Below are positions 1 through 64,000 of a stretch of DNA of 64,000 nucleotides, one piece after another. Position 1 is the stretch's first letter. Each line of letters starts with the position of its first letter. The notes beneath the pieces were generated by a model. That model had not been told where the DNA came from, ran no database searches, and was given only the letters and a program-made list of their open reading frames with translations. The DNA comes from Sclerodactyla briareus (taxonomy: Eukaryota > Echinodermata > Holothuroidea > Dendrochirotida > Sclerodactylidae). The stretch spans positions 248,001-312,000 of the forward strand of contig JAODTK010002777.1 of the NCBI GenBank assembly GCA_026419785.1, in the 5' to 3' direction. A program made the position numbers and the translations under genes.

Positions 1-239
1 AGTTGGCCTGAAATATGATGGAAAAATAATAGGAGAAACGGTTGATCTCATGAATTGTGGTTAAATTGTTATTTAATATTTTTATATATTTTTTATAGGC
101 ATGTGAAGTTTGAAGGAAGTCATAGAGGTAGCTTATAATAGCTCAACAAAGTTGGAGACAATAACAATAACAGGAGATAACAGGAGAAAAGAATAACAGG
201 AATCCAAGCGCCCAGTGATCCCTTGCTGTGCTAATGAGC

Positions 240-705
240 GTATGAGAGGATGTTTTTAGTTCATGTCGTTATAATGGGACTGTGACCATAGGTGACCTTT
301 GACCTCAGCCCAAAATGATAGAGATCATTCACACTACATGGCAACCCTTTATGCCAAGTATGAGCTCTTTGCTTTGTTGCATTGCACAGTTATTGTGCTC
401 ACTCACAAGGTTTCAAGACTTTGACCTCCATCGACCTTTGTTGATCTTGGACCTGACCCCAGAACAATAGGAATCGTCCACTCCAGATAACAACCCCTCG
501 AGCCAAGTATGAACTCTCTACATCATTTTGTTGCAGCTAATTGTGTCCACAAGCTTCTCAGACTTTGACCTCTATTGACCTTTGATGACCTTGGACCTGA
601 CCCCAGAACAATAGGGATAATCTGCTTCAAATAGCAAACTTCCAGCCCAAGTAGTCTGCATCTTTACATCATTTGTGTTGCAGAAGGGGGGGGGGAAAAA
701 AATAA
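240..705 (+). repeat. degenerate tandem repeat rich in TGACCT
   Basis: About three degenerate units of roughly 150 bp, each containing variants of a block in which TGACCT motifs alternate with GACCTGACCCCAGAACAATAG, followed by GCCAAGTATGAACTCT-like sequence. A perfect TGACCT-T-TGACCT direct repeat lies at 293-305. The same family recurs at 34.2-35.3 kb. Confidence 0.75.
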
Positions 706-2389
706 AAGCAGTCAATCACACAGGTTTTTCAGACAATCTGTTGACCCTAGGCACCCTCAAACAAAGTAGACCTTCCTCACCTTAAACCTACAAATCTAAT
801 TCAAACTTTTTGAATTCTCTGTATATCTTGCTCACAAGGAGTATCACATACACACACATACACACACCCACAAAAATACTCACTGTGTGACTGCATGGAT
901 TCCCTTGGCCCTCCAGCAAGGATTAAGAAATAATAAAAACTGTTCCACCGAGTGTAGCTATTGTTTATGTCAGAACCACCTTATTATTCATTTTGATTTG
1001 CTGCTGTACCTAAGTTCCATACTTTGGTAGCCTGACTGATGAGACTTAACATTCCTACTAACAAATTTATCATGAACTAATGTGTGAAATTTTGTTGTTA
1101 AAATTAATAATTTCCTGAGGCTTTATTTGGTGAGAAACTTGTTGGATTCAAGGGTCTGTCTTGTGTTATGATACATCGAAAGAAATACTTTGGATGATAA
1201 TCTCAGTTAAAGAAGGTCATCGTAATGTTGATAGATTTGCAAAGAGAGGAGACCTGGTTTTGAAATATCAGTTATTCTTCTGCTGTGGTCTATTGGGCTT
1301 GTGTTTTCTGTGATCATGACTTGTTACATGTTCCATTGGCATACAGATCATGATCATAATTGGGAAAACAGACATTGCAATTCTACCTCAACTTCTCAAA
1401 ACTTGGGACAACTCGGGTGGATAGCAATTGATTTTTACAGAGTGTAATTGATGGAGTTGCTATTCACAGTTTCTTCTGCTGCAAATAAGAATCATATTTT
1501 TGGTTGAGATTTTAAACTGAATGGTTTTGTATGTTTTATTTTTTTATTTTTATGTATTTTGTGGGTGTGTGCATATAACATTTCCCTCGTTGCAGGACCT
1601 CTCTGAAACCATGAGACTGGTTCTAATGGAATTTTGTATGTAGTTTCTGGATTGGATTCAACTTTGAGCATGAAAGTCCCTAATTACGTAGGGTAATTAG
1701 CCTCATTTATGTATTTCATTGTCCAGCTTGTTAGTAAGATTACGGACAAACTGGCCTATGGTGGTGTGGTCTGGCGTATGTACATGATATTTAGGTAGAG
1801 GACTGATTAGATTTCCAGCCTAAAATATGCTATTTAAGTCATCTAATTTTTCATTTAATTCATGCCAAAATTGCAAAGTTTGTCAGAATTCTATGGAATG
1901 TGAGTCTATATTCGTCCCAAATTAGATAACAAGATTTGTGCACTGGAGGTCATTCAATGTGTCTATTGGCAACTCAATTTTTAATTTTAGTCACATTCCA
2001 AAAAACTGGGTAATCGTTGATAGGACATGAGTCAACATCAGTCATAAGAATTTTAAATTGTTTGTCTTGTCTTGTCTTGTCTTGTTGATACTATTGCAAA
2101 CACCAACTAAGTGGTTATCACTGCATCGGAGACAGACCACAACAGGCAAAAGCTTATGGAGACTTGAGTTGAAGACGATGAAGAATTTTACACCATCACC
2201 AGAAAAAACACACAGGACTACTTATGCCTGCATAGTGAGACTAGATGCATTCATTGGAATGTTCGGGCCAAAAGACCACTTGAAGACGTCGGTATTAACA
2301 ATAAAGATGTCTATAATTAGGTCCATGCCTGAGATGATCGTGTGCGATAGTAGTCTGTAACTCCACAAAAGCAGGAACCTAAAGCCAAT
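706..2389. other. no gene seen; simple repeats
   Basis: No supported exon. Contains a G-run with poly-A near 687-705, a CA-rich patch (847-875) and a short CTTGT microsatellite at about 2,061-2,083. Confidence 0.5.
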
Positions 2390-3480
2390 ATGTCGTTAAT
2401 GGAATTAGGAAACGCTTGAGTCGGTGCATTGCGCCTTGCTCCTGCAAAGTAGGCCAGGCAAGGTGCAGGAGCCCGCCCAACACTGGTTGACCGACGGTGA
2501 ACCTTGCAAACAAATCTTGCAGCTTTGCGCGCACCATTTCCAGCTTCTTAATGTTACAAGCTTTGTCTGGATCCCCAAATGAGGAGCTAATTACAAAACA
2601 GGGACGTAACCAGAGGACTTATAAGCAAGGTCTCGTTTTAGTATCACAGTCATACCAGATGTATACGGATTAGATTGAGGATCTTGTAAGATTTACCAAC
2701 TATATTGTTTATATGAGTTGACATGAGAGCTTTGAAGTGAGGGTTACTCCAGATAGGGAGTTCTTCCACCAGTTCAAGGCGAGTATCGTAAATTACATAT
2801 TGGAACGGTACAACTTGCCTATTGTTGGTGACAATCATGATGGCATTTGATGCATCAGTCGATCTGCCAAGTCGACTCCATTGCGAAAGTTATCAAGATC
2901 TTGATGGAGCATATAACTGTCATTGATGCCATTGATGGTCCGGTAGATTAGCCCAGTAATCAGAAACATTTGATAGGTGGATTCTATAACGTCGGAAAGT
3001 GCATTGATGTACACGAGAGAACAGCAATGGACCTAGTACTCTACCTTGTGGGACCACTGATGAGACAATTCCAAGCGATGACTTCACACCATTTATTTGA
3101 CAACATGTCTGGGTATCGATGGTTCAAAAAATGAAATTTAATCCAAGTGAGAATTTGACCACTAATGCCGTACTGTTGAAGTTTATGAGCCAGTCGCTTG
3201 TGTGGGACCTTGGCAAAGGATTTACTAAAATCAGTAAAAACAAAAATCTGTCTAGCCTTGCGTCTAGATTATTGCTAGATCATTGACAGTTATAGACAGT
3301 TGGGTTTCACAAGAGTTCGTTTCTGAAAACCATGTTGAACATTGGTCATGAGCTGGTGAGTGCCCATATAGTTCATGATGTGGATGAGGAACAATATGTT
3401 CCAATATTTACATGGGATTGAAGTGAAGGAAAATGGTTAGTGTTAGTTATAGATGATGCGCTCCAGGGCTAACAAAAAAT
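2390..3480 (-). mobile_element. decayed non-LTR retrotransposon, reverse transcriptase region (jockey/CR1-like)
   Basis: On the minus strand, successive frames give the ordered landmarks of a non-LTR reverse transcriptase. They are HQLMTNVQHGFQKR (Q-H-G-F box), then DFSKSFAKVPHKRLAHKL and YGISGQILTWI, then SSVVPQGRVLGPLLF (the SGVPQG box, 3,020-3,065). Further on are VTNNRQVVPFQYVIYDTRLE and THINNIVGKSYKILNLIR, and lastly the thumb/tail sequence with RLKRF. The catalytic F-A-D-D motif is lost. There are many frame breaks, so the copy is dead. The target site and 3' tail were not found. Confidence 0.85.
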
Positions 3481-4185
3481 ATCCATTCTATATGCTTTCA
3501 GATTTGGTGTTATTACTCTAACTAGCAATTTGCCTTAACAAAAACCAAACCATCCTGATCGCCGAAGGGATGCGAGAATAGTGGTACATGGATCCCTACT
3601 TTCTTGGAAAATGGTACCCATGTATGAGACTGGTCGACCGAACGCCATTGAATATGTGTCTACACGACCTCACTAGGGAATCACAAGCCCATGTGGAGCG
3701 TAGCATTGGAGGAAAAAATGGATAGCCAAAGCCCAGACACTGTGGGACAGTGTTATCTTGGACAAAATCGACTCGCTCTCCAATGTAATGGGCGTAAGTC
3801 AGAACGAATCTTCTCACTGGAGAAAAAGAAACATTGCCAATGTCGCTAATGGGATAATTAAGCCAGGGAAAAATCATCTGTCCGTGAGTATTTCAGGATC
3901 ATATGCTGAGGATCGAGTTCGATCTCTCCCTATGTCCTGATACATCATGACATTGCCAGGGGCAAGGCAGTTCTGCAATGATGGAAAAACAGAAGAAGGG
4001 CTTTGCAGTATTTAGTAAAGACATAAAAAAAAAAATTATTTGAGACCATCAAATTCCCGATGGCCCGATGATTATCAAATTGTTTGAAGCATTAGTGATA
4101 CGAATTACCATTGCCTATGCAGCATGGCACACATCAGACTTCCTGTGGAAAACGACTGGTTTCGGATGAGTTGATTACCCGGGTC
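3481..4185. other. possible 5' continuation of the LINE relic; otherwise unassigned
   Basis: Two opposite-strand frames of 60-93 codons overlap here (3,596-3,940) without recognisable motifs. Adjacent to the reverse transcriptase relic, it may be its upstream part, too decayed to identify. Confidence 0.3.
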
Positions 4186-4795
4186 CAAATCAACGCGAAC
4201 GGCTGGACTCCCTTACTATTGGTTAACTGTTAATAGATACAGCAAACTTGTATAAACAATATGCACTAGCCAATTGGCTGTCTGTAGTCGCTGTTTCAAG
4301 ATTGCTCCCAATGGTTAGATGACGAAGATGGTTTATCTCTTGTCTCAGTGCATGCGTATGTCACATGGCTGCCTTAATGCGTTGTAACCACTATTTGATA
4401 TTTTGGGCATCGTACCCAGAACCAGCCAGACAAGGTAGGTAAGGGGTGATTCAACATTGGAATGTTTTTTTCGATGGAGTTTGATACTCATGTCACAAGG
4501 TCACCTCGAACGCTGGACTTCCCTTACTAGATGGTTACCTTTAATAGATACAGCAAACTTGTATTAAACAAATGCATCTTGCCAATTTGGGCTGTCAATG
4601 TATTCAATTGTTCAAGATTGCTGTCAATTCAAGGATGACGAAGATGGTTTATCTTCGGGTCTTAGTGCACGTGTATGTTGCATGCTGTCCCTTTGTATTG
4701 ATAACAACTAAGTTGATTTTTGCATAGTACTAGACAAGACCAGCCAGTATAGTAAATGATTCAGGGGAAAGTTTTTTCCATCTTTCATGTCACAG
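4186..4795 (+). repeat. tandem duplication, unit about 311 bp
   Basis: Two diverged copies in direct orientation, each with a GGCTGGACT-CCCTTACTA start, TAATAGATACAGCAAACTTG (at 4,232 and 4,543) and GATGACGAAGATGGTTTATCT. Indels are frequent between copies. Confidence 0.75.
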
Positions 4796-5056
4796 CCTGG
4801 TGCATGGATTGCATTGTCTTCAGTTTGAGCAGAGACTCAATGTAAGGGAAAAGTGAGAGCTGAACACATCCAGGCAGTAGTGGGTAGTGTTCAAAAATCA
4901 CTAAGTCTTTTGTCTTTCTGTTTGAATAGTCTCTCCTCACCTCAAGGGAAACGAGGAATTAATTTTTTTGCTCTGTGTTTCTCTCCCACCCTTATCCATA
5001 CCAAAACCACAAAACTGGGGTTGATTAATTTTTTTATGTTGAAGCAAGCAATAGTT

Positions 5057-5776
5057 CAGGGGCTGTATTCACGAACGTAACTTAACGCAAGTTTTCTTGC
5101 TTAATCCAATTAGGAAGCGTATTTTACGAAAAGTGGATTCATGAAACATTGCATAACGTAATTTTGTTCGTAACTTTACCAAGATAGTTCCCTGTTGTCG
5201 GGACAACCCCACGGCGCTATTCTTGCAAAAAATCAAGGCAACACAGCTCTTTGCATAAGAAAGTGGCCAAAGAGAACGTCGTTTGTTTATGACTTATTTG
5301 ACAATGTTTTATTTATAAGTTATCACTGCTTGAGTCATATCCGAGAGCTCTCTTAGCTTTAAAAACCGATTTATAGATGCGGGCAGGTTCGATGTGTAGC
5401 AGTCTACATTAGCCCTTGGTAGAGCATTAATGCTGACTTGCAAATTCGTAGGCGAGGGGATTCAGCGCGCGTTTGCCTATTCTTTCATTGGCAATTATGT
5501 TTAATCAAAACCACTCGCATCAGTGAGCGGGATCGATTGTTACTTTCAAGCCAACCACATCGTGTCTGACGCGCATTGGAAAAATCTGCTTTTCTCCCTT
5601 TGCAACGAGTGCTTTGATTGGCTATGTGCAAAAAATCATCATCTCTATGCTACTTTGACCCTTAACGCACTGTGTAAGAAAGTTTCGTGAATACGATTTA
5701 CGAAGTTGCAGACGAAATTCGCAAGTTTTCGTTGCTTACAGAATATTGACGCAAATCTTTGTGAATACGGCCCCAG
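5057..5776. mobile_element. non-autonomous DNA transposon (MITE-like)
   Basis: About 720 bp with imperfect terminal inverted repeats. The left end CAGGGGCTGTATTCACGAA pairs with the right end, whose reverse complement is CTGGGGCCGTATTCACAAA. Subterminal sequences also pair loosely (AACGCAAG... and ...CTTGCG). There is no transposase-like ORF. Flanks CAATAGTT and AATATCAT hint at an 8-bp target duplication, but not a clean one. The CAGGG-type tip and possible 8-bp duplication would fit hAT, which is inference. Confidence 0.6.
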
Positions 5777-8700
5777 AATATCATTATAATGTTTATATTC
5801 CTCCATGGATCGACAGGGCACAGTTAGTTTTTTATACTCATATAAACCTACCGGATGTGTAATGATACTTTTTTCAATTCATTCACTCTGCACCACCTAG
5901 TAGAGCAGGTGTGTTGAAACTGTCCTAAATACCTATACCATTTTTTTTTCTGTCTGCCAAAGACAGAAAAACATGGTAGGACAGTGAATCAGGTGGCACT
6001 CGTACATTTTAGCCCACCCCAGCATAGCTTCGTGGAGCTATTTGTGATCCTGCATGGCTATCTATCTCTGTATCTCTCTGGCCGTCCTTTCCGTCGTCCA
6101 TCCATTCATAAAATTTCAAAATGTATCTCCTCCTACAAATTTCGGTGCACAGTGCGATGTTTGGTCATATGATTGTCTAACTACAACCTTTGGGGCGCTC
6201 AGGATTTTTGGCCAGTCGAAAATAGAGATGTCTAATATAGAGACAATTTTTTTTTTCGATAAAAACGTCTCTATGTTCCGACCATCGGACATAGGGAGGG
6301 TCGGATATAGAGAGGTTGAACAATAGAGAGGGTCGAAATATCGGGATGTAACCAATGAGGTTAGGACTAGCAATTTATTTTTGAATCAAAACATGTCTCT
6401 TGTTTCGATCTTCTGTCCGGAATAAAGGAGGTCGGAACATAGATAGGTCGAAATATCTGGATTGTACCACTGAGGTTAGGACTAGCAATATGTTATATTT
6501 TTGAGGTAGTATGTGTAGAACCTTACTATTTTAATTTTAAAACACTTAAGGGTGGGAGACTCGTACCATTTTGTTTTCATTACACTGTAATAGTAACCTC
6601 AGTTGAAGTTGTCCTTGTTGGACCCTAGTATTGTCTCTCTTTAAAAACAATCTGCAGATGAAGAAGCCCTCATTTACTGTGTGAAATTGCAAGTTTGACT
6701 CTGGTCCTGGAGTATTGGACATAATAGTCCTGTACAGTAACTTCTCTCATGATGTATTGGAGGCGAGGTCATCCCCACGGATAGCTAATTGCACCAGATC
6801 AATCTCAACCAGGGATAAACCATTTTTCAACAAGTGTCTGTGATGATAATCAGTCTGAGAGGAAATTTGGTCTGTCCCTGTGAGGTATTTTACAATTACA
6901 GTTGAATGTTAGGAGTTGAAATAGATCTGTCCGCATGATCGAAATCTGATCCTAATCCACGAGGGCATTGCCAGGGGCAGAGTGGTTGCTTGATAAACCG
7001 AACATTGGAATGCAGTGCCAATATGTGAAAGAGTTAGGACTGAACTGCTCGGGGGGGGGGGGTGTTGTAAGTACCCCGCCCTCATAAATTCTTCAACCGT
7101 TCATGATAATCATCTTATCTCTTTGACATTAATGACACACAATACCAGTGGCAAGACAATGAATCACACATGGAGCTCCTAAGGAAAAGATATTTTGCAA
7201 GGGTTTGGTTTCCGGTATCACTGTTGTCGCTGATTCCTCCATTGGTTGTGAATTATTGATCAAGATGTAAATGTAAACATTGATTCATCCACCTAGTTCC
7301 ATTTTTTTGTTGTTTGAAAAAAAAGGGGGGAAACTTGAATTGTACCTGCAATATAACTTTCATATTACATTTGAAACAAATGTGTCGGGGGTTGTTGTAG
7401 TTCAGTTGGAACCTGAGCATAGTACAAACAGAGGTAGTTTGTTTGGACAGAGAGGACTTATCTCTGCTGCTTCACACCCGTCTCCCTGGCGCCGGCAACC
7501 AACGACAGTTCCCCGTTCCATCCCGCTGCGATAAAAGAGTATAGGGCGTTAGACAAAGACCGCCAGGGGAAAAATGGCAAATTTTTTTGACAGTATAATT
7601 GTGATTGCCAGGATTGCCATATGGATTTCTAAACATTCAAGAATTTTGCCCAGCAGTCATTGTGTCATTTGAGGATGGTATTATCGCAATTCGTACTAGG
7701 TTGTGACATTAAAGCTTGCAGCTAGGCAACTAGGCTTCCTTGGTAAATGTGCGAACCTCAGCAGAATGTGACATGATGAAAATATATTTGCATTGCACTG
7801 TATTGTGTGCCAAATTGTTATTGTGTCCACATCGGAGCTTCATAGGATTCACTCCTTCACCCCCATGTTTGTGCAATGAACTGTGAATATGAGAAAACAT
7901 GCAAACTAAGACAAACAACAAGGCGATCCGATCGCCTTGTCCCTGTGTCTCACCTGGTTGCGCGATGCATGGTTTCTCTTTCTCGAACAAGGTCAACCAT
8001 GCAAACAATTTATAAGGCTTTGGCAATGTGTTACTTTCCGATTAGCATTTAACAGGAACAGATTACTAATCCAGATGACAAATTTCAAATTAATAGGACT
8101 GATTGTTGACCACCATGTCTAACCGAAGGAGTATAAGTTTGTGGGAAATGTGACAAAATTGCCCAAATTAACAAATTAGACAAATATTAAACTTTCTTCT
8201 GACCCATTTTCTCTCATTTTTGTAAATTTAATCTCAGGAATTATGGTGGACCACACCTGATACACAACTTGAACATTTGCATGAATAATTTTGTGAGATT
8301 GCTGATGAATTTTTGCATTAATTATGCAAATCAGATGACTTAATTACAATATTTATGCTGAAAATCTAATCGTGCATCTACCTTGTATCCTGCATCTATG
8401 TGTTAAACCAAGTCATCATAGCACCTATACGGTTCATCGTAACTCGGTAACAAACTTAAACAATGAATAACCCAAATAGTCTAATTACTCTACTTAAATT
8501 AGTCACTTTTGTGCCCAATCTAATCAGATCGTGTCATCCAACCCCACATGCTACATACATAAATTCATCAATATCCGTCTTAATACCGGTTCAGATAATT
8601 CCTGTCTTACGATGAAAGCGAGACACACATACATACATAAAACACACACAGTGGACAAAGGTGCTGGCTAAGTCTCTCCGGAACTTGTTCAGGGGAGACA

Positions 8701-8930
8701 TAACTGGATAGAAAAAGCCATTCCATTGCGCACCACATTTGGAAGAAAAAGAACAGAATATCAATGGTGCTGTAGTTCAACAACAACCCGCACAAATTTA
8801 CCAAGAACAATGTATCAAAATATGTGTTAATGTTAATATCATAGGTAAAAGGTCAGTTCAACAATGATGCTCATGAGTCATAAACATTGTTACTCAGTTT
8901 GGGTAACATCCCATCAAGAATGACCAATTG
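5777..8930. other. no gene seen
   Basis: AT-rich unassigned sequence. It holds a two-copy tandem duplication (period 115, 6,235-6,490; shared TGAGGTTAGGACTAGCAAT at 6,354 and 6,469) and a G-run at 7,050-7,060. Frames here are short and overlap on both strands without splice support. Confidence 0.45.
6235..6490 (+). repeat. two-copy tandem duplication, period about 115 bp
   Basis: Both copies contain GTCTCT...TTCCGACC/TTTCGATC, a GGTCGGA-AATAGAGAGG-like block, and end TGAGGTTAGGACTAGCAAT. Confidence 0.6.
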
Positions 8931-8949
8931 AGAGAGAAAAAGGAGGCAA

Positions 8950-9790
8950 TTTCCCCACAGTTTCCTGTTTGTGCCTTTTAATGACCTTGACCGCTTCACT
9001 GTTGAAGAATGTCGCAAAGTTGTAAACATTGGGTCCAAGTTTGGTCAACCTCCATCGAATAATGACGGTTGTGCCTCTTTTTCAACAATCAGATGTTCGT
9101 TTCATTCTAACCGCCCAAATGAATCATCTTGCGTGATTGCACATGATGGGCCCTCCGTCCAACACTGGGCCTCAGTCCTAAAATTCCTGAGAACCCTGAA
9201 GTACAGCTCTTAGACATCATTATGACTGAACCTGGGCATCAAAATTGGTAGGAGTAGCAGTTTTGCATCATTTCACATGATGGCCCACATTAGGCCAGGA
9301 GCCAGAATTTTGCTCCCATCCCTGATGGACCAAATCCAAAGAACATACCATGTGGAGGAGGATTGCATTCCAAGTACCACTGGTGAAATTGGTAAGACAA
9401 GCAATTTTTTTGTGTAATTCCACATGAATGAGGCCCCAGGCCCACCTGGGCCCTGGTCCTCAAGCTCTGGACCTGAACGTATGGCTTCAACATCACTATT
9501 ACGCAAACCTCATCACTGTGCGCAACAAATTTGTTGGGGATACAAGATTTTTTGCGAATATTTGTCTATGCGATGGGCCCCCAATTCCTGAACACAACCC
9601 CCAATGGCCCTCCACCCAAGGACCATAACAAGTAACTTTGCAGAAAATCAAATGAGCTTGTGGAAGGAGGATGCATTTAAGACACTTGTGTTGAAATTTC
9701 ATGAATGGCCCCTCGGGCCCAGTGCGGCCTTGGACCAAAAATTCCTGAACCCAACCCTGAAGTACTAACAAAACGGTCTGCAGTGGCTGC
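8950..9790 (+). repeat. degenerate tandem array, unit about 140-150 bp
   Basis: Around five diverged units marked by a CACATGATGGCCC-like block (near 9,140, 9,276, 9,421, 9,571 and 9,699), followed by GGCCxxGGxCC and AAATTCCTGAA-CCCAACCCTGAAG. A 156-codon minus-strand frame at 9,499-9,969 falls in this array and is taken as spurious. Confidence 0.6.
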
Positions 9791-10369
9791 CTAGCAACTA
9801 TAGTGTCGAGTGATGTAGCAATGAACTTAGGCCTTGTCCTGTTTTTTTTTTTTATCGAACTGCACTTGTACGTTATTTTATTATTCAATAGTTTCCTTAT
9901 AATGAATGGCTGGTTGTCTCTAGTTATGTGTTTGTGTGCATAGTTTTTTTTTTTTTGCAGTTCTTCCATGTTTGTTGTATGATAATTTCAGATTTGCATT
10001 TTTTTTTTTTTGGTTCTACAGGTTTCCAAGCTGGTTCAAGAACTGACCATGCATCCGCCTGCAGTACTCTATGAACTGGTTCTGATTACACAAACAGGCA
10101 GGGCTGTATAACAAATATAACGTGTATTCCGATATAGTCAGGCAGCGCATTGACAACAACCTCTAAATCAATTTCTTATAACTGGCGAACCCATTAATGG
10201 TAGTAGGTTGCCCTAATGTCTTTGTCCTATCATGTACTGGGGAGAAGTGTAAAAGACACCATTGACATACTGGCCCATTGTACAATCAAGTGTCAGAGCA
10301 ACAACTGACTTGCTTTGGGGAAGAATCATGCTTGGACCAAAAACCTCAAGAATGAACCTTTCGTAGTAA

Positions 10370-11100
10370 GAGTAGTCATCCAGTAGCCATTAAGGAAGTA
10401 ATGCGCTGCTCCATCTTGACTAGTTAAGGAGTGTTAGTCATGTACATCAAATGAAACCATAATTTGCAAACTGAAAAGCTCAGTAGCTCCTTGACAGGTT
10501 GTACCAAAGACCTTGGAAATGGAACCTCCCTTCATACATAGTGTAAGCCACATAGCAATGATTGTAAGGCAAATAATGCTGTGCCCATTGCCACTAGTGA
10601 AGGATGTTAGGTTAGATTGCTACATAATGTGACCATATCATAGTAATACTGAAGAGCTCAGTATCCCCTTGATCAGGTTAACCAAAGACCTGAAATGGAA
10701 CCTCCTTTGTACATTAGTGTAGCCAATCACATAGGCAATCATGTGAGGAAAATAATGCTGTGGCCCCGTCATTGATAGTGAAGGCGGTAGTCATGCTGCT
10801 AAATTGTGACCAGCACATCTAAATACTAAAAATCTCAGTAGCTCTTTGACAGGGTATACCAAAGACCGTGGAAATGACCGCCACCCCTCCTTTGTATATG
10901 AGGTGTAGCCCACATAGGCAATGTGAGTAAGGAGGAATATGCTGTGCCCACATCGCTACTAGTGAGGATTGTTAGTCATGCTACATAATGGACCCGGTAC
11001 ACCCCTAATACTGCACGAAAGCCATGGCCCAATGCTCAGGTTGTAACCAAAGACCTCATAGCCCACAAGTAACATCATGTAAGGAATAATCACTGACCCA
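10370..11100 (+). repeat. degenerate tandem array, unit about 180 bp
   Basis: Four diverged units sharing GCTCAGTAGCTCCTTGACAGG, ACCAAAGACCxTGGAAATG, GTGTAGCCCACATAGGCAAT, AATAATGCTGTG and GGATGTTAGTCATGCTACATAA. Copies differ by many small indels. Confidence 0.75.
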
Positions 11101-11659
11101 CCACAACTAATTGGGGGTTGTTGGTGCTGCTAGATGCATAAACCACAGGGATGTAACCTTTCAATCTAATACTAGATGCCGTGACATGTTAGTATATATA
11201 GTTTGAAGTCACGGCCCTAAACAAATTTTTTTTTTTTATATACCCCATCTGGTCTACCCATCGGTGGCTGCACTTGATCACGCAAGTGGAGTGTGCCGGA
11301 GAGTTGCTCGAACACTAGGTTATTTGTCCCTTCTCTTCCTTCTCTTCTTCTCGAGTGAAGTGGTCCAGGGCTGCTAGAGATTCCTGCTCTCGGACTGCCA
11401 AAATACCCACGGGCGATTTGCAGTCCTCAAGGTCAACCACTTTCCCCACTCGTGAATGAGTGGAGTTGGAATCTGTATCGCATGTTTACACTGAGATTTC
11501 ACCAGCAGGACCTCTGCATATAACTGGGATACTATATAGGCACAGTAAGCTCTTAGGCATCTGTGCCCCCTCTTCAATCAGCTTCCTACCTAGCCTGATT
11601 ATAGCATTGTTCTGTATTGACATAATTGCCCATATAATGAATATTATGAGGTGCAAGGT

Positions 11660-12355
11660 CACCAATCATCAAATATTTGGGTGTGCAATTAGATGAGAAT
11701 ATGTTTTCGAAATTACATATACGGGGTAAATGTAGGACTGTAATGTATAATTATCATCGCATCGCAAATATTAGGAGATATCTCACTACTGAGGCTGTAC
11801 GCAATGGTCATGGCCTTATTATATCTCATATTGATTATGTAACGTATTGCTGTATATGGTCCTCCCCGATAGTGATATTAAGTGATTACAGCGCGTCCAA
11901 AAATATGGCTGCCAAACTGTTTTGGGTAGACTAGGTCTGGACAGCTCTCTGCAGTGTCTGAAGGAGTTAATTTGGCTCCCCGTTTCCCTACTTATCCCAT
12001 TTAAAAATACTCATAATTGTTTGGAAGTGTCCCAGTGGACAACCACTGATTATCTCGGAGATCTACTCCATAACGTAACCCAGGAGGGAGACTGCAGTCT
12101 GAGTCGTAGTCCAATCTCTTTTGTTTTCTACGTCCTAGGTGTAAGAAAGTTGGTGACCGCGCCTTCGCTGTTTTAGGCCACGTCTCTGGAATGAACTGCC
12201 TGGCCATATCCAACAAGCTAAGACTGTGTCCACAGTTCAAGTCACAACTTGAGACGTGGATGTTCTGAGGTTTTTTTTTAGGTCTGTTTGTACAGCGCAT
12301 TAGATAACTGTTGGTTGATAGTGCGCTTTTTCAAGTCATAATTCTATTCTATAAA
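11660..12355 (+). mobile_element. decayed CR1/L2-like non-LTR retrotransposon, 3' end
   Basis: The plus-strand frames read in order GVQLDENMFSKLHIRGK and CRTVMYNYHRIANIRRYL, then a SHIDY-type motif (ISHIDYVTYC), then LKELIWLPVSL. They close with a GDRAFAVLGPRLWNELPG-like block split over frames near 12,155-12,205 and a final LKTWMF-like end. This is the conserved C-terminal tail after the reverse transcriptase in CR1/L2/jockey-like elements. A GCGCATTAGATAACTG...GATAGTGCGCTTT stretch and an ATTCT-type short repeat after it resemble the 3' tail. Multiple frameshifts; dead copy. Confidence 0.85.
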
Positions 12356-13379
12356 CACGATCAGTTTGAAACCATTTATATTATACCTACTTATGAAGAA
12401 GAACTGAGATGCCATGTAAAATTTTAGGACTGCTATAACTGAAAAAGTGTCATATAGTTATTTTTTTTTGGATGATAGGTGCAGGATGTTTATAAACAGA
12501 ACACAGTTGTACCAGTTTTTGTTGCTGCATAATTTTTCTCATTTTGGATATTACCCTCCTGCCCTAGGTGTTTGTCTGATAATTCTACCTGTGTGAGTAC
12601 TCATTCGCTCAGGTATTGATCACTTCCAAATCACAGTTACATATAAGTTTGAATGTGAGCTTGTTGTTGCTAGTGTTGTTAGTCACATGCTGTTATTGAT
12701 CACACAAAGATGAAGAGATTATTGATCACATTGGATGGATGGGTTGGATCCAGGAAAAAACTTAAATTAGGTAAGTAAATTTGGGAAGAATAAAACAACC
12801 CTCATTAGACTGCTGTAGTAATATTGATTGCACTTTGCCACTGTTTGTGGTATCCTAGCAACTAGTAATAACTCAGTCTTAGAAGCTCAAACAGTTCCGC
12901 CACTCCTATGTTATTGTGCAAATAGGACAGACATGAATGGTCTATGAATAGGATTTTTCAGCATTTTTTATTAAAAATTATATATTAAAAATTACTTTGT
13001 TCACTTATGGGGAAAAACAAAGACCACTTCATAAAATCTGGGGAAAAAAGTTCATTCAGGCTGGCTGCAGGAAGAGCTTATTATATGTAAAAGTAACTCA
13101 GATTAAGGTTTCTTTTTTTTTTTGGGGGGGGGGGGAGCAGGGGGGATAATGATGTTATTAGCTCAATAGGTTTCCATGGGTTAATTTGTTGTTGGGAAAT
13201 ATTAATTTTAGGGTAAATTTGGGGGAGTACGAGGAAGGTGAATAAAGGTCCCCGCTGAATGCAGAGTTTCTAATTTCACCTACATAGTCGGAGGATATAA
13301 GCCCGCTTAATGTTACAATGTCAATGAGATGATAATACTATTGTTTCAAAGGTCATAGGGGTATGTACACTGGCCTCGC
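12356..13379. other. no gene seen
   Basis: AT-rich. A TTAG-GTAAGTAAAT donor-like site near 12,770 has no convincing open frame before it. Poly-T/poly-G run at 13,113-13,136. Confidence 0.4.
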
Positions 13380-13399
13380 GAAGTTGCACATACTGTGTT

Positions 13400-13640
13400 C
13401 AAAGCAATCATCAAAACTCTCTCTAAGAAAACGACCAAAGCATACAAGCACTAAACAATTCACATTTTCCCCCCAACTCATCAACAACAACATCTGAAAA
13501 GATGGGATGAATTGGTTGCATTCTCGAAGAGGAGTGACAGTTTAAAAATAGGCCATAATTAGAGAGTCCGGGGAGAACCTTGTCTATGCCCTCCGGCTGT
13601 TTGTGGTAAGCATGCGCAGTTACAACAATGTAAAGGCATT
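13400..13640 (+). repeat. dispersed repeat family, copy 1
   Basis: Contains CAACATCTGAAAAGATGGGAT, TTCTCGAAGAG, GTGACAGTTTAAAAATAGGCC, GGGGAGAACCTTGTCTATG and GTAAGCATGCGCA. The same ordered blocks occur at 31.04-31.21 kb (same strand) and at 43.1 and 61.3 kb (opposite strand). It is an interspersed element; its edges were not defined. Confidence 0.75.
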
Positions 13641-15785
13641 TTCTTGACTCAGTGTGGCCACTATTGATGAATAATTGGTTTACTACATGATACATAATTG
13701 CTCATCAAGGAACTAATGTGTGCATGCATAAAGTGTGTCAAAATCCAATTATCACTTATACGGTATTCTTCCAAATACACCCCTCCCCCCCCCCTTCCCC
13801 AGGCACTTGATGAAATTTTCGTAAGGGGCGCTTAATTGGAAACAAATGCATTTAGCTAGTGTTAACGACATTACATACACATCCCAATTATATATATTAT
13901 TGTGACTTTGCTGCTATGAACACCAGCTAAATAGGACAACTGTGAGGTATGGTTAGCCTAATGTTTGCTCTGTTTCTGTTCTGTTATGGCCTACAGTAGT
14001 GCTTCCACACCTTGGGAATAAGTTGACAAATGTTTCCACCCCGTGGAAAAAAGTTCGAGGGGTTGCGCTATGAGAGAGGGACGATATGAAGAAAGAATAC
14101 AGTAATTAAAAACAGTTCTTATCAAACCATTCTCTGGTGGCCCCAAACTGTTATTGTGGTTCTTGAAACAGTCTTTAGGCAGGTTTATGTGTTCCCACAT
14201 GGGAGGCAAGATGCTAACGAGTCATATTCATCAGACGCTATGACTATAGGTGACTGAATGGATGTCTATAGTAAATGATGTAGTGATGATAATATATGCC
14301 ATCAAAGATTATAATAATGGATTTATTTGTACTTTTTTCTGGTAAATCGATTAGGACAGTAGGCAGATGAATTCAGGGACAATCGGGGGCAGTGGCCGTA
14401 TGAAAGTTCAAATGCGTGCTATTAATGCCAGGCCAAGTAGAATCCTATTCAGTGAAGGATATTGACCAAACTAAAAATAAAAGTCTGCTGTCAGTTATGA
14501 GGAGGTGGCCCTCTAAGTCAAATTAGTTGACCCGACAATCTGTGAAGTTTCCCATACAATTCACAAAACCAGGATATAGTGGTGTGATATCTCTATCACT
14601 ACCAGATGACGAAATCTCCCAGGTTTCTCCCATTTGTCCTTTCATTCTCCAATGGGGGATGCATCTCTCCCATTCTCTTCCTCTATATTTTGTTCATTTT
14701 CTGGATGTGAAAAGTTTTGAAATGTATAATTTGATATTAATTTTCTAGCTATCATTTCCATAAGGCCTAACTGGGTGGAGATGAGGCAACACTTCATTAA
14801 TCTTGGCTGGCTATACATCCTGCTCTCACAGAGGACGTACAGTGAGTTCAAAATGAGAGCGGGTTCTAACAGTAAAATATTGTCGTACGTAGCTTTTTCT
14901 GGGATTTTTTAGCCAGTTTACTTCTTTGTGCATCCCAAATTCCTCTTATTCCACACATGCTGAGAATTCTATAAATCACCACAAACTGACAAATCCATCA
15001 ATTTCCAGTCAAAGCTGTTTATAACTGACATTCATTTAGTCACTATTTAGGCATTCATGAAATTACGAGGAAGGTTTCATTGTTCGGGAGGATTTTTAAC
15101 AAACTTGGCTCTGTGTCCGCACACCCGACCAGAAGGGTAAAGGTTGGGCTATAAAACCATACCCAACTGCACGATTACGACTTAGCAATAATTTCAGTGA
15201 CTTCAGTCCGGTACGTCACCATATCATATTTTCCTCGGTCAATTGTCACACAAACTGCTGTTGGTCAGTGGCAATCCCTGGCTCTCAGTTTTTGTGCACA
15301 TTTCACTTCCCCGACCCCCCCTCCCCGCCTCCCCGGAACTAGAATGTTTTCGGTTAATGATTACCTGAAATGAAACCCGCCTACTACTTGGCAACCCCAG
15401 TGGGTAGATAATCTCTCTGTTGGTGGTAAATCCTATCAAGGAGGATTAAAAGAACGGCTGCCTCCTAATCTTATTTTAGTATGCGTAACTGTGGGATATT
15501 GTAAATATTATTACAGTGTTGATGAGCAACTTCACGGGGGTAATAGAGAGCGATTTGGAGGCTACTCAAACATAGATATGCTGGGTGTAGGCTATAGTAA
15601 CCTTCCATTTATTTATGAGACTGTTTGGGAGGACAGTGGTCTCCTTATCAGTTCCAGTATCCGGTGGTGATAAGGATTTGTAAATATTATCGAAATGTTG
15701 ACATTTTAGTGATGATGGGTAAATAGAGTGTGGTTGGGAGGCCTCCAACAATGAATAATCATTAGAGGCGGATAGAGTAAAGCTT
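13641..15785. other. no gene seen
   Basis: Unassigned AT-rich DNA with a C-run at 13,784-13,800. Overlapping frames of 60-75 codons on both strands lack splice context. Confidence 0.4.
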
Positions 15786-15789
15786 TACA

Positions 15790-16225
15790 TTTGAGTATTA
15801 GAAGTAGGGTAGGGGTAATAGGTTACATATGAATATTTATATGTAGGCCGGGGTAACCTTCCACATAATTATTAGAGGTAGGTAACCTTACACATGAAGA
15901 TATATGTAGGCCGGGGTAACCTTCCACATAATTATTAGAGGTAGGTAACCTTACACATGAAGATCATATGTAGGCCGGGGTAACCTTCCACATAATTATT
16001 AGAGGTAGGTAACCTTACACATGAAGATCATATGTAGGCCGGGGTAACCTTCCACATAATTATTAGAGGTAGGTAACCTTATACATCAATATTAAATGTA
16101 GTCTGGGGTAACATTCCATGTTATTATTAGAGATAGGATAGGGTAACCTTGTACATGATTATTAGGTGTAGGCTAACCTCACACATGTTTACTTGGAGTA
16201 GGCTAGGGTAACCTTACACATGAGG
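15790..16225 (+). repeat. minisatellite, 64-bp unit
   Basis: About six units containing ATGTAGGCCGGGGTAACCTT and CCACATAATTATTAGAGGTA then GGTAACCTTACACATGAAGA. The central copies are nearly identical (spacing 63, 64, 64 bp); the outer ones are degenerate. Confidence 0.9.
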
Positions 16226-17636
16226 CACTCTCTAAGGGGGAGAGTGGCCAAGAGTGCGTATACAGTACGTTTGATGACCGCCAGTCCATGCTACGTAAAA
16301 ATAGCAATGAAACACGGGAGCTCTGGCTGGGTTATTTTGGTCAAGGCCATGGCACTGCAGCCTTTACTGGACAGTTTTAATTATTTGCATGAAATTGTTT
16401 AGATGTTAGTTATCGCCAGTTAAAGGATAACTGCAGGATGAATAGTAAACAGGCTAAAGATTAGCTGGAGAACAACTAAATGTGTCAGTCCAAACCCAAA
16501 GTTCATATGCCTTACCATTATGGAGTACAGTCCTTGAGTTGGGCATGTGTATTGTGCAAGATCAAAGAGAACTCCAATCTGCAATAAAAAATGATGTCAT
16601 ACTTGCACAACCCTACAAACAATCTTTGTTTTCTATTGAAATTCACTCATTATTTTCACTTCCAAAAGCATTTAGTATATGGTAGAGGATTGCTGTAGTG
16701 GGTTGGTAGGTGTTGATGGTTATTTGGTAAGGGAAAGACAGGCAGAATCCTGCAGAATGTTGAATTATTCAACGAAATGAAACACTGAAATACATGACAT
16801 AACTTCCTGGGTTGTCCAAGTGTGACGTCATGCATTATTGTGCAATCGGGATTCTCCCCAATTTCTTTGCATAATGGACCAAACTTTGAAGGCCAATAAC
16901 TCCACATAGGAACATCGTATTGAAATGGGGTCTGGACCTATTAGATATGGTTTTCATTCTCCACAAATGTAACCTCACGGTTTGGGTATGGCAAGCCCAC
17001 AGTTGTCCTTTAACCCTTGGTCATGGATGTGCTGCCTCCCTTAATGACCATATCAGTTATTGATAATCCGACCATGGGGGAGGGTTAAGCACATATATGG
17101 GATCAAGAGGAAGACATAGATACTGAGAAATATGAAAAAAAAATTGGCCAGAATAATTTTATCAATAAAGTAATAGAATAACTAGAAAAATCAAATTCCT
17201 TCCCAAATGGACCAGCTTAGTTTTACAGCTATCTTACTGAAATTTGTGTAGGTAAATGTTATTGAAAGTTGTCATCTCATCTACATCTGCCAAGCAACTC
17301 ATTTCTGTGAATACTTATGGAGACACCAAGACAATTTGCCAGTTTTGTAAAAATTAAAACCCCAGTTGGCTGACAATGCTGCAGGCATTGCAATTTCCCT
17401 CTGCCGTAAAAAGAGTCCCTATCATCAAGGCAATCTAGCTTTATGATAAAAGTCACAAAGCATAGAATTTTAGATGCATTTGTTCAAAAAATACCAAGCA
17501 AATTGATGAAAATATAATTTCAAGGATTTCTGATGAGATCTTGCAATCCAAAGATTGCCCACTTGTTCGATTTGTATCTTAATCATCTGATAAACAAAAT
17601 AGGTTGAACTTCCTGGTACAAGCAACAACAAAATCA
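16226..17636. other. no gene seen
   Basis: No supported exon was found upstream of the 17.9 kb exon, although the unnamed plus-strand gene probably extends this way. Confidence 0.4.
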
Positions 17637-17858
17637 TAAATTTGTACATTTACAGCACTCGGCGGCAAATAGATAAAACTTCTTCCTGTCCGGTGCAGTA
17701 CATATTTTCATAAATTTGTACATTTACAGCACTCGGCGGCAAATAGATAAAACTTCTTCCTGTCCGGTGCAGTACATATTTTCATAAATTTGTACATTTA
17801 CAGCACTCGGCGGCAAATAGATAAAACTTCTTACTGTCCGGTGCAGTGCGTATTTACA
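17637..17858 (+). repeat. minisatellite, 74-bp unit x3
   Basis: Three near-perfect copies of a unit with AAATTTGTACATTTACAGCA, CTCGGCGGCAAATAGATAAA and ACTTCTTCCTGTCCGGTGCA (TTTGTACATT at 17,641, 17,715 and 17,789). It ends about 100 bp upstream of exon A. Confidence 0.92.
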
Positions 17859-17956
17859 TAGATTAATAGACTAATATAGCGCATATATTTGGCTTCCCAG
17901 AGAGACCAATATAACTGTATTTCTGAAAAATCATGTTTTTTTGCTCTTCTTCAAAG

Positions 17957-18133
17957 TTTAATTTCCTGGACGTTTACTGGCGCATTCTATGAAGCTTTGC
18001 TGCCCTCAAGGGATGAGTGCTCCTCTCCAACGAATCTGTTCTCTTTAACAGAGTTCATGTTACTTCAGACGCTACTCGGGAACAGTAGCAGCATATCAAT
18101 GCATGTCAAAAGGACCTATGTGGAAGAATTCAA
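17957..18133 (+). CDS. unidentified plus-strand gene, exon A
   Basis: The acceptor TTTTTTGCTCTTCTTCAAAG ends at 17,956 and the donor GTAAGT follows 18,133. The open frame reads GAFYEALLPSRDECSSPTNL then FSLTEFMLLQTLLGNSSSI and SMHVKRTYVEEF. It looks like a helical, HEAT-like piece of a large protein. I do not recognise the family. The exon ends in phase 2 (AA), and the next exon supplies the A that completes Lys, giving EEF-K-YYIQ across the junction. The frame is also open upstream to 17,889. An alternative first frame, FNFLDVYWRIL, would need an indel near 17,990. The last 43 bp plus the donor are repeated in the array that follows. Confidence 0.6.
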
Positions 18134-18800
18134 GTAAGTAGATGGTCATAAAACACTCACATTAACGTTACTATAGTGATCAGCAGCATATCAATGCACG
18201 TTAAAAGGACCTATGTAGAAGAATTCAAGTAAGTAGATGGTCATAAAACACTCACAGTAACGTTACTACTAGTGATCAGCAGCATATCAATGCATGTTAA
18301 AAGGACCTATGTAGAACAATTCAGGTGAGTAAATAGTCTTAAAACACTCACAGTAACGTTACTACTAGTGATCAGAAGCATATCAATGCATGTTAAAAGG
18401 ACCTATGTGGAACAATTGAGGTGAGTAGATAATCATAAAACACTCACAGTAACGTTACTACTAGTGATCAGAAGCATATCAATGCATGTTAAAAGGACCT
18501 ATGTAGAACAATTCAGGTGAGTAAATAGTCTTAAAACACTCACAGTAACGTTACTACTAGTGATCAGAAGCATATCAATGCATGTTAAAAGGACCTATGT
18601 GGAACAATGAGGTGAGTAGATAATCATAAAACACAGTGACGTTAGCACCAATGATCAGCAGCATATCAATGCATGTTAAAAGGACCTATGTAGAAGAATT
18701 CAAGTAAGTAGATGGTCATAAAACACTCACAGTAACGTTACTACTAGTGATCAGCAGCATATCATCTAGCGGACCTTTGTAGAAGGATTCTGGTAGGTCA
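18084..18800 (+). repeat. exon-derived tandem array, about 96-bp unit x8
   Basis: Units start GCATATCAATGCATGTTAAA at 18,091 (the exon copy), 18,186, 18,282, 18,378, 18,474, 18,570, 18,661 and 18,757. Each carries the last about 43 bp of exon A, an intact splice donor (GTAAGT or GTGAGT), then intron sequence ending CAGTAACGTTACTACTAGTG. Most copies still encode ISMHVKRTYVE with Glu or Gln then Phe. An AG just before each exon-like block makes every copy a potential micro-exon. Weaker relics continue to about 18,960. Confidence 0.92.
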
Positions 18801-19296
18801 TCATCAAACTCATGTGAGAGCATTAACAGTATTATTACTGTTTGTGATTAGCGACATCATATCAATGCATGTCAGAAGGAATTATGTAGGAGTTAGGTGG
18901 ATGAAAAAACAAAACAAAAACGTATAAAGCAGTAGCATTATCAGTGCACATCAGGAATGTAGAAAAATTAAGGTATAAAATAATAAAACACTAGAGGCTG
19001 ATACACTATAAATAAAATAAAAATCTTCAGATTGCAAAGGTTCCGTGGAAATAAATGTCATGTATACAAGTACAATACTCAAATTCCTTTACCAAATTGA
19101 ATAAAAGAGTCTATTTTAAGCTACATTTACATTCCTAAGTGAGGTCATATCGAAAAAAGGTTAAAGACTGGGTAATGAATCAGAAAACTCTCTGATGAAT
19201 ATAAAATGGTGGAACCATCAAAAGCTAGAAAAGAACGATCCCACATTGTGAATTTATGAGTAGCCAATCACATTAATGTTTTCTTCCCTCCTCTAG
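18801..19296 (+). other. intron between exons A and B
   Basis: Degenerate leftovers of the 96-bp array, then AT-rich sequence ending in the pyrimidine tract and CTAG acceptor of exon B. Confidence 0.5.
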
Positions 19297-19479
19297 ATAC
19301 TACATACAATCACCACACATCATAACCAAGCTGCCAGTGACTTCCCCATCACGAGACAGACACTGCAACTGATCGACGAAGTACTGCGCAACGTTCCTCG
19401 CGTCAGATGTATCCATACTGAAGACTTGAATACACTGCTCCCACCACTAGACTCCAGTACAGGAAGATGTATGGTGTCA
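19297..19479 (+). CDS. unidentified plus-strand gene, exon B
   Basis: The acceptor TTCTTCCCTCCTCTAG is followed by YYIQSPHIITK. After a one-base shift near 19,328 it continues ASDFPITRQTLQLIDEVLRN, VPRVRCIHTEDLNTLLPP and LDSSTGRCMVS, then TGA at 19,480. Together with exon A it forms a continuous helical protein segment. Amino-acid composition and the in-phase junction support real coding. No family was recognised. The 3' boundary is unclear because the last 70 bp are the first unit of a tandem array. A weak GTGTCA site lies near 19,474. Confidence 0.6.
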
Positions 19480-20155
19480 TGACCAGTGTATGTACTGAGG
19501 CACGTCCCAGAGTCAGATGTATCCATACTGAAGACCTGAATACACTACTCCACCACTAGACTCTAGTACAGGGAAGATGTATGGATGTCATGACCAGTGT
19601 ATGTACTGAGGCACTCCCAGAGTCAAATGTATCCATACTGAAGACCTGAATACACTACTCCACCACTAGACTCTAGTACAGGAAGATGTATGGATGTCAT
19701 GACCAGTGTATGTACTGAGGCACATCCCAGAGTCAGATGTATCCATACTGAAGACCTGAATACACTACTCCACCACTAGACTCTAGTACAGGAAGATGTA
19801 TGGTGTCATGACCAGTGTATGTACTGAGGCACATCCCAGAGTCAGATGTATCCATACTGAAGACCTGAATACACTACTCCACCACTAGACTCTAGTACAG
19901 GGAAGCTGTACGGATGTCGTGACCACTGTATGTACTGAGCCACTCCCAGAGTCAAATGTATCCATACTGAAGACCTGAATACACTACTCCACCACTAGAC
20001 TCTAGTACAGGGAAGCTGTATGGATGTCGGGACCATGTTGTACTGAGGCACTCCCAGAGTCAAATGTATCCATACTGAAGACCTGAATACACTACTCCAC
20101 CACTAGACTCTAGTACAGGAAGATGTATGGATGTTGTGATCACTGTATGTACTGA
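19405..20155 (+). repeat. exon-derived tandem array, about 110-bp unit x7
   Basis: Units marked by ATCCATACTGAAGAC at 19,411, 19,521, 19,631, 19,741, 19,850, 19,960 and 20,068. Unit one is part of exon B (encoding RCIHTEDLNTLLPP). In the later copies one C is missing from the CCC, so the same frame stops at TAG after NTLLHH. Copies are 90 percent or more alike by eye. Confidence 0.93.
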
Positions 20156-23100
20156 GTTGAACAATTAGTTGTATACTAAGGGATAATGATATTATTGTCT
20201 ATCCTATTGGTTGGAATTTGAATGGTCTATAACCATTGGCCAATTTTCCCATTCAGGCAATAGATGTGGCAGTTAGTGCTGTGTAGCGTACTTTCATCAT
20301 GTTATACTCGAGACGAGAAGGAACCAGTAGGTAACATCTAGGAAGACCCCTGAGTAACATGCCTGTTGGGTGATGAGGATTTACCATATCTCCCATGGTG
20401 ATGTCACTAATGACAGTCTGTGGAAACCTGCTGGTTCAAAAATACCCATTCCAAGATTCTACTATAGAAATGTACTGCCAAGTTAATTGCAATTGCAGCA
20501 ATTGCCGAAAACACTGGTTTTTTATTGGTGATGGTGTATGTGTGTGTTTTGCTTTGATAAGTAAATCATTCTGACCCTGGTCATGTAATCTATTCAATTT
20601 GTGGATTGCGTTAAGTGATTTATTTATGGCCTTGGCCTTGTGAGATTCAGAATTTTTTTTTTAGCGGTCATAGAGGTTGTGTGAGAATTATGATAAATGG
20701 GCAATCCTGATCAATCTTGATCTGTCTCCCTATCATATCCAATCCCCTCATAAACATGGCAGGAGTGGTTTACTACCAAGCACCCCCAATCATGGCCATG
20801 GAATGCATGGAAGGATGGCTAAGTTTGCATTCCACTTGTGAATGTTCATTGAGCCGTTCATAGTTGATTCTGTAACAAAAAAATAATCAGTTTGTCTCTC
20901 AGGTTACTTGAATATTCAAATTTCAAGACTGCTGTGCCTTCGAATATAGTTATATATATTTTTGCACAATATTCTACTTTTCTTATTTCATACTTCACTT
21001 CCTTCAAATATATTGCCTCCTAGTTTTATCTAGTGAATATGTATAGTGTTCCAAGGTGACACAAATTCAAATAATTACTTTGATATATAGATTTAGACGC
21101 TGTGTTTTCCATCTGCGGTTTTAGAATTCTTTAGGTACCAACTTTCTATTTGAAAGTGTTTCTCTCAAACACCTGCTTCCTGGCAATCACTTTAATGCCT
21201 TTTGTGATAATAGTCTATATGACATTTTGTTCTCTTCCCCAGTTGATATTGAATATCAAAATATTTTGTAAGGTTGAATGGTGAGGCTCAGATATATAGG
21301 TGAATATGAGAATTTGCTTTAACTTTTAGCTTAATGGGTAGAATAGAAACTAAAAAGATACATCCATAGGTCTAATGCATGCTGCAAGTTATTTTCATCC
21401 AGATCGATACTTTTCCCTATAACGAATACCTGTCATCACGTGAGAGAGATTTTCATAGGGCATGCTATCGATTTGCAAGTTTGCCATTCTGGGGAAAATT
21501 TAATTAGTTATTTCATACTCCGAAGAGTTTGTTCAATATGCCTATCCGGGGAAAGTTTTTTTCATGCTGTTAGGAGGTACACATTGTTCACAAGAAATAT
21601 GAAAAAAAGGTTTAATTGCAAAAGCTTTCCACATTCTGGGCATGATTTGTTCTGGAGAATGTCCGAGAACCTTTCTCCCATGCACATGAACTACTTACCA
21701 CGTGTGCATTGTTGTACAAGGAGACCTTCTCTTAATGTTAGACTTGCCATTTTTCATTCCTTGTTTAGAGCGAAAGGAATATAGGCGATCATACTGGTTT
21801 CCTTTGTACCCCTTGTGAACATGATAACTGTCCAACGAGAAGATGTTAAGGGGTTTCATTAGGTTGTAGGTTGCCACCAGAAGTGATGTGCCCCATTGTT
21901 TTGGAGTTGTATGAAGGTCGCAGAGGTGAAAATCTAAAATCCTTGTAACACAATAACTGTTCAACAAAATCATGTAGAGGCTTACACTTGGTATGTAGTT
22001 TGGTCATGGAGGTATGTGATCTGTACTGTTTGGGGTTGGGTTGAAGGTCTCCGAAGGTCAACAGAGGTCAAATTTTGATATCCCTAAATACATGATCACC
22101 GTCCAACAAAAAGATGAAGAGAGCTCATTAGTGGTTTTTGAAAAAATGTCCAGTCTACTAGCAATGTGGTAGTAGTTTAGTTAGGTACATCACACATTGT
22201 GATTTGATTAAGGAGTTTTTATTTGTAAAGAGTTGGAATTCCAAAACACACTCTGTTTGCTATATGGTGTCTTAGGATACAAAAAAAAACAAAAAAAAAA
22301 AAGGTTTTTTTTTTTTTTGTCCATGGATTACTGGACTCTGGGCAGCAGTGAGACATTAAAGAGGCAATGTCTTCTCAATTTTCTATCTTGTGACACATGG
22401 AACATTACTTTGATTCTCTGTCCATTTTGAATAGGATATTATTCCTCAATGTATTGTTACTAAAAATAGGTGGACCAGCCCGATGACATGTTGTTGTGCA
22501 AATGCCAGCAACAGTGATTGTACAAGATGCCATATGCCTTTTTGGGGATCAGTGACAACCAATATAGCAAGGGAATCACGAGGCATTGTTGCATTCATGT
22601 ATGGAATCTCACATTTTCTTCCATGAAAATGTACTCAGCGATACCCGGTACTGCCTGGGAATGTCTTGAAGAAATTCTGAAGAACTCTATCGAAAGACCA
22701 ATGAGATGTCTATGAGACTCAAGTATACCATGTCACAAGGATAGTAGGTGCCACGCTGTCAGGATTTTTTACTCCTAACATTGCGGTAGTGAGTCAGATG
22801 CGTTATATACGTTACTGCTGATAAATCTACAACCACATACCACCATGAACCCACCACCAAATCTAATTATTACAACCTTCAAAGTATTATTCAGAGTAAT
22901 CACTGAAGAATGCCCTTATAAACATTGCAGATAATTACAAAGGCAATTGAGCTGCTCAACTTTGAATTTTGAAAATCTCTGAAAGGCTAGTCTCGCCTGT
23001 TCTCCCATCAGTGGCTGTACTGTTATTAAGGTATCCGTTTGTTCCAACTATTCCGGAGAGGCAAATTATTAGTTAGCAATGATAAACAGCAGACCTCAAG

Positions 23101-25911
23101 ACCCATCTTAAAGCTGTTATAGTCTGCCAGCTGGTTGTTAAGTGCTTACATTTAAATGCCACTATATATATAAGCCATTGACCATTCCCACCTTCCAATT
23201 CATTGGGACAGATTGTTGACCATGTATACCAAGTTTTGTGAGGATGTGACTGAATAGAGAATTTGCATAGCATAATGCCAAAGTATACACATTTGATCTC
23301 CAGTGATGCATTCTCTGAATATCTTCAGGACCAAAAGGTGGACTGCATTCAATAATTTCCATGGAAATTACAAACTTTGGTAAAAAAAAAAATTGCATAA
23401 ATAATGCAAATTGAAGACATTGAAAAATCTTCAGTGACCCTGAATTTATGTTCAAATTTCTCAAGAGACAAAAAAAAGATTGCATAAATCATGCAATAGT
23501 CTGCTCAAATAGCCTTTTTCATGTTGAAAGTCTATTAGGTTCGTCTACATACTTGTACCTTATTGTGTCAAACCACTTCACAGTAGCTCTATTGTTTGTC
23601 TTGCTAACAAGCACAAACAATGAACTTATTGATGTTCCGTTAGCATTATTTAACAGCAACATGCCCTCGTCCTTGTTTGTTTAGGGTTGGATGAAATGAA
23701 AATCGTATTTCATCCACAGTCCCTCAGTTTATTCTCCATTGACTTTATTATTTGGATTTCTACTTATTTCAACTGACGTGAAAATCACCCAATAATGGTA
23801 CGTGTCGTTTTATATGTTCAATAAACAACGGATGCAAATAGAAGTTACTCATGAGGTGGTTCATTGCTGCGACTTGTATGTGATCCTTTTTGGATTCGAA
23901 AAATCTTCAATGAAAGTGAAAGCAGAAAAATTAGATGCAGTAAGCTCAATATTCTCCCAACATGAGCACCATTTAGGCTACATTTTGTGGGGGACAATAG
24001 CCACCGCTTGAAAAGTACTAGGATGTGACATCATTGCAGAAATTCAACAAAAACTTCCACAAGAGAAAATAATATTGAAGTATATTTCATAAAACTTAGT
24101 TTAAAATGGAGACAAGTAGTGCCGTATGGTTGGTCCTTCTACATTGCTGACACGCTGACAGATGCTAGCTGCATTCGGATAGTTCTACCATTTAAGCAAG
24201 CTGCATGGACTCATGGAAGCAGATGTCACCTGCAACTGAATATTGCTTTCATCTCTAGTTGCTCTGAATCAAACCATTCTGATCAGTGGTTCAATGACTG
24301 AGTGGAACTGCACAAGGGGAAAGTGCTAATAACTAAATACCAATGAATCTATGTTAATAACTACTGATGAATGTGGTTATTGAATTACTAATAGATCTAT
24401 GTTGTTATTCACTAATGGTTCCATTACACTAAATGACCTGATGCAATTATTTGTATTTCCTTCGCACTTTGTTTTTTTTTTTTTTTGGGGGGGGGGGGAT
24501 ATGCCTTCCAGAATATCATTTATATTTCTCATATTCTGTAATGGATTTCTCTTTTTTATGGAATAGTTAAATGCTGCTGTTTATGCTGGGTCATTTGTCA
24601 AAGTTATACGGTTTGTTGTGAATATTATCATTCCTCATTTGTATTATAAGTTATTCATATCTTGTAATATTTCTAACATTGCTTGTTTGGCCAATGTTCT
24701 TTCAAATTCTAAAATCAATTCCAATGACTTATTCACAATCAGAGTTGTCTGTCTGCGGTTTGTTCATATGCGGAAAATAGATCATTCTTCCCTAATTTTT
24801 GTCTTTGTCAAATTGTTTATTGTAACTTCAGTTTTCTTTCTTTCCAATAATCAAACTTGACCTTACATGGCATAGAACCCAACAGAGCTGCTGTGTTACA
24901 AACAACGACTGAGGAGATACTGGTCTGGTTTGCTGGTATGGAGTAACAAGATAGGGAGCAATCACAAAATGAACTAGACATGTGTAGGTGGGTAAACGGC
25001 CCACATGTATATCCCCGATTTTGAGAAATATTGGGAAAAAGTATCTAACACTCCCATAAGACCCCCATTTTGGTCAGGAACCAAGATAAACTTCATCCAC
25101 CAAGTTTTGTTGTCACCCATGGAAGTTAATAGGCGTATGAATTATGTCCATGAATTATGACTCATGATGGCTTTTGAATGACTTCTGACTTAGTGAGGAA
25201 CAAATGAAGCCCCATACACCAAGTTTCGTTCAAATCTAGACAAAGTTTAGAAAATCGCATAAATTTTGCAAATTTGAACCTCCCATGACCTTGAAATGAC
25301 CTTCACATTTTTCGCAATAAACTGTACTCCCTACCCACCAAGTTTCACTCAAATCTGACAAAGTTTGGAAAATCAAAGAAATTTTGACCAAATTTTACCT
25401 CCAGTTGACATGAAATGACCTCCACATTTTTCGGGATCAACCCACCAAGTTTCGTTCAAATCCCGCCAACTTGAAAATTTTGCGTAAATTATTCCAATTA
25501 GCGGCCCCCAGCATTGCAGTGATGCCCACTTTCGAACTCATCCGAGATTTCACTAGGGCGGACATGTGTGTAAGTTTCAGATCCAATGGGACAATGCGGT
25601 AAAAGAGTTATTGCGCTAACGCCTAAAGTTTGCGGCGACGGAGCCTGGGACGGCGGCGGCGACACAACCCAAAACCATAATATCACGGACACTTCCAGTG
25701 GTCACGGGGATATAATTAATTGCATTGGATCTGCAGTGGGACAGATGATCAGCAACTAGATCTGGCTTGTTGAGCAGTATTTATATATGTCATACTAGGG
25801 CCAGTGATGATTTTGACAACTCATTCATAGGAGCTGCAGCTTCCAATCACTGGACTGTACTCGACCCATCACCCTCTCTGAGGTACCAGAGAAGCTGTTG
25901 GGAACCATGAG

Positions 25912-26238
25912 CTATGTGCAACCTCCCCGGCCTTTATCAACAAGACATTGTGAGACAGGACCTTTGCTGGGGACCTCCATATGTCCACACAGTTGAAAGC
26001 ACATATTTCTTACATTGACTAATAGCTTCTCACCTGCACAAAAGTAACCTTGTTCAATAGCGCCCTCCCAATTCCAGCAAACGGCAGGATAATATACCTT
26101 CCTGCACACAAAACTGCAACAGTTGTTTCTCCGAAAGCAAGATGTTGACTTGCGTGCCGTAACCTCACAGTAGCCAAGGATGCAGCGAAGTGAGGTAGGA
26201 AAAAGGTTTTCAGTCACAGCAAAGTCCTCAGCTAGCAT
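25912..26238 (-). CDS. unassigned Cys-rich ORF
   Basis: A 108-codon frame with at least twelve cysteines in irregular spacing (CILGYCEV, CFRRNNCCSFVC, AVCWNW, MCFQLCGHM). It lacks a signal peptide and a regular Cys spacing of any family I know, and no splice context was identified. Probably chance, or a fragment of a mobile element. Confidence 0.12.
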   Translation of the reverse strand: MLAEDFAVTENLFPTSLRCILGYCEVTARKSTSCFRRNNCCSFVCRKVYYPAVCWNWEGAIEQGYFCAGEKLLVNVRNMCFQLCGHMEVPSKGPVSQCLVDKGRGGCT

Positions 26239-26489
26239 GAGTGTACGAGCCTCATGGAGAGAAAAATTGGATCACACGCCATGTGCCATTCCAAGGGGAC
26301 CACTGACCTGACTCAGGCTTGCACGAAAGGGAAGCCACTAATGCACCTTTCTAGGTGGACAAAAAACCTACACATGTTCTTGCCAAACACCTGAACTAAC
26401 AACTAACTCAACAAGAAATTTCAAGTTTTGATGACCAGATTGTTTTCTCCCAATAATGTTTTTGAGCACCAATTCATCCCATGTTTTCG

Positions 26490-26680
26490 GTTGATAAATA
26501 TGGGGAGGGGGGGGGGAGAAGCTTCGAAAAATAGTTTTGCACACTGTACGTTCACGTCAAACTGCAATCGTTCCCTCATGACCTTGACCCAATATCAATA
26601 TCGTCTAATTTAAACGTAACCACACATAGGCTGGTCATGCGGTGAGTCACCCCAAGGAACCAAATTGACGGTGTGACAAT
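26490..26680 (-). repeat. dispersed repeat family, partial copy
   Basis: Shares GCACACTGTACGTTCA, CGTCAAACTGC, the TTCCCTCATGACCTTGACCC-like block and AACGTAACC...GGCTGGTC with the 43.4 and 61.5 kb copies, in the same order. Only that half of the element is present. Confidence 0.6.
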
Positions 26681-27514
26681 GCAGGAGAGAAAGGGATGAC
26701 AGTCAGAGAGAGGGCGCTGTTCATGAACAGTATGGGCAAGTGAGTGAGAATAGTAGATACACAGGTCAGTTACCCCTAGGAACCACCTGCTTTTCCATAA
26801 TCCCACTTTGAGCATAGTTACAGATTGCCCATTCTTTCATTGCAAATTGCGAATTGAGCTAAGGTCGTTGGCCTTTGGAACTGCATCCAACAACAATATA
26901 GCTTCCCAAGTCACATCAAATGGTGAACTCTTTCATAAGAAAGCTAATGACCGTTATTCTATCCATCTTTGCTAATTATCCAGGGCCCATGGATCGATCC
27001 ATCACTAATTGCCCACGGCTACCAGCACGAAGGCAAACTACTGGGGGTCGGAGACCCCTTCCCCCACCTCCAAACATTTATGGTGGCCTCCACCCATGTC
27101 TTTTGCACACACAAACCATTGTTCTTTACAGCAGGTCATCCATCAGGCAGTTGCTCCCTTGTAACAGCACATCAGCAGTGTCCTTTACTTGTAAATCTGT
27201 ATAATCCCCCATTCAGTAACTAAACACTGCCCCTGGTAAATAACTTCCATTATACCTGCATTGCCTCTGTTCTAAGGAGTGATGTACTTGGACAGCAGCC
27301 TGATATTCTTTTCAACCTATTAGGTAGAAGGATTGTCTTGAGGGAAGTATAACGCATCTTCGCATTAGAATATGATTCTTGAAGGTCGTCTTTGAATTTC
27401 GAAAAAAGGAACGGCAGAGCACTTTGGTTTTATTGACTGTTATTATTTTTTTTTTTTATAACTCGAGTCCAGGTATGGGGGCTATTATGGAGAGATTCTT
27501 TATTTTTATATGGT

Positions 27515-27730
27515 ATCTTTGCCGAGCATAGTCTCAAACAAACCTATTCAAGGCCCAGCCCCAAGGACCTGGATACTGCACTTTTATTATCAAGTGCGGA
27601 TCTCCTCACCAGTACACAGAATAAATGCATGGCGGTAAAACATAATTCGGGTGGGGGTTATCACACGCAGCGGCAACTTGCAAATACTGGGGTGGCCAAT
27701 TGGATAAGGTAGAAATTACCTGACTGTGAC
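27515..27730. repeat. SINE-like copy related to the 44.2 kb element
   Basis: Shares with 44,190-44,350 the order CACCAGTACACAGAATAA...ATGC, a GGTGGGGGTTATCA-like block and GCAGxCGGCAxCTxGCAAA. Confidence 0.45.
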
Positions 27731-28861
27731 GAGTAGGCCAATAGGGATTCTCTGTAAATGATCGAGACTGTAACTAATCTTCATTCAGTTTTACACAACC
27801 CCCTCTCTCTCTCCCATAATCAGTGTATGATCCTTCACAGCATGCAGCTCTCAGCAACTGAACTGAAGCATTAGGCGTCATCCTGGGGGGACATGTCCCC
27901 CCTCACACATTTGAGGGATGTCCCAGGATTTTCTTGTTTTTAACCGGCAGTAATTTTTTTGGCGCTGAGGTCATGTCCCCCTCCACTTAGTCATGTCCCC
28001 CCCTCCTCCCCCACTTTCTGACATATGATTGACACCTGTGGAACTGGATAGGTAACATTTAACAATGCAAAGTTTCCGATTAATACCTGATCAAATCCCC
28101 TCCTTGGGAATCTGAGCTCTTCTTCACGAACACCGTGAAAACGAACCTAATGTAATCAACAAATCCCACTATACAACGGTTCCAAAGTGCTCGGCGTTAA
28201 CTTATAGACATTATTCAAATCACAAATCCATTGCTATTCGTTGAATTCGCAGCAGGTTTTTCCACAAAGGTATGGGATGATGCAATAGAAAACAATTAAA
28301 CAAACTTCAATTAGGATGAAAAACTCTCTCCTTTTATAATCACATAATTAAGGCTACAGTTTCTGTCCAGCCAAGTTACATGCATCTAATTGTTATTAAT
28401 ATGGAATTTCTATGGAAAAAGCAAGCATTGTTTAAAACTGGAAAAGACAAAAGATATGCTTGTAAAATATTTGATAACATGGTTGTATGGGTACATCATG
28501 ATATAAAAATTCACGTTTAAACGAAAACTTTTGGAATGGATTGAGGGTCAGGGGGTAATGGATGCCATCGCCTTATTGACCATAAATACCTCATGAGTGA
28601 ACACTACATACCTCCCAACGAGATATCGAGCTACATAAATGAAAGAATTAGAAGGGTTCCATTAAATGCCAGTAGGCTACCAGAGACTGGAATCAGACTC
28701 AGGACCAAAGACTGTTAGAATCAGGTTTACTAGTAAGGACAGATAACTACAACAGGCAAATTTGATGACATCACAAACCCGCATTTCAAATAATTTGTGA
28801 TATCATCCAATTATTTGTCTGTATGGAATAGGCGAATTCCCGAACTTTTTTTTCTCCACAG

Positions 28862-29056
28862 AGGACACAACAACCAATTACCCATGGTTCCTGTTGACTT
28901 GCTTGATCCTACCTTTAGTTACCACTCTCAGCTTAGTTTCTTCTTTCACTGGTCCACCTTATTTGGTCAACTGTTTATTTGATAACCTGGATGTTTCTAT
29001 AACGGCGAAAGGCCTCCTAAAACCCCATGAACCACCCAAGGGTTGGTTGTCTGAAG
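28862..29056 (+). CDS. candidate plus-strand exon, unidentified
   Basis: An excellent acceptor (T8 CTCCACAG) ends at 28,861 and donor GTCAGT follows 29,056. Between them a frame of 64 codons is fully open: NYPWFLLTCLILPLVTTLSL, then GPPYLVNCLFDNLDVSITAK, then GLLKPHEPPKGWLSE. Another frame is open for the first 40 codons (LPMVPVDLLDPTFSYHSQL), so which is translated is uncertain. It might belong to the gene of exons A and B, 9.4 kb upstream, but no shared motif shows this. Confidence 0.3.
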
Positions 29057-31034
29057 GTCAGTGGAATGTTCACTGACATTTTCCTGTGAACTGCTTGGAA
29101 ACTAAATTTAGGAATAGTGTGTATTCATAATTTGAAAATTCAAAGTTACAAACTCCTCTCCTTTTTGTGGTATCTACAATATTGTCTGAATCCAATGACA
29201 TCACATTATTCTTGTGTGGGATTCGACAATACATATGTTTACTCAGGCTATGCATTGAACAGGTCTCCCCCCCCCCCCCCCCCCCCCCCCCCCACCACCC
29301 ATTTCAAATAACAGACACATTCAGACACAAGTCAAATTCCACACTCCCGGGCCTTCACATGAATTGAATGTAACAAAATAATGTATCAAGGGTCAACCAA
29401 TGTGCAAATATTGGTCAAGTACCCAGTCTGTAATCACTAGTAGATGACAATACTAAATTTCCATCACCATAATTTTCCTTACTTGCAGAAAGAGATATCT
29501 AAGTAGAGTAGATAGATATAATGACAAGAGTCCTTCCATTCCATCTTGCATAGTTTAAACAGTGAAACAAATCACCCAGAAAAGATTGCCTAAGATGGCC
29601 AGGATATCCCCAAGCAAAACTTGAATCGCCCAAGATGGCCAGATCACCCTGAGAATGTAACATTGTCATCTACTGAATGTCATAAACCCATCATGCAATT
29701 TTATTGATTAGAAAATAATTGTATGTAACCCAATATTTTCTTGAATACATGATCCAACTTGACCGAAATGACCTACTACTAGTTCTGTGCTTAATAATTT
29801 TGCCTAATAACCTAGTTATTTATGAAATTTATCCTTTAGGAAAACAATTTTTTAAATGATTTTAAAAATGGATCATCTCCCCAAAATTCCTGCTCATGAA
29901 TTGTGTAGCATACTGTTAACATTCAACTTATGTGGCTGAAACCCAACTATTTTTGCCAAGTGCAAATTCATTTCTGTGCCCAACATTAGAACATATTTTG
30001 AGGCAGGGTTTCCCCCATCCCCCTAGTTCTTACTAAAGAGGAACCTTCCATTCTCTCCACAGCAATTCAATCTCAATGTTACTGACAGTGGCAGAGAAGT
30101 AGCCATTTGACTGTAGTTACAATCAGCAGCCCTACAACCGTCGGGTCAAACCTCCTGGAATGCTCATGTAACCATCACGGTGTCCCTCTCTATCATGAAA
30201 TGAGAACCAACGCTGGTGTTCGGCTGAGATAGCTGTTCGCAGGCTAAACGCTTTTATTCAAACATAGCATGAACCAGGGAAATGGGTGTGGCAGGGGTTT
30301 CATCCCTGAGTCCCTAAGTTCAACATCCAGGAGGAACTCAGTACCTTTCATGTAGTGGCTTCATAATCAAAAACAGTCTCCCAACAAAGGCTACCTCCCA
30401 TGAAACAACATCAAATACAAATTAGCAAAACAAAACTACTGGCTGTTGTTATGAGAATGATAAAGAAATGTAATAACAAATGTAATGTACATAGCAACCA
30501 CTCATTCAAGGCTGTTTTTTTAAGACTTAGTTCAAAAGACTGGAGCGATTGTGCGTCTAAACATGAAGGAGACTCAATCACTGAACCAGCAGTTTATGAA
30601 ATTGGTTTTATGATAAAAGCTAGTTAAAACCATATAAAAGTATGAAATGAGGCATCCAGCTGATTGTTAGGCTAACTAATTCATGTAATATGTACATGAA
30701 CTTCTCCGCCCACAATATGAAACATAACAATTCCTCAGTGTGGAGACAGGGGTTTTATGAGGCGTCTGTATGAGAACAGTTCTAAACATTGGGTCTACAT
30801 TGGAACCCGCTTTCATATTAGTAGGTTAATTTCTCAGGTTGAATCACAATGGACATTCAGATCAGAAGGGCTTTTAAGGCTCCTCCACAAATTTGTTAAA
30901 TTAGTTCCTATAATTTTTTCATTCATTTTTTCCCTTTTAATTCAATAATAATTATCATTTTCGTGTCTTCTGCATTGTGAACAAAACAATAGCCTTTTAG
31001 TCTCTATTCGACGCTGCAGGAGCAGTGTGCATAA
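29057..31034. other. no supported gene
   Basis: Contains a run of about 28 C at 29,266-29,293 and a CTCTCCACAG acceptor-like site near 30,060 followed by a short frame (FNLNVTDSGREVAI) that stops at once. Nothing else was recognised. Confidence 0.4.
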
Positions 31035-31215
31035 CATTACAGATTTTCCCCATACTCAACAATCATAATATTAGAAAAGATGGGATGAGTTGGATGTGTT
31101 CTCGAAGAGTGGTGACAGATTAAAAATAGGCCGTAAAATTATGGGGAGAATCCTGTCTATGCCCCCAAGCCGTTTAGTGGTGAGCATGTGAATTAACTAC
31201 CAAGAAAAGGCTCAT
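31035..31215 (+). repeat. dispersed repeat family, copy 2
   Basis: GAAAAGATGGGATGAGTTGG, TTCTCGAAGAG, GTGACAGATTAAAAATAGGCC, GGGGAGAATCCTGTCTATG and GTGGTGAGCATGTGA in the same order and strand as the 13.4 kb copy. Confidence 0.75.
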
Positions 31216-31614
31216 ACCAATCATTCTTTCTTGATTGGACTCTCCCAACATGAATCTCAGGTTTAGGTACAAATGATCTAAGTACATTCTGCCCATGAAT
31301 ACAATCATTATTAAACCCACCTTCTATATTAAACCCACTCTACTGAATATGGAGACCAGACAAACACAAACAGGATGTCGAGTTTACACCAAAAGTGGGG
31401 AAGGGGACAATTTTACTAAGGCACCCATTCAATTGAAAAATTCACACTCATGTTCACTTCAGGTTGTATTAGAGGTTGAAACATTTTGGATGGTTAGTCA
31501 CAGCTTCAATCGTTTGTTGGGTTTTGTAGAATGTATATTGAAATGTGGGCAAATATTTCAAGAGAATGTACATGTACTAGAGATCGCACCAGTCAGGTTT
31601 GCCAAATAATTCTT

Positions 31615-32060
31615 ACTAGGGTGGTCGACCTACCTGAACTACCACGAATGAAGGGTATTGTACTCCTAACTTGTATCTGTACAGACTAGCATACCTATTT
31701 TCTCGCCCTGTTGATGGACAATCCTCGCATGCAGGTCCAACACACCTACATCAGCCATTGCATCAGTTGGGGTTGCCAGATAAACAGACCAGGGTGGCCA
31801 ACCTGACCTTTCAGAGGCTAATGTCCTCCCAACTACCTTGTGCAAGTACCATATTTTTGTTCCTCTCCCTGCTGATGGGCACTGTATGCTTGCCATGTCT
31901 TCCATACATCAGACAGCACAGCAACTGTACCCCAGTCACGGTTACCAGGAGGTCTGATCAGTGTTGCCAGATGTTCAGACCAGTGTCCCTTGCCTGACCT
32001 TGCCCACAGGCCGGCTGTTATCCTCCCAGCTTGAATCTGTGTAGCTGTCATATTCCTCAT
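31615..32060 (+). repeat. degenerate tandem array, unit about 180 bp
   Basis: About three units with an AGGGTGGCCAACCTGACC-like block, TCCTCCCAACTTGxATCTG, then a CTCxCCCTGCTGATGGxC-like block and a GTTGCCAGATxxxCAGACCAG junction. The overlapping frames on both strands here are a by-product. Confidence 0.6.
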
Positions 32061-34190
32061 CTTCTTCGATGAGAGATTATGCATATCGATGGAAAGGACA
32101 TGGCCACGTCTTCAATATATGGTGAGTACGGCCCCCTGACATATCTGTACAATGAAAAATTCAAACAATGCTTTATGGGCACATAAATTTGATTTCTATG
32201 GGTTCAGGAAGCCAAGTAGGGATCAAGGGTCCATGGCCGTAATGATCGTGGATGAGCACTGGCACCCCATTACAATAACCGCCTTCCAACTTTCACTAAA
32301 TTTTAGGATCGGACCACTTTCTTGGACCGGAGAAGTGAAAGATCTGTTCAACATGAATGCGAATAGTCCAACTGATGAAAAGTTGTTGCAAATATCCAAA
32401 CAACACCCTCAAGAACGCAAACCTCAAAGGAAAAAAACCCAGGAATAAAGCCACTTGCATTACAGGGAAACCATGGATTGGAGACCAAGACCTCGCCAAG
32501 CAACTGCAAGTCCAACCACTTGGAGGAAAACATCTTGGTGACTGATGGAATTCAACCCGGAATGTTTTTTTGAAAAGCACCACTAATAACACTCTGCATT
32601 CTCTGCCCACATGATACCCTTTGGATGGATCATAAACCATAATTTTACCAACAACCATTGTCATATTCCAACTGCTTCAGACCCTTAACGCCTGCTTCAC
32701 GATGTACAGAATTTGCTGGCCTCATCTGCACAGCTTACGGCAATGTTCCCGGTCTTCGCGTGACCGCATGGTACGAGGTGATGACTGCGAGACTGTAGCC
32801 ATCATGAGCAGCCAACCCGCCGTAAGCCCTGCGAACTTTGACCGCAAGGTTTTGAACAAGTTCAACATTTTAAGGGATTCCTCGAAACCCACATAATTTT
32901 GTTAAGGGAAATATATTTTTTTCAGGCAAGCACAGCTGGGAAATGCTTCAACTTTGTTCAGTAATACCTGGAGGGCACTGAGTGAGACGAACCTCATAAT
33001 GAAATGAAATATATCCCTGTTTGTCTTCTCTTGCACTTTCTCCGGTGTGCATCCAAAAGGATTACGGTCAACACTTAAGAATGCTTACAGTTGATTGTGC
33101 AACTGATTGTAAGCTCCCACAAGCGGCAACAGGACTCCACAATCTGTGACCATAAGCATTGCGGCCCTGAACTCCGTACTAAATCTGAAACCCTAATTTT
33201 CTTGTTGATTCTAATTTTCCAATGCCTCCACCTCCCCCTCCTTAGTTGGTCGTAATTACGACAATCAACGCATATTTCATTCCAAAATGGAAAATATTCA
33301 TGCCAGTGGAAAAAACACCTCTTACTTTCCCACAATATGCTCTAAAGAAATTATTCAAATTCTGACTATATTGAGTATATACCAGTGAGAATTGCGATTC
33401 AACACGGAACTGAGGGTGAAGGAATTCAAATGTCCCATGCCTGATACTACTTCATTCAAACTAGTTCTAATGTATCAATCATTTCTCAACCTTACTGGTT
33501 TGGCATCGCGCATGTTCTGGATTGAAGGACCACTAGTGTTAGACCCTACGAGAACAGTATTTGCCGGGCATGGGCATGAAAGTGAATGCGGTGATGAAGC
33601 AAACAATGTATGAATGGAAGCATAATTACAGAAGAAGTGAGGACATGATACTTCTCATCTGAATAGACCTATACTGACTAGAATGACAGGAAAAGATTTT
33701 TCTGTTTTTTCCTAGTAACTTTCTTCTTTCCTTGAACAAATGCTAGTAGGCATTCCAGCAGTGCAATAATGAGACACGGAAATAGGTGCCCACTGGGAGC
33801 CATCCAGGTGGACTATCGTTCTCCAAATTTCTCTTACCATCGTAGTCAACTTCGTTAGTACATTTCAGTACAGTGCAACTTATTCTTCTGATTTACAAGT
33901 CAGAAACTATTGTTCCAGTCTTGGCCAAAAGCAGTTTGTTCATCAGATACCAAACACAACGTAACACAGCCATAGGCAAGTGTGTAGGAATTTTTGTTGT
34001 GGGTAAGGAATACAACCAAGTGTATTAACCAGAAACCAAATGGCTTAGTGATCCCTTGAATATCTCTGACAACCTAATAAAGGCCCCCAGGGGAAAAACA
34101 CAAGGACAATGGGAAAGATTGTCCAGTGTTATGGGAAATAACATCTGTTCAAATTCCCATTTTTTCCAACTAACCAAAGGGGTCCTATAC
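32061..34190. other. no supported gene apart from one weak exon candidate
   Basis: Frames up to 122 codons on both strands (32,150-32,660) overlap each other without splice support. The 32.93 kb candidate is listed separately. Confidence 0.35.
32926..32981 (+). CDS. candidate short plus-strand exon
   Basis: The acceptor TATTTTTTTCAG ends at 32,925 and donor GTGAGA begins at 32,982. The 56-bp interior has one open frame reading QAQLGNASTLFSNTWRAL. Such short intervals with good sites arise by chance, and no neighbour confirms it. Confidence 0.18.
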
Positions 34191-34199
34191 CCTTGATAA

Positions 34200-35285
34200 G
34201 CCTACACCACTACTTTTGAGGATTTCAGACTTTGACCTCTGGTGACCCTCAAAACAGTAGGGGTTCATGAACTCATCATCGGGAACACACATACAAGTAT
34301 GAGCTTCATCCAATCAGGGGGGGTTGAGGGGTCGGTGTTCAAGTTATCATGTTACAAGCAAATTGGCAGAATATTGATACTTTTCAAGATTTACTATTTG
34401 CGACCAAAATTCACCCCGATCCGATCTATACCAAAAACAATAGGGTCATTACTCCCCCAAACAAAGCTACCCACACCAAATTTCAACCGATCAGACCATC
34501 CAGTCTGGACTTATCGTGTTCACAAGGTGTTCAGAATTTGAACATCAGCTGACCTCTGATCTGACCGCAAAAAATAGGGTTCATGTACTCATCATGGGGA
34601 ACACACACACCAGGTATTGAACTTCATCCTCCTGTGGGGTCAAGTGATCGTGTCACAAGCCAAAACTTGCCAAATGACTTTTCACAACAATTGTCTATTT
34701 TGACCAAAATTCACCCAGACCTATACCAAAAACAATAGGGTTCTGTACTCCCCATAAGAAAAGCTACGCACCAAATTGAACCCGATCAGACCAACCATTC
34801 TGGACTTATCGTGTTCACAAGGTTTTCAGACTTTGCCCTCTGGTGACCTCAGATGACCTCTGACCTGACCCCAAAACAATAGGATTCATGTAATCATATG
34901 GGGAACACACATACCAGGTATGAACTTCATCCATCCATGTTGGGTCGAGTTTCCTGTTCACAAGCCCCAAATTGGCCAAATTATTGTTCTTTCCACAAAT
35001 TTTCGATTTTTTGCCAAAATTCACCCCCGACCATAACAAAAACAATAGGGTTCCTGTACTCCCCATAAAAAACTACACACTAAAAATTTGAACCCGAGCA
35101 GACCAACATTCCGGACCTTAACGTGGTTCCACCAAGGTTTCGAATGACCTCTGGTGACCTCAGAGGACCTCTGACCTGACCCCAAAACAATAGGGTTCAT
35201 GTGTACTCATCATGGGGAACACACATACCAAGTATGAGTTATCCATCCAGGGGGGTGAGTATCATGTTCAAAAGGCCAGCGTCAC
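34200..35285 (+). repeat. tandem array of about 300-bp TGACCT-rich units
   Basis: Four diverged units beginning near 34,225, 34,530, 34,830 and 35,135. Each has TTCAGACTTTGACCTCTGGTG, TGACCTGACCCCAAAACAAT and AGGGTTCATGTACTCATCAT, then GGGGAACACACATACCA and a CAAAATTCACCC block. A perfect TGACCT-C-TGACCT direct repeat lies at 34,854-34,866. Related to 240-705. Confidence 0.85.
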
Positions 35286-37869
35286 AACATACATTAATAT
35301 ACATTACAAGTAAATACACACACAATGTCTGACTGCGTAGGAATCAATAAACCCCTGCATTTGCATTACCTCTTTATGGAATGAGGAACATGGGTCCTAT
35401 CATAATCAAGAAGCCAAAAAGCTTAGTGATATCCCGACTCATTCTTGGATAACCTTATTCAGACACGCGACAATGGCACCAGTTCATCTGGGCAACATAG
35501 TGACATTTTACCACAAAATTTCCATTACCGTAAGAGAAGTTTCAAAGGGGGGGGAATGAACAAAACAAACAAAATCAGAGTGACCAAAAAATCATGCAAT
35601 TACTAGCAAGAAAACTTCCAGATTCTTAGAGGGCACCCAGGTGTAACGTTAAAATACACGCCACAAATCAGCTCCAGTGATGTGCTTTGATATATTGATA
35701 GAGAAAAAGAAGATCACATCCTAAATATGGACATAGTCCGCTTTAATGATGGTTCAGACTCAGTGGTGGATCTGATGAATTTTGTAAAAATCATTTTACA
35801 AGTTTAATTGAGATTTTGCTCATGGACACTGACAGTCTGAGGGACATTCGGGAACCAAACCGGAATCTGGAAATTCATATGCGGCTAACAAAAATGAAGA
35901 GGAAAAACAGAAGAAGCCAATCTTAATCGCTGTCGAGGGTGACTCGCCTCTGGCCTTGGTTGGACATTGAGGGCACTAATCTTCTAGAGCAAGGAGTGAA
36001 GGAAGGCTGAACGTAAATCATCGTGAACGAAAAAAACACGGGAGAGAGGAGAGGGAGAGAGAGAGGGATTACGTGCATGAGATGTGATGGGTAGCAGCAA
36101 GGAAGTGTGCATTGTGGGATACACGGCAAGAATATATAAATATAGGACTCATAGCAAGCAGGTAAAGTAATACACACTAAATGCAGTGGAAAAGGGAAAA
36201 CACTTACCATACTACAAAACTGCATTGACAAAATATGATAGCAAAAAATGTTGTCCTCTTTTGCCCAATCGCAATTTTTTTGGGGAAGGGGGGGGGGGGT
36301 TCAATTCCACAATACCAAGTAAACCCTATGACAAAACAGATGGTTTTCCCCTTCATGAGAAAGTAGGCAATATTCAAGCCTTTCAAAATGATTCTGGCAT
36401 TGATGGGGAAACAACTTTTTTCCAAGAAGTCAGAAAAAGTGTTAGAGGTTGTTGACGGGAACTCTTCGAAGGGACCACCACCCCTTCCAAAAGATTATCA
36501 ACGATTATAAACTGTGTGATGTCAAACCACAATTCCCCATACCCGGGCCAGATAGATGTATAATGATCAAAGTGCGTGATAAAACTGCCTCTGGATATAG
36601 CTTTCTTACTGGTTATGGTTTACTAGTATGTAATGCTAATGTTGTATATTATTGGGGTAAAAGCTGGTGAATAACATGTGGGGTCAGTCTAGCCTGCGGT
36701 TTGTTGTTAGCTCCAAACATCAGATAATCCTGGGAAAACAGGAGTATAGGTCCGCACTGTCAGTACTTATTGTGAGGGTGTCTTGTCCGAACGCTCCATA
36801 CCTAGATCACACCTAGCAAGGACTAGAACTGGGGGTCAGAGAAGGCGACAGGGGAGGGAGAGTGTTCATGTACAGCAGATGGCAGCAAAATTCAAACCAT
36901 GTTTCAAACATTGTAGGGGGAGAGACAGAAACTACAGCAGGCCTGTTAGCAGTCTGGAAACAAAGCGTTGTAGTCATTGATAGATGGACTACAACATGTC
37001 CTTCAATTCAATTTATAGGGGACATGAAGAATATGGGAAAGTAATATTGAGCATGCAAAATAGTTGATCATCATAGAAATAGGGAAAACATTTATATGTA
37101 TGGTTTCAGGGGGATAATCTGCATACAATTCATAGAAGACCACAGAACTGTACATATCCACCTGGAAATTATCACATTTTCAGTGAGAAGAGACAGTCAT
37201 TTGCCAGATTTTGAGAGTAAGTGTGATGTGGGCATGCCCCAGCGAGCAGTGGGAAGGTTAAACAGATCCGCCAGCAGAGGAACGTGGGCAAAGATTCAGG
37301 AAGGGGGTCGGTTAAAGAGTGGGGTTATAAGGGTAAAAATTAGGAAGAAAAATCTTGCATTTCTACGTCATGTGAAGATGATAAATAAAGCAACTGACTG
37401 TAGCTGTTTTGATACAAGGGTGCAAATTTGTTGAGGTCGTTTAGAGTGGGAAGGGGGGGGGGGGGGGGGGGGGGTGAAATTTCATTTAATAGCTATTTGT
37501 GTTTTGTTACATCCTGTCTCCATGATTTGCACCCTTCATGTTATAGAGATATTAGGGCAAGTACAGTCAAGTCATGATAACTTGGAATAGTGTGTGGAAG
37601 GGGATTAGAACAGATCGTTTTCAAGGAAACATTGCAGGAGTAATTAATAGTGATTTGGAATTACCACAATAAATTCACATGAATAATATTTCATAAAAAA
37701 ATTATTGCCTTAGGTATTTTATGGACGTCAAAATTGCTATGCACATGCTCCATGAATAGTGCCCACAATACAGACGATGTCGTCTTGTCATATTATCTTG
37801 ACGCTTAATTATCAAAACGCAATCTGAAACCAATTCACACACACTAAAATCATTACTCTCTATGCCAGC
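35286..37869. other. no supported gene
   Basis: Unassigned, with a G-run of about 20 at 37,455-37,475 and a G-run at 36,287-36,298. A 112-codon plus-strand frame (37,096-37,434) lacks motifs and splice sites. Confidence 0.35.
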
Positions 37870-37975
37870 TGTGGACCCTCGGTTCCTATTACCAGAACGA
37901 GGGAGTCTTCCTGGCTCGACCTCTGAGGAATACGATCCTTGGAGACGGGTTACCAACCGAGTTTGCCGGTCTCTC
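37870..37975 (-). CDS. possible final exon of FRMD4-like gene
   Basis: Downstream of the donor at 38,375, a minus-strand stretch reads DRQTRLVTRLQGSYSSEVEP then GRLPRS. It would join the preceding exon in phase if the acceptor is the AG before ACCGGC, and it ends near a GTAATA donor-like site. Composition resembles the tail exon (Arg/Ser-rich). The acceptor lacks a good pyrimidine tract, and there is no family motif to confirm it. It could be chance. Confidence 0.2.
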
Positions 37976-38375
37976 ATGCTCTCATATAGGGAGATAAGCT
38001 ATGAAAGCGGTTCAGCATGACTGGAAATATCAAGAGCCTAACAACTTCAAAATATTACCCAAACACATGTGATTATCAAACTAAGGTTCTGGTAAAGTAA
38101 AAAGTTATACATTCAGGTTATTGCATTTAGAAACATTAAAAAGGACTTCAATATTAATAAGATATTGTCACAATGGTTTGATAGCACCATTCATGTTTGC
38201 TGACTGAATCTTTTGAGGAAGGTTTGAGAAGAGGGTTCAGGGTTTTTATACTTCTCCCCACAAAATTTTAGAATATAGAGGGGAATTTCTAAAGGATTCA
38301 TCATCCCAAATATGAATGAAGAATGAACAAAAGAAATGACAATTATCTGCTTTTCTACGGAGTGGACGTACATAC

Positions 38376-40668
38376 CTGTCAGCATATGGTGGCTGTGATG
38401 GTGATGTTTCTTCTTACGGGTCACCGGCTCACAGGTCATAGGTGTGACTGGCTGGTAGTGGACCTATGATGCATATTGGTCCTCATAACACGGGATGGGG
38501 TGTGTTTGTTGGGGCCCGGGAGACGGGGCGAGGGTCATGTAGACCGACGCTGGCTGAGGGGGAATTGATGTGGTTTGCACCGCTGGTGTGGACACTGCTC
38601 TGATGGCCAGCCCGGACGGAGAGTAAGACTGCTGTGTCGTGAACGACCGATGGGCGTACCGTTGGGTGCAGCGTAAGTCTCTGCGGTTGTCCCATGGTAG
38701 AAGCTGCCCTCGTATGGGGTTTGTGCTTCATACCAGTTTGAGATTCATATGTGGTATGTGTCCCATACATGTGGTCAGAGTAGTATTGATCACTATTGTG
38801 ACCATCGTGCTGACTATGGTTCTCATGTGGTGCGTAGCTATGATCATAATACATATTATTCTCAGAGTCGTGGTAGTCGTAACTACTCGTGCTATATGAC
38901 TGGAGGGGATCACTATACTCTCCATTGTACCCTCCATCTCCGTGCCTCGAAGATACTGATGCTCGCTGTACCCACTGCTATTATAACTAGAGGGCGCCCT
39001 CTCATCATAAATACCAGTATTGTCTGATAATTCATTATACGCATTTCTGGCACCAGCTGGCGAAAAGTCATATAGGCAGCCCTATCAGTGGATGCCAATA
39101 AAATTATACGTTCATTAGCCCCACTCTTAGTCTTTGAAGGAGACCGATCGACATAACCAGTTCTATCCCCGCGCCGATCCCAGGATGGGGATCCATGGTG
39201 ACCATTGCTGACTCCATCCCCTCTTGACAGGGGTAGAATGAACTGGGGGGTGCATCCTGGGGCCACCGTGGTAGGCCTGAGACACTGATGGGGTCTGTGG
39301 CCTCTGTGTGACATGTGTCCTCTGCGAGGTCTGCTGGGGTCATTGCTGGGGGCGCTGTGAGGTCTGAGATCGCTGCGATGCATGCGATTGGCGGGGCGGA
39401 CTGTGATGATGGTGGGATGATTCCACTGATGGTGGCTGCGTTAGAGTGTTGAGAGGAGAATGAGTGGTGCTACTACGCCCCACCAGGGTGTACACTCTAC
39501 CTCTGCTGTGGTGTATTACTGCCCCTCCTGGACGTGCTAACCTGACTCCCCCTATCAGCCTGTGTGTAGTTGTATTGGTCCTCATACTGCTTGCCCGACA
39601 TGTTATACCCCCCTGCTCAGGGAAGTCCCTGGTACCATCCTGCTCTACCCCCGCCAATAGGTTCCCCATGACGAATGCCTCTTACTCTGGCCAAGCGGGT
39701 TACTCTGTGTGACACTCCTATCAGCTCTCCTGCGCCAGGCTAGGCTCGCTCTGACGGCTTTCAGTTGTGCATCGATACAGCGTGCTTCGAGGATAACTTC
39801 TCGTGAATTGGTGACGATAGTTCAGGCGCTCATGGTACCTCCCGGCCTGAAGTTGACTTTGGAACCATTGCCATAGACGGGGGGTGGACTGTTGGGGCTG
39901 TTAGGGATACAGTGAGGTGTGCTGGGAGGGGGGTGCCTCTGATAGGCAGCATCTCCTACAACCTTCCTCCTCCTCCTCTCCCAGTCTAGGGAATTGTTGC
40001 TCCCGCTTCGGACTCGGAAATCTTCAACACTGTTTACCCTTTTGTTTTTTTTTTTTCTGTTGCTCTTTTAGCCGACTTCGAAATCTTTGTAAGGACTGTA
40101 CAGGTAGTGCATATTCCTGGTTAGCAGTCCTGACCGAGACAGAATACTCAGAGTTAGTCCTGCTGTTCAACCCCCTAGAACTGGAGCTCGAGAGAGAGCT
40201 TGTGTCCGTCCATAGCTATGACGATCTCCTGGCGACCGTCCAACGGTTTCCGTGTCCAATGACGAGATTGACTCATAGTGGTTCACCTCTGGTTTGAGGC
40301 CATGTGGGGGCTTAGACGACAGTTGTTCGCTGGTGTCTTTCTTCCCTGGGGGTTCTGTGACGATGATGACCGGGGATGGAGCCCGCCCTGCCGAAACTTT
40401 GTCATTCCTCGTCAAGGAAGGTGTCCTGATGTGGTCGGATCACCTGTCGCTGAAACTCCGTGACCTCTTGGGTTCTGCCTCTGGTTCTCGTGACTTACTC
40501 CGGCCACGAGTGAGGCTCTTTGGGAGTGTTCCAGTGAAGCTTAGTCTCCGGCCACTTGACGATTCCATGTTGTTGAGGTCTTCTTGTACCTCCGAGGAGA
40601 TGGATTCGGCAATCGGCCGTCCCCAGCTGGAGGACGGACACTGTGTTCAACTCTTTGGAATCTGTCCG
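38376..40668 (-). CDS. FRMD4-like: FRMD4-like gene, giant tail exon (many frame breaks)
   Basis: About 2.3 kb of coding-like sequence with acceptor TTCCTTCCTCGAACAG before 40,668 and donor GTATGT at 38,370-38,375. Consecutive frames give low-complexity but coherent peptides: PSSSWGRPIAESISSEVQED, RRLSFTGTLPKSLTRGRSKS, APSPVIIVTEPP, NHYESISSLDTE, SRTNSEYSVSVRTANQEY, NSVEDFRVRSGSNNSLDWER, YHERLNYRHQFTRSYPRS, SHRVTRLARVRG, MSGKQYEDQYNYTQADRGSQ, SSHHHHSPPRQSHASQ, PQTPSVSQAYHGG, GSPSWDRRGDRTGYVDRS, DFSPAGARNAYNELSDNTG, SYSTSSYDYHDSENNMYYDH and VYMTLAPSPGPQQ. Roughly ten frame changes are needed (one at the 12-T run 40,045-40,056). In-frame TGAs lie at 40,647-40,649, 40,440-40,442, 39,617-39,619 and 39,340-39,342, and a TAG at 38,464-38,466. 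Ser/Pro/His/Tyr-rich disorder is typical of FRMD4 C-terminal tails. It is either an error-rich copy of a real exon or a decayed one. Confidence 0.75.
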
Positions 40669-41489
40669 CTGTTCGAGGAAGGAAAGACACAAAATCCAGT
40701 TATCCAAAATATACACAATTTATTATCTTTGAATGCCAATGGTCATGTAAATTGACTGGACTATTGGTACTTCTTTTGTATTACAATATGACAGCCGAAA
40801 CTCCGCACCGAATTTCAGCTGATTCGAGTTTTCCGATAAGGCACAATCAGCCCTTTCAAAATTTACCTGTGCCATCACGGGGGGAGAACCGCAGGAAATC
40901 CAATAGAATACAAAGTCATCAAGTAAAAACATTACTCTTGAAAATATTGACCAAACCAAATATCGTGGGATATGAATGAAACACCCACCAAAATTGTGTC
41001 ACGGAAACATAAAAGAATATTCGCATTTTTTAAGTGATTACCTTTTTCCGTCTTTCAGTTATCATGGCCAAATATGCCACATTTACAGTGTAGGGTCTAT
41101 GAGGAGGCCTATGATATTCCCCTGTGATGTCATGGATTCCTTAAATTTCTCAAAAGTAAATTAAAATATCTCACGAGGAAGTCGGGCAACATGCACAACC
41201 TCCAAATTTGGGGGTGTGGGGTTTTGATATGTCCTTTTTTCACCTTTTGTAGTTTAATGCAAATCTATTACCTGACCATTGGTCTTTAAATGTTCTTTGT
41301 AGTATTCATATTTATGCTATATGAGCAGAAATGCTAAGTAGGGAAACAGACCAAAGTAGTGAAGTATATATATGTAGAGACTCTGAAGGATTTTCAACTG
41401 ACAGCTCCTTATAGGCTGGCTTTTATAAGACATATGAGAAAGCTTCCAACTGGTCAACTATAGACAGCATAGCAGAGGAAATCAAGCTC
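40669..41489 (-). other. intron of FRMD4-like gene
   Basis: Between CUPID exon 3 and the tail exon. The acceptor tract for the tail exon sits at 40,669-40,690. No further exon was recognised, although vertebrate homologues have linker sequence that should be encoded around here. Confidence 0.5.
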
Positions 41490-41638
41490 TCCCCTCCGTG
41501 CCGCATTCCTGTAAACCTCCCGCCTGTTGTTTTGCTGACCTCTTGCTGTATGTTTGGGTCTTCTCCCAGCTTCCTCGCTGCTGCAGTTATATTCGACTGG
41601 ATTTCAAACTCCTTCTCCAGGCGACTCAGATCTTGATT
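41490..41638 (-). CDS. FRMD4-like: FRMD4-like gene, CUPID domain exon 3
   Basis: A long pyrimidine tract and TTCAG precede 41,638. The frame reads NQDLSRLEKEFEIQSNITAA then ARKLGEDPNIQQE, matching the family LERLEREFAIQSQITEAARRL-A-DPNV helix. Two endings are possible. A GTCAGC donor right after QQE would give a 99-bp exon of 33 codons (to 41,540). Alternatively the exon continues with VSK and, after one missing A in the AAAA run near 41,530, NNRREVYRNAARRGELD, which resembles the family KKQRKxxYxNAxKKLxEIE helix. The second is preferred because the similarity continues in order, but no clear donor was seen at that end. Confidence 0.85.
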
Positions 41639-43100
41639 CTGAACGGGGGAAAAGAGAAAATAAGTGAACCCCCCTCCTTCGATCCAATGATAATTCTCCT
41701 ATCCTGGATTTGATGCTGGTGTGTGGGACATGGAGTGAACATACGTCATACTTTTGCAACTTTGCTATGTATACGTGCAAAGCATGCCACTGGACTTTTG
41801 GCATAGGTCATCCGATAGTTTAGAGGTCAGGCTTTCCTCAACTAATTCAGGAAAGTGCCAACTATGACATTCCTATCTGAACAGAGCTAGTCTGTTGCGC
41901 ACCATTTGGAATGCTTCAAAGCCGCCAGTTGAAAAGGCCTGGTTTATGGATAAATGTCCCCCCCCCCCCACCCGTGCTGGAAGCCGATGATTGCACTCCT
42001 TGCTTTGATATCATCACATACACATACCAGTACTTTTCACATTCATGTCCTCCAGCTAGAATTTGTCTCCGCAGCTTCGCTGCGATTTTTAGTAACAGAA
42101 ACTGTATGTGCTGATACAATGTTTACACATACGAAGCAATGGCTGCACTAGGGGATTAATTTTCTCTTCAAATAGTTACATGAATTTGCCTTCATTGACT
42201 TCATGGTAATACCATAACTCATGAAGTAGTATTCTTTATCTTGTTTAATCTATCCTATTCTGACTACAAGTGTGTTTGTCATCATGGAAAAAAGTTCCGT
42301 CCGCTGTCCACTAGTGCACTGGAGCAGGAGAACCGTGGATAGATAGAGATTTTATTAGGTAGCAATGTGTTGATGTAGCAGTAAGTGATTCAGGTTCGAT
42401 TACACTCTTGCATTTGCATCATTAAGAAAACCTCCTCAGCAGTGGTTGGGGCTTTCGGCATAGGCTCAAATGTTTGTTCTCTTCTTTTTTTCACAAAAGT
42501 TGCGGAAGTAATTGACGGGCCACCCTGGAATATCAGCTTCTCTTGCATCATAGGATCTGGCATAGCTTCACTGTAAATCGAGACTGTCCCACTTGCCCAG
42601 GTCCATCAAAGGGGCAACGTTCAATGTTAGGCCCAAAGAGGTTGAGGAGGAGGGCTGTTATCTCATAGAGAAGGCAAGTTAACACGGGTGCTCATCCATG
42701 ATCATGGGTGATCATGGACTCAGTTGAGACAGCAGCTCTGTCAAGGAGAATCTGCCAGGCTAACACTGTACACAATTTGGGACCGCAAAAGCTGTAGTTA
42801 GACTCCAGCTAACCCCAGACAAAAAGAAGAAAAACAAAAAAAACCCCAAGCTAGTTCCTGCGTGACTGCAAGATAGGCGCGACTGCAGCAACTCCTGCAC
42901 CTATCCAGTGGCCACGACCTTTGGAATTCGACTTCTATCTGGAAAGAGTTTTCAGTGATTTTGCAAGGCTCACATTGTTTTGTGACAGCAAATATATCAA
43001 CAGGCCTGTGCAAAATGGGAACTGCAATATAGCTTGACTGAAGTACCATCAAATTGGCTATCATGGTCCGATCTCTCTCCATTGATTCTTAAGAGACATT
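41639..43100 (-). other. intron of FRMD4-like gene
   Basis: Unassigned sequence with a C-run at 41,957-41,967. No other coding segment was seen. Confidence 0.5.
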
Positions 43101-43109
43101 AACAAACAT

Positions 43110-43520
43110 CTCCTGCTAAAAGTTCCGCCAGCATGCATCCCAAATAAAGAGCCAGTTCGCGCATGCTCACCACTGAACAGTTCGGAGGGTAGCGCCAGAT
43201 AGACGAGATTCGCCCCATAGCGATATCGTACGGCTTATTTTTAAACTGTCACCGCTATCTGAAAAAACAACAACCAGAGTTCATCAGATGTTTTCAGATG
43301 ATATGTTGGTAGGAGGGGGGCGAAAATCTTAAAGTATGGGTTGACAAGGAGTTTGTATTTCCAGCGAAGTGGAGTTTTGAAGATCGTTATGCACACTGTA
43401 CGTTCAACGTCAACTGCGGGTCGTTCCCCTTGACCTGACACCAAATACATTATCATCTCATTAACAGTAACTCCAACCTGGCTTATACAGTCACCTCTCG
43501 CACAATTGATCACAGTCATT
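43110..43520 (-). repeat. dispersed repeat family, copy 3
   Basis: The reverse complement holds GGTGACAGTTTAAAAATAAGCC, a CGTCTATCTGGCG-like block and CAGTGGTGAGCATGCGC, as in copies 1 and 2. The other half (GCACACTGTACGTTCAACGT, CTTGACCTGACACC) matches the 26.5 and 61.5 kb copies. It lies in a FRMD4-like intron. Confidence 0.75.
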
Positions 43521-43951
43521 CGCAACCGGTTGTAGGTCCTCTACACGTGCAGTGTCTCAGCGAAAGTGTCAGTGAGTCACTGTTATTCATTGCGGCCTCA
43601 TTTCACACTCTACAGACAACATCAGTCTAAATAAGCATTGGCTATAGAGGATTTTTTTCATTTAACCATGTCACATTGATACACGGCATTTCTGTCCAGT
43701 TATGGATACTCGTTTTACCACCCCCACCACCCAACCCCACTTGCCAGGATTTGTGAAGCAGTGGACATAAAAAAATCCTGTTCGCTCTCTCTCCTTCCTC
43801 CTTTTTTCGTTTGGGAAAATCTTTTAAATGACCATGTCCGCGAGTACAACCCCAGATCTCAAAAGCGAGCTATTTCGAGGGGTACAAAATGGAGCACATC
43901 CTGACATATCCTGACAATGAGAGGTGGGCAGATACCACTGCTGAAGCCTAC

Positions 43952-44084
43952 CCCTGAGTTGGAGTGTGTCCTCCTCGACGTGCTTGTCCGAGAGCCTGTA
44001 GGATGTTGACATCCGTCGTTGGAACTTGGGCCGAGCCTCGGAGGGTTTGATGGGGTACTCCTTTGGAAGGATGTTGGTTATTTC
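43952..44084 (-). CDS. FRMD4-like: FRMD4-like gene, CUPID domain exon 2
   Basis: The acceptor (CTCCCCCTCCAAAACAG) is followed by EITNILPKEYPIKPSEARPK then FQRRMSTSYRLSDKH, ending VEEDTLQLR. This is the strongest single match in the window. The family core is E-L-T-G-x-L-P-x-E-Y-P-L-x-P-G-E-x-P-P then R-R-R-I-G-T-A-F-K-L-D-E, and almost every conserved position has a counterpart. Joined to the previous exon it gives QEA then EITN, phase 0, with no break. The donor GTAGGC leaves one extra base before it, in a run of four G, so phase 0 into the next exon requires one G fewer. Confidence 0.93.
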
Positions 44085-44109
44085 CTGTTTTGGAGGGGGA
44101 GGGAGAGAC

Positions 44110-44505
44110 AGCCATTTAGGATATATCTTTTATGCAGTTAATCAATGTAAACCATGCCTTTTCTATCATTTTTTATGGGGGAACTTGCCGGCATGAGATC
44201 GAACCTAGTCACAGCCAGCAAGGTGCATACTTGGATACCGAGCCTTCTTATCAGCTACGTATCCTTCACCAGGTACCAGAATAAGGCAATGCCTCTTTGG
44301 TGTTACCTTAATGTGGGGGAGGGTTCATCAAATGCAGACGGCAGCTAGCAAATTGCCTAGGCCTCGTTAGTCCCTGCTCCATCCCTTGTGCTGATGATCC
44401 GTGATAAGGCAACAGGTACCATTTTTCAAGTCTTTAGTACGACCCAACTGGGATTCAAACCCCATTCTCCTGGGTGGAAGGCCAACACTCTACTTTTCGA
44501 AATGT
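44110..44505 (-). mobile_element. tRNA-derived SINE-like element
   Basis: The reverse complement begins GTAGAGTGTTGGCCTTCCAC and, 30 bp on, GGGGTTTGAATCCCAGTTGG, a good polymerase III B-box (GGTTTGAATCC) in a tRNA-like head. The downstream body shares blocks with 27.5-27.7 kb. The head does not fold into a complete tRNA, so a tRNA gene is not claimed. The copy sits just upstream (transcript sense) of CUPID exon 2, between it and exon 1. Confidence 0.5.
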
Positions 44506-44797
44506 GAAATTATGAAAGATAATCAGCCCATTTGAATTTCACACATGCTTTCCTTTCAAATCAATAGCCATTAAACGTTCAAGTCTCAGAGTGACTCACT
44601 AAGGTATCAACCACTTCACACAAAAGTGATTAGTTGAAGGAAAGTAATTCTTCTCAATAACCTGTAAACTGGTGCTTTACCAGTGCAAAATATAATGTCA
44701 TGTAATAATATCACACATTCCGCAATGCAGAATCCATACATACCTTTTTCATTGGACTGTTCCGGGATTCCAATTAAGCCTGGCTAGCTTGTGGTGT

Positions 44798-45375
44798 TAC
44801 TGACACTGAGACTCAAGCATCTGATGCACAGGGGTGGTGCACACACATACTGATAAACTCACTGCCAACTGATACACTGCATCTGATGCACAGGGGTGGT
44901 GCACACACATACTGATACACTCACTGCTAACTGATACACTGCATCTGAAGCACAGGGGTGATGCACACACATACTGATACACTCACTGCCAACTGATACA
45001 CTGCATCTGATGCACAGGGGTGGTGCACACACATACTGATACACTCACTGCTAACTGATACACTCACTGCCAACTGACACACTACATCTGATGCATAGGG
45101 GTGGTGCGCAACACTTAACCGCTAACAGATACACTGCATCTAATGCACAGTGGTGGTGCCCAGACATACTGATTGAGATTACTCCACTTCCAACTGATAC
45201 ACTGCATCTGATGCACAGGGGTGGTGCACACACATACTGATACACTCACTGCTAACTGATACACTGCATCTGATGCACAGGGGTGGTGCACACACATACT
45301 GATAAACTCACTGCCAACTGATACACTGCATCTGATGCACAGGGGAGGTGCACACGCAACTGATACACTCACTGT
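44798..45375 (+). repeat. minisatellite, about 62-bp unit
   Basis: About nine copies of a unit with ACTGATACACTCACTGCCAA, CTGATACACTGCATCTGATG and CACAGGGGTGGTGCACACAC. It is in the intron between CUPID exons 1 and 2, about 90 bp from exon 1. The repeated peptide frames on the minus strand come from this array. Confidence 0.95.
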
Positions 45376-45465
45376 ATTCAACCAAATGGAGTGAAAAGAT
45401 CTAGGATTGGGTTAGGCCCAGTTGGTTGAGCTGTCATTGAAAGATTCAGTTTTAGGTGCACTCAC

Positions 45466-45607
45466 TGCTTCTTGGATGCAGAGTTTCTTGAGAGCATTAA
45501 TTTTCTCCTGAAGACGTTTCTTCCAGACAAAGCTTTCCTCTCTTTAAGAGCAGCAACCATCTCCTTCCTTGCCTCCTCCCCCTCCTCAGCTAACAGCTCT
45601 CTTGAAG
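45466..45607 (-). CDS. FRMD4-like: FRMD4-like gene, CUPID domain exon 1 (coiled coil)
   Basis: A 142-bp exon with acceptor TTTTCTGTCATCAG and donor GTGAGT at 45,460-45,465. It reads SRELLAEEGEEARKEMVAAL then KERKAL. After a frameshift near 45,525-45,530 it continues as WKKRLQEKINALKKLCIQEA. This is the start of the CUPID (DUF3338) domain shared by FRMD4A, FRMD4B, INAVA and CCDC120, whose family signature is a KKLCxxEAE motif. Removing two bases or adding one restores both the frame and phase 0 at the donor, which fits the next exon exactly. In vertebrates this coiled coil recruits cytohesin Arf exchange factors. Confidence 0.9.
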
Positions 45608-45700
45608 CTGATGACAGAAAAGAACAGATGAAATAGTTAAGACAGTAGAGAAAAACACTGAACTCAGTGGACAAATGCTACGATGAAAGTGGTAAACAAC

Positions 45701-45829
45701 ATCGCAATATTTTTGGAGCACTCAAAATGTAATCATTTCAGAGCAGCACTGGACTGGGCTGTACTGAGTAGTGGAGGTAGTGCCAGACATCGCAATATTT
45801 TTGGAGCACTCAAAATGTAATCATTTCAG
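45701..45829 (+). repeat. 42-bp direct duplication
   Basis: CATCGCAATATTTTTGGAGC and the next 22 bp occur at 45,701 and again at 45,788. Confidence 0.85.
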
Positions 45830-47394
45830 TGCAAGCACATGTAACAACAAGTTTCAGCTATTACGTGAATAATGTGATGTAGGCTTCAGCTCATTTAAAC
45901 GTAGGTAAAAACAAAAACTGGATTGTTTTATCAATTATTTGTTTAGATTGCTTTACAATGAAGGTGTTTGGTCCCATTCTTTCTATTCTTTTCGAGATGT
46001 TCTCAAAAGTTATAAACATACACTGATACACTATGGAACAAAACCAACTGGTCATATATGTATGTAACAGTTCATGCCGTCCTCATCGGATCGAGAAGAT
46101 CGGCGGATGTTGGAAATGAAAACATCGGCCATTGGATCGGCATGAAAATTCATTTCAGTAGAGCGCTAGTTTTTGTGTGAGCAATTTTTTCGGTATTGTT
46201 ACAGTGTGACCCGGGATTGAGAGAACTGCTGTCAAGTCAACTGCTACTAGTTTCCATGTCTTGAAATGTGCATGAGATAACAGTATCTCTCTCCCCATCA
46301 ACGAACATAACGCCGACGTACAAGTCTCTCATACAAACCATCAGTAGTTGCTAATAATCGCAAACAAGTATGGTAAATACTTCACTTCCATGAAAGTAAT
46401 TTTTTCTATATGCAAGAGCATAATAAGTTCTTTTCTGGGGGGAGAGGGGAGTCTAGGAATCACAGGGACCATTCTCATCATATTATATCACATTACTGGG
46501 GGCCACAGGTTGCCCATAGTGTACTGTAACTGTGGAAACAGTGAACTCATCAACAGTGAAGTTACTCATCCAACACAAACAAGCCTGACCTTCTTCCACA
46601 GATTATTAGTACTTTTCTGGTATTTTCCGTTCTATGCCCATACTGTGTGATTCTGTGTGGACTCAGACTAATGGCTTAATTTTTAGGATATTGATCCGCG
46701 AGCGTGTTTGTTCTCACAACTGTTCAGTCGGAAGTCCATGTGATCTGGACAGTTGCCAGACAGAGGGGGCCTGGGACTTGTTGCGAACCGGGATACAAAA
46801 ATGAGAGGGTCTGTGCAAGAGAAAGTGTGATAGCGTATACTAGGATACATACAGTGCAAGCTACATGCTGTTTGCCCTATGGTGGTTCCAAAGACAATCT
46901 AAACATTGTAGTTGAATTATGGAACGATACTTATCCTAAACAGATCACTTATCCTAAACAGATCACTACATTCAGTGAAATCTGATAAGGAAATCTAAAT
47001 GCCCATTGCTCAGAATGCAATTAGGCAAATATGTTTCACCACAAAGTTGTGTGGAGTGCTTGTGAAGTGTCCGCTAGTGTGGCAAAGGAATTCATCCACA
47101 AGGTAATTTCAGTAACATATATGTGAGGGACAAGTAGTGAAAGTTCACCTAAAGAACATTGCTTAACGCCCCGATGACATGGAACCTAATGAATATAGCC
47201 TCATTCTCGATAATATTAAGATAATGAAAATATAAAGTGAATTAGTTTGGTTTCATGAAGTTAGTGGGGTTAGACTAGAAGCACCAAAATACTTAGGAGG
47301 GGAGGGGGGGGCGGTATTGTGTATCGTGGAATTGTCATGGCTTTTATACACTATGATAATCCTGAAGCTTAGATAAGCTTACATCTCTTTATAC
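45830..47394 (-). other. intron of FRMD4-like gene
   Basis: No exon or repeat family recognised. Confidence 0.4.
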
Positions 47395-47541
47395 TGGATT
47401 CGTGAGGCCTTGAGACTGTTGGTTAGAGTCTTTCAGTTTATCCGCGATGCTATGCTAGAGGTCTGGGATGAGGACAGGGAGGGAGTGCTCACTGTCAGGT
47501 CATTAGCGATCTGACTCATGCTCTTGCTGCTGCCATATCTC
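47395..47541 (-). CDS. FRMD4-like: FRMD4-like gene, FERM-adjacent exon
   Basis: The acceptor TTTCTTCTTACCAG precedes 47,541. The clear frame reads SKSMSQIANDLTVSTPSLSS, equivalent to the vertebrate RSLSEIAIDLTETGTLKTS segment that directly follows the FERM domain. The frame stops after a further SQTSSIASRIN. A neighbouring frame continues as IADKLKDSNQQSQGLTNP up to a plausible donor, GTATAA, at 47,389-47,394, so one indel near 47,435 is likely. The 3' boundary is uncertain: a weaker GT lies nearer. The segment is Ser/Thr-rich, as expected of a linker to the CUPID coiled coil. Confidence 0.72.
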
Positions 47542-49826
47542 CTGGTAAGAAGAAACAATTGAAAGTAAAATTCTTACATGTCTGAAACAATGCATTGCTG
47601 ACACCACTTTAATAGTTAGAAACCTCTCAGCAGCATCTGCTGCCTTGATCAATAATTTTACAGTTTGAGCTGGAAAACTTAGGCGCCAAGATTGTACTTG
47701 ATCCCAAAAAATGAGACCCTCTTAACTTAACAGTTGTAAGCCCCTTTCAAGTGTAAATGACAAATATCAACACATTAGGCCCATAGCAACAACACCCCCC
47801 CCCCCCCTATAGGTGTAAATTGATACCGCTTCAACAGTTGAGGCTTTCCGAATCAATCTTTGCAAGTAGTCTGTGTAAGAGGATTCACTCATGGCCAGAA
47901 TGTTGCAAAACTCCCCATGACCGAACGTTGGAACAAACATTTGTAGCCATTCTATCGTGATTTCAGATCCTATCATTGCACCATTCCCATTCTCCAGATA
48001 TTAGAAAAGACAACCCCCACCCCTCAACAAATTCCTGCATATACGCCTTCTCCCCATCGAACCGACCTCCTTCCCATGCTAGACCAGGGTCATTAGCAAC
48101 TAATTCTCCAGTATGAATTTCAGTAGTGCCACGCTGTACAGCTCCCAGCATTCACCTCCCACGATAACAAAGTCAGCGTACAGCTGTTATCTAAGATAGT
48201 GCAACAGGTGGACACATGGCTCAGGTCTTGCTAATAGCTCCTTGGTATATTTTGATAGGATATGTCATCAAAGTTGAGTCACATTCATGCAGACCACCCA
48301 GGCTCCCAATAACACAATCATTTCACTTGCGGCCTCTAATGACATGTGTCAATTGTATGCCACACCCCCATCCAATACCTGAGGGACAGGGTGAGTCCCT
48401 TGTCAGAGGTGGGTTATACAATTCTTGTACATTGACGAACCCCTCAGTCACTCAAATGACTTGCAACTACTTGAAAATGACTCACTGGTGAGTAGCTCTT
48501 GCTATCATTTTCCACTTGATTGAGCTTGTAAAATGGACACACACCAGGAGTCAGATCTGGCGGACCATTCAGGGAAAGGGACACATGTGTGAGTCACCTC
48601 GGATTTGACAATGATTAATGACCCACCACTTGGACTGAACCCATGCATGGGTAGTATTGAGGGGTTGTGTGCAATACAATTGGCAAAACTTTGCAGTCAA
48701 ACTGTACGGTAGAAGAAAATGGTTAGGGACCGCAGAGTCCCTATGAAGGACACAATGAGCAAAACACTGATGGGCAACGATTCAGAAGATCTTGCCGTAT
48801 GCCGTTAACCTTATGTAGAGAGTTTGCCACTTGTGTGTCATTCTGGAATCAAAAATGATGAAACTAATTTTGATGTCACAGAGAGATTATGGTCATAGAG
48901 GCAGATGGAACCTATTGGACCTGGCAGTACTCAGGTAAAACAATGGGTGATTGTGATGGGAGGACAAGGGAGACCAGCTACGCGTTGATTTACATCACTA
49001 GAAGGTAGTATTCCTGTCTACTTCCAGTCTCTCACCACAGCCTACCAGATCAACTGATACTGTGAACATCAGCAGACATGGCATGAAAGAGAGTGGGTTA
49101 GAGTTGGAATAAATCACCCAACTCAAAGCTCTCCCTAATGAGTAAGATACCAGGGCAATCCTCGCTAATGATGATACCTAACGATCTTTGAAAAGAAGGG
49201 ATTATCTATTGAGAATTTAGCAAATCTGAGAGGATCAGGCCCAAATTTACAAGTTTTGACACAGTCCCCTACGGTAAATCACAGACATCACTCGCAGCCA
49301 GCCTTTCCGGGGAATCTGACAACTGATCAAATTTTCTCAATAATGAAGAACGATTCAGTGTCATAAGTTCTTCGTGGTAAAGTGAGGGTGTCAATTGATG
49401 ACATTAATTTTATTTCAATATCAATGATGTCAATTTTTCAGAATGTGAACAAGGAGCTTGTAGATGCCACTTCGAATGTCTTGCCAATTAAATCCCAGGT
49501 CACGAAACTTGAGTCATTTGCATCATGTTTTTGTGATTAATTTTTTTTTAATTTGGGTCAATTTGGTCAGTTCCAAAAATTAGTGCACGAGTCATAAATC
49601 ATTATACAAACAACAGTGAGGGAGCGAGAGGGTAAAGCGAGTGCAGAATGGAGGCTTAAGAAGAGGGTTACTAGACGTGTTAAAGAAGTATGAGTGTGTG
49701 TTCTTATGTGAGAAGGTGTAAGCCCTTTGTTGCAAGCGAAGATGCCTCTAATTAGCCTACGACCTTATTAAGTTCCTCAGTCAAGAATGGAGTATCAAAT
49801 TATGTCTGGACACTGATCTACCTTAC
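47542..49826 (-). other. intron of FRMD4-like gene
   Basis: Unassigned; C-run at 47,796-47,807. Short frames only. Confidence 0.4.
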
Positions 49827-49961
49827 GTGCTTCCGGTCCAGTATAGAAACTGATGTTGACTGACGCCATGTCCACATAGGAACCTTATCACAACGGGTGG
49901 CGTTACCAGGAATGGACCTTGTTGGTGCTTCCACCCAATGTACGTCTACTGGACAGTTACC
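49827..49961 (-). CDS. FRMD4-like: FRMD4-like gene, exon for end of FERM-C lobe
   Basis: A 135-bp exon between an acceptor (TTTATCTACAG) and donor GTAAGG. Three frames each hold a consecutive piece of the FRMD4 FERM-C C-terminus. First comes SSRRTLGGSTNKVHSW, equivalent to the SVSRRTF...VHTWYA strand region. Next is VVIRFLCGHGVSQHQF, the last helix ending in the hallmark QHQF. Last is LDRKH, equivalent to YLDRK. The order is right and the pieces abut, so two single-base indels (near 49,906 and 49,840) and possibly one near the 5' end would restore it. One frame is open throughout but reads as unrelated sequence, so an ORF-length search would choose the wrong frame. The phase of the next exon also implies a one-base discrepancy. 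Confidence 0.78.
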
Positions 49962-50539
49962 CTGTAGATAAACGAAAAGGATCAAGGTAAAATAGTTACA
50001 CAAAAGAAGATGGTTTTTTAACCTGCCCTCACGCATTGACTGTCCCAGATCAAGAATAATGGGGTTAGCACCCCTGACGTACATTCGCCCCCCTCCCCCA
50101 CATAACGTACATTCGCAACACAGGTTAAGGAAATAGGAAGTATATGATCTCTACAAAGATTGCTGCATAAACATGCAGTACATGGAGAGAGTGGTTTGCG
50201 TGTGAGCATTTGCTTGACAAAACACAAACAACATGTACCACATATACCAAGACACATGCAACAGCGTGATTGCCGTGGTCCCTGACTCAAACTTGTTTTC
50301 AGGCCAGACAAAGGAGGGATTGAAGAAGATGGAAAATACACAAGCTACTCGCTCACCTAAGTTATGCGAACCAGTAATAAAAACACTTCACCACAGCTTC
50401 AAAACCCGGGCCAATAATCAGCTGAGGAACTGCAACTATTGTCCTTGTGTTTGCACTTATCTGCCCATTTAACCTTATTGTAATTTTTGCTACCATATAT
50501 ATAGTTTTGATGGTTTTCTTATGGCTACTATTTTTCTAA

Positions 50540-50685
50540 TGAGTATATGGTTTTACATGCCTCCTCGTGGGTTTGTATGTTATATCTTTAAAGCGCTTCG
50601 ACAAGCTTTGCTGATGAACCGCTATATAAATACTATTTTATTTTTTATTATACTTTTTATTATTTATTTCTATTCCTTGGAGCGT
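50540..50685 (+). mobile_element. possible LINE 3' tail
   Basis: AAAGCGCTTCGACAAGCTTT then a GAACCGCTATATAAATACTA-type end followed by T/A-rich short repeats resembles the 3' terminus of CR1/L2-like elements (compare the GCGC...ATAAGT tail at 12.3 kb). No reverse transcriptase sequence was recognised upstream. Confidence 0.3.
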
Positions 50686-53600
50686 TGGACAGTACATCAA
50701 CATAGATACAGTGTTAAGTTTTCAGAAAATATGCAGGCAGGCTGGGCTCAAGACAAATCAACATTTCATGTGTATGTAGTTTTTTTTTTCAAGTTTTTAA
50801 TAACACCACGTCTTCTCTTCATCAGTGGCCTCTTTAGCAGAACAGCACGCATCATGTGTCCTCCACCAAATGACAGAATCTTTTCAAAACCCACCAAAGT
50901 GACTATAGAATAAGGATGCTGCCCAGCTGGGCAGACATATTGAATTATTCAGCCAGGAAATTCACCCAACCACGCCTAAACCATGTAAGGCATTGGCAAT
51001 GTCCCCTATTTACATTAACTTCAATGCAATTAGCTGCAATGTTTTAATGATCAAGCATTAACATCTAGAAGGAACCTTGTGAGGTCCTTCCTTTCATATG
51101 ACAGTACGTGCAGTTTCGTTCCTATTCATACATTCCCCTGGAATGACCGCCGGGGGGTCGTAACTTGAATAACAGATGTCCCTTCTCCTTGGACTTCACA
51201 TAAGTAGGGACTCCTTTACCTATATCAACTGACTATTTTTACACAATCGCCAAAATAGTTTGGCCTCTAAAATGGATTGAACAAAGAAGCAGTCAACAGG
51301 GTCCCCCGATTGTTGTGCCCTCTCCTCTAGTGTCCAGATTCGTTGAAAAAAACAGATCTACCTCTCAGAATCTGGCAAAAAGGGGTAGGTTTTCATCTCA
51401 GGTAACAAACAACATAAACACAAACTAACTGGGCATGAGAACAATAGAGAGTTTTGGGCTGCTCATTTGTTTCAGTTTTCAGGGTCATAGCTGTTGAACT
51501 CTACCATTGTTCCCAGTATGGGGTCTCCATTGTTTATTGGTGGCTGATTACCACGACAAACCAAACCTGCGACTGTCGATACCATAACTGTTTGCATGCA
51601 CTTTTTCCTAACACCTGTGAAATTGGGGTGCTCATGTTGCTGTCTTACTACTACAGGGTTTGAGAACTGACCCAGCTAGGATTCTGAATATGTTAATGGT
51701 GAACGATAGTGTCATCTCCTTTTCCGTTTCAATTTTTTGGCCAACCATCCATTAGGGTGCTCTCCCCTTGAAGTTAATAGCATATACCCTTTATTACTCA
51801 GGCCATGCGTTAGGCGTCTATAAACTCCATAACAGAAACTTCAATGGGTAAAAGGTCTCAGAATGATTTATCCTCCTCACCACTCATATCTTGAGGGTTC
51901 TTCATAGACCTTTCCCCATTGAGTCGCTTCGCCTCTCACAACAGGCGGTGAATGCTGTCAGCATATCCCCCCTTCCCGCCCCTCCCCCCTCCCCGACTCA
52001 TGATGAAGAGCCGAATCTCAACAAATTTACAGCTACACACTCACAGCTGTACTTCACTAGGTTAAGTGTATAGCATAATAATCACACCGGGTCCTAGGAA
52101 CGCCAGGCAATGTGGAAACAAATTCTCCATGTAAGTTCTTTCTTTAGCTTCCGTTCCTTCTGATTGGTGACCACGTTGTGTATTTTCTGATTCGATTCCT
52201 CTACATTTTTAGCTCGCATCTAAACCACAGATGAATGAGATTGATCACACAAGGTGTTTAGTGGGGTTCCACAGTGCTTTTGTATTTCGGTGCCCACCAC
52301 TTCGGTTCCACTTTCCATGAACCACGTGACACCTGGACTTACCCACCATTTCCCAGAAAACTCATTCGCAGTCGTGCAATCAGAAGCCAAGTTCCAGGGA
52401 ACCCCCATGTTGATTCTCCTTCATTCCTACACCTACTTGTCATTCTCTTCCATTATTATTTGCACAACGTCCAAACCCTCAATTATTCTCATTGCATTCA
52501 ATATTGATTTTAATATATATATTACTCCTCTTACTTCTGTCCGAGTAATTTCTATTACACAATACACAGTCTGAGCTGGACAAAGAGAAATGATATCACT
52601 TATTGATTTTGATGGACGGGTGTCAACAGCTTGCATTGTGTTAGTATAATGGAGGGGTGTGGGGCAGTGTTTGTTGCCTCAGATCGCGTGACAAATCCAA
52701 CCACGACCGCAAAATGCATAGATTGATGAACTCTTTTACAGCAAACATGGATTGTTAGTTTCACATAGGATGGAGAACTCACTGAAGCGCCCAATTAAAA
52801 GAAGTGGGAGTGTCACCCTAAATTTGAATCATCATAAAATGCAAGTAAATTGGTGAAGCTAGCTAGAACTGAGATAGAGAAGGCTGTGAACATCGGTGAG
52901 TTAAATGGTGTCATAAGAGTGGGTCATGTCCCCAGTTTTGTTACCAGTGGATTTTCAATCTAAAGTTATTTAGTTTATCCGACCATCTTGGCCTGAAGCA
53001 GTAGTTGCTAAGTCGGAGAGTTTTTAGGCTTGCCCCGTTGTCCCCACTGGGATAAGTGCGACCTTGGATTCAAATTTACACTCGAATCAAGGGTTTGCCT
53101 TCACTGGAAATGCGGCTTGAAAAAGCAAGCTTTTGTGAGCATGTGATACTTCCTGCAACTACTGTGTTGGGTTGGATCAGTGAAGGGCGTCAGCCAAAGT
53201 CATCAACGAGTAACTGGTCCTTCTGGTAGAAGCCCTTGCCACTCAGGCTCGGGACCGATCTGCTCATGTCACTAGGTCACAGGAGGCCAAGGGCGGTCCC
53301 AAGAGTCCATGGCGTGCAAACACAATGGGGGAATGAGCAAACATGGGAAATGGGAAAATAGAAAACAAAAGGTAGAACAGAACATAAGTCATGCATAGTT
53401 AATGAAATGTGATGATATTAAATGTAGGTTAGAAAAAACCATCGCTGAAAATGAAAACAAAACAAGGGCAATCACCTGCATGAGGAGACTATGCATTTTT
53501 ATGCAGACGGCAGCTTCAAAAATTAATAGGCATGAAAGTATTTCCCTGCCAATGGCCGCCGCCTTGTGAGAGGTGACTGGAGAGAGCAATTGTCAAGTTT

Positions 53601-55102
53601 TATAAGAGGAGACACTGTAATAACCCGGGTTGCTGAACAATCACACACATTTGAAGAGAACAATTGAATCATGCTGTGCAATGTCTTCCCTCTTGGGACA
53701 TTAATTATTCACACTAAAACAGGAATGATTCATTTGACCTGTTAACATTTTACTGAAGCTTCCACCTAGCTCTCATCCTCACGCAGTTAAATATTTTACT
53801 TACACCCAAGTCACAACAAACAGGAATATTCTTAACATGTTCTTACAACTTTGTAGACCCGCGTTTAGAATACCTGCACGGACTATCTCTCCACATGAAT
53901 CAATCACAGACATTGAAGAAATCCTAACCCTGTGACGCATGTATCTGTGTCACTGCACGTTCTCTCTATATAGGCCTATGTGACTGTGAAACAACTGGGT
54001 CCCTGAACTAGGTTATGGCCAAGTGTCACCTGCCAATGGAGACCATGACTGCATTGTCCTGTTCTGCTCCTATGAATATGTATTCGGAATCGAAGGGAAG
54101 AACAATGGTGATATTGATCACAATAGGATTAGCATACTAACCAAGATAATAAGTCCTCTCTTTTGGGTCTTACACTGTGGTTTTGTGTGATAGCATGGAC
54201 CCCCATTCAGTGACGGTCCTGTGGAGCGTAATAAGTCTCACCAAAATGAACCAGAAACCACCTGAATTATTGAGGAAAGAGCATAAACCTGGTTGCCCTA
54301 GTTTACACACCGTTGACATTTCTGGAAAATGGAAATGCGGGAATCCAACTTTGAAAATCCTTTTTCCTCCCCCACAAAACCAGAAGTAGGTTTTTTTTCT
54401 TGGAATGGTGGGGCGGTCATTTACCACATCTACTCCCCCCCCCCCCCATTGGGGTTCGAGTTATCTCTCGTTCGTACCCACAAGGGACTGGAGTAAGAAC
54501 AGGGTTTTGCTAGTCATTTCATCGATGTTCATCAGCTCATAACAGATGGAAACTTCACTTATCATACTATATTCCTCACTCTCCTCATAGAATTTCTATA
54601 ACCCAACTCAATTTTCAACCATCATTAACAGACTCCTTAGACGGCATTATATGTAGGCATGATTCACACCTGAGGTTTTACTCTGAAAATCTAGAATCGT
54701 GTATCACTGATACCGTGGACGCCATACAAGATTCTCAGAAACCCCAATCAATCCGTCAAATGTTCACGTGGAAACTAGCCAGATCGTGTTAAAGTGAAAT
54801 GAGACTGTTTCCCTCCCCCCCCTAAGAGCACAGAGCCTGAGAAACTCCGCATCCCATATGGCGACTCACTCATCCCGCCTAATTAATTTAGAAATGATTT
54901 GCTGCCGTCTCCCCCACCTAAGGGGGGAACGATTGGCATAACGGCACAAGGATTGCTGATGGTGGTGTCAGGGTGGTATGGGTGTAGTGCAAGAACAAGA
55001 ACTCAATGTTGTAATGCTTAGCCTTTCAAGGTGAATGATCGTCAATACCGTTGACAGCATGACTTCGGGAGCTAATGGTAAGGCCTGCTCATGGGACAAA
55101 GT

Positions 55103-55480
55103 TTAAACAACATAGTCCTGGCTCCGTCTGGGGCGCGGCCGATCATCAGGAGAGAAGTGAATCATACTGAAGCCAATTTCATGCTCCATTTGCGAAGTTG
55201 TGCAATAAATCCACTGATGCACTTCCAAAGGCTTTAGATAATAACGGTGGGACAGAACATCTTTTTTGTGACTGTGGAGAAACACTCTCGCAGGGACCCG
55301 AGTTATGCTGCTTTCAATTTTGGGCACAGCAATCCTGTCGATACTTTGGAACAAGAGGATTAGGAAAATGTTGAATGTGTCTGCCTCACCAAGAGGAAGG
55401 GGAGTGATGGGCAGGTGAGGCAACTGTTCCAAAGCCTGAAGTAATTGATGAGTGCATTGTTCCCAATTGTGGGTAGACAT
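55103..55480 (-). CDS. unassigned 125-codon ORF inside an intron
   Basis: An uninterrupted frame starting MSTHNWEQCTHQLLQALEQL lies in the long intron between the two FERM-C exons. Composition is balanced, with HLPITPLPLG and a charged C-terminus DDRPRPRRSQDYVV. The start codon overlaps a GGTAAATG sequence that itself looks like a splice donor. No family was recognised. In 64 kb one frame of this length by chance is not surprising, so it may be a nested gene, a retroelement fragment or chance. Confidence 0.15.
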   Translation of the reverse strand: MSTHNWEQCTHQLLQALEQLPHLPITPLPLGEADTFNIFLILLFQSIDRIAVPKIESSITRVPARVFLHSHKKDVLSHRYYLKPLEVHQWIYCTTSQMEHEIGFSMIHFSPDDRPRPRRSQDYVV

Positions 55481-56394
55481 TTACCTGAACTGCCCAGACT
55501 GATAATGTCTATCATTGAACTAACTAAAGCCTATATCTTCTTAAATATCTTCAGACACTAATCCAAGTCAAGGGTGCAACCACGAGAGTGGGGGCCTAGG
55601 GGGGGTCAGACCTCACAACTTTTGGGAATTGCTCCATGGAATGATATTATTTCCACAGACAAAACGTCTCTTTAATATAAATGCCTGGACCCCTCTCCCC
55701 AACTTCAAATAGTGGATAAACACAAGATGAAATGTGATATTTCGACGATTAAATTTAGAATACAGGTTGCAAAACAAACAGAGCAGAGTATGTGAGTGAT
55801 ATTTCAAACTATTTTGCTATATCCAACAAGATCTACAAATAGTCATTGTGTCTAAGAAGCTGATTTTTTAATCCCTTCCTTTGGGCTGTGTTAGTTATGA
55901 CAGCACACCCTAAAGGAGGGGAGGGGGCGTGTAGATGTCAAAGACCCAGAGCAACAGAGGATTGCTGGGAATACCTGGGGACAAAGTTTATACCCAATAG
56001 GAGCTGCGTGAAGCCATTGAAGTATACCACAGGTCTGTGAAATCAATTATCCCCAGAAATCTAGGAATCAGGCACGACATCTGCCTCATGTGGGGCACTA
56101 GTCTAAAAAATTTGTGCAGCCCATTTGGTTCTTAGGCTCCATCTATCTAGGCTCCATATTGGATGCTACACACAAAACTTCAGCTTGATCAGACAAGAGC
56201 ATTCTGGACTTACTGTGTTTACAACAAAGTGAGGAGGTCAAGGTATCATGTTTCACATCCAGGTGAATACACAACATGTCAATCTGCACATGACGTAGAG
56301 GATTTTCTGACTTCGTCCTGGAATAAAAAGTAGTCCCTCCCTCCCTCCTTACAGTCAGGCTAATCTGTACCCTTTCCTAAAAAGGTGACATGTC

Positions 56395-57335
56395 GATAAA
56401 ATCCATTTGTTGTATTCCAAAAATACAACCCACCTGTAACCCCTCATCCGCCCCCACCCCATGGTCAATGCATCCCTATTCTGTGAACATCTCTCCTGTA
56501 TTTTGGGATAAACATGTGATTCCTATCATTGTATCCCTAATATTTTTCTCTCATTGATGAGACTACATCAGTGTATCACTGCCGCTCCTTTAACCCCCCA
56601 CCCCCAGCCTCCAATCTTATATGCCACCCCATGCTATAAACCATACATGATCATGCTATAATCATGATCATGTCAGATTTTACCTTTACAGACTTTCATT
56701 ATTGCATTTCATTAACAGGAACCACCTGCACGTCATATCACTACTCCAGTCCATCAGAGCACAAGGAGGATGAAGAAGCCTCCCTTTGTCGTGTTTTAAT
56801 TACATCCTCCCTGTTTAATATTTACCCATCGTCCCGGGATCCAGTTTTGAAAGGGCATAAAAGCAATTGATTGTATTGCCAAAAATACCACGCCACCTGA
56901 AACTCACGCTCCCCCCTTCACTATGTCGGGCATCTCTATTCTCCTTAAACATTCTTAATCCTGTTAGTTTGAGATAAACATGGTGCTTTTCCTATCAACA
57001 TCGCAGCCCTAAAATTTGCTCCATTGATGTGCACATCAGTTATCACTGCACTGCCTCTAACCCACCCAACACCACCTAATCTTCTATGCCACACCCTGCT
57101 ATAAACATACATACCTGGCTCTTTTGAATCATGAATCATGTCAGATTTAACCTTTACAACTTTTCATTAATTGCTTACATTGGTAGGAATCACCTACACT
57201 CAATTCCAATGCGTCCAGTCCAGGCCTCAGAGCCAGCGAGGATAAACAGCCTCCCCCTTTGTCTAGTGTTTTAATTACACCCTGCCATCCCTATTAATCC
57301 ACCCATCATCGCGGGATTCAGTCGAGGATTGAGGT
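56395..57335 (+). repeat. two-copy tandem duplication, unit about 462 bp
   Basis: Both copies run in the same order: CCAAAAATAC (56,417 and 56,879), GATAAACATG, a CCATTGATG-like block, TATGCCACxCC-TGCTATAAAC, ATCATGTCAGATTT, TAACAGGAACCACCT-like, GTGTTTTAATTACA-CC and CATCGxxGGGATxCAG. Confidence 0.85.
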
Positions 57336-58448
57336 TTGAAAATCAAACTGGTGCACAAAATAGGAGAATCCTAGACTAAGCCAAGGTAGATCCAATCAAT
57401 TTATATGACCCCTCCATCTTTGTAATTGGTTATCGCTCGCTTCCAGGCAGTTGCCAGTTCATTTTCACCTCCAGGAATGGATTTTCTTGTAAAAAAAAAT
57501 ATGCTAGACATTCACGGCAAACTCAACCGCATGTTACTGTGTTTGAATTTGTTCAGCTCACTAGGATTGTTGAAAGGAAAACAATTTCAAAGAGGCTAAT
57601 AGCTGAGGGAAACTAAATGGTCAGTCCAGACTCAACTTTATATCATTTTTTCCATTACAGAGACTACTGAACTGAGACTACTGGGAGACGCGATACTGAG
57701 GCTTGTGCTCTGTATTGGTGCAAGAATTGAAAAGCCTCCCATCACACATAAAAACACTACTATATTCCTTGTGTTGCTCGTATCCATGGCATCATGACTT
57801 ATTGGCACACAGGGACTCTCCCTAATTTTTCTCTGCATAACTTCAATTGCTTAGTGTATTAATTAGTCCCATTGGGAAGGAAGGGAGAGGTGTCAAACTC
57901 TCTTTGCTCATTTATTCAAAACACATGTGACACTGTGGACAAAAATGTCACTATTATCAATGACCTTGTCCACATCATCAATACAACAGCATGCCCCACT
58001 CACTTGTTCACTCCCAACCCACCCGCCATTTCAGTAAGTCAAATCATCGTGTCACTCGGAGGACCTACCAATATGGCCTGCCACATAGGGTACTCGCTAC
58101 ACTTCAAAAACGTACCAACTTTGTGGGGTGGGACAATTCAGGAGACAGCATTGTGGAACTCAGGTGACATGCCTTACATGTCCACAGCCCTGCAGACTTC
58201 AGAGGACATGCACTGAGGGAAAGTCGAGGACCCTCAATGGGTCTCAAATTCGCAATCAATGTTCTGACCTCCACCGACTGAAGCCTATATTGAGTCGTCA
58301 CTATAATTTGTCATACTTATTGATTGCGATATGGGACATTTTATCACTGTGATTCTGTATGTCATATGCCAAACTGCACGGTCTATTTTTCACCTGGGGT
58401 TGCGAGATCATATGTCTCTTAACTTAAGGATAACCTGCATCATAACAT

Positions 58449-58493
<45 letters not shown>

Positions 58494-59927
58494 TCTTTCC
58501 AATTTTAAGAGGCGTGCTACAGCTCTCTTTCGCATTAATTTGCCTAAAATGAATTCGAGGTGAGTCGTTTACTACTTGACTGTGAAGAAGTTTTGTCGAA
58601 TAGGCTGGACAAGCTCAATCTGATCCATGTCCATCAGCAAAAATGGGGAGACAACTCACCATAACACTTTCCAGGGAAGCCATTAGCCATTATGCATTGA
58701 TTATGCATTTATTTTATTATTCGAAGATCCGATATACTAAGCCCTACAGTTACTCTGATTACAAGATGATGGGGCATCCGCCTCCAAGAAGGCTATTTCT
58801 TTGCTATCTTCAAAGGTTCAGTCCACTCGCTGTTTATACAGACAACCCTGGGTTTTCCTCAGGGTACATTCATGTCCAATGTCCATTCCAGCCTTCCATC
58901 CCCCTGAAATCCATTCAACACCCTCTCGGAAATAGGGTAACAAGACACGGGCGGAGTCACTAATGGATATATTGTGATAAAATTTCCATCCAATGAACCT
59001 GGGGTTACAAAGCGAACACAACAAGCACCAGACCCGAATGAGTCACGGACCAGTGTGATTTGATTACGCCCTGGTCACGGGGTATCATGTAGAGGGGTCA
59101 TGACGGGTCGCTACAGGATAATACTATAACAGGGAAATAGGTCAAACACAAATGTCTCTTTCCAAGAAAATCAGGATAAGAAATTACCTTCGGTTATGTG
59201 TTGATGATAGTCACAATAGACGTATCAGCTGAATTGAGGGTCAGACTAGGCCGAGTTATAGTTTTAGTCACAGGAAGTAGTCCTCAGAATTTACAACTTT
59301 CTGACAGACTTTTCACTTGCTTTCCCAGAATTTTGATTTTGGGTAGCGTATGATGAATCTGTGTATAAAGAATGTGGACATTGACGTCAAAACAAACAAA
59401 CTGACATAATTAAATGTGTGAGTAAAAAACAAGAATATGAAGAGTTAACAGTCTTAACTGTTATTTTCAGGAGAAGATGAGTTGCTGTGTTGATTGGATA
59501 AGGGGCAATGATAGGTATAACAGTATGTGTAGTCATCTTTTTTCCGTATATACAGCATTATCAGCATCTTCTTTGAAAGCATTCTTTTAACTTTTTCAGA
59601 AAAGGCAGTATTATCTATCCCCCCCCCTACGGAGTGGACCAAGGGGGTAGCATGCCTATGCTAAACCATTTAAATGCAGGTCTAGATGACAGCTGAGGAT
59701 GGGCAGCGCCTTTGATTACGTCTGTCGATATTGTGCTCTGTTATAACTAATGATTATTATTATTATTATTATGGGCAGGGACCTATTGAACACGCTTCTG
59801 GCCACAGTAGTCTAACATGGAATATCTCCCACCCGCTTGTTGGCCACTGATTCCTATTGTCTATCTATTTATAGGCTATTGCCTGTTTGAGAGCCTCGAG
59901 GGTCAACTACTATCTGACAATACTCAC
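57336..59927 (-). other. long intron of FRMD4-like gene, last part
   Basis: Contains a (TA)n microsatellite at 58,452-58,490. A 114-codon plus-strand frame at 57,872-58,216 shows no motif. Confidence 0.4.
58452..58490. repeat. (TA)n microsatellite
   Basis: About 19 TA dinucleotides. Confidence 0.95.
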
Positions 59928-60004
59928 CTTTGTGTCCAAGGACCTCGATGAGAATTTCCTGTTCTGGTAGTAAATGTTTTGAAGCTGTTTTTCCAAGTGT
60001 AATT
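59928..60004 (-). CDS. FRMD4-like: FRMD4-like gene, exon for FERM-C lobe, first part
   Basis: A 77-bp exon bounded by a good acceptor (pyrimidines then CAG, at 60,005-60,007) and a consensus donor GTGAGTA at 59,921-59,927. It reads LEKQLQNIYYQNRKF. This matches the family pattern in which a QLENLYF-type strand is followed by a KKFSVEV-type strand in the FERM-C (PH-like) lobe. The second strand, IEVLGHK, is one frame away, so a small indel is needed near 59,945. FERM-C lobes bind phosphoinositides and membrane-protein tails; FRMD4 proteins act at epithelial junctions with cytohesins and Par3. The next exon downstream, at 49.9 kb, continues the same lobe in the expected order. The exon alone would be too short to assign; its order relative to the other six gives the confidence. 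Confidence 0.7.
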
Positions 60005-60007
60005 CTG

Positions 60008-61320
60008 TGGAGGGAGACATGCTATTTCATTAATCACTAAATCAGGAAATCACTGATGACGGAAAGATCACCTGCGTGACTAAAGCGTTCATGTTAATAC
60101 TGACCCCTCCCTCCGCTGCGAAAAGTCTTTTCCCCCGCCCTTACCAACTTATTTATGATTGCATGCATAACCTGATGCCTGTTACTACTCACAGAAGGGT
60201 TTTTTAATGTTAGCTCGGATTCCAAAGATGCGTACGCGTATGTGAAAAATTCACCAATTTACGTGGAACTGGGCGGGGGCTAGTGTTTGAATATGTTCTA
60301 TTTAATGCGTAGCAGTCAGAGAGTAGAGAACAACTGGACTAAATAAGACAGGGTACATGAGGACACAGTTGGTGCGCCGTCGAATGGCTCAAAGGACTCA
60401 AATTACAGCAACTGGAGGGGAGCGGCACTAGTCATTCTTGGACAGCGAGGTGGGAGAGAGGGACCTCCACTGATGGGAGGGGGATGGAAAAGACCAACAA
60501 ACGCGTATTCGAAGTCGTATCACCCGCTTCTATTGGCGAACGGTGAGCTGCGTCCAATGGTCTAAGTTACTTCTATCAATTAAAAGCCAAGCAACGAAAT
60601 ATTCCTGGGCTGCTCTTTAATGGTCTTTAGCATGCCTCATAGTGTTTTCTCTTTTCTGAAACATACGTTCGTTTCATAATTGCGATTTTCACATCGTAGC
60701 CCCTGGAATACGCATCTGCAATCATAAGTAATCCCCCATCCTTACTCTGTCTCCCTGCCTACAGTCTACCACCTAGATTTCTTGCAATGGCCATTCACAA
60801 TCCCTGAAACAGAGCAACCCCCCCTCCCCCCCCCCCCCCCACATGCATCTCTCTGCAATGGCTCACAATCTTTAATAGAAGATGACAGGACTGTTTGACC
60901 ATGTCCTTCCTGGTTTAATGGGGCTATAGGTCTGCCTCATAGCCTGGCTACTGTAACCAACCCCCCCCCCCCCCCCCCCCACCGATCAGCGTTTTGTTAT
61001 AAACTCTTAGGTGCTACAGTCTTACGCTTTCGTCACTTTACGTCCCATGCTGCCTACAATTTGTATCTGGGCGAGTCAGCCTACATCTTTACCATAATTG
61101 CATTTTGTAAGGAAATGTCCTCACTTGTTCCGGGTTCACTCTATCTCCCTGGTCGTATTGCCCTATGCCTTTGTAATCTCAGCAAGCCAACCAATGGCCG
61201 CCCAGGTTTGTCCTTGACTTCATAGTAATGCACACCTTCGGTTGGAAGACTCTCAATACCTTGCATTAACGGTCAAATGAAACATAATAGAAAGGGAATA
61301 GATCAATTAAATAAGCCAGT
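60008..61320 (-). other. presumed intron of FRMD4-like gene
   Basis: No FERM exon recognised. C-runs at 60,819-60,840 and 60,961-60,980. Confidence 0.35.
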
Positions 61321-61329
61321 TTCAGTTTG

Positions 61330-61650
61330 TGGTTGTGATTGCACATGATCACCACTGAACAGTCGGGGGAATAGCAAGATTTCCACTAGTGATAACGTTA
61401 CAGCGCATTTCCAACTGTCACAACTATTTGGTTCATCCATGTTTCCGATGTTCTGTTGATGCTTGGGGGGAATCTGTGACGTTTTGTGTTGGCAGATTGT
61501 AATTTTTCGGCAGGCACGTTCAAAGACTGTCTTGCACACTGTACGTTCAACGTCCCAAACTGTCCCACTTTCCCGTCATGACCTTTAACATAGCATTACA
61601 TCTCCTCAAACTGTAACGCGGACCTGGCTTATTGTCTGAAGCGTGGAACG
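61330..61650 (-). repeat. dispersed repeat family, copy 4
   Basis: GCACATGATCACCACTGAACAGT (CACCACTGAACAGT shared with 43.16 kb), a CCAACTGTCACAACTAT block, CTTGCACACTGTACGTTCAA and a CGTCATGACCTTTAACA...CTCAAACTGTAACGC...CCTGGCTTAT end, in the same order as copy 3. Confidence 0.75.
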
Positions 61651-62990
61651 CATCACCATGGAAATAATTGAGGTCAAACTTATGAGTATTGTGATGATTG
61701 CGATTGTTGAATCTGTCCACCTATTCAATGCAGCAAGCCCAATTTTTTGGGAGTACTGTACATATCAACACCCAATGTTCGCATAATGTGAGCCAATCCG
61801 CTGCTAAAGGACAGGGGGAATGGAAATGTTGGCGAGTCGGGTTTACTAGTGGGTTATCCCAGAAACTACATCCTGATCATCACGAAGACTATTTTTTATC
61901 GCAACAAAACATTGGGATTGAATTCCTTGTGATCTGCCTATAGAGAGTTTCTACGTTTCACATACAACTAAGTTTACACACATCCTTTCACGAATACGTA
62001 GTCCTCCCTACGAAGGGTTTAAGTTCCTATCTCTCAAGTTAACTTCCTTGTTCCCGTTTAGAGGGGAATTAACCAGGATAATTTATTGTTCCAAGTACCT
62101 GAAAGCAAAACATTCTCTGTTCAGCATGAACGACATAGAAAAACAAAACCGAAGGGCCCCAAAAAAGGTGTGCTCTATGATACTATATGACAATGGTTTT
62201 GAGCCCTAACATCCTGTGAGAAAGGATGAGGTAGATTAAGCGGTCTTGCCTCTTTTTTTTCAAATCAGATCAATGGTACTATTGTCTTAACAAGGAAGTC
62301 CTACTGTTTGATTTGTGAGTATCCTAGCCCAACTACTTGCTGAGTGTCCATTTCCAACTATCAACTTCCTATCTGCATCCCTTTGAAACCTTGCAGTGTC
62401 TGGAATTACTATGAGTTATTCATGGAAGTCCGCAAGAATCCCACTTATTGCTTTTCTCAAAGTCAGACATCAGTAAAATTGGTATCATCCTCAGAGCATA
62501 ACTTATTTATCAGATGTGTACAGCCACTGGGGGAGGGGGCATGAATCCCCCTAATTTTTTGGAAAGAAGTCCTGCATACATAATGGTTTTGATGACAGTA
62601 CAAAACATCCTCATAACTGCCTTTGACTCTCCAACTTTTAGGCAGGGCTGTGCCCTTGTTTTCTGTGCAATAATGGGAGGGGTGTCTAGGAAATGACAAC
62701 TATAAAGCTCCTTTAGATTTGAGATCACACGCCCGCAATCTGTTCCCTGGTCATACTGTCTATGGAACCAATTGTCGCCAAACATCGTAACCCCCTAACA
62801 TGCATGTTTTCTTATTATTTTTTTTATACAAACTACAAACCACAAAGGAACTATTGTTGCATGTCCAACAGCAATTGCCTTGGTGAAAATAGCTGTAACG
62901 ATCTGACGACACCAGATCAGTCAAGAATCAAGGTATATAATTGGTCCCCTGTAAGGGTTTTGCCTAATTATGACTTGAAGAATTTAGTGT
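61651..62990. other. no gene seen
   Basis: Unassigned sequence; no splice-bounded frame was found. Confidence 0.35.
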
Positions 62991-62997
62991 TGACTCA

Positions 62998-63172
62998 AAG
63001 TAGAACCCCACACACAGTACAAAACGACCAACCTCCCACACATTACAAAACAGCCAAACTCCACACATAGTACCAAACAGAAAACAAAACCCACACCTAG
63101 TACACAAAACAGAACAACACTTCCACACACAGTACACAACATACAAAACTCCCACACATTACAAAACCACCA
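62998..63172 (+). repeat. degenerate minisatellite, about 27-30-bp unit
   Basis: Repeated CCACACACAGTACAAAAC and CCCACACATTACAAAACxxCC variants, about six copies. The Cys/Val-rich minus-strand frames here derive from it. Confidence 0.85.
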
Positions 63173-63709
63173 AAGCCAAAAGAAGGGTTTCAGAAGACGA
63201 GTTTTCTTGATTTTTATATTCACCGCTCTGGACATCAGGCAGGGGCTTATACCCAAGGCTTGACATGCTACTATCTATCACTAATGGGCCCCCTCTAAAT
63301 CTTGTAGGATAAGTGTCATGCAGGGGTGGATCTCGTGAGAAGGGAACCAGGCTCCCATTTGTGAGAAAATGAAAATGTGAATGTACAAATGTTCAAGCAT
63401 GTATGAGAGTTTCCTGCAGCTCACAGATGCCATCCGAACATTGTTTTTTTTGTTTGTTTTTCACAATAGAAAACCTAAAACACAGGTTTCCTAACATTCT
63501 ACACGTAAGTATATTTCACATACTATTTACGAATGTATTTTCGAACATGAAATGACCCGATCCTGTCTGTGATAAAATCCCCCAACTACACATTTCCTGG
63601 CTCCTGCTTCTCATCTTGGCCTCTTCAACCTCACCTGACACACTTAATTGTCTTGTCCATTCATTCATATTTGCCATGTTCGTAATTTTTGACATAACCC
63701 TTCACTCAC

Positions 63710-63768
63710 CTTCGAAAGAGAGAGGAAAACTCCTTTGTCATTTCAATCAGGTAAAGTAACAGAATGGA
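63710..63768 (-). CDS. possible upstream exon (5' part of the minus-strand gene)
   Basis: A strong donor GTGAGTGA follows 63,710. The frame into it reads ILLYLIEMTKEFSSLFR and is open back to a TAA near 63,770. This could be a helical piece of a FERM lobe, which is expected upstream of 59.9 kb, but the match to the FERM pattern is loose and no acceptor was identified. Confidence 0.22.
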
Positions 63769-64000
63769 ATTTTAGGGCTAAATTCCACCAGAATATGACA
63801 TCAAAGCGAAAATTTGACAGTTTCAGTCTCCATATACACTATGTCTTATCCCACCACGCATGAACATGTGAGCCAGTCCTTCCACTCCTCACTAAATATC
63901 GTCACAAAAAAGTGACTGAGCAATTGTGGTAGCCACTACACATACACTATCTCCAGAAGGCAATCACAATTGATGACAGTTAGTTCCATAGGCTTCGTGG

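Follow-up and report, generated by a model that had tools for sequence, protein, structure and literature searches.

The locus raises two questions: whether the minus strand of the window (the whole analysed stretch of 64 000 nucleotides) carries an FRMD4 gene, coding for a FERM domain followed by a CUPID domain, and, if it does, why the reading frames are broken.

FERM and CUPID exons on the minus strand

A preliminary description had located seven peptides on the minus strand in collinear order, and all seven were found at those places and in that order (Table 1). The frameshift-aware spliced search that it proposed was performed with the sequence of human FRMD4A as the query and the minus strand of ext 40500-145000 as the target, where ext coordinates number the window and continue into the contig sequence beyond it. 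The protein-to-DNA alignment used GT-AG introns and tolerated frame shifts of 1, 2, 4 or 5 bases. It was collinear and scored 691, against 117, 131, 125, 134, 135, 117 and 123 in seven control runs (the plus strand, reversed DNA, a reversed query and four shuffled queries). The aligned codons number 457, filler pieces included, and 218 of these are identical to human FRMD4A. Three pieces, at ext 111037-111090 (4/18 identical), 66017-66025 (1/3) and 172385-172423 (5/13), were rejected as exons and regarded as alignment filler at chance level.

Table 1. Motifs, exons and probable tail of the FRMD4 locus (window or ext coordinates unless C2120 is given; identities are to human FRMD4A)
Feature	Position	Strand	Remarks
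Motif QLQNIYYQNRKF	59952-59987	minus	
Motif SQHQF	49847-49861	minus	
Motif LDRK	49830-49841	minus	4-mer also on the plus strand at 8704
Motif SMSQIANDLT	47493-47522	minus	
Motif KKLCIQEA	45466-45489	minus	
Motif ILPKEYPIKPSE	44037-44072	minus	
Motif LEKEFEIQSNITAAARKL	41567-41620	minus	
FERM-M/FERM-N exons outside the window	C2120:342161-342303, 366202-366380, 379441-379564, 390981-391040	minus	from the FRMD4A alignment
FERM-C first exon (IESLPTEGVHYYEVKDKPGRP...DYKGIGQYDQGDRVNPEQ)	61125..61257	minus	28/43 identical; donor GTGAGG (phase 0); alignment interrupted by one frame break and one stop
FERM-C exon (NYTW / QLQNIYYQNRKFS / IEVLGHK)	59928..60004	minus	10/28 identical; acceptor CCACAG, donor GTGAGT; hand-read ends
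FERM-C end exon (RRTLGGSTNKVHSW / PPVVIRFLCGHGVSQHQF / LDRK)	49827..49961	minus	20/39 identical; two frame breaks; hand-read ends
Post-FERM exon (RRYGSSKSMSQIANDLT)	47493..47541	minus	corresponds to RSLSEIAIDLT of FRMD4A; acceptor TTACCAG, donor GTGAGC; hand-read ends
CUPID exon 1 (ARKEMVAALKERKA...QEKINALKKLCIQEA)	45466..45607	minus	23/44 identical; acceptor CATCAG, donor GTGAGT, phase 0; two frame breaks in the alignment
CUPID exon 2 (EITNILPKEYPIKPSEARPKFQRRMSTSYRL...)	43953..44084	minus	14/43 identical; Pfam CUPID 27.9 bits alone
CUPID exon 3 (LSRLEKEFEIQSNITAAARKLGEDPNIQQ...)	41493..41629	minus	23/44 aligned codons identical; one frame break
Probable 3' coding tail	38400..40700	minus	frames broken; 5 ORFs of at least 100 aa

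When the three CUPID exons were joined by hand as a read-through, the Pfam CUPID profile (PF11819, formerly expected as a DUF3338/CUPID match at 41.5-45.6 kb) matched there with 97 bits and E 1.2e-27 (cut-off 22.4), covering profile positions 26-135 of 136. FERM_N (PF09379) was likewise above its cut-off of 22.7, with 35.6 bits and E 8.8e-9 across two exons that lie outside the window. The first piece of FERM_M (PF00373; 16.8 bits, E 0.0093, cut-off 23.8) and FERM_C (PF09380; 19.1 bits, E 0.0018, cut-off 23) in the hand-joined exon 59928..60004 both fell below theirs. The FERM piece with LKEHPALMFCEERI matched no Pfam family, yet it aligns with FRMD4A, as do three consecutive FERM-C exons. The exon pieces containing SQHQF and SMSQIANDLT, and the first 21 residues of the FERM-C first exon taken alone, also matched no Pfam family. 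In a sequence search of the PDB the CUPID read-throughs matched nothing but designed chlorophyll proteins, with E values of at least 0.0082 when the long piece was used and 7.1e-5 with a short one; these matches were taken as chance, no single stretch being significant.

As LDRK shows, one short motif taken alone can be repeated at another place in the window, and the whole set might on that account be chance matches assembled by a hopeful reading, but the gap between the alignment score and those of the seven controls, together with the E value of the CUPID match, leaves this with a negligible probability. A second possibility is that two adjoining genes are present, a FERM gene of a different FRMD type next to a separate CUPID gene, given that the FERM and CUPID exons are joined here by genomic order. 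They are, however, on the same strand and in the right order with the post-FERM motif between them, and FERM exons such as those with IESLPTEGVHYYEVKDK and LKEHPALMFCEERI align with FRMD4A itself, the sole FERM protein aligned, making two genes very unlikely indeed.

At the level of the sequence, the domain order, the collinearity and most of the FERM and CUPID exons are demonstrated: exons that align with FERM-N, FERM-M and FERM-C of human FRMD4A precede CUPID on one strand, and the probable tail follows. The FRMD4-like FERM plus CUPID gene of the preliminary description is thus supported, with Pfam evidence for FERM-N among the FERM exons upstream of CUPID. In the predicted protein a FERM domain and the post-FERM motif would come first, then CUPID, with a long tail probably at the end.

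Extent of the gene and its 3' tail

The gene had been described up to 60004, but it runs further, to the FERM-C first exon, absent from the earlier description, and to four more FERM exons outside the window. From the tail to the first exon found it occupies approximately 105 kb (C2120 about 286,400-391,040), of which about the 3' quarter falls within the window. Two stretches of FERM-M (human residues 136-153 and 194-209, approximately) were not found by spliced or local alignment, the best local scores of 33 and 30 being no better than chance matches of other segments. Alignment also failed to recover the first coding exon, which corresponds to residues 1-17 of FRMD4A.

Several exon ends were read by hand from splice sites and lie as much as tens of bases away from those given by the alignment. 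GT-AG boundaries had been claimed for all segments, and this holds for CUPID exons 1 and 2, the post-FERM exon and FERM-C, but on splice-site reading no clear donor was seen after the last CUPID exon. For that exon the acceptor may be GTTCAG, slightly further upstream, with the exon then starting at 41638. The junction between CUPID exons 1 and 2 is in phase 0, in agreement with the earlier claim, and exons 2 and 3 join in phase only with a frame break. The intron between CUPID exons 1 and 2 contains a minisatellite at 44817-45374 (8.8 copies of units of approximately 62 bases).

The minus strand of 38400-40700 is probably a frame-broken coding tail of the gene, judging from its composition and open frames. 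Its G+C content is 53 %, against 41 % across the window. The number of ORFs of at least 100 aa was equalled in 6 of 300 dinucleotide shuffles and in none of 100 control stretches (50 overlapping places, each read on both strands), and the coverage by ORFs of at least 60 aa in 5 of 300 shuffles. The longest ORF was equalled in 31 of 300 shuffles and as few stops were seen in 38 of 300; on the opposite, plus strand this stretch contains 3 ORFs of at least 100 aa. Local alignment with the part of the FRMD4A tail that was tried found no homology. Of the long tail said to follow CUPID, a probable coding tail is indicated by the ORF counts and homology to the FRMD4A tail was not found. The statement that the gene forms no notable ORF is correct for the conserved exons but not for the tail, where the five ORFs are 113-175 aa long. 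A zf-NPL4 match in one tail ORF was weak (E 0.011, below the cut-off) and was set aside as an effect of composition.

Origin of the frame breaks

The gene had been described as hidden by frame breaks. The breaks are present: across the 457 aligned codons there are 10 frame shifts and two stops. One stop, in the 47418-47525 alignment, falls beyond the likely donor, and the other, in the 61125-61257 alignment, falls within the exon. Well-conserved genes of the same assembly, alpha-tubulin and HSC70, served as controls. Of the loci fetched, 10 of 14 for HSP70 and 6 of 7 for tubulin were aligned, and tubulin L041, L042 and L043 (scores 43-58) and HSP70 L036 (score 40) were excluded from the break counts. 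Among the alpha-tubulin loci, L038, in which 421 of 444 codons are identical to human, has 5 frame shifts, L039 (323/365 identical) has 11 and one stop, and L040 (72/74 identical) has none. The HSC70 loci, all on C2424, have 1 frame shift in 145 codons and two stops (L024), 3 in 169 codons (L025), 9 in 267 codons and one stop (L026), 2 in 214 codons (L028), 10 in 128 codons (L034), 7 in 161 codons (L035) and 15 in 232 codons (L037); L030 and L032 partly duplicate L026 and L028, and L035 is partly duplicated by an exon of L037. The breaks are unevenly spread, with none in L040, the second exon of L024 or the second and third exons of L028. These HSC70 copies and fragments (L024-L035 and L037, C2424 about 19,000-123,000) include clean exons as well as heavily frame-broken ones, and may represent genes in tandem or copies that the assembly left uncollapsed.

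Since the tubulin and HSC70 loci are broken like FRMD4 and at a comparable density, the frame breaks are most likely assembly indels and nothing particular to FRMD4. Identity of 95 % would hardly be expected of a tubulin copy long dead, and indel errors in the assembly are therefore the simplest cause.

Decay of the locus into a pseudogene, with the breaks as real mutations, would account for the frame shifts and stops and for the two FERM-M stretches and first coding exon that were not found. Against it, the introns and splice sites are kept, and hence the locus is not a processed copy; CUPID still scores well above its cut-off; and the same damage is seen in an alpha-tubulin locus that is nearly identical to human and in the HSC70 loci. 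In addition, a CUPID profile search of the 319 Mb assembly reported this as the sole place, namely the exon piece 43968-44084 inside the window. We consider a pseudogene very unlikely. That search reported one of the three CUPID exons of the FRMD4 gene, and as it missed the other two a second CUPID gene could escape it. The assembly-wide search with FERM_M reported places on other contigs only and that with FERM_C another contig only, the FRMD4 gene being among the matches of neither. A further consequence would follow if FRMD4, the only CUPID gene found, had truly lost its frame: the lineage would be without a CUPID protein and the link between cytohesin and polarity would be made otherwise, which is very unlikely. 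The minus-strand locus is, in our judgement, very probably an ordinary FRMD4 orthologue with FERM and CUPID, intact in the living animal, and its frame breaks are most likely residual assembly indels. Judging from the assembly size of 319 Mb and the one CUPID place, the animal is probably not a vertebrate; a COX1 search gave 0 matches.

Annotation programs that rely on open frames will overlook genes of this assembly or cut them into pieces, and calls of 'pseudogene' or 'gene loss' made from it would be unsafe.

Relatives, likely function and other features of the window

INAVA and CCDC120 are CUPID proteins not known to carry FERM. The locus shares the CUPID domain with both, and because FERM exons precede CUPID here, in order, it is neither of these, as the preliminary description had argued. 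FRMD4A and FRMD4B (GRSP1), vertebrate scaffolds with FERM plus CUPID, have FERM-N, FERM-M, FERM-C, the post-FERM motif and CUPID in the order in which the aligned exons lie here; the locus differs from them in the FERM-M stretches and first exon not found, in a tail that could not be aligned and in the frames broken in the assembly. A study by Ikenouchi and Umeda is cited in the literature on the function of these proteins, and none of the titles retrieved from an open-access library dealt with an invertebrate FRMD4.

In human, CUPID is found in INAVA, FRMD4A, FRMD4B and CCDC120 (PMC6226287), four proteins as compared to the one CUPID place found here. One place with FERM in front would also be compatible with a lone FERM plus CUPID gene preceding the four of vertebrates, though it is not weighty new evidence. 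The CUPID of INAVA binds the cytohesin ARNO in human cells (PMC6226287), and cytohesin and Par3 binding and Arf6 activation are known from the mammalian proteins (PMC6226287, PMC9104363). By homology, the most likely role of the protein encoded here is that of a FERM scaffold to which cytohesin ARF-GEFs are recruited via CUPID. If it behaves as the human proteins do, the FERM domain and tail would direct it to the membrane and to the polarity complexes of junctions (Par3). CUPID would bind a cytohesin, with Arf6 being activated where junctions form.

A total of 372 ORFs were listed for the window, and the Pfam scan covered 5 of the window's ORFs. Reverse transcriptase fragments, frame-broken, in two frames and by eye of non-LTR appearance, are present on the minus strand at 2923-3268 (Pfam RVT_1, E 4.1e-4 and 0.018, both below the cut-off). 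Two overlapping ORFs on the plus strand at 11650-12173 resemble by eye the C-terminal part of a LINE ORF, with no Pfam support. Tandem arrays lie at 15823-16223, 18087-18764, 19402-20156 and 34426-35274, with units of approximately 64, 96, 110/219 and 311 bases, respectively.
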